Shown here piece by piece: positions 1 to 24,351 of a DNA stretch of 24,351 nucleotides. The stretch spans positions 1-24,351 of IMG/VR virus record IMGVR_UViG_3300010379_000056. One strand, written 5' to 3'. Numbering within the stretch: position 1 is the first letter of the stretch; every line of letters starts with the position of its first letter. Made by a program: the position numbers and the translations under genes. Under the pieces are notes generated by a model that had not been told where the DNA came from, searched no databases, and was given only the letters and a program-made list of their open reading frames with translations. Source of the DNA: a virus.

Positions 1-464
1 GCGGACAGCGCCGTGACGTTCTGGTACATCGAGAGCAGGTCGAGAACGCACTGGCCCATGGTACGTCCCTCGCGGGACTCGATCATGTAGAGGTCATCGG
101 CGGGCAGGTTAAAGCTCGCAGTATCGGAGAGCGTGTTGCTGTCCGTGACCGGAATATAATCGGCCCGGTTTCGAAGACCGAGCGCTCGGTATTCGCGAAT
201 CCAACCGACTTCTTGTTGGTAGCGGTCGGAGTAGCCGACAACGTCGCCTGCGAAGTGGATGGTGCCTGGGTAGTTGCTTCCGTTCGACCAAGAGCATGAC
301 TGGCCGCTCCATGGGTCCGGCAGCGCAGTCAGCTTTCCGAGAATGCGGGAAAACACCAATGTCGGGATGCCACCGAGGATGAAGGGCGTGCAGCGGTCGA
401 TAGTACACTCCCAGGTCATGAGGTTGATCTGTGAGCCGTTGATGGTGAGGTAATCGTTCGACAT
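1..464 (-). CDS. Phage tail protein, partial (3' end beyond the left edge)
   Basis: An open frame starts at an ATG (462-464, MSNDYLTINGSQ) and runs without a stop for 154 codons to the left edge. It is the last visible gene of the minus-strand module, downstream of the tail tube and coiled-coil genes, where siphovirus-type genomes carry tail-tip, hub or tape-measure genes. The residues near the cut (DLYMIESREGRTMGQCVLDL) resemble the 'R.xGxIlxDlL' stretch I associate with hub-like minor tail proteins, but this is weak. The visible part is globular, Trp/Tyr-rich and lacks a signal peptide or membrane segment. No good Shine-Dalgarno sequence precedes the ATG, and the 70-base gap before it is purine-rich on the plus strand. 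The function is inferred mainly from position. Confidence 0.6.
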   Translation of the reverse strand, partial: MSNDYLTINGSQINLMTWECTIDRCTPFILGGIPTLVFSRILGKLTALPDPWSGQSCSWSNGSNYPGTIHFAGDVVGYSDRYQQEVGWIREYRALGLRNRADYIPVTDSNTLSDTASFNLPADDLYMIESREGRTMGQCVLDLLSMYQNVTALS

Positions 465-534
465 CGTGGAGAGTGGCGAGGGGGGAAGGGGGGAGAGTAG
501 AGTGGGTAGAGAGAAGCGACCCCCACCCTAAGAG

Positions 535-1341
535 TCAGTAGTCTCCGATGTTTTGCTGGGTGCGGTTTTGATCCTCCATGCGCAGCCTTCGCCAGTTGCC
601 GTGGAGTTGTCTCTGCTCGGCAATGAGTTGGTCGATCCGGGCGGAGAGTTGGGCAATGACCGCCTGGGCCTCCATCTGGTTGACGGTGCCGTTCTGACTG
701 ATCTGCAAGACCCTGTCCTGCTGCTTGAGTATCTCGCTGATCGCGGACTGTCTCGGATTGGTGCGGTCAGCCTGGGGCTCGTCTTTGGCCTCTCGCGCCT
801 TTTGGATTTCGGCTTGCTTGACCGCTTGGTCGGTCTCGTTGACTTTGTCATTCACACTGCTGACGTTGGCGTCCTCGTCGCGGATGTCTCGCTCTTGGTC
901 GGTCTGCTCTTCTAGGGCCTTCTCAATCGGCGCGCGACGCTGGAGCTTGCCTATCTTGATCACATTGTGCGCGTCGCCTGCAGCGGTTCTTTCGCTGTCG
1001 CCAAGTGGCAGGTTGGAAACCCTGATGTCATTGACATCCGTCTCCGTCAGGGCTAGGGGGTCCTCTTTCTGCACGTCGTCGTTGGCATTTGCGTTGGCGT
1101 TGTTCTGGATCGCAGTGAACGCGTGACCCTGACCCAGTCCATTGGTGTCCACTACACTGGTGAAGTTCTGGTGTGCATCGCTAAAGTGCGGGAACTCGCG
1201 CCAGCGCGAGAGGTCGGCGTGCCCCCAGCCCAGCGAGGTCGCAAGCCGGGCGCCCTCAGCAATGACCTGGTATGGCGCCGCGACATACCCATGGTTCTCT
1301 AGACACAGATCTCGCGAAGTTCTTATATTTTCGTGAGGCAA
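535..1341 (-). CDS. Coiled-coil phage protein, unknown function
   Basis: This 268-aa frame starts with TTG (1339-1341), supported by an AGGGAG ribosome site 7-8 bases upstream. The first ~75 residues look globular (aromatic and His-rich). A low-complexity Asn/Ala patch (NNANANANDD) sits near residue 85. Residues ~140-255 are highly charged and helical (Glu/Lys/Gln/Arg-rich), consistent with coiled coil. It sits between the tail tube gene and the partial tail gene, the usual place for tail assembly chaperones, but I see no slippery sequence or overlapping second frame typical of those. It could be a tail assembly factor or a small structural rod. I do not recognise a named family. Confidence 0.7.
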   Translation of the reverse strand: MPHENIRTSRDLCLENHGYVAAPYQVIAEGARLATSLGWGHADLSRWREFPHFSDAHQNFTSVVDTNGLGQGHAFTAIQNNANANANDDVQKEDPLALTETDVNDIRVSNLPLGDSERTAAGDAHNVIKIGKLQRRAPIEKALEEQTDQERDIRDEDANVSSVNDKVNETDQAVKQAEIQKAREAKDEPQADRTNPRQSAISEILKQQDRVLQISQNGTVNQMEAQAVIAQLSARIDQLIAEQRQLHGNWRRLRMEDQNRTQQNIGDY

Positions 1342-1381
1342 TGTACCGCTCCCTGAGAACTCTTCCCATCACTTCGTAGGC

Positions 1382-2380
1382 TCAAGTGAACGTGAAAGCG
1401 AGATCTGACCCGGCCGTTGCGTCCCACTGGTTTGTGATGGTCATCGTCTGCGTGTACAGATCGTTGAGTGGCAGTTGATCTTCGAACTGGCTAATCACAC
1501 TGGCCGTGTTCATGCTGACCTCGAGCGAGTGCGTCCCATTATTGAGCGTCAAAGACGTCGTCTCGGTCGTCAGCCCTTCGTACGCGGTCCGGTCGTCAGG
1601 CGTCGGGCTATAGAAATTGACCGCCTGCAACGTGGTCTCCCGCCCGACGAACCGCATCAGGTTGACGAATCGGTTCGCCCAGAACCGCCGAGCAATCCGG
1701 TTCTTTGAGCTGAGTTTGAGGCTCTGGAATTGGGTGCGGGAAGTGCCGATCGTGAGGCCACCTGAAGCGTGAACGAAGAGATAGGGATTGATCGGCATCT
1801 GGTTGGGGCTGTCGGTCGGGGCCGGGAACGTGACCGCGGTCGGATCGGTGGAGCTGTCGAACTGGTTGCCCTGCGGAGTCGATGCCGACAGGTCCATACT
1901 GAGTGTGGCGATCGTGCCGTCCTCCGACACGTCGACGTCCCAGCCGTCCACCTTCGTTCCCAGATAGACCCGGCGCTTGATCGATCCGTCCGACCGCGTG
2001 ATCGCGTGGTAGATCGCCACCGAGGCCAGGTCGCCCGCTGGCTCAGTTGTGGTCCACGGCGACGTCTGGCCGGCGTTGATCGGCTGCGCGGCCCACTGGA
2101 GCAGGAACTGGCTCAAGGGCCCGGCATAGAGCTTGGTCACCAGCCGGCCCTTGCACTCGATCTTGTCCGACACGCGGAAAGCGTCGATGGCTACGCCGCC
2201 GCCATAGGGGACAGCCACCATGACCGGGCGAGGCCTCATCGTGAATGTGTTGGCCCCGTCGAGCCGGATGTAGAACGCGCTCGGCGTGGACGGGGGTGAT
2301 GTGTAGTTGTAGACCGTGGGGCTGGCTACCGGAGTCTTGTAAGCGGACTCCTGAACCAGAAGTAAGAATTCACGCGACAT
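1382..2380 (-). CDS. Probable major tail tube protein
   Basis: This 332-aa protein starts at ATG (2378-2380) with GCGAGG upstream. It is predicted to be almost all beta: the central part (KIECKGRLVTKLYAGPLSQF, then a Thr/Pro-rich loop and ASVAIYHAI) and the C-terminal half (NGTHSLEVSMNTASVISQFE) have the alternating pattern of tail tube proteins that polymerise into the hollow tail. It follows a probable tail terminator with a 12-base gap, and terminator then tube is the usual order. Its length fits tail tubes that carry an extra surface domain. Assignment rests on fold-like pattern and synteny rather than a diagnostic motif. A related decoration or sheath-like role cannot be excluded. Confidence 0.6.
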   Translation of the reverse strand: MSREFLLLVQESAYKTPVASPTVYNYTSPPSTPSAFYIRLDGANTFTMRPRPVMVAVPYGGGVAIDAFRVSDKIECKGRLVTKLYAGPLSQFLLQWAAQPINAGQTSPWTTTEPAGDLASVAIYHAITRSDGSIKRRVYLGTKVDGWDVDVSEDGTIATLSMDLSASTPQGNQFDSSTDPTAVTFPAPTDSPNQMPINPYLFVHASGGLTIGTSRTQFQSLKLSSKNRIARRFWANRFVNLMRFVGRETTLQAVNFYSPTPDDRTAYEGLTTETTSLTLNNGTHSLEVSMNTASVISQFEDQLPLNDLYTQTMTITNQWDATAGSDLAFTFT

Positions 2381-2392
2381 AAGGAGCCTCGC

Positions 2393-2890
2393 TTAGGTGT
2401 TGAGCTGGGACTGGATTTCGATCTTGATTTGGCCCTGTCCGGCGAGCCATGTCCCGTCCGGTGAGGGATCGAACGCGGGCTGCGAGAACAGGGTCAGGCC
2501 GCTGCGGGCCCCGGCGTTCTGGAGGGTGAGGATATTCGACTGGCGAGTAGCGAGCTGAGCGGGATAGAAGCACTTCACGACCATCCACCAGAAGTTCTGC
2601 ATGTCCGAGATGTTTGTGCCCTTAAGCAGGATCTCGGCGTTGATCAGCAAGTCGCCGCTCATCGTGTCCGGGGTCCTGAACTGCTCGCCCGTGTTCATCG
2701 GCGTCCACCGCATCGCCGGGGCGATCTCGAAGGTGAATTCCTTGGCGTCTTCGGGGTTGCCCTGCCAAGTGCGGAACGAGCTGGGCTTGACGATCCGCTG
2801 GAACGTCGGATTGTTCCGCACGATGGTTTCCATAGCCCGGAACACGGAATCGCGGGGGGATTGCGGGAGGTTTAGTGCTGCTGCGCCCAT
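2393..2890 (-). CDS. Probable tail terminator / tail completion protein
   Basis: This is a 165-aa protein beginning MGAAALNLPQSPRDSVFRAM. The N-terminal helix (DSVFRAMETIVRNNPTFQRI), a middle beta region, the phrase SDMQNFWWMVVKCFYP and a C-terminal stretch (GLTLFSQPAFDPSPDGTWLA, then strands) match the organisation I know from small tail terminator/minor tail proteins, which cap the tail tube and join it to the neck. It lies between the adaptor gene and the tube gene, as expected. The start has no convincing Shine-Dalgarno sequence, and immediately upstream lies a large inverted heptamer array that could fold over the leader. No missing or broken parts are visible. Confidence 0.6.
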   Translation of the reverse strand: MGAAALNLPQSPRDSVFRAMETIVRNNPTFQRIVKPSSFRTWQGNPEDAKEFTFEIAPAMRWTPMNTGEQFRTPDTMSGDLLINAEILLKGTNISDMQNFWWMVVKCFYPAQLATRQSNILTLQNAGARSGLTLFSQPAFDPSPDGTWLAGQGQIKIEIQSQLNT

Positions 2891-2897
2891 CTTGAAT

Positions 2898-2965
2898 CGT
2901 GGGGCGTGGGGCGTGGGGCGTGAGGCGAATTAACGCTCCACGCTCCACGCTCCACGCCCCACGCC
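2898..2965. repeat. Inverted array of 7-bp units, copy 1
   Basis: The left arm (2898-2927) is three CGTGGGG units, one CGTGAGG and a trailing CG. A short AATTAA core (2928-2933) follows. The right arm (2934-2965) is three CGCTCCA units, one CGCCCCA and CGCC, which is nearly the reverse complement of the left arm. The whole is a ~68-base imperfect palindrome able to form a long GC-rich hairpin in RNA or a cruciform. It fills the gap between the stop of the adaptor gene (2968) and the start of the next gene (2890). Related copies lie at 8607-8679 and 18941-18986. Confidence 0.9.
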
Positions 2966-2967
2966 TT

Positions 2968-3819
2968 TCATGCCCAAAGTGTATTCGTACTGGAGAAGTT
3001 AATCGGCACTTCGCCAAACCCGTCCCCGTTGACGTCGATCTCGACCGTGGTTGAGCACAACAGCGCCTCAGCCTCAAAGCGGAATCGCGAGGCCAGCGCC
3101 ACGTACTGCCCCGCCTTGGTGATCATCGATTCGCAGATCCGGGAGAGGGCATAGTAAGAGCAAATGTCGATCACGCGCTGAGTCACGAGGAGCTGATTCT
3201 GTTGCAGCGCCGAGAACAGCCAGCGATTCGTCAGCGACGTTCGCCGCCCGCCGCCGGTATACCAAGCGTCAAGGGCGAATCCGTGGTAGCCCAGCAGCGA
3301 GACATTACCGCCGCGGTAGTTCCGCAGGACCATCTCATCCAGCCACGACCGCGCGTCCGCCATCTGGTTGTCGAAACCGCTGTCGGAATCGGGCACGATC
3401 AGGTCGTCGATCCACGGCGCGATATTGCGGACGTTCACGATCGTGATGTAGGTGGGCCTGGCCGTGAATGTCGTGCCGGGGGCCGCCAGCACGGTCAGGC
3501 TCGAACCCTTGGGCAAGAGCGCCGCGGATCGCGTCGGCGATCCGGCCCGCGTAGCGAACGCCTGGACGTAATACTGGCCATAGGCCAGACTCGATGAGTC
3601 CGTGTCCTGAAGGCTGATAACGATCTGGCCGGCCGGGGCGTTGCTATTCAGCCAGCTCACGCCGGGGGTCAGGACCGGGGTCTCGTTCTGGCCCTGCCAC
3701 ACCACGCAGTTGAGCGTGTCGGTATTCAGGAATTGCGTGGCCGGAGTCCCGTCCGGATTGTAAATCTGGCAAGGGAAGTCGCGCGCCGCGCCTTGCGTGA
3801 TGGAGAGCGAAAGTCCCAT
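2968..3819 (-). CDS. Head-tail adaptor/connector-like protein with N-terminal beta domain
   Basis: This is a 283-aa protein. I chose the ATG at 3819 because GGAGG lies 9 bases upstream; a TTG two codons earlier would be too close to that site. Residues ~1-115 form a beta domain (SLSITQGAARDFPCQIYNPD, AYGQYYVQAFATRAG, LLPKGSSLTVLAAPGT), resembling the Ig-like N-terminal module found in some baseplate and neck proteins. Residues ~120-283 are helical (IDDLIVPDSDSGFDNQMADA, VIDICSYYALSRICE, SRFRFEAEALL) and end with an acidic segment (EIDVNGDGFGEV), a pattern I know from phage head-tail connector proteins. The gene overlaps nothing and begins 2 bases after the giant fibre gene. The role is to join the portal vertex to the tail. 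Confidence 0.6.
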   Translation of the reverse strand: MGLSLSITQGAARDFPCQIYNPDGTPATQFLNTDTLNCVVWQGQNETPVLTPGVSWLNSNAPAGQIVISLQDTDSSSLAYGQYYVQAFATRAGSPTRSAALLPKGSSLTVLAAPGTTFTARPTYITIVNVRNIAPWIDDLIVPDSDSGFDNQMADARSWLDEMVLRNYRGGNVSLLGYHGFALDAWYTGGGRRTSLTNRWLFSALQQNQLLVTQRVIDICSYYALSRICESMITKAGQYVALASRFRFEAEALLCSTTVEIDVNGDGFGEVPINFSSTNTLWA

Positions 3820-3821
3820 GG

Positions 3822-6800
3822 TCAAGGTCCTCCATCAAGGCCGGTCATGATCGGCGTGGATTGCTCTGGGTCGATCCCGAACGGGTCGCCGCCCGTGTCG
3901 AGAGCCGCGGACAAGGGCGCGGTTTGCTCGGGATCGATGCCCCATGCGTCGGTCGTGTCGAGCGCTGACGGCATGAGCGTGGTGGCGAATTCGTATGGCA
4001 ACCAGAGAGCAGGGATCGCCGCCCCGCCCGTCGTGGGGCCGGGGTAAGCCGAGATCAGCAGTCCGGGCAGGGAGATCGTGTAGGCGTAGCTGAGCCCCAA
4101 GCCGCCCGGGAGGTCGCTGATCTGGAGACCCGCCAGCCCGATCCCAGCCGTCTCGCCCGTAGCCCCCCAGGCGTCCGTGATCTGCAATCCTGGCGCCGCT
4201 GCCAGGACCGTTGCGTTCGTGGCGGGAGCGTAGAACGCGCTGATAGCCAGACCTGGACAGGGGAACGAGGGCGTGCCCGCCGCCGGGCCATAGAACCCGG
4301 AGATGTCGAGTCCAGACGCGGCAATACCAACCTCGGCACTCGTCATCGGCCCGTAGAATCCGCTGATCTGAAGGCCGGCCGCTGAGAATGCGTATAGCCC
4401 GCCAACTTGGTTCGCGAATTGCCCCCAGTTGGCCGTGATCAAGAGGCCTGCGCAGTACGGCCCTGGTCCGCCCGTGGTTGTGCCAGGCGCGCCGGTGATC
4501 GCGAGCCCGGAGTTGAGCGTCTCGACCACGACGGTATCGGGACCGAAGAGTCCGCTGATCTGGAGTCCGGGAACGAAGGGACCGGGCCCGCCGCTGGCCG
4601 CCGCTGGCGTGTCCGTGATGGCGATCCCAGCCGCCCCGCACGCGACCAGCTCCCCGGCCGTGGCCGGATAGCCTGAGATCACCAGGCCGCCCGCGTAGAA
4701 CGTATAAGAACCACCCAGCGAGAGATTGAACGGGCCGAAGGCGCCGCTGATCTGCAAGCCGGCCGCCGACACGAACTCAGCAAGTCCCAGACCGCCAAGC
4801 GCCCCGCTGATCGACTGCCCCGCCGCCGGGTAGCTTGCCGCCTCGCTAGCCGCGCCTTCGACTCCCGAGATCAGGAGCCCGGATGCGCCCCATGCGAACG
4901 TCTGGTTCGCCGCGCCGGGATAGCCTGAGATTATGAGCCCCGCCGCCGAGAACGTGAATGAGCCGCCGAGAGCGACGTTGAATGGTCCGAGGTTGTGGGT
5001 GATCGGCAGTCCCGCCGCCGAAAAGTAGCTTGGCCATGACGCCGCGCCCACAAACCCGCCGATCGTCAGGCCAGACTCGGGAGCGATGATCGAGACGATG
5101 TTGGCCGGGGGAATGTCTGTGACGTGCAGGTTGCCGATGTGAGCGCCGGTCGAAACGGTCGCGCTCGTACCAACGAAGTACAGGCCCACGTTTGGCGGGC
5201 TCGCGGGAGTCGCAACCGTGTAAGAGCATAGGGCCGTCCACGCACCGCCGTAAGAGGTCGCGTAGGACGCCGCGAAAGTCGTGTTCCCGCCGCTGGTCGA
5301 GACGTCGATCTTGATGAACCAGGGGACATTGAGAGCCGGGCCGGAAGCCGTAGGCCCCACGTAGGTTCCCGCGTTCTCGAACGTGAAGTAGCTCGAGCTC
5401 TCGATCCAGTTGAAGGTGATCCTTGCGCCAGTCCAAGGGTTTGCCATGAGCAGCGTCACGCCCGTGTCCGTGCCCATGACGGAGGACAGTCGCTCGAACG
5501 TGTACCGCGCTTCGAAGTTATCGCTGGATGGCATCGCCGCCGTGGAGATCCAGATGGACGGCTGTGTGCCCGAGAGGTACACCATGCCGCTGCCACCGAG
5601 CGAGACCGACGTGTTGCCCGCCAGTAGATCCCATGCCGCCCCGCTGTCGCTCGCATGTGCGCCGAGCGATGTCCCTGCCGCCCCCTGGAACGTGTCCACC
5701 AGATAGACGACGGGCGGAGGTCCGAAGTTGCCGAAGATTTCCAGCGCGGCCGCCGTCTGATAGATCGGCCAGTTGGCGCCGCCCGTCGCGCCTGAGATCG
5801 CCAGCCCCGCGAACGATGGCCAGAATCCGCCCTGAGATGGCCCAAACGTCCCGGTAATGTTCAGGGGCGCCGCACCCCAGTTGATCGGCCAGCTCGCCGC
5901 GCCGTCATTGCCGGTGATCGCGATTCCTGGAAGGGACGGCCAAAACCCGCCTCGGCTGGCTCCGAACGCTCCGTTGATCGCGATGCCCGCCGCTGCCGGC
6001 AATGGCCCCGCCGTGTCCGCCCCCTGCGATCCGGTGATGGCCAGGCCAGGAGCGCTGAAGGTGAACGTCGTCTGCTGATAGGCCATCGCCCCGACATCGG
6101 GGTAAGTGCCGGTCCACGAGTTGCCCGCCGCGTCCTGTGTGCTCGGATCGGTGGGGTAACTCGCGGAGTGATAGGTCTGGTTCGTGGGCCTGAATCCTGC
6201 CAGAACCCACGGGATGAGCCCTGTCGTCGCCTGGCTGATCAGCGCGGGATTGGCTGCCAGCGTGGCCAGGGCAGCCGCCACCGTCGCGGTGCCGCCGCCC
6301 GTCGCGGTGCCGCCCCATGTCGCCAGACAGCGGGTCGAGTCCACGAACTGCGGATTGGTGTTATTGATGTCATGCGCGCCGGGGGTCGCGGTGTAGTTCC
6401 CCTGGTAGCCATTGCCCGCATAGGTGTAGGTATTGCCGGTGTAGGGGCCGGCCTGCATCTGGTATCCGCCGTTGTAATCGGCGTTTGTGGGGCTGACGAC
6501 GTTGGAGGTGCCACCGCTGGTTGGCGAGCCCGCGTCCCAGAGCTTATAGGCGTTGCTCGAGGTCATGTTCTGTGCCCAGAACAAATTCGCCTTGTAGAGC
6601 CCGATCTGGCCCGTCCCGGTCGCTCCGTTCTCCGAATAGTGGGCCGCGAAGTTCTGGCCACAACAGACCGTGCAATGAAGAACGTCCACAGTCACGTAGT
6701 GGTTGGGGTCGGTGCCCGCGCCGAAGACGTTGAGCAACTGGACGCCCATGTTGTTCCCGCCGGGATCGACGGGCAACGTCAGGCAGTTTTGGATCGTGTA

Positions 6801-8345
6801 GGTTCTGGGTGCCGACGGGTCGCCGGTCAGAAAGGCTTTGCCGCCTGGAGTACCGCCGCCGCATGACTCGAAAATGCACCCGTTGACCGTTATCGATGCG
6901 TCGGGAAACGAAAGGAAATGCGGGTTGTCCGTGGTGGAATACGCGAAGTAATTGCCGTTGATCGAGCCGCCTACTCCCGTGGGACCACCGCCATCGGCAG
7001 CGGTGACCAGGAGATTGCCAGCGAAGTTTGATGCGGCTGGCCACTGTGGAAAGCCGTTGATGAACCATCCCGCGCCGCAAAAGTTGCCGGTGAACGTGTA
7101 CCCGCGATAAGCGCCGAAGTAGATTTCGAGGTCAAAGCTATTGGTACTGATGGTCCGCGTGCCAGACGTGTAGTTGTTGTTCGCCGCGAACTGAGCACAC
7201 TGAGTCAAGCCTTGGCCGGTGTACCCGATCGACGAGCTGAAGATGTTGTTCGAGAAGGTGAAGTTGCCGTCCCAGCTACCATCTGACCCGGTGCCGAATG
7301 AGTACGAACATCCGGTGAAGGTGCAGTTTGTAATCGAGAAGTTGGGATTCAAGCTCCCGTCATCAAGCGACTGGATTCCATTCTGGGTGCTCGTTCCGAA
7401 GTTGCTGAAGTCCGTATAGGTCGCTGTCGCCACTCCGAACGTGGAGTACGAGCCCGCTGTCATGTACGAGTTATTGCCGCCGAGCGAGAGGTCAGTCTTG
7501 ACCACGCAGTGATAGCCGCTCGTTCCATTCGCCACCAGCGTGTTGATCGCGTTCGATGCACCGAAGTTCCACACGCACGTCTGGCCGCTCGGAGGCCGGA
7601 AGCTGATCGTGCTCCCGTTGTTCATCGTGACGGTGGAGGCCGCCAGATGTGCGATGTCACCGCTGAGCGTGAGTTGATAGCCGAAGTTGAGCGTCAGCGA
7701 TCCGCCCGCGTTGAACGTCAGTGCGGGTTGACCGCCAGTCACGAACGCGGTCTTGCCGATCGAGGCGTTCTGGTTGAGCGTAACCGCCGCGCCAATGAAC
7801 ACATAGTCGTTCGTCGTGGGTTGCGCGTTGGCTGCCCAGATCGATCCGTTCCAGTTGCCAGCCGAGATCGCACCGCACCCGCGCGGGTCCGTCGCTGGCT
7901 GGATCAGGGCCGCGTTGATCCCGACGTAACCGCTGGCACCACTGGTGATCTTCAGCGTGCAGGACGTGCCCGATGGGGTAACGGACCCAACGAGCATGAA
8001 CGTCTCTGCATTGGAATTCGTGTAGACCATCCCCTGCGGGACGATCTGCTGATTCAGCGTTCCGCTGGAGAGCACCGTTGAGCCGTTGCTATCCAGGATC
8101 TGCCAGGTGCTGGTCGCACACCACGAGGATGGAGCCCAGAGCCCAGTGATCTGCGAATCCATCGCGATCCAGTACGCGGTGCTCGCGGTCAGTCCGGTGA
8201 AGTTCCACGAGGCCGTATTGCCCGAACTGCTCGAACAATAGAGCATCGTGTTCCCGTACCCGTAGCCCGCGCCGACAAGCCCGCTATTCCACGAGCCGGT
8301 CGTGCTGAATCCGGTGCCGCCATTGATGATGAACGTTGCGGCCAT
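3822..8345 (-). CDS. Giant beta-helix/repeat fibre-like protein (1507 aa)
   Basis: The largest gene of the window starts at ATG 8345, directly after the TAA of the upstream gene. Visible layout: residues ~1-150 are a beta-sandwich-like N terminus (FIINGGTGFSTTGSW; NTASWNFTGL) resembling the golvesin C-terminal-like module. Residues ~155-750 are Asn/Gly/Thr-rich with the rhythm of a right-handed parallel beta-helix. Residues ~765-875 carry six 20-residue repeats of the type AAGLxISGxxG. Residues ~882-1085 are a lectin/LamG-like domain. Residues ~1088-1447 carry about 17 further repeats. The C terminus has two GIDPEQ motifs. No signal peptide or membrane segment is seen. Such architecture suits a surface fibre or spike that binds or cleaves polysaccharide. 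Its place between capsid decoration genes and neck genes suggests a head-attached fibre rather than a tail fibre. The fibre role is inference; the repeats are directly visible. Confidence 0.85.
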   Translation of the reverse strand: MAATFIINGGTGFSTTGSWNSGLVGAGYGYGNTMLYCSSSSGNTASWNFTGLTASTAYWIAMDSQITGLWAPSSWCATSTWQILDSNGSTVLSSGTLNQQIVPQGMVYTNSNAETFMLVGSVTPSGTSCTLKITSGASGYVGINAALIQPATDPRGCGAISAGNWNGSIWAANAQPTTNDYVFIGAAVTLNQNASIGKTAFVTGGQPALTFNAGGSLTLNFGYQLTLSGDIAHLAASTVTMNNGSTISFRPPSGQTCVWNFGASNAINTLVANGTSGYHCVVKTDLSLGGNNSYMTAGSYSTFGVATATYTDFSNFGTSTQNGIQSLDDGSLNPNFSITNCTFTGCSYSFGTGSDGSWDGNFTFSNNIFSSSIGYTGQGLTQCAQFAANNNYTSGTRTISTNSFDLEIYFGAYRGYTFTGNFCGAGWFINGFPQWPAASNFAGNLLVTAADGGGPTGVGGSINGNYFAYSTTDNPHFLSFPDASITVNGCIFESCGGGTPGGKAFLTGDPSAPRTYTIQNCLTLPVDPGGNNMGVQLLNVFGAGTDPNHYVTVDVLHCTVCCGQNFAAHYSENGATGTGQIGLYKANLFWAQNMTSSNAYKLWDAGSPTSGGTSNVVSPTNADYNGGYQMQAGPYTGNTYTYAGNGYQGNYTATPGAHDINNTNPQFVDSTRCLATWGGTATGGGTATVAAALATLAANPALISQATTGLIPWVLAGFRPTNQTYHSASYPTDPSTQDAAGNSWTGTYPDVGAMAYQQTTFTFSAPGLAITGSQGADTAGPLPAAAGIAINGAFGASRGGFWPSLPGIAITGNDGAASWPINWGAAPLNITGTFGPSQGGFWPSFAGLAISGATGGANWPIYQTAAALEIFGNFGPPPVVYLVDTFQGAAGTSLGAHASDSGAAWDLLAGNTSVSLGGSGMVYLSGTQPSIWISTAAMPSSDNFEARYTFERLSSVMGTDTGVTLLMANPWTGARITFNWIESSSYFTFENAGTYVGPTASGPALNVPWFIKIDVSTSGGNTTFAASYATSYGGAWTALCSYTVATPASPPNVGLYFVGTSATVSTGAHIGNLHVTDIPPANIVSIIAPESGLTIGGFVGAASWPSYFSAAGLPITHNLGPFNVALGGSFTFSAAGLIISGYPGAANQTFAWGASGLLISGVEGAASEAASYPAAGQSISGALGGLGLAEFVSAAGLQISGAFGPFNLSLGGSYTFYAGGLVISGYPATAGELVACGAAGIAITDTPAAASGGPGPFVPGLQISGLFGPDTVVVETLNSGLAITGAPGTTTGGPGPYCAGLLITANWGQFANQVGGLYAFSAAGLQISGFYGPMTSAEVGIAASGLDISGFYGPAAGTPSFPCPGLAISAFYAPATNATVLAAAPGLQITDAWGATGETAGIGLAGLQISDLPGGLGLSYAYTISLPGLLISAYPGPTTGGAAIPALWLPYEFATTLMPSALDTTDAWGIDPEQTAPLSAALDTGGDPFGIDPEQSTPIMTGLDGGP
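4010..5090 (-). repeat. Tandem 60-bp coding repeats, block 2 (about 17 units)
   Basis: Within the giant gene, units of about 20 codons repeat with consensus A-A-G-L-x-I-S-G-x-x-G followed by a variable 8-12 residue spacer (for example AAGLQISGAFGP, AAGLIISGYPGA, ASGLDISGFYGP, CPGLAISAFYAP). Some units are longer (24 codons) because of a GGSxTF or GGLYAFS insert. Two larger blocks repeat: GPFNVALGGSFTFSAAGL with ISGYP, and GPFNLSLGGSYTFYAGGL with ISGYP. This points to duplication of multi-unit segments, not only single units. Confidence 0.85.
5730..6055 (-). repeat. Tandem 60-bp coding repeats, block 1 (six units)
   Basis: Six units of the same 20-residue consensus lie before the lectin-like insert. 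They show a clear two-unit (40-residue) periodicity: FGASRGGFWPSLPGIAITG with DGAASWPINW, then FGPSQGGFWPSFAGLAISG with TGGANWPIYQ. The alternation suggests the array grew by doubling a pair of units. It is separated from block 2 by about 200 codons of non-repeat sequence. Confidence 0.85.
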
Positions 8346-8597
8346 TTACCTTCCGGCCGTGCCGCCGATGGCCAGCCCTGGCAGGTTGATCACAACCGGC
8401 GGGGTCTTGGTTTTCCGCCAGTCCAAGAGCCCACCTTTGGCCTCGTCGAAGTGCCGTTGACAGAGCGGAATCCGCTCCTTTGTGATCTCGCTCGAGAGCT
8501 GGATCGCCAGGACCGAATCGATCGTGTGCTTGCCTTCGCAGACATCGCAGGGGGGCCGAAGCGTCACTCCGGCGCCCGCAATAATGACATGGCTCAT
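8346..8597 (-). CDS. Small CxxC/CxxH protein, putative zinc-binding
   Basis: This 83-aa protein starts at ATG 8597 (MSHVIIAGAGVTLRPPCDVC) with ACGAGGT 5 bases upstream. Two cysteine pairs, CDVC (about residues 17-20) and CQRH (about 47-50), could bind a zinc ion. Between them lies a helical stretch (SVLAIQLSSEITKE). The last residues (INLPGLAIGGTAGR) match the GLxIxG repeat of the giant protein encoded immediately downstream. Its TAA stop abuts the ATG of that gene, so the two are probably co-translated. A role in assembly or attachment of the giant protein is a guess from this linkage; the family is not recognised. Confidence 0.7.
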   Translation of the reverse strand: MSHVIIAGAGVTLRPPCDVCEGKHTIDSVLAIQLSSEITKERIPLCQRHFDEAKGGLLDWRKTKTPPVVINLPGLAIGGTAGR

Positions 8598-8606
8598 GGA
8601 GTACCT

Positions 8607-8679
8607 CGTGGGGCGTGAGGCGTGGAGCGTGAGGCGTGAAAGCAATTAACGCTCCACGCTCCACGCGCCACGCTCCACG
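8607..8679. repeat. Inverted array of 7-bp units, copy 2
   Basis: The left arm (8607-8643) reads as CGTGGGG, CGTGAGG, CGTGGAG, CGTGAGG, then CGTGAAAGC. The AATTAA core is at 8644-8649. The right arm (8650-8679) has CGCTCCA, CGCTCCA, CGCGCCA, CGCTCCA and CG. It sits just after the stop of the 151-aa gene and before the ribosome site of the 83-aa gene, in the same relation to genes as copy 1. The identical core and unit type show common origin. Confidence 0.9.
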
Positions 8680-8680
8680 A

Positions 8681-9136
8681 TTAAGGCGATACCGAGAGGT
8701 AGAACACCAGCCCCGCCGGAGTGCCCGTCCAGTTGATCTGGAACGTGTTGTTGGTGACCGATTGGGCGCCCCCGAAGTCCCAGACGCATGCCGCCCACTT
8801 GGTAGCCGTCGTCACGTCGTACAAGACCGCGTAGGTCACGTTGGTGAGCGTGGCCGACGTCCAGGACGTGGAGCCGGCCGCGACGGTCGCACACCACTGG
8901 TGAACGCCGCCCGTCGTATAGATGGCATCGGTCACCGTGACGGCGTTTCCGGCCGCCGTGTAGCCGGTGCCGCTCGCCTCGTTAGGGAAGGTCGAGCCGC
9001 CGTAGTATTCGTTGGCGTCGTCATAGGTGGACGGCACCGTGCCCGTGTTGAGGCTGACTTTGAACGTGTCTGCGTTGACAGCCACGACTTTATTCATGAG
9101 CTGACCGCAGAAGTAGGTTGGGACATAGGATGCCAT
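8681..9136 (-). CDS. Phage virion protein, possible capsid decoration
   Basis: This 151-aa protein starts at ATG 9136 with AGAGG upstream. It opens MASYVPTYFCGQLMNKVVAV, followed by DTFKVSLNTGTVPSTYDDAN, an NEASGTGYTAAGN segment, and a late segment with YAVLYDVTTATKWAACVWDF and TFQINWTGTPAGLVF. I recognise this pattern as a widespread small all-beta phage protein that sits near capsid genes and is usually annotated only as a hypothetical or structural protein. It lies in the run of beta-rich genes after the capsid gene, so a decoration role is likely. No catalytic motif is visible. Its TAA stop lies at the edge of heptamer array copy 2. Confidence 0.65.
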   Translation of the reverse strand: MASYVPTYFCGQLMNKVVAVNADTFKVSLNTGTVPSTYDDANEYYGGSTFPNEASGTGYTAAGNAVTVTDAIYTTGGVHQWCATVAAGSTSWTSATLTNVTYAVLYDVTTATKWAACVWDFGGAQSVTNNTFQINWTGTPAGLVFYLSVSP

Positions 9137-9151
9137 TGGTTGCCTCTGAGG

Positions 9152-9553
9152 TCAGGGAGTTGCGGGCCGGAAGAGCGCCCAGGAAATGGTGAGTCCGACC
9201 GCGAAAGCGCCGGTCTGATTCCAGACCAGACCTTCGCCAGGGGCGCACTGGAAGATGCCCAGCGAGCCGAGCTGGGCGTTGATCTGCGAGGTCGAACCGA
9301 GGTAGAAGTTGCCGGTCGTGACCGTCGTGGTCACCGAGCTTTGCAGGTTGGCGACGACAGCGCCGTTGCTGCTGATGATCAGGCTAAGCACGATGATCGA
9401 CGCGCCGGCCGGAACGCTGGTGGCAGGCACCACTGTTGTCGTGCCCGTCGCCGCGCTGGTCGTCAGCCCCGCCATCTGCACGAACTCGGGCGTCTGCCCA
9501 CAGTGCAGGACGTTGAGCTGATCCGATGCCGGATCGGTGAATGGATAAGGCAT
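9152..9553 (-). CDS. Small beta-rich virion protein, unknown
   Basis: This is a 133-aa protein with a strong ribosome site (TTAGGAGGGATC) before ATG 9553. The sequence is rich in Thr, Ala, Val and Ser. After a short N terminus (MPYPFTDPASDQLNVL) come strands such as SIIVLSLIISSNGAVVANLQ and GLVWNQTGAFAVGLTISWAL. It resembles small phage proteins that trimerise on capsids or tails, but I do not recognise a family. It is 15 bases upstream of the 151-aa gene and downstream of the duplicated pair, so it belongs to the same capsid-surface cassette. Confidence 0.65.
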   Translation of the reverse strand: MPYPFTDPASDQLNVLHCGQTPEFVQMAGLTTSAATGTTTVVPATSVPAGASIIVLSLIISSNGAVVANLQSSVTTTVTTGNFYLGSTSQINAQLGSLGIFQCAPGEGLVWNQTGAFAVGLTISWALFRPATP

Positions 9554-9571
9554 GATCCCTCCTAAGGACGA

Positions 9572-9596
9572 TCCCGGGGGTGGCGGTCCCCCGGGA
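9572..9596 (-). terminator. Perfect 9-bp GC hairpin between two virion genes
   Basis: TCCCGGGGG (9572-9580), a 7-base loop and CCCCCGGGA (9588-9596) form a perfect stem. It lies between the stop of the 170-aa gene (9617) and the ribosome site of the 133-aa gene. No U-run follows on the minus transcript, so a simple intrinsic terminator is not shown. It may instead be an RNA-processing or attenuation hairpin. Confidence 0.4.
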
Positions 9597-9616
9597 CTGA
9601 TGCGGGTTTCGAGGGA

Positions 9617-10129
9617 TCAGCCCGTGACGTAAAAGCCAACGTAGGTTGGTGCGCTGCCTACGCCCGTGCAGGTCAGATAGACCACGGTTGTAACTGAGGT
9701 CACCGTGGGGGCCGTGTGCACGCCATCGGTGGCCGTGCCGACGCCAACCCAGCTAATGGTGGACGGCCAGGTGATCGCCGCCGAGCCCGCGCCGGTGATC
9801 ACCAGCATGATCGTCTGGCCGATGCTCGGACTGAGGATCTGGCTAGCCGCGGCGAGAGCCGATGTCGCCGTGGTGGCGAACTGGAGCGTCATCGTCCCGC
9901 CGTAGCAGGTGAAGGTAAAGATCCCGGCTTGCGTCCAATCGAGATTGGTCGTGCCGGTCGCCAGCGTGCCGAGAGCGGAGAGCGCACCGTTGAAGCACCC
10001 AGGGGTCGCCACCCAGTTGCGCCCGGTGCCCACGGCGCCGTAGCCGAGAATGGGGTTGTCGTCAGCCGCGGCGGGTACGCCAGCGCCACCCGCCACCCCG
10101 GCCGAAGTCACTGTGTTTGCAAGAATCAT
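9617..10129 (-). CDS. Beta-rich virion protein, paralogue of the next upstream gene
   Basis: This 170-aa protein starts at ATG 10129 with AAGGA upstream. Its C-terminal ~125 residues align with the neighbouring 161-aa protein: both contain LATGTT, FTFTCYGG or FTLTCYGG, an MT-F core, GQxIxMxITGAGSAA and TWPxxxSWVGV. This module resembles the jelly-roll-like C-terminal domain seen in many tail fibre and head fibre proteins. The first 45 residues (MILANTVTSAGVAGGAGVPA) differ from the paralogue, so the ends may define separate attachment sites. It is likely displayed on the capsid; enzymatic function is not indicated. Confidence 0.7.
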   Translation of the reverse strand: MILANTVTSAGVAGGAGVPAAADDNPILGYGAVGTGRNWVATPGCFNGALSALGTLATGTTNLDWTQAGIFTFTCYGGTMTLQFATTATSALAAASQILSPSIGQTIMLVITGAGSAAITWPSTISWVGVGTATDGVHTAPTVTSVTTVVYLTCTGVGSAPTYVGFYVTG

Positions 10130-10156
10130 GATCGAGTCCTTAGCCGAGAGGGAGGG

Positions 10157-10642
10157 TTAGGAGGTGATGTACTCACCGATGTAGTTGCCGAGACTGGTGC
10201 ACGTGATGTTGACCACCGTGAGTACCGCGCCGGTGAGGACCGGAGCGGCCGCACTCACTGCCGGGGTCGCGATCACGCCAACCCACGAGAACGTGCCGGG
10301 CCAGGTCACTGCCGCCGAGCCGGCGCCGGTGATCGCCATCGTGATCGACTGGCCAGGCGTGACGTTGCTGAACGCGAACGTCATGGAGCCGCCGTAGCAC
10401 GTCAGGGTGAAGTAGTTGTACAACCCCCAATTGAACGTGGTTGTCCCGGTGGCGAGCGTGCCCATAGCCAGGACCGAGTTGACCGGCGCGAGCACCATTG
10501 CCCAGCCGGTGCCGGTCGCCGTGGGGACAGTGCCAGCGACGGTAAAGGGGAGCGTATCGCCGAGCGTGGCGGGAACCAAGCCGACGCTTTGCACCGTCCC
10601 CATCGGATTGCTCGGAGGAGCCTGAAGGACTTGACTTGGCAA
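10157..10642 (-). CDS. Beta-rich virion protein, capsid-adjacent copy of the pair
   Basis: I place the start at TTG 10642 because a full ribosome site (AAGGAGGT) sits 5 bases upstream; this site overlaps the stop codon region of the capsid gene, so the two are tightly coupled. The product is 161 aa. It begins MPSQVLQAPPSNPMGTVQS and shares the FTLTCYGG, ITGAGSAAVTWPGTFSWVGV and terminal YIGEYI elements with the 170-aa gene downstream. As the first gene after the capsid gene it is a good candidate for a head decoration or short head fibre protein. The pairing shows tandem duplication. Confidence 0.7.
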   Translation of the reverse strand: MPSQVLQAPPSNPMGTVQSVGLVPATLGDTLPFTVAGTVPTATGTGWAMVLAPVNSVLAMGTLATGTTTFNWGLYNYFTLTCYGGSMTFAFSNVTPGQSITMAITGAGSAAVTWPGTFSWVGVIATPAVSAAAPVLTGAVLTVVNITCTSLGNYIGEYITS

Positions 10643-10653
10643 GAGACACCTCC

Positions 10654-12051
10654 TTAGCAATTGATGATCACGCCGAAGTCGGGACGGATGACGCCAAGGG
10701 CATAGCCGAAGTCCACCGTCACGAAGAGCGCCTGGTAGATGTGGACGTAGCTCACCATGACCCGGAGAGGGATGCCCATCAGGTCGAGATACGACACGTC
10801 CACGACGTTCCGGGCCTCGTCCGGGGTTGCGATCGGCCGCAAGGCCAGGGCGATGGCGTATTCATGCATCGCCAGGTTGGTGTAACTCTGGTAAGTCGCG
10901 GTGCCGGCCGTCACGACGTCGGCCGCCACGATCGGGGTGGCGAGGACAACGACGGTGGAGCTGGTGTAGCTGGCGATCTGGTACAGGTTGGCGCCCGCTG
11001 CATAGCTGCCGGCCGTCGAGAAAGCGAGCCACTGGCCGACGTTGGCGGTCGTGAAGCTGGCACTGGCGGCCGTGCAGGTTGTCGAGCCGAGAGTCGTGGT
11101 GACGGTGGCCGTCACGACCGAAATCGAGCGAGCCGTGGTGACGACCGAGCCGGAAGCCACGAGGGTCGTGGGAATGGTCGTGGTGATGGTCAGGGACGTG
11201 TCGGACGCAACCGCCGTCACCTTGTATTGCACCTTCGTCGGATCGTTGCCGAAGACGAGATACTGGCCGACGAGGTTGGCGCCCGAGGGGCCGGCCGTGG
11301 TAAAGTTGGTGTTCAGGCCCGTGATGGTTGCCGAGCCGCTGGTGAGCGTGAGCTGCCCGTACAGGATCGAGCCCGAGGCCGTGGGCATCTGCTGGTCCCA
11401 CTTGGGACGGAAGTTGAAGGCGTGCGCGAGATCAGCGTCTTGGCGGGCCGCGCTAGCGATGGTCGCGCTGACCAACGACTCTTGCACCCAAGCCGAGTCA
11501 CCGAGCATCTTCTGATAGACCCGGTTGTGCACCATGAGGGAAAGCTTGTCGGAGTCCTCGAGCGGCACCTTCTGGTCCGCCAGCGTTCCCCAGGCGTTGA
11601 GCTGATCGGCCACGCCAACCTCGCCCTGGATCGCGCCGGTGATGGCGGCGTTGGCGTTGAAGTTGCCGGGGGTGATCAGCGCGGCAATCTGGCCGTTCAG
11701 GTACTCACGCGCCCTCTTGTAGAGGGGGTCAAAGAACTTCTGGGCGAGATCGACGGCGGTCTGCCATTGCTCGAAGTCCTGGAACTGCAGAGCAGCGCCC
11801 GCCCGGTTCTGGAATACGAGCGGGATGTAGTTGGGGCTGACGGTCTGGCCGGTCAGGATGCCGTTGCCGATCGACGCCAGGGGGCCGAAGTCGGGGAAGT
11901 AGACATCGACCGTCTTACCGATGCGGGCCGCTTCGGGCTTGACGTCCTTGTACACGGCGTTCAGCAGGGCAGTTTGCCCGACCTTCGCCTTGTTGTACTC
12001 GTCAGCGCCCGCGACGAGCGTCTCGAAGAATGCAGAGAAATTATTGGCCAC
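10654..12051 (-). CDS. Major capsid protein with beta insertion
   Basis: This 465-aa protein starts at GTG 12051, with AAGGAGG 7 bases upstream. It forms the head shell. The N-terminal part (MANNFSAFFETLVAGADEYN; SPNYIPLVFQNRAGAALQFQ), the middle part (AHAFNFRPKWDQQMP) and the C-terminal part (ALALRPIATPDEARNV; SYVHIYQALFVTVDFGYALG) match capsid proteins of the P22-like coat lineage as I recall them. Residues ~228-388 interrupt this with two tandem beta modules (SGSATITGLNTNFTT and SLTITTTIP; TCTAASASFTTANVGQWLAF and STVVVLATP). The insertion is probably exposed on the shell surface. A scaffold-like gene lies two genes upstream. No frame damage is seen. Confidence 0.8.
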   Translation of the reverse strand: MANNFSAFFETLVAGADEYNKAKVGQTALLNAVYKDVKPEAARIGKTVDVYFPDFGPLASIGNGILTGQTVSPNYIPLVFQNRAGAALQFQDFEQWQTAVDLAQKFFDPLYKRAREYLNGQIAALITPGNFNANAAITGAIQGEVGVADQLNAWGTLADQKVPLEDSDKLSLMVHNRVYQKMLGDSAWVQESLVSATIASAARQDADLAHAFNFRPKWDQQMPTASGSILYGQLTLTSGSATITGLNTNFTTAGPSGANLVGQYLVFGNDPTKVQYKVTAVASDTSLTITTTIPTTLVASGSVVTTARSISVVTATVTTTLGSTTCTAASASFTTANVGQWLAFSTAGSYAAGANLYQIASYTSSTVVVLATPIVAADVVTAGTATYQSYTNLAMHEYAIALALRPIATPDEARNVVDVSYLDLMGIPLRVMVSYVHIYQALFVTVDFGYALGVIRPDFGVIINC

Positions 12052-12096
12052 GAATGGGCCTCCTTAAAATGGAAGGGACGTGGACAGGGGGCAGGC

Positions 12097-12167
12097 GCAA
12101 CGCGGGGGCTCTGGAGCCGTGATCTGGGAGACATGACCCACGGCATTGAACAGAGCCCCCGCGTTGC
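12097..12167. promoter_or_regulatory. 17-bp perfect inverted repeat upstream of the capsid gene
   Basis: GCAACGCGGGGGCTCTG (12097-12113) recurs as its exact reverse complement at 12151-12167, with a 37-base loop. It lies between the stop of the 64-aa gene (12167-12169) and the ribosome site of the capsid gene. The right arm touches the stop codon. It may be a terminator, an RNA-stabilising stem that helps boost capsid expression, or a protein binding site. No U-run follows. Confidence 0.75.
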
Positions 12168-12361
12168 TACTGCGGAGAAATAGAGTGCAGAAACACGATG
12201 GCCGCCACGAAGCGGTCGTAATTGAAAGTCGCGGGGTTGTACCCCGGAGTCTGCGTCACGCCTGCGAGCGCCCGGGAGATCACCTCACGGTACTCTTCGC
12301 CGTACCGCTCCACGTATCGCTCGACCTCGGCGTCCGGAATGTCAGCGAATGATGGGGCCAC
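12167..12361 (-). CDS. Small phage protein (64 aa), unknown
   Basis: A frame of 64 codons begins at GTG 12361 with AGCAGG 6 bases upstream and ends at TAG (12167-12169). It overlaps the end of the scaffold-like gene by 20 bases, which suggests translational coupling. The protein is acidic and helical (PDAEVERYVERYGEEYREVI) with a hydrophobic C terminus (DRFVAAIVFLHSISPQ). No family recognised. Position between scaffold and capsid fits an assembly accessory. The start is chosen by the ribosome site because no ATG is available. Confidence 0.55.
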   Translation of the reverse strand: MAPSFADIPDAEVERYVERYGEEYREVISRALAGVTQTPGYNPATFNYDRFVAAIVFLHSISPQ

Positions 12362-12965
12362 TGACGGCCTGCTCTCGGGCTCGTTGCTCTTGCCGCGCCT
12401 TGACAGCTTCGCTGATAAAATTCCGGTTGCGCGGGTCCAACATGAAGCGAGGATTCGCCATAAGCTCCGGAGTAAGCACTGTGCCGTCGCCGCCATCGTT
12501 GCGAGCGCCCCGGCCTTCCTCGCCACGCATTGTGAGCCCATAGGAGGTCTGCGCCGCCTTGCGTGCCGCCGCCATGTTGGGGGGCTCTGCGTCCTCAAAC
12601 GCATAGTGCGCCTCGGTCTTGAGCTTCTTGAGGACACCTTTGAGCGCCACCTCGTCGGGCTCGTCCGCCTCCGCCTTGTACTCCGCGAGCTTCCACAGGT
12701 GCTTGACCGCGCCTTCGCGGGCCTTCTCGCCCTTGGCTAGCTCGGAGAACTTGTCGAAGTGGTTGCGGTCGCGGATCTTGGCCTGCAAGTCGGCGATCTG
12801 GGTTGCAGCCTCAGGCGACGTCTTGAGCTTGTCGCGTTCGTCGCTAACCTCGGTCAGCGCATCGCGGTACTCATCGCGCTCGGAGGTGAGGGTCTGCAGC
12901 TGGGCTGTGAGCGCCTCAACCTGACGCTCGAGGATCTTCAGTGCTTGATCTTCACCGCTGGCCAT
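12342..12965 (-). CDS. Probable capsid scaffold protein
   Basis: This 207-aa protein starts at ATG 12965 with GAAAGG upstream. Residues 1-75 are a strong coiled coil (ILERQVEALTAQLQTLTSER; DALTEVSDERDKLK). A charged helical middle follows, and a C-terminal segment (LTPELMANPRFMLDPRNRNF) matches the short motif I know from phage scaffold-like proteins. Scaffold proteins guide capsid assembly and then leave. Its position one gene before the capsid gene supports this. No protease gene is visible nearby, so removal without cleavage would be expected. Confidence 0.65.
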   Translation of the reverse strand: MASGEDQALKILERQVEALTAQLQTLTSERDEYRDALTEVSDERDKLKTSPEAATQIADLQAKIRDRNHFDKFSELAKGEKAREGAVKHLWKLAEYKAEADEPDEVALKGVLKKLKTEAHYAFEDAEPPNMAAARKAAQTSYGLTMRGEEGRGARNDGGDGTVLTPELMANPRFMLDPRNRNFISEAVKARQEQRAREQAVSGPIIR

Positions 12966-12977
12966 GACTGCCTTTCA

Positions 12978-13445
12978 TCAGGAGTGCTTGGCGATGAACA
13001 GGGCCGGTCCGAGATCGGCCAACATCTGCTGTTTCTGCTCGCCCTTCTTGTAGGTCTTCTGGATGCTCTTGCAGGTGCCGTGGAACTTCTCCGAGGTCTC
13101 ACGGTCGCCGTGGTCCTCTGAGGCCTCGTGCACGTCGCCGTAGGCGTTGCTGAGCCCATCCAGCGTCTTGCACGCGCCCTCGAGCGCCTCGCCCGGGTCA
13201 TCACTGTACGACGTGTCGCCGAGGTTCGTCTCGACCGTGCCGCCCAGCCTCATCATGTGGCCGCGGAGGTCGTGTTGGCGCTGGTACGCTTCCTTGTGCC
13301 GCTTGTCGAACCACTTGGCGAGCTTGGGCATCGAGCGGTCGCCCTGCTTGAAAGCGTGCTCTTGCTTATGGAACTTCTCCGAGGCCGTGGCTTCGGCGTC
13401 GTGGGCGGACTGGAGGGCGGAGAGAACGTCGGGATTGGCGCTCAT
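12978..13445 (-). CDS. Ferritin-like four-helix protein, ligand-poor
   Basis: This 155-aa, all-helical protein starts at ATG 13445, overlapping the previous gene by ATGA. Its helix pattern resembles bacterioferritin: an N-terminal helix with Glu18, a basic second helix (KLAKWFDKRHKEAYQRQHDL) ending at LGGT, and a last helix pair joined at HGD (the bacterioferritin turn is VGD), with equal spacing to the C-terminal LG. By eye the di-iron ligands other than Glu18 are replaced (second-helix Glu and His become Ala and Arg; the last ExxH is absent). If the match is right, this is a ferritin-fold protein that no longer oxidises iron and may serve as a structural or internal head component. The alignment is manual and unconfirmed. 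Confidence 0.5.
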   Translation of the reverse strand: MSANPDVLSALQSAHDAEATASEKFHKQEHAFKQGDRSMPKLAKWFDKRHKEAYQRQHDLRGHMMRLGGTVETNLGDTSYSDDPGEALEGACKTLDGLSNAYGDVHEASEDHGDRETSEKFHGTCKSIQKTYKKGEQKQQMLADLGPALFIAKHS

Positions 13446-13594
13446 GGCTTAGGGCCTTGTTCCTTGGGTTGCTTCTTGGGGCGAAGATTGCCTGTTGCCC
13501 ATTCCGTGGCCAGGTGATCCAGCACGCATTTTGCCCGCTGGTCGGGTGTTTTCTTGTCCCAAGGGATCTTATCGGGCTTAGCTGTGTGGTTCAT
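13442..13594 (-). CDS. Small phage protein (50 aa), unknown
   Basis: A 50-codon frame from ATG 13594 (MNHTAKPDKIPWDKKTPDQR) to TGA at 13442-13444. It overlaps the upstream gene stop by ATGA (13591-13594) and the downstream gene start by ATGA (13442-13445), which strongly supports translation as part of a coupled chain. The product is basic and polar, with a short Trp-containing helix (CVLDHLATEWATGNL). No family recognised. Confidence 0.65.
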   Translation of the reverse strand: MNHTAKPDKIPWDKKTPDQRAKCVLDHLATEWATGNLRPKKQPKEQGPKP

Positions 13595-14889
13595 GCTGCG
13601 AACGCTGCCGCGCCTCCCTGTAGCATGCTTCGGACATGGCCGGTGATGTTTTGTCGAGCCTCTCGCATGACCTGCCCAGGATTGTCGCCCGCGTGCAATC
13701 TCTCGGCCGCTCGGTTCAATTCGCTGGCGACGGGGCCGGATCGATTTTTGAGCGTGTGGTACACGCCCATGACGCCCGCCGCTTCCTGGCTGACTTGTCC
13801 AGTCGCCTCGACATCGATGTGCGATCTCCCGCGCTCTGCTAGCGCCTCGCTGTTCTTGCTCTTGCTCACCAACGCGAATAGCTTCTTGTCGCTACTGAGC
13901 GACTTGGACACATCGGCGTCAGCACGAGCACGATGCAACATGAGCGATTTTTCTTCCTCTGTTTCGCCGAACAGACTCCGTGAGGTCGTCTTGAGAGTTG
14001 GGGCCGCCTTGGCGTTGTCGATCAGACTCTTGAGCGTTTCGTTGTTCGCCCTCCCCTTGACCGCCATGCTGTGCACTTCGATCTGCTGAGCGTGCGACAA
14101 GCCAGAGCCGCCGATAATGCTGGCCCGTTCCATCGGAATCTCTTGGTTGACCACTTTCTTGAACAGTCCAGGTTCAAGCCCCGCCATGGCCATGCCATGC
14201 TTGGCGGTCGATTCTGTCATAGGGATGCCATGCTCAGCGATTTTGCTCTTGTCAATTCCGGCCTCACGAAAGAACTTTGCGGCGTCAACGGGTGTGCCGC
14301 GTCCCTCAGCAATGTTAGTCACGGCACCTTTCATCCGGGCTGTTGCTGCATCAGGGGCATCGATGTAGCGAGCGGTGACTTTCTCCACTCCAAGCCGGTT
14401 AGCAAGGTCAAGGCGATGGTGGCCATTCACCACAAATGTCTTGCTGTTCTCAGGATCGCGCCACACTGAGATGACGCCCGCGCTCTCTGGATTCCAGTTC
14501 TTAACGCCGTGCAATTCGCTCGAAACGCCATGGGCACCCGTGGCATTGAGCTTGTACTGGAACCGATCGGGGTCGAATGCTACGTTCCTGACGCCAATCT
14601 GCACCACGTCGCCGGGCTTGGCGAACTTCTCGGGAGTCGCCTGTACGTTTGCTGTTTCACGATTGCTCTTGATCTTGGCTGCTAACTTGAGCCGCTCTGC
14701 CGTGCCGCGCTTGGCTCGTTCTGCTGCGAACGCGCGAACCTTTGCAACCGCCGCGTCAGTCTTTGACGGCTTGCCGAATCCCAGATGTTTCTGAGTCTGG
14801 ACTGGGCGCGCATTCGGGCCGCCGGGATGGAATGACCCACCCGACCCGATAAACACATGCTGCCCGTCGTCGAGAGTTACCCAGCCCAC
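13591..14889 (-). CDS. ParB/sulfiredoxin-like domain protein with shared N-terminal tag
   Basis: This 432-aa protein starts at GTG 14889. The first ~20 residues (GWVTLDDGQHVFIGSGG) match the neighbouring 186-aa protein. Residues ~40-90 are Lys/Ala/Arg-rich. Around residues 98-178 lies a ParB/Srx-like segment: IGVRNVAFDPDRF, then a FVVNGHHRLDLANRLG motif (the G-x-H-R core that contacts a phosphate in this superfamily). The C-terminal half is helical without recognised motif. ParB-like domains occur as nucleases, CTPases or kinases, and here the exact activity is unknown. Location between portal and scaffold suits minor head or ejected proteins, so a virion-packaged effector acting on host DNA is plausible. 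That is inference. Confidence 0.65.
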   Translation of the reverse strand: MGWVTLDDGQHVFIGSGGSFHPGGPNARPVQTQKHLGFGKPSKTDAAVAKVRAFAAERAKRGTAERLKLAAKIKSNRETANVQATPEKFAKPGDVVQIGVRNVAFDPDRFQYKLNATGAHGVSSELHGVKNWNPESAGVISVWRDPENSKTFVVNGHHRLDLANRLGVEKVTARYIDAPDAATARMKGAVTNIAEGRGTPVDAAKFFREAGIDKSKIAEHGIPMTESTAKHGMAMAGLEPGLFKKVVNQEIPMERASIIGGSGLSHAQQIEVHSMAVKGRANNETLKSLIDNAKAAPTLKTTSRSLFGETEEEKSLMLHRARADADVSKSLSSDKKLFALVSKSKNSEALAERGRSHIDVEATGQVSQEAAGVMGVYHTLKNRSGPVASELNRAAERLHAGDNPGQVMREARQNITGHVRSMLQGGAAAFAA

Positions 14890-14895
14890 TAGAAC

Positions 14896-15456
14896 CTACT
14901 TCAGAAAAGATGTCTGGCCGCGCTTGTCGCCGCGCTTCATGTCGAACATGAACTTAGTGACGCCCTTGCCTGTGTTGATGGGCTTGGGTGCGCCCACGGC
15001 CGATCGCTGGATGAGCTTGAATGTGTCCGCCTCATTCTTCGCGTGCTCGATAGCGCGGGTGGTGGCGGGGGAATCCTTCTCACGGCGGACGATCGCAGCT
15101 AGTTTGTTCTCTCGCGGAATCAGCGCATTCTTGCGATCGATGCTCTTCTGGAAGTCAGGACCTGGCTTCATCCTGGCTTCAGCTGCTTTCTGGGCTGCGA
15201 ACGCTTTGGTATGTAAGGCTGCGGCTCGCTCAGCTCGTGTCCCCTTTCCTGATCGATGCGCGTCAGCCTGCTCCCGCAGACTCGGCCTGCTCTTCCCCGT
15301 GGCCTTCCCTATCGCTGCCTTGCTGCGTGCCGCTAGCGCCTTGCCGCGATCCTTGCCCCCTGCGCCAGAGCTGATCGCCCCGCGCGTAGCCAGCACCTTG
15401 CCGCCGCCGCTGATGTAGACGTGCTGGTCGTCGTCGAGCGTCACCCAGTGTCCCAT
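14896..15456 (-). CDS. Lys/Ala-rich head-cluster protein with shared N-terminal tag
   Basis: This 186-aa protein starts at ATG 15456, overlapping the stop of the previous small gene by one base (TGATG). Its N terminus (GHWVTLDDDQHVYISGGG) is nearly the same as that of the next protein downstream, but the rest differs: a long basic, alanine-rich region (KALAARSKAAIGKATGKSRP) and a C-terminal segment with KFMFDMKRGDKRGQ. Composition suggests a DNA- or shell-binding internal protein. No enzyme motif is visible. It may be the non-catalytic partner, or a substrate, of the same targeting mechanism as the ParB-like protein. Confidence 0.65.
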   Translation of the reverse strand: MGHWVTLDDDQHVYISGGGKVLATRGAISSGAGGKDRGKALAARSKAAIGKATGKSRPSLREQADAHRSGKGTRAERAAALHTKAFAAQKAAEARMKPGPDFQKSIDRKNALIPRENKLAAIVRREKDSPATTRAIEHAKNEADTFKLIQRSAVGAPKPINTGKGVTKFMFDMKRGDKRGQTSFLK

Positions 15457-15608
15457 CAGTGCCTCTTTCCCCGCGCCTTCTTCGCCGCGTTACGCCTCGC
15501 CACACTCAACGCGATCGCGACCGCTTGCTTCTGTGGCTTGCCCGCCGCCATCTCAGTCTTCACGTTGGCCGATACCGCGGCCTTGCTCTTGCCTTGCTTC
15601 AGGGGCAT
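15456..15608 (-). CDS. Small conserved basic phage protein (50 aa)
   Basis: The frame runs from ATG 15608 to TGA at 15456-15458. It begins MPLKQGKSKAAVSANVKTEM and continues with the sequence AGKPQKQAVAIALSVARRNA. I recognise this pattern (MPLxxGKSKxxxSxNIKxE followed by GKPQKQAVAIAL) from many small phage proteins of unknown function found next to portal genes. Both ends overlap neighbours by one base (TGATG), so it is translated in series with the portal and the 186-aa protein. It is Lys/Arg-rich and may bind nucleic acid. Confidence 0.8.
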   Translation of the reverse strand: MPLKQGKSKAAVSANVKTEMAAGKPQKQAVAIALSVARRNAAKKARGKRH

Positions 15609-17239
15609 CAGTCGCTCGCCTCCGATGTGGTCTGCGGACCCGTCGCGTTGCTCTGCCCTTGCTCGTACCCCGATTCCGCGCCCTGCGTGATGTCGGCTTG
15701 GCTCTGGGCCTGCTCCTCCTGGCGCTGATCCTGCTCCTCGCTGGGCATGGTTTCGGAGGCCGGCGGGGTCAGCTCTTGAGGCAGGATCTGCTTGACCTCA
15801 TCCTCGTCTTCCGCCACCTGCTTGATATGCTCAATGGCCTGGTCGCGGTTGAGCCCGTACCGCTCCATGCAGACCGTCACCCGGCTCTTGATGCCCACCT
15901 GCATCTCCCACTCGTCGCTCTGGTCGCGGTCCGGTCCCGGGATCGGGATGCGGGGCTCTGCCCAGGAGAGCAGGAGTTCGAGCTGCTTCGCCTGCTCCAT
16001 CAGGTCGGCATGGCCGTAGAAATTGCCCGCCGCCGCCAGGATCTTGCGGGCCAGGCACATCTCCGCGAGCTGGTAGATCGGCCGCCGCTGGCGTGCTCTG
16101 GTGAGGAGGGGGCTGGACTTGATGATCAGCGCGATGCCGCTCGTCGCATCCTGATAGTCTAGCTCTAGGGCCGTGTACGGCAGATCAACTGCGGTCGCTA
16201 CTTGCTTGATGTACTTTTCGAGGTCGAGCCAGATGCTCTCAATCGCTAGCTGGGCTTGGAGGTATTCGGCTGAGGGTTCTCCACCGTCGGCGTAGCCTTC
16301 GCCGGTGTAGCCTGTTCCGCCACGGCAAAGTCGCATGAAGCGACCAGGGCCGACCTCAGGAGTAAAAGTCGGACTAACGTTTCTAAACACGCCAATCGGC
16401 CGGCCGTACTTGCTGATGAGCTCGTCAAGTTCAGATAGGCGATCGTTGACTCGCAGCTCAGCTTTGCGTAGGAACGTGCCCGGTCCAGGCGTCCAGAACT
16501 GTCGTACCGGAGCGCGATAATGAAGGAATGCGAACGGGATCGTGCCATAGGGATTGGGATCTCCCTTGCCGCTCTGCGGGTACGCGATCCGCGCTCCTGC
16601 CGTCTTGTCCGCGCTGTACTGGTCGGTCAGATACGTCCTGACCTCATCCTCGAACCAGAGCCGGTATCGCGTCCGCTGATTGTAGCGGTCGATCGTGACG
16701 ACTGCGAACGCCTGGCGGGGGTCCTCAGGGTCGGTGAAGACGGTGAACTCATCGCCGCCCCAAAGCTGGAGATCGACGGGCTTGTCAGGGTCGTTCGTGC
16801 ACTTGATCTGCACCGCGCAGACGTCGTTCAGTGTGGCCTGGCACTCGGCGTGCTGCATCACGCAGTCGATGTGGTTGGTGTCGTAGACTTGCTCGAGAAG
16901 GCTATCCGCCAGGCCGTTCCCCACGACTGTCCGTTGAGGCCCGGGATTGTAGGTGTGTTCGCAAAGTCGATCCACAGCCTGTTGCACAAAGCCACTCTGC
17001 CGGCGCGGTCTGCCGGCAAAATCAAACTCAGTCTCTGCCTCCCGCCGCGGCTGATATCGATCCGATTCGAGGTCATAGAACGCCTGATTCTCGATAGCGG
17101 AAGCGAGCCGGGGCCGGTGGTTGCGCAGGCCGGACTCGACTTCCTTCATGATCCAGGACTTGTTGTCGCTGGAGAAGGAGCTGCCGGCGTTGGGGAGCGC
17201 CGGAAAGAGGCGCATATCTGTCATGCCGCCGTCAGCCAA
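15608..17239 (-). CDS. Phage portal protein
   Basis: The frame allows a TTG start at 17239 (GGAG 9 bases upstream) or an ATG at 17224 (MTDMRLFP); the product is 543 or 538 aa, and the choice is open. The portal forms the ring at one head vertex through which DNA enters and leaves. The SPP1/gp6-like character is seen in the N-terminal helical region, the middle domain with GDEFTVFTDPEDPRQAFAVV and RTRYRLWFEDEVRTYL, then the sequence GTIPFAFLHYR, and a helical C-terminal core (ELDELISKYGRPIGVFRNV; IESIWLDLEKYIKQVATAVD). The tail is Gln/Glu-rich and acidic. The frame is intact, in contrast to the terminase immediately upstream, whose last frame it overlaps. Confidence 0.85.
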   Translation of the reverse strand: MADGGMTDMRLFPALPNAGSSFSSDNKSWIMKEVESGLRNHRPRLASAIENQAFYDLESDRYQPRREAETEFDFAGRPRRQSGFVQQAVDRLCEHTYNPGPQRTVVGNGLADSLLEQVYDTNHIDCVMQHAECQATLNDVCAVQIKCTNDPDKPVDLQLWGGDEFTVFTDPEDPRQAFAVVTIDRYNQRTRYRLWFEDEVRTYLTDQYSADKTAGARIAYPQSGKGDPNPYGTIPFAFLHYRAPVRQFWTPGPGTFLRKAELRVNDRLSELDELISKYGRPIGVFRNVSPTFTPEVGPGRFMRLCRGGTGYTGEGYADGGEPSAEYLQAQLAIESIWLDLEKYIKQVATAVDLPYTALELDYQDATSGIALIIKSSPLLTRARQRRPIYQLAEMCLARKILAAAGNFYGHADLMEQAKQLELLLSWAEPRIPIPGPDRDQSDEWEMQVGIKSRVTVCMERYGLNRDQAIEHIKQVAEDEDEVKQILPQELTPPASETMPSEEQDQRQEEQAQSQADITQGAESGYEQGQSNATGPQTTSEASD

Positions 17240-18733
17240 GGTGCACAGCTCCGCTCAGGGTGAGGCGACAAAAACCGGGCGAGACGCTCACGGATTCGTG
17301 GTACGTCGGTGTGCCGCACAAGATCTCAAGGGCGGCGAGCTCGTCGTCGGGCTCGAAGAGGAGAAGGCCGTCGGTGTTATCACTCATATGTAAATATGCG
17401 AATCATTGGATGATGCTGTCTGAACGATCGGGTGATCTTCCAAGCACCTCAAGAACCTTTTCCGGCGCGAGTAGCCTGGTCTGGTTCCCGACCAAATCGT
17501 AAGTCAGGACTACCAACTCTTCCCGTAGCAGCGCCCACCAGGCCCGCGGCTGGTTGTGGAAAGGATGTTGTCACGAGCTGGTGGGATATCGGTCGTCCAG
17601 GTGCCGCCCGTGGTCGAGCCTGCGCCTCAACTTCCACGCCGCTTCCGTGCGGAGGTTGGCGAAGCCTTTACGGTCTTGAGAGCGGCCGCACCCGGCATAG
17701 CCGAAGGCCTCTCCAAGGCCGTGCTTGACGAGGTGGTTGCGGAAGTCTTGACCGAGGCCGAACTTGTCATAGGAGATGCTGGTGGCATCGACTGCCAAGC
17801 GGAGAGCGAGGCTCGCTGTTTCTTGCGCTGCATCAGCCAGAGGTAGAGAATTCCCGGCGTGACAATCGAGGATGCCATGGTCGTCCCTCAAAAGGATTGA
17901 AGTCGACTCGCGGCCGACGCGCTTGCTCAAGTCGATCGCGATGCAGCAGGTACGGTGAATGGGATGGAGGCAGGTTCGGGCTCTGTACGGATGTCGCCTA
18001 ATCTAGCCGGGGTTCAGGGGTGAGTTGATCGGAATAGAAATCCGGTAAGTCGTCTTTAATGTGGCTACGCACTCAGAGTGAGGCACAGCCGAAGCGTCGG
18101 TAACATGCGTCGAGCCAGGAGCAGTCAGCAACTCCATAGGGCGACTCTTCCAGGTCAGCATGGGGTGAATCAGTGCTCGGAATCTGGATCGCACAAACAG
18201 CCTGTATTGTGCGACCTGGTCGGGCCGATTCTTATCAGCTTGCCGAACAAACTCGATGAATCGGCCTTCCGACCTAATCGGATTGCTGATGGCATCGAGC
18301 TTGCAGTACTTGAGGCTCTCGATTGCGTCCCAGATCTCGTCTTCGACGCCGGATGCCTCTTCGACGATCACCAGCAGGTTCTTGGCGTGCTGGGCGCTGG
18401 CCCGTGCCACGCTCTTTGTGGAGTATCCCAAGGCTTGCCATCCAGGTCGCATTTCGACCAGAGCGGGCTGTCCTTGATACCGCCGGTGATGCGAGAGTGA
18501 AACGGCGGGCGGCTGCCGTCGATCGTGCGCCGCTTCTCTTTCCTGGTAACACTGCCCAAGAGGGTTCGCGAGGTCCCCGTGACGATGCAGAGAGAGTCTT
18601 TTCGGGTATAGAGCGACCAGGGAACAAGACCGCCGCCCCAGTAAGCCTTGTCGAGCGCTTTTCTGGAGTAGACCACCATGACGGCGAGTTCGGCGACCCC
18701 CTCTTCGTCGATGTTCTTCTGCGGCTTACTCAT
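17232..18733 (-). pseudogene. Large terminase subunit, degraded pseudogene
   Basis: Three frames together spell a large terminase (the ATPase-nuclease that packages DNA). The N-terminal part starts at ATG 18733 (MSKPQKNIDEEGVAELAVMV). It shows no Walker A motif; the sequence jumps from GGGLVPW to SLYTRKDSLCIVTG, suggesting an internal deletion. Near 18450 a lost A in an A-run explains a shift: restoring it joins PLWSK to MRPGWQALGYS. The next frame has the Walker B-like LLVIVEEASG. A second shift gives IQIPSTDSPHADLEESPYGV. In-frame stops follow at 18073-18075 and 17998-18000. A further shift returns to the nuclease core (IAIDLSKRVGRESTSIL; SISYDKFGLGQDFRNH; SPDRSDS). Stops at 17571-17573 and 17403-17405 interrupt the C terminus. 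A 51-codon ATG frame (17232-17387) is probably only its tail. The protein cannot be functional. Confidence 0.85.
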
Positions 18734-18913
18734 TCAAGGACTCTCGAGGTAATCTTCGTGCGGTTCCAGGTCGATCTTCGGGGCGGGCGCGATCGGGTAC
18801 ACGTTCAGCCGCGCGAGCGTGGCCGGAAACTGCGGCCATCGTGGGTGGGCCGAGAACTGGAGCAGGGTGGCCTCGCTTGAGGGGTGGTGGAGGGTAGGTT
18901 CGGGATCGTTCAT
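18734..18913 (-). CDS. Small phage protein (59 aa), unknown
   Basis: The frame runs from ATG 18913 (GAAAGGCG upstream) to TGA at 18734-18736, directly abutting the ATG of the terminase pseudogene. The sequence (MNDPEPTLHHPSSEATLLQF, then FPATLARLNVYPIAPAPKID) is Pro-rich with no recognisable fold. Stop-to-start contact with the terminase frame suggests it was once co-translated with it, perhaps in the place where a small terminase subunit would be, though nothing in the sequence looks DNA-binding. Confidence 0.55.
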   Translation of the reverse strand: MNDPEPTLHHPSSEATLLQFSAHPRWPQFPATLARLNVYPIAPAPKIDLEPHEDYLESP

Positions 18914-18940
18914 GACTCGCCTTTCAAGTGGTGGAGGGGT

Positions 18941-18986
18941 GTGAGTTCTGGAGCGTGGAAGAGTGTTTAACGCTCCACGCCTCACG
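18941..18986. repeat. Inverted array of 7-bp units, copy 3 (degenerate)
   Basis: The right arm (18971-18986, CGCTCCACGCCTCACG) is clean and its reverse complement is CGTGAGGCGTGGAGCG. The left arm is decayed (GGAGCGTGGAAGAGTG) and the core is TTTAA rather than AATTAA. It sits between the stop of the 129-aa gene (18982, inside the array) and the 59-aa gene, in the same arrangement as the other two copies. Confidence 0.75.
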
Positions 18987-19371
18987 ATTCTTGGTGGCTA
19001 CTGTTCGGCGCCTCGCCGCAGCACCGCGCCGTGCCGTCGGGATTCGGGAATTTGCAACGCACCCGGTCGATCAGGATCTTGACCTCGTTAAGTCGGATTT
19101 CGGCATGGCTGATGCGTAACTCCAGCTCGACCTGCACGCGGGTCATCGCCCGAATGTCGTCCAGCAGGGCCTTTCGGTCCGCAGCATCCTCGTCCCTGCG
19201 GGCTTCACGAAGCTTATGGTAGGCGGCCACGGCCGCGGACAGAACCGCCGAGCCGACCGCAATTGTCGCGCCCGTCCAAGTCAGGACTTGATCGTGGGTG
19301 AGCGCGCCGACCAACCCGCCTGCGCCGCCAGCGGCGGCGAAAATCCTAATCGATTGGAAAACCCGCATCAT
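18982..19371 (-). CDS. Membrane-anchored coiled-coil protein, holin/spanin-like candidate
   Basis: I start this at ATG 19371 (MMRVFQSIRIFAAAGG; AAAGGA 5 bases upstream), giving 129 aa. Residues ~5-55 hold two hydrophobic segments (FAAAGGAGGLVGAL and ATIAVGSAVLSAAVAAYHKL). Residues ~57-105 form a charged helix (LREARRDEDAADRKALLDDI; ELELRISHAEIRLNEVKILI) typical of coiled coil. The C terminus has cysteines (VRCKFPNPDGTARCCG). The layout suits a small phage membrane protein of the holin or holin-partner type. Its stop lies inside heptamer array copy 3. Alternative: a host-envelope protein carried by the phage. Confidence 0.6.
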   Translation of the reverse strand: MMRVFQSIRIFAAAGGAGGLVGALTHDQVLTWTGATIAVGSAVLSAAVAAYHKLREARRDEDAADRKALLDDIRAMTRVQVELELRISHAEIRLNEVKILIDRVRCKFPNPDGTARCCGEAPNSSHQES

Positions 19372-19437
19372 AATATTCCTTTGGTCCGGTGCCGCACACG
19401 AAGCCGACATCGTCCCATTTTTTCTTCGGGCGGTTAT

Positions 19438-19689
19438 TCAGCCCTGTGTTGTAGCATTGATACTTCCGGTGAGCGGTATCTGTGGCATGAACAAGTGTCC
19501 GGTCAGGATCCCAGCCCAGAACGAGACCACCATCGACGTCACCGGGGCGTGCGCAGCAATCCACAAGAGCAGCTTGGAAATCGTCGCGTCATTATCGGCC
19601 CAGCTCATCCAGTAGTCGTACGAGCAAAGCGCGACGCTGAAGACGAATAGGATGACGGCGGTCAAGAGCCTTAAGGTGAACGTGTTCAT
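19438..19689 (-). CDS. Small two-segment membrane protein (83 aa), holin-like candidate
   Basis: The start is ATG 19689 (MNTFTLRLLTAVILFVFSVA), which overlaps the stop of the previous gene by ATGA, indicating coupled translation. A longer upstream extension in this frame crosses the previous gene and is not needed. Two hydrophobic segments are visible: LRLLTAVILFVFSVALC and a C-terminal one (VTSMVVSFWAGILTGHLF). The intervening loop is short and acidic. Size and topology fit class II holins, but many small phage membrane proteins share them. Confidence 0.6.
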   Translation of the reverse strand: MNTFTLRLLTAVILFVFSVALCSYDYWMSWADNDATISKLLLWIAAHAPVTSMVVSFWAGILTGHLFMPQIPLTGSINATTQG

Positions 19690-19874
19690 GAAGGGAAGCT
19701 CGGGACGTTGGGGCCTTTGGTGGGGGTCAACCAGGTCAACACCGATGGCAGGAAGCAAGCCAGGATTGCTGTGACGCTGGAATAGAAAGCAGGAGCATTC
19801 TTCTGGCCGATAGAGGTGAGAAGTTGCCCTATTGCAACGAGAAGCGCGGCGACTGAGACGTGTACTCCGGTCAT
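19686..19874 (-). CDS. Small membrane protein (62 aa), holin-like candidate
   Basis: ATG 19874 is preceded by CTGAGG. The product has two likely membrane spans (VSVAALLVAIGQLLTSIG and YSSVTAILACFLPSVLTWL) separated by a short basic/polar loop (QKNAPAF). It ends with a Pro-rich tail. It precedes and overlaps the 83-aa membrane protein by four bases, so the two are probably made together, as holin/antiholin pairs often are. No family recognised. Confidence 0.55.
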   Translation of the reverse strand: MTGVHVSVAALLVAIGQLLTSIGQKNAPAFYSSVTAILACFLPSVLTWLTPTKGPNVPSFPS

Positions 19875-19882
19875 TTTGATCC

Positions 19883-20161
19883 TCAGGGGGTTGGAGCTGT
19901 CGGAGCTGGGGTCGGGACCGAGGGAGTCGATGCAAAAACGGATTCGACATCAGCAATGAGCACGGGTAAATCCGTGGCCAGGTCCTCCAGGAGCTTCAAA
20001 AGCGCGGTGAGGCTGAACGACAGAGGGCCCCCGGACACATGAAGTACTCCGGATGCGAAGTTACCCGTGACGTCGATCGAGCCGTCCACCTGGGGGGTCA
20101 CAGTGACCTTCTGGAGACCAGGGATGATAAGCTTGCGCGGGAGAAAGACGGGATCGGGCAT
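19883..20161 (-). CDS. Small phage protein (92 aa), unknown
   Basis: The ATG at 20161 (MPDPVFLPRKLIIPGLQKVT) has GAGGAAACC upstream and is preferred over an earlier in-frame start inside the previous gene. Residues 5-50 look beta (KVTVTPQVDGSIDVTGNFAS), residues 52-75 are a hydrophobic/amphipathic helix (LTALLKLLEDLATDLPVLIA), and the end is a Pro/Thr-rich tail (PSVPTPAPTAPTP) like those of the two genes upstream. It may be linked to the secreted proteins next to it, but no family is recognised. Confidence 0.6.
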   Translation of the reverse strand: MPDPVFLPRKLIIPGLQKVTVTPQVDGSIDVTGNFASGVLHVSGGPLSFSLTALLKLLEDLATDLPVLIADVESVFASTPSVPTPAPTAPTP

Positions 20162-20174
20162 GGTTTCCTCAGTT

Positions 20175-21197
20175 CTAGCTGGCCATTGTGGCGGACAAAA
20201 CAAGTACCTGGCCGTTCCAAGTGATCGTCACTGGATCGGGAGGCATTGCCGGTGTGGATGGAGCGTTCGGAGTTCCGCTGATCGTGAGGTTGTACACGCC
20301 AAACGGCACGTTCACGCTGATAGGGCCAGGCGTTGGTGTTGGCGTTGGCGTGGGGGTTGGACCAGGTGGCACCACGACGTTGCCACCAAGAGAGTTGAAG
20401 TAGGTGCAGATCTGATTCAGTGTGAGTCCGTTCGGAGCCAGGCCAGTCGTTGAGTGAACCATCGTGGGATTTACATACGAGTGGACTTCACCGTTGACCG
20501 AGGCCGCACCGTATTTGGCGATGGCACCCCATGTGATTGTCCCGACCATGCCCCATGTGGCGATTGCAATTCCCTGAGCAGTCGGGTAGGCGAAACCCGT
20601 AAAGCAGTGGCCGTTCGAGTCGTTGGGCTCGCCGGCGATGTCCCAGACGAAACCGCTCTGCTGTGGTGCAGGGTCGATCCAGGCGTCAGGCATGCTCATG
20701 CCAAAACAGACGCCGTTGGTAATCCATACGCTTTGAGTCAAGGCCAGCTGACTGGTCGGGTCGAGGTTGATCGAGCCGAGCAACTTGGATCCGTCAGGAA
20801 ACCCCGTGCTTTGGAGGTAGGAGAGATCCGTCCCGATATCGCACCCTTGATCACTGAAGGGGTCGCCGGGGATGTAGCCCCCAACCGCCGAGTAATCGTT
20901 GATGATCTGCTTATCGGTATAAATGAACGTCTTGCCGATCTGACTGGTGATGTTGGCCAGGAAGTGAGCGTGGTGACTGATCACGCAACAGCCGAGTTCG
21001 GTGTTCATGAACGTCTGGGAGAGCCCGCCGGCACACGAGGCCGACACCGCGATTCTGGCCGGGGGTGTCGGGATGGGCGCCGCAAGCAGGCTCAAGCCAG
21101 AACGGAAGGTCCGCTCTTGTGTCTTCGGTTTGCGACGCCCGAGAATCACCTTCCGGCCTTGAATCTCGATAGTTTTGAGTGGCGTTCGTGGCATCAT
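20175..21197 (-). CDS. Papain-like fold protein with Pro/Thr linker and C-terminal beta domain
   Basis: This 340-aa protein starts at ATG 21197 or 21194, overlapping the stop of the previous gene. Residues ~60-230 resemble a family of papain-fold proteins known from phages and actinobacteria: a Cys segment (ELGCCVISHHAHFL, Cys70/71), a YLQSTGF region after SDQGCD, then His197 (SNGHCFTGFAYPT) and the WGMVGTITWGAI motif that echoes the papain NSWG strand. A Pro-Thr repeat linker (about residues 275-288) leads to a 50-residue beta domain. Cys and His positions suggest a peptidase or transglutaminase-type active site, but catalysis is not proven. It could act on peptidoglycan or on envelope proteins. 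Confidence 0.6.
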   Translation of the reverse strand: MMPRTPLKTIEIQGRKVILGRRKPKTQERTFRSGLSLLAAPIPTPPARIAVSASCAGGLSQTFMNTELGCCVISHHAHFLANITSQIGKTFIYTDKQIINDYSAVGGYIPGDPFSDQGCDIGTDLSYLQSTGFPDGSKLLGSINLDPTSQLALTQSVWITNGVCFGMSMPDAWIDPAPQQSGFVWDIAGEPNDSNGHCFTGFAYPTAQGIAIATWGMVGTITWGAIAKYGAASVNGEVHSYVNPTMVHSTTGLAPNGLTLNQICTYFNSLGGNVVVPPGPTPTPTPTPTPGPISVNVPFGVYNLTISGTPNAPSTPAMPPDPVTITWNGQVLVLSATMAS

Positions 21198-21718
21198 TTG
21201 CCCCCTTTCGTGCGTGCAGCCGTCAAGACAGCTACCACGCCATCCTCGGTATTGGGAAGCTTCGTGATGTAGCTAAGTACAGCATTACCGGCCGCGTTCG
21301 CTGTCACGAGAAGCAAAGCCGGGTAGCCGGTGGCTTTCACGTCCTTGTCTTCCAGCCAACAAGCAGCTTCGTTCGACTGCGTTGTCCAGGAGTACCAATG
21401 GGCGTTGAGCTTCTTCAGGTCCGGTTCGAGCGGCGACTTCTGACCGTCGCTCAACGCAATTGCGTAGATCGTGCCAACGATCTGCGGTACGTGCGGTGTC
21501 GGAGCCGGAGGCGCGGGCGGATTGGGCCTTGGTGGAATGGGCGTGGGCGTTGCGACCGCCCAGGAGAGTGTGACCGATGTGCCGGTCCAGGTTATAGAGG
21601 TCGCTGCCGGCGTGGTCACGAGGTATTGACCAGCCGGGTAGACAATTAGAGCAGGTGTCTGTGCCGCCGCGGTAGAGGCAAGGCAAAGAATCGACAGGAT
21701 CAAACCAGCGCGGAACAA
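21194..21718 (-). CDS. Secreted thioredoxin-like-fold protein without CxxC
   Basis: The start is TTG 21718, first gene of the module. A signal peptide is clear (FRAGLILSILCLASTAAAQ). Residues ~25-57 are a beta domain (SITWTGTSVTLSWAV), followed by a Pro-rich linker (PTPIPPRPNPPAPPAPTP), then a domain (residues ~80-174) in which GYPALLLVTANAAGNAV resembles the cis-Pro strand-turn-strand of thioredoxin folds, followed by a strand and a C-terminal helix (TEDGVVAVLTAARTK). No CxxC redox motif is seen. It is coupled to the papain-like gene by ATGA, so both may work in the envelope. The fold is inferred by eye. Confidence 0.55.
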   Translation of the reverse strand: MFRAGLILSILCLASTAAAQTPALIVYPAGQYLVTTPAATSITWTGTSVTLSWAVATPTPIPPRPNPPAPPAPTPHVPQIVGTIYAIALSDGQKSPLEPDLKKLNAHWYSWTTQSNEAACWLEDKDVKATGYPALLLVTANAAGNAVLSYITKLPNTEDGVVAVLTAARTKGGK

Positions 21719-22261
21719 CGGGTTACCCCCATTCTCGATTTAAATGAGCGCTCTTCAAGGTTGATGCCAGCTTGGCCAGTGAGGAGTCGTGGCAGGATTC
21801 AGTGTCGACTGGCCGGAGCTGCTTGCCAAACGCTGGCAGGTCGGGCGTGATACCCTGTGGGTGAAGAGTTGGGCACCCTCTAGGAGAATCTATACTCAGT
21901 GTACGACAAGCACGCCGCACTGATTCAACCTTCGGTGCAGTATTACATTTATGTGCCTACCCGCAAAGTAGATACGTCGTTGCGGACGCGCAATGAAAGA
22001 GCACCTGGATGCCGAACCATCGTCCGTCGAGTGAGGCTGTCGGCACACCATCGGCCGGCTGCGAATCAAGACCAGGACCAGCCGACCGACATCTCCGCTC
22101 CACGGGTAGCAGAGTTTGCCAGCCGAGAACGAGCCACCCGTTGCCTCATGCTCGGGGTATTAGCCTAACGCGGCGGAGCCGCAATCAAAAAGAATGAGCA
22201 AAACCACCGTTCTCCGACCAGAATGAGGTTTGGAATCGGCCCCAACCCGAAGGAGAACGCC

Positions 22262-22474
22262 CTAAAGACGCTGTCGCGATTCCTCGCTAAGTTCTGCAGC
22301 CTGATCGTCCCCGTGCTCTTCTGCTTTGACCGCGTGATCTTCGAGCGGTATTTTCCCTTCACCAATGGACCGGCTCTTGAGGGATTCGTCGATCACTTTC
22401 TCAAGATCCGACGAAAGAGCTTCGTGGCTTTCTCTGCGGAATAGTTCGAGACGCTGGTCAATTTCGCCAGCCAA
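22262..22474 (-). CDS. Doubtful small charged helical ORF
   Basis: This 70-codon frame with a TTG start (22474) is rich in Glu, Asp and Arg (EIDQRLELFRRESHEALS; DLEKVIDESLKS). Its composition looks coding, but it has no ribosome site, no recognised family, and a competing frame on the plus strand. It could be the 3' part of a decayed host gene. Confidence 0.2.
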   Translation of the reverse strand: MAGEIDQRLELFRRESHEALSSDLEKVIDESLKSRSIGEGKIPLEDHAVKAEEHGDDQAAELSEESRQRL

Positions 22475-23104
22475 GCGCCTGGTCCGAGAGGTCGGTGCCG
22501 AATATCACTACCTCAAAGGTCGGGTGATTGACCCTGGGAAGGCACCAGGGGAAACTGGGAATGGCCCATGGGAGGTAGACTCCCGAGCGGTCAGGCGGCA
22601 GGAAGGTGGTACTTCCCGCCGCCACTTTGCGCCCACGACTCGTAAACCCGGCGTCAACGATACAGCGGCACGCACATGACAGCATACTTGGAGTGACTCA
22701 CTCGTGCCAAGGATGGATGGTCGCGCCAAAAGAGGGCCAAAGCCGCGATCGGCCAATCGTGGAATGGCTCAAGTGGCTCTGCCATAGTCGGTCAATCCCT
22801 GGCTGCCGCTAATAGGAGTTGGCAGAACTTGACGTGGGTCAGTCCCGAGCGGCGGAAATCCGCGAGGCTTGCCGACCACTAAATCTCGCGGGACGACTGA
22901 ACCATGGTGGGGCCTCCGAGTAGTCAGGAACCGGCCCTATATTGACGAGTCTCCGTTTGGCTCAAAAGATGCGGTTCACCGGACGGACACGTTGTTCCAC
23001 TACGTTTTTTCAGGGAATTTCCCGGTCGAGATGGGGTCTTAGAGGCCAAAACGCGTTCCTTCCTACGCAACATAGGTTAGCGAAAGGCGATGTCCGCACT
23101 TTTC

Positions 23105-23133
23105 CGTCCACCATTTAATCGAAAAGGTGGACG
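23105..23133. repeat. 8-bp inverted repeat downstream of the AMMECR1 gene
   Basis: CGTCCACC (23105-23112) pairs with GGTGGACG (23126-23133) across a 13-base A/T-rich loop. It is about 70 bases past the AMMECR1 stop. No U-run follows on the minus transcript, so a terminator role is uncertain; an operator or REP-like element is equally possible. Confidence 0.45.
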
Positions 23134-23202
23134 TCAGAAGATAATAGCGCGCGGACCTTCACGACTGTCTGAGGAGAGAGCAGAACAGCCGACCCACAAG
23201 AA

Positions 23203-23793
23203 TCAGTATGTGGTACTATGTGTAATCGTGTGGATCATGTCTTCATCATCCCAGGCCTCGGTTTCGAAGGCATGAAGTTCGAGGTTCTCTACCTCCAATC
23301 TCTCCGTGCTGATGCCGGCTTTGCAGAGGAGCACCTCGAGAAACTCTGCGGGAGTCCGGAGTCCAAATCGCTTTGGCACCTCGGGCAACAGAAGCCCGGA
23401 ACGTCGCCCTTGAATGATCAAGAGTCCATGCCGGCCGAGAACGATCTCACTTGGCCTGATACGCTTCAGTGGCGTGAGGGCGCTGATCCGGATGGTCAAC
23501 CGCGGCAGCTCGTCTTCGGTGACAGAAGGGAATCGCGAATCGTCGGTCGCCGAGGAAATCGCCTGTCGGATCACGGATTCCAGCAGCGGGCGGCTTGGCC
23601 GGCACTCGCCCCGACAGCCCCGCAGTCCGCCATTTTCGCGGAGGCGGAGAGTAACAAAGCTTCCACGGTGCTGGAGCAAGCACGGAGAACTGGTTGGATA
23701 CTCGGAGACAACGCCGCTACCCAGGAATTCATGGAGGGCTTTCCGGGCGGCGTGAAGCGCGAACCGTTTTTCCTGTGGGCCGATAGGAAGCAT
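23203..23793 (-). CDS. amrA: AMMECR1-domain protein (AmmeMemoRadiSam system protein A)
   Basis: I chose ATG 23793 (MLPIGPQEKRFALHAARKAL, 196 aa); a GTG ten codons earlier (23823) would leave only a base between AAGG and the start. The conserved motif LRGCRG (family LRGCIG) near residue 62 is followed by RPLLESVIRQAISSATDDSR, FPSVTEDELPRLTIRISALT and a C-terminal RRSGLLLPEVPKRFGL then EFLEVLLCKAGI, all diagnostic of AMMECR1 domains. In bacteria it belongs to the AmmeMemoRadiSam set (with a Memo-like protein and a radical SAM enzyme), whose chemistry is still debated. Partners are not in this window. The tail (FETEAWDDEDMIHTITHS) is longer than usual. It is a host gene. Confidence 0.85.
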   Translation of the reverse strand: MLPIGPQEKRFALHAARKALHEFLGSGVVSEYPTSSPCLLQHRGSFVTLRLRENGGLRGCRGECRPSRPLLESVIRQAISSATDDSRFPSVTEDELPRLTIRISALTPLKRIRPSEIVLGRHGLLIIQGRRSGLLLPEVPKRFGLRTPAEFLEVLLCKAGISTERLEVENLELHAFETEAWDDEDMIHTITHSTTY

Positions 23794-23972
23794 AGGGCTC
23801 GCTCTCTTTGCTTGTGACGTCACCCCTTGATCATCATCTCTGGCATACCACTCGCCTCCATGATAGATCGACGGTCATTCGACTTCGACAGCCCGCCGAT
23901 TGCCAATGTTGGCTCGTTCCGGATTGCCGTGCTGATGTATGAGCGCCATGAGATATGACATGACGACCGGCC

Positions 23973-24351
23973 TCACATCTCTTGAGCTTCTGTTCCGAAT
24001 CGCTCAGTGAGTGCATGTTTTTCATCGACGCCGATCAGCGCGTTGAACTCGGCGAACGTCATCAGCCGCTCAGTCTCGCGTCGGGTCGTTCCATCCTCCT
24101 TCAATGTGCGATACACCGTTTCGATCAGCCGGGCCGATGCGAAAAGGGCGGTGAGTGGATAAAGGATCATCTGGAAACCGAGATCGACAAGGTGCTGCTT
24201 CGGCAGGACGGGCGTCTTGCCACCTTCGATCATGTTGGCCACGTTGGGCGCCGGCGAGCGGCGGCCGATGGCTTGGAGGTCGTCAAGCGAGGTCGGTGCT
24301 TCAACAAAGCTGGCATTGGCGCCGGCTTCGCGGGCGGCTTCCACGCGGCGA
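23973..24351 (-). CDS. Isocitrate lyase/PEP mutase family protein, 3' part
   Basis: The frame enters from the right edge and ends with TGA at 23973-23975. The visible ~125 residues carry typical family motifs: AAREAGANASFVEAPTSLDD (the VEAP metal-site region), ANMIEGGKTPVLP, LGFQMILYPLTALFASARLI and a terminal MTFAEFNALIGV. These enzymes cleave or form C-C or C-P bonds in 2-oxo acids (methylisocitrate lyase, oxaloacetate decarboxylase, phosphonopyruvate hydrolase). The catalytic lid (the KKCGH-type loop) lies outside the window, so I cannot tell which reaction. The true start is beyond the edge; the earliest in-frame GTG here (24344) is not the start. Host gene. Confidence 0.85.
   Translation of the reverse strand, partial: RRVEAAREAGANASFVEAPTSLDDLQAIGRRSPAPNVANMIEGGKTPVLPKQHLVDLGFQMILYPLTALFASARLIETVYRTLKEDGTTRRETERLMTFAEFNALIGVDEKHALTERFGTEAQEM

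Follow-up and report, generated by a model that had tools for sequence, protein, structure and literature searches.

GLxISG repeats as a candidate swappable stalk in a putative modular surface adhesin of a phage clade

Known surface proteins and the layout of the giant gene

The T4 Hoc protein and the Hoc-like head fibres combine a conserved C-terminal part with a variable, repetitive string, and they are encoded among the head genes; in one Hoc-like protein, that of PG7, a GDSL lipase domain is also present (PMC10385173). The DNA analyzed here (the window) is a complete virus record of 24,351 bases, in which a single uninterrupted ORF (positions 3822-8345, minus strand) encodes a giant protein of 1507 aa, a putative virion surface adhesin. 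This protein shares the Hoc-like layout, i.e., its C-terminal motif (CTM) is conserved and the rest varies, and the same module of sister phages also contains GDSL-like lipases, as PG7 does. Unlike Hoc, the window protein is far larger, is built on 20-aa repeats and has no detected Ig-like domains. Homology with Hoc was not observed (no Pfam match up to E 10, no match in the phage records and no sequence similarity), and the window protein is built like Hoc in layout only; it is not a Hoc. A second comparison is offered by the parallel beta-helix tailspikes of P22, Sf6 and Phi92 (gp150), with which the window protein likely has a role in surface recognition in common. It differs from these tailspikes in that there is no sequence match, the conserved end is C-terminal, and the units are short (20 aa) with few inward hydrophobics. 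The searches found no homologue of the window protein whose structure or function is known.

The giant gene is located between capsid and connector genes, and all the features described in this paragraph are on the minus strand. The major capsid protein (10654-12051), which matched the PHROG 283 major head protein with E 1e-20, lies upstream of the variable module, and a gene coding for a 285-aa protein (2968-3825), connector-like by position, lies directly downstream of the giant gene; it also adjoins the CTM genes in related contigs and served as a marker gene. Within the giant protein, the N-terminal region (aa 1-150; 7896-8345) had no significant Pfam match. The following region (aa 151-762; 6060-7895) looked by eye like a parallel beta-helix, and a profile search gave no match; its second half (aa 458-758) is common to the related contig L156. 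It is followed by repeat block 1 (six GLxISG units; 5688-6059), a domain of about 200 aa that interrupts the array (5085-5687), repeat block 2 (seventeen units, 360 aa without any Lys or Arg; 4005-5084) and the CTM (WLPYEFATTL ... AWGIDPEQT ... PFGIDPEQS; 3825-4004), which was recognized by an HMM match with E 8e-22. The first-pass annotation had described a lectin-like domain that splits the array. A domain is present at this place, but its lectin-like character, assigned by eye, found no profile match in Pfam or the PDB; a weak match to PHROG 29859 (E 0.18) was obtained with this domain, outside the array. An independent contig (L001) matches the window up to position 12372 except for one base, which is outside the giant gene, and the array does not vary in length between the two.

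Other features were observed around the giant gene. Two adjacent paralogous small proteins (9617-10129 and 10157-10660, minus strand) are encoded directly downstream of the capsid gene; they show weak matches to tail fibre or virion structural PHROGs, are found in most relatives and are possible small decoration proteins. In addition, 7-base tandem repeats (CGTGGGG / ACGCTCC) are arranged as inverted arms at 2898-2964 and 8607-8679, and these arms sit upstream of a 165-aa gene (directly) and of a 99-aa gene.

We propose that the GLxISG array is the swappable stalk of a modular virion surface adhesin in which the CTM is the attachment or assembly end, and we give this reading a probability of about 0.5. 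The protein is presumed to be part of the virion, with the array extended as a stalk at the protein level, in which short beta-strand repeats would be linked in a chain and would keep the recognition or enzyme domains of the N-terminal part at a distance from the particle. The stalk would be one exchangeable part of an adhesin encoded between capsid and connector genes, and each such adhesin would consist of a variable head (e.g., the region common to the window and L156, or the domain common to L003 and L154), one of several unrelated stalk repeats, and the short conserved CTM. The N-terminal end would bind the host surface, and the CTM would most likely anchor the protein to the head, as suggested by the position of the gene next to the capsid genes, which is a circumstantial sign of head attachment. 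Alternatively, the CTM could serve as a signal for assembly or for a chaperone rather than as an anchor. The first-pass annotation did not contain this aspect, namely that the array appears to be a module that can be exchanged, placed between N-terminal domains that vary and the conserved CTM.

Count, doubling and relatives of the GLxISG repeat

When the GLxISG units were counted in the translation, 23 of them (6 + 17) were found at nt 4005-6059, in agreement with the earlier claim of about 23 20-residue units at 4010-6055. The spacing is mostly exactly 20 aa (range 20-24), and the first residue of GLxISG is located at aa 767, 787, 807, 827, 847 and 867 in block 1 and at aa 1092, 1112, 1136, 1156, 1176, 1196, 1220, 1240, 1260, 1280, 1300, 1324, 1345, 1365, 1386, 1406 and 1428 in block 2. 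When the array was shuffled, 1.0 motifs were found on average (maximum 5) instead of 23, and the 22 correctly spaced pairs that were observed compare with 0.009 (maximum 2) after shuffling. In the consensus of 36 units from three phages, a position occupied by a hydrophobic residue or proline precedes A-A-G-L-x-I-S-G-x-x-G, where the G, L/M/I, I and G of GLxISG are almost invariant. Each unit carries two hydrophobic-x-hydrophobic patches with conserved glycines between them, and Gly, Ala, Pro, Ser and Thr account for 60% of the array.

The autocorrelation of block 1 was higher at lag 40 (z = 11.8) than at lag 20 (z = 6.8), which indicates that the unit of evolution in this block is a pair of repeats, and the 40-residue period that had been noticed there is therefore real. 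For block 2, z values of 7.3, 4.9, 6.4 and 6.3 were obtained at lags 20, 64, 84 and 104. The duplication reported for this block, with its GPFN and LGGS elements, was also recovered: it is a four-unit segment of 84 aa, present as copy 1 (aa 1108-1191; 4773-5024, minus strand; GPFNVALGGSFTF) and copy 2 (aa 1192-1275; 4521-4772, minus strand; GPFNLSLGGSYTF), which share 45% of their residues and 56% of their nucleotides. The GPFNxxLGGSxTF element occurs a third time at aa 1309 in a diverged copy of the 24-aa unit (4326-4460, minus strand; GQFANQVGGLYAF), with GQFANQVGG for GPFN/LGGS; over 30 aa, this copy has 53% of its residues in common with copy 1. The nucleotide identity among duplicated copies was 51-56%, and that of the third codon positions was 35-42%, versus 33.5% expected from base composition. 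These near-random third positions indicate that the duplications are old and that selection has maintained the sequence of the protein. The first-pass annotation proposed that the length of the stalk evolves by recombination. The number of units does differ among phages (23, at least 8 and 5), so that a stalk of evolving length is plausible, but synonymous sites are saturated, and no sign of recent slippage or recombination was found in the array of this genome.

The repeat had been called novel-looking, and comparison with Pfam, PHROGs, the sequences of the PDB and 50,697 phage records found no described family for it. The whole protein had no Pfam match up to E 10, the array had no match in PHROGs or in the phage records, and the best value of the array profile against PDB sequences was E 0.94. 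The YadA-head repeats (PF05658) did not match the window protein either. As a control, an endolysin query in the same phage tblastn search matched 468 records, and low-complexity filtering left the GLxISG query unmasked; hence, the empty searches of the phage records are informative. A two-unit DNA pattern was searched in 2.9 million IMG/VR viral contigs and retrieved two further phages, L003 and L014, plus L001, the twin of the window. The array of L003 has at least 8 units, since the contig end cuts it, and that of L014 has 5. With a single-unit profile, the three GLxISG proteins scored 79-264 bits versus 25 bits or less for all the other sequences compared. The sole clear relatives of the repeat are phage contigs, in line with the phage-only matches that had been named as support.

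The same pattern retrieved 50 loci from 84,980 bacterial and archaeal species. On inspection none of them was a true GLxISG array, although distant relatives could escape so strict a pattern; the majority were collagen-like repeats (GPTG), pentapeptide repeats or chance occurrences. Another phage contig (L020:1-513, minus strand) carries PSGLLITGAVGTV repeats, whose residue pattern is like that of GLxISG; the likeness is weak, and the E 0.0013 of the unit profile was obtained with a sequence found by the same pattern as GLxISG. A marine phage may have a repeat of the L020 kind. A consensus query for such a repeat found none in the phage records, and the repeat was absent from the five HTVC010P genes inspected.

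Predicted conformation of the array

AlphaFold2 models were obtained for the array of the window protein together with its C-terminus (420 aa, 4 rows; pLDDT 47, pTM 0.41) and for the eight-unit array of L003 (160 aa, 6 rows; pLDDT 55, pTM 0.52). Both models place a strand on GLxIS in most units and have one or two short strands per 20-aa unit, and in the eight-unit model most units have two. A beta-solenoid stalk had been proposed from the letters of the sequence; the predicted strands recur every 20 aa in both models, at these low pLDDT and pTM values, and no match better than E 0.8, and thus no significant one, was found with Foldseek for the eight-unit model. The long, low-confidence model aligned to the right-handed beta-helix of the Phi92 gp150 tailspike with Z 16.4 (rmsd 4.7, 339 aligned) and to those of Sf6 and P22 with Z about 15, and the eight-unit model gave mixed matches with VIA-align, the best being 3jx8 (Z 11.5, rmsd 2.5, 150 aligned). 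Coming from low-confidence models, these Z values are hints only, and the low-confidence beta-solenoid fold is a suggestion only.

Several explanations compete at this level. The composition of the array, together with a pLDDT below 50 over 281 of 420 residues, would suit a flexible, largely disordered Gly/Ala/Pro-rich linker that merely spaces domains. We consider such a linker improbable, because the strict 20-aa spacing, the near-invariant G, L, I and G and the alternating hydrophobics point to a folded repeat, and the repeat positions are conserved despite the saturated synonymous sites. It is also unlikely, though less so, that the repeat forms an intertwined trimeric fibre, like a triple beta-spiral, rather than a monomeric solenoid, with two strands per unit and turns at Gly and Pro. 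Such a fibre would account for the two hydrophobic patches of each unit with the conserved glycines between them and for the two strands predicted in most units of the eight-unit model, and obligate trimers are expected to give low monomer confidence. Triple beta-spiral shafts share short repeats, paired hydrophobics and Gly/Pro turns with GLxISG, but the consensus differs, the GLxISG unit is 20 aa long versus about 15 in known triple beta-spirals, and no sequence match to any fibre shaft was found.

The array could belong to a conventional tailspike or tail fibre, attached by its N-terminus, in which it would form a shaft of the beta-solenoid type, made of one chain or of a trimer, and the CTM would be a trimerisation or folding tip. 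The alignment of the full-array model (pLDDT 47) with the tailspikes would fit this explanation, and tail fibres commonly have repetitive shafts. However, in this clade the variable end of the protein is N-terminal and the conserved end is C-terminal, whereas tail fibres usually show the opposite arrangement; the gene is located between those of the capsid and the connector, and the CTM can be a separate small ORF, so that we regard this explanation as somewhat doubtful.

Stalk types and the C-terminal motif across the clade

The related contigs numbered 42 by capsid and about 50 by capsid plus the 285-aa gene, some being repeats of one another. The recurrent gene order is portal, scaffold, capsid, variable module, 285-aa gene and tail genes; in L145 and L146 no such module is found between the capsid gene and the 285-aa neighbour. 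The GLxISG repeats (type a) are found in the window, L003 and L014/L136, and SGxITLGxLxVSG repeats of 21-25 aa (type b) in L154, L155, L156, L140 and L169. A proline-rich repeat of 34-38 aa (about 36) is present in L151 (type c), tandem CTM copies in L113, L110 and, in a 35-aa form, L114 (type d), and other proteins of the variable module have no repeat (type e). The type b stalk is like GLxISG in its period of about 21-25 aa, its position in the protein, its CTM and an L-x-[IV]-x-G core common to both. When homology between the two repeats was considered, the hhalign profile-profile comparison did not give significant similarity.

Many module proteins end in the CTM, whose clade consensus is LPYEFTSVLI...NPFGIDPEQTxxITxGL. 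The same CTM ends the proteins of the window, L136, L154 and L156, and the L003 protein is cut before its end. In some cases the CTM forms an ORF of its own (79-103 aa), and a small CTM ORF can follow a module protein. Its aa identity is 58%, and the third-position identity at identical residues is 45%, which indicates that the motif is conserved as protein and not at synonymous sites. In a scan of 2.9 million viral contigs, the CTM was present only in this clade.

Domains are swapped around the array. The region of aa 458-758 of the window protein is 46% identical to L156 (blastp, 313 columns, E 9e-51), and after this region L156 continues with SGxITLGxLxVSG repeats. Similarly, L003 and L154 have N-terminal domains that are 38% identical, the stalk being GLxISG in L003 and SGxITLGxLxVSG in L154. 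The tree built with the 285-aa neighbour groups the window with L151, which has the proline-rich repeat (support 100/98), and places L136, with GLxISG, in another supported group (99/100) together with other stalk types, so that the stalk type does not follow the core gene. Domain swapping would be a simpler reading than repeated loss, judging from few genomes. A broader version of the proposed reading, which we hold tentatively, is that the adhesins of the clade form a cassette system: whole stalks, built from several unrelated repeats of 18-38 aa, would be exchanged on a conserved anchor peptide at the C-terminus, and GLxISG would be a new folded fibre or solenoid family.

If the proposal is true, the short list of phage stalk repeats would gain a sequence family without a catalogued relative, and the combination of similar heads and the same CTM with different stalks would be a natural experiment. 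It could then be asked whether the sequence of a stalk has effects other than those of its length and rigidity, and whether the short CTM can work as a general tag for attachment to these phages. A phage clade whose capsid and portal have no protein-level match in 50,697 phage records is also documented.

The sister-phage module proteins include GDSL esterase, BNR-repeat and YadA-head domains, which are typical surface-active domains. GDSL/SGNH esterase proteins (PF13472) were observed in L140:7704-9488 and L153:3-2078 (plus strand), the former also bearing two copies of the SGxITLG repeat, and L125:3781-5043 (plus strand) has four YadA-head matches (PF05658) in the same variable module. An 18-aa form of the CTM (NPFGIDPEQT) is amplified to 3-5 copies in small ORFs (L113:17030-17602, L110:7259-7567 and L114:9548-9973), and those of L113 and L114 also have LLLENGS/LLLEGG-like motifs.

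Distant portal homologues were found in 18 of 392 genomes of Planctomycetota (the phylum of a Phycisphaerae MAG) and in 0 of 396 genomes of Acidobacteriota (the phylum of a Holophaga MAG). These counts make Planctomycetota a candidate host group, a point that the flanking host-like genes do not decide; the variable module was absent from the Planctomycetota prophage-like loci with distant portals. At the right end of the window, a host-like AMMECR1 gene (23203-23823, minus strand; Pfam E 7.7e-42) is followed by a gene fragment (23973-24350, minus strand) that by eye resembles isocitrate lyase/PEP mutase proteins, and here the contig may extend past the boundary of a provirus or include genes of cellular origin.

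Follow-up and report, generated by a model that had tools for sequence, protein, structure and literature searches.

The window analysed here, a 24,351-base IMG/VR virus record, carries its phage genes on the minus strand. Read from right to left, it comprises host DNA, the phage end, a peptidase-like gene, small genes, a holin-like gene and the relic of a terminase; to the left of the relic follow the portal, head genes, the capsid, a fibre-like gene and tail genes (Table 1). Because the phage end lies near 22.0–22.15 kb and host genes are found beyond it, the window is an integrated prophage fragment. To place this end we compared the window with the related record G009 (locus L024); the two cease to be homologous at that point. 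The family inserts at differing loci: beyond ~22.1 kb of the window the phage module is joined to AMMECR1 and PEP mutase-like genes of the host chromosome, whereas at the shared phage end G009 is flanked by another host gene, which encodes a GGDEF-domain response regulator.

Window positions 656–12372 also occur, at 99.99% identity, in a second record, G001, which adds 3.2 kb on the tail side and brings the known genome of the window phage to ~27.5 kb; G001 ends short of the terminase. The window covers one prophage end; a tyrosine integrase (phrog_1, 9.9e-20) is present in the related record G003 and a similar-looking one in G008. No RNA families or tRNA genes were found in the window. Using the portal we found 29 related loci in IMG/VR, 34 with alignment, and none among 50,697 phage records. 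A scan of genome contigs with AMMECR1 came back empty, and the peptidase, used to seek further members sharing the right arm, retrieved only L011.

Table 1. Features of the window, with coordinates, strand and the evidence for each assignment.
Feature	Position	Strand	Evidence
Start of 744-aa tail/baseplate-like gene, continuing in G001	3..464	-	
Tail tube-like gene, intact	1382..2380	-	L073 89.5% identical, dN/dS 0.11
1507-aa fibre-like gene, intact	3822..8345	-	Open in window; identical in G001
Major capsid protein, intact	10654..12051	-	phrog_283, 1e-20; window-branch omega 0.026
Scaffold-like protein, intact	12342..12965	-	phrog_194, 0.0016; found in relatives
Ferritin-like protein gene	12978..13445	-	PF00210, 6.9e-7; relatives dN/dS 0.22–0.33
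Head-region protein; matches C-terminal part of phrog_21 (annotated portal), 2e-50; weak ParB-like match	13591..14889	-	
Head-region gene, N-terminus conserved in relatives	14896..15456	-	Comparison with relatives
Portal protein, intact; likely start ATG 17224–17221	15608..17239	-	phrog_64, 1e-5; >20 IMG/VR relatives at 80–93%
TerL remnant, remaining ATPase domain (Walker B LLVIVEEASG) plus RNase H-like nuclease domain; two more frame changes, four stops	17394..18476	-	tblastn; frameshift-aware alignment
TerL remnant, N-terminal piece, damaged P-loop (RKALDKA for GNAIGKD), frame -3	18464..18682	-	tblastn with L024/L009 TerL, 68% identity; frameshift-aware alignment
TerS remnant, N-terminal 17 residues (MSKPQKNIDEEGVAELA), in-frame fusion with TerL remnant	18683..18733	-	Matches L011 TerS start (MGRPQKNIDEEAVAELAFAGCSTNEIALIVGC); more weakly L024 TerS
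Holin-like gene, intact	18982..19410	-	phrog_20, 7.5e-5; 84.5% in L011
Peptidase-like gene near prophage right end, intact	20175..21197	-	84.5% in L011, dN/dS 0.15
Host chromosome	22110..24351	.	AMMECR1 23203–23823 (PF01871, 7.7e-42); PEP mutase-like 23973–24350 (PF13714, 0.0018)

The tail tube-like gene is without a family match, and both the name "tube" and the papain-like type of the peptidase were read from the sequence only; phrog_19005, which the peptidase matches, is of unknown function. The ferritin-like gene sits inside the head module and is kept in several relatives. Two adjoining small structural-type genes (9617–10129 and 10157–10660) are 46% identical and likely arose by duplication.

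The terminase relic occupies positions 18733–17394 and is separated from the portal by the stretch 17232–17393. A frameshift-aware protein-to-DNA alignment against three relatives revealed three frame changes (near 18471, 18205 and 17964) and four in-frame stops (18075–18073, 18000–17998, 17573–17571 and 17405–17403), the last of them within a few residues of the normal TerL C-terminus; the sequence-only reading had been right to call the gene broken. It had also taken the Walker A segment to be deleted, which proved incorrect: the segment is present at ~18680–18640 in frame -3, where VYSGNAIGKDYW of the relatives has become VYSRKALDKAYW, and its key residues GNAIGKD are substituted by RKALDKA. 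What is absent is most of TerS, namely its C-terminal part, together with ~77 N-terminal TerL residues, amounting to ~400 bp relative to L024. The remaining 17 TerS residues, which match the L011 TerS N-terminus MGRPQKNIDEEAVAELA, are followed immediately by TerL from about residue 78 (L024 numbering). Within the relic, positions 18003–18452 gave weak matches to phrog_7579 and phrog_5902. Intact relatives of the relic resemble the PHROG 2 large terminases in having a P-loop, Walker B and RNase H-like motifs (L024 TerL, phrog_2, 2e-24), whereas the window copy has a damaged P-loop, a lost N-terminus, frame changes and stops. The relic has neither the single open frame over ATPase and nuclease domains that marks a functional TerL nor an intact Walker A motif (P-loop). 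No solved structures were found for the TerL profile.

Among TerL positions that are invariant in 12 intact copies, 32 of 132 are changed in the relic, as against 7 of 117 in L014. Given these changes and the codon pattern, which points to prolonged decay of the gene, the lesions are neither chance nor assembly noise. An exact 30-mer from the relic occurred in no other viral contig, and G001, which stops at window position 12372, gives no cover of it. Assembly error was considered as the cause of the lesions and was ruled out because 24% of the TerL residues that are otherwise invariant have changed.

Branch codon models yielded an omega of 0.43 for the relic branch and of 0.11 for the intact copies (2ΔlnL 36), and omega of 1.0 over the whole relic branch was also rejected (2ΔlnL 9). 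Read as a mixture, the branch was neutral for ~35% of its length, equivalent to ~0.1 substitutions per site (0.107). The stop count, four in 428 codons, corresponds by simulated rate to ~0.11 since death, with a 95% range of ~0.03–0.28. From these two rough but agreeing estimates we infer that the gene died ~0.1 neutral substitutions per site ago. The portal, in turn, has a window-branch omega of 0.083; a value of 0.2, about that expected from neutrality since the death of the relic, was rejected (2ΔlnL 18), as was 1.0 (2ΔlnL 81). For the capsid, the value in Table 1 excluded 0.15 (2ΔlnL 22.5). The synonymous branches of both genes are long, which makes absolute branch lengths uncertain. Portal omega is slightly above background in the window (2ΔlnL 4) and similarly in L024 (2ΔlnL 3.5), where the terminase is intact. 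No premature stop was found across the 17,964 bases of 19 other intact genes, where 50.6 would be expected under neutrality at t=0.1 (200 simulation runs, minimum 34).

The sequence-only reading had described portal, capsid, scaffold, tube-like and 1507-aa fibre genes as open, which holds for all of them and for the tail genes as well, and had offered two explanations for a damaged motor gene beside them. Very recent inactivation is incompatible with ~0.1 neutral substitutions per site and with the stop count, while the rest of the module is free of stops and omega of portal and capsid is low. Continued selection on the particle genes is borne out by the portal and capsid values and by the lack of stops in ~18 kb. 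Collectively, the terminase did die, and did so long ago; since then selection has continued to act on the other genes of the particle module.

Most relatives carry an intact terminase of 484–510 residues upstream of the portal, ~20 of them at this site. Three others have deletions at the TerS–TerL junction and keep portal and capsid intact: in L014, TerS residue ~73 is joined in frame to TerL residue 127, which removes Walker A; in L011, a piece of TerS is joined to TerL residue ~212; and in L017, TerS residue 28 is joined to about TerL residue 226. All three junctions differ from that of the window. Portal and capsid omega in the window, L011, L014 and L017 is the same as in relatives with an intact terminase. 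The window, L011, L014 and L043 (a contig that starts inside TerL) form one TerL clade, of which we found no intact member. As L011 and L014 have a close TerL ancestor in common, their deletions may be partly nested. The deletions of the window and of L017 are separate; the window's keeps a TerL stretch that L014 and L011 have lost and loses a TerS stretch that they keep. Only the relic of the window is old, the remnants of L014 and L011 having near-normal omega and the look of recent truncation.

Some further features of this site are worth recording. In L014 (1117–2514), the helix-turn-helix part of TerS is fused to a TerL lacking Walker A in a single open frame, which retains the nuclease motifs and shows no significant rise in omega; either a recent deletion or a protein with a remaining role may explain it. 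In L043, the terminase piece and the portal are separated by an OrfB_IS605 (TnpB-type) gene (1312–2358, minus strand). Ahead of TerL the family has two unrelated kinds of TerS-type gene, one of DUF5681 type and the other a short helix-turn-helix type (L094 2212–2541; L024 6334–6690).

The best reading of these data, which we put forward tentatively, is that the relic belongs to a temperate phage lineage whose terminase was replaced elsewhere. The relic would then be what remains of the ancestral TerS–TerL pair at its original site, flanked by holin and portal, in a lineage that would have gone on producing DNA-filled particles by means of another terminase. Its likeliest source would be a second TerL in the same phage genome, outside the window beyond the tail genes, as in G003 (IMGVR 3300004152_000273); for the window's own phage, such a gene is predicted by analogy. 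G003 belongs to the same family and has a holin, a small gene and the portal in this order, with no terminase between them. Its portal start, 93% identical, is the closest to that of the window (93.8% over residues 8–141; next best 93.3%), a closeness with weak tree support. It differs from the window in that the old site is without a relic and an intact 523-aa TerL (phrog_2, 2.4e-18) lies after the tail module, starting ~0.2 kb past the last small tail gene. TerL can therefore sit elsewhere in this phage family. The intact TerL in L083 (3231–4718) is 81% identical to that of G003 and has no portal or tail genes near it on its contig. Several points speak against replacement. TerLs of the G003 kind are rare, with only G003 and L083 found at high identity. 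A search for a second terminase in the 27.5 kb of window and G001 extension found none; there was no TerL within 0.5 kb at the corresponding place in G001, nor, in L072 (tail gene 85% identical to the window's), within 1.3 kb past its final small tail gene.

It is somewhat unlikely that this is ordinary prophage decay, with the terminase the first gene to fail by chance and the signal of selection reflecting recent recombination with active phages or an overestimated time of death. The module is mosaic, with differing TerL and portal trees, and the fresher state of the L014 and L011 remnants would also fit such a history. Incomplete prophages, however, are reported to lose terminase, portal and lysis genes preferentially and together (PMC7744054), whereas the window prophage keeps portal and lysis genes, and the genes flanking the relic on both sides are intact. 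An overestimate of the time of death is opposed by the agreement of its two estimates, and even one third of the estimated time would still give ~15 stops elsewhere, where none was seen. Particle genes that stayed under selection for a long time once the motor was lost would also suit a host-domesticated particle (tailocin-like, gene-transfer-agent-like or cargo-carrying) that can do without a packaging motor of its own. Compared with defective and domesticated prophages (Bobay et al. 2014, cited in PMC11389934; PMC7744054), the window is similar in being integrated and in combining a lost phage function with purifying selection on the retained genes; it differs in that its family keeps the whole head-to-tail module and has lost only the terminase, repeatedly. 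A tail-only device would not need the heads, portal and scaffold that are kept, no cargo gene was identified, and a scan of genome contigs with the portal found no relative in sequenced host genomes. The two host flanks and the mosaic gene trees tend to speak against stable inheritance at one fixed host locus, as in a domesticated prophage or gene transfer agent. A gene transfer agent packages host DNA with a functional terminase; the terminase at the window locus is dead, but one elsewhere in the genome could fill that role. We regard a domesticated particle as very improbable, and the toxin-carrying or motor-less particle proposed from the sequence-only reading finds no positive support: portal, scaffold and capsid are all kept and G003 carries its TerL at another place, which makes replacement the simpler reading.

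Packaging in trans, which the sequence-only reading had named as one example, would leave the element to make its own heads and tails, while the terminase that packages its DNA would come from a related phage or prophage sharing the cell. Such mutual rescue is known for defective prophages. The sample of the twin record (3300032160) also holds relatives, namely G005, with an intact TerL, and L051, L077, L078 and L091, although the same sample is not the same cell. Since portals are 80–93% identical across the close family, the motor of a relative could plausibly dock; the loss of TerS as well means, however, that the DNA would need to keep a recognition site for the helper. Defective prophages have been discussed as elements possibly moved by helpers, and most prophages of E. 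coli O157 can package DNA while few are fully functional (PMC11389934). The likeness to the O157 pool cited there is that a coresident prophage could supply the missing function; the O157 prophages are rescued in trans, whereas the window prophage is a candidate for such rescue. Overall, we consider packaging in trans unlikely, and likewise its stronger form, a lineage that repeatedly gave up TerS–TerL, kept its selected head and tail genes and spreads only via the terminase of coresident relatives. Such a terminase-borrowing lineage would be the reverse of a phage satellite, whose shell is borrowed but whose packaging signal is its own. Satellites of the PICI type need the structural proteins of a helper and usually bring their own TerS; the window prophage differs from them in having a full structural module and in having lost TerS.

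A literature search on terminase pseudogenes or second terminases found no title or abstract describing such a case. Complete phages are normally recognized by their terminase, and a prophage that has lost it is usually taken to be dead. The present case is unusual because the terminase alone was lost, because selection maintained the portal and head genes, and because the same pattern recurs within one family at a single junction. If the terminase was indeed replaced, calling such prophages defective from the portal-adjacent gene would be wrong; if packaging occurs in trans, a capsid-making phage can live on borrowed packaging.
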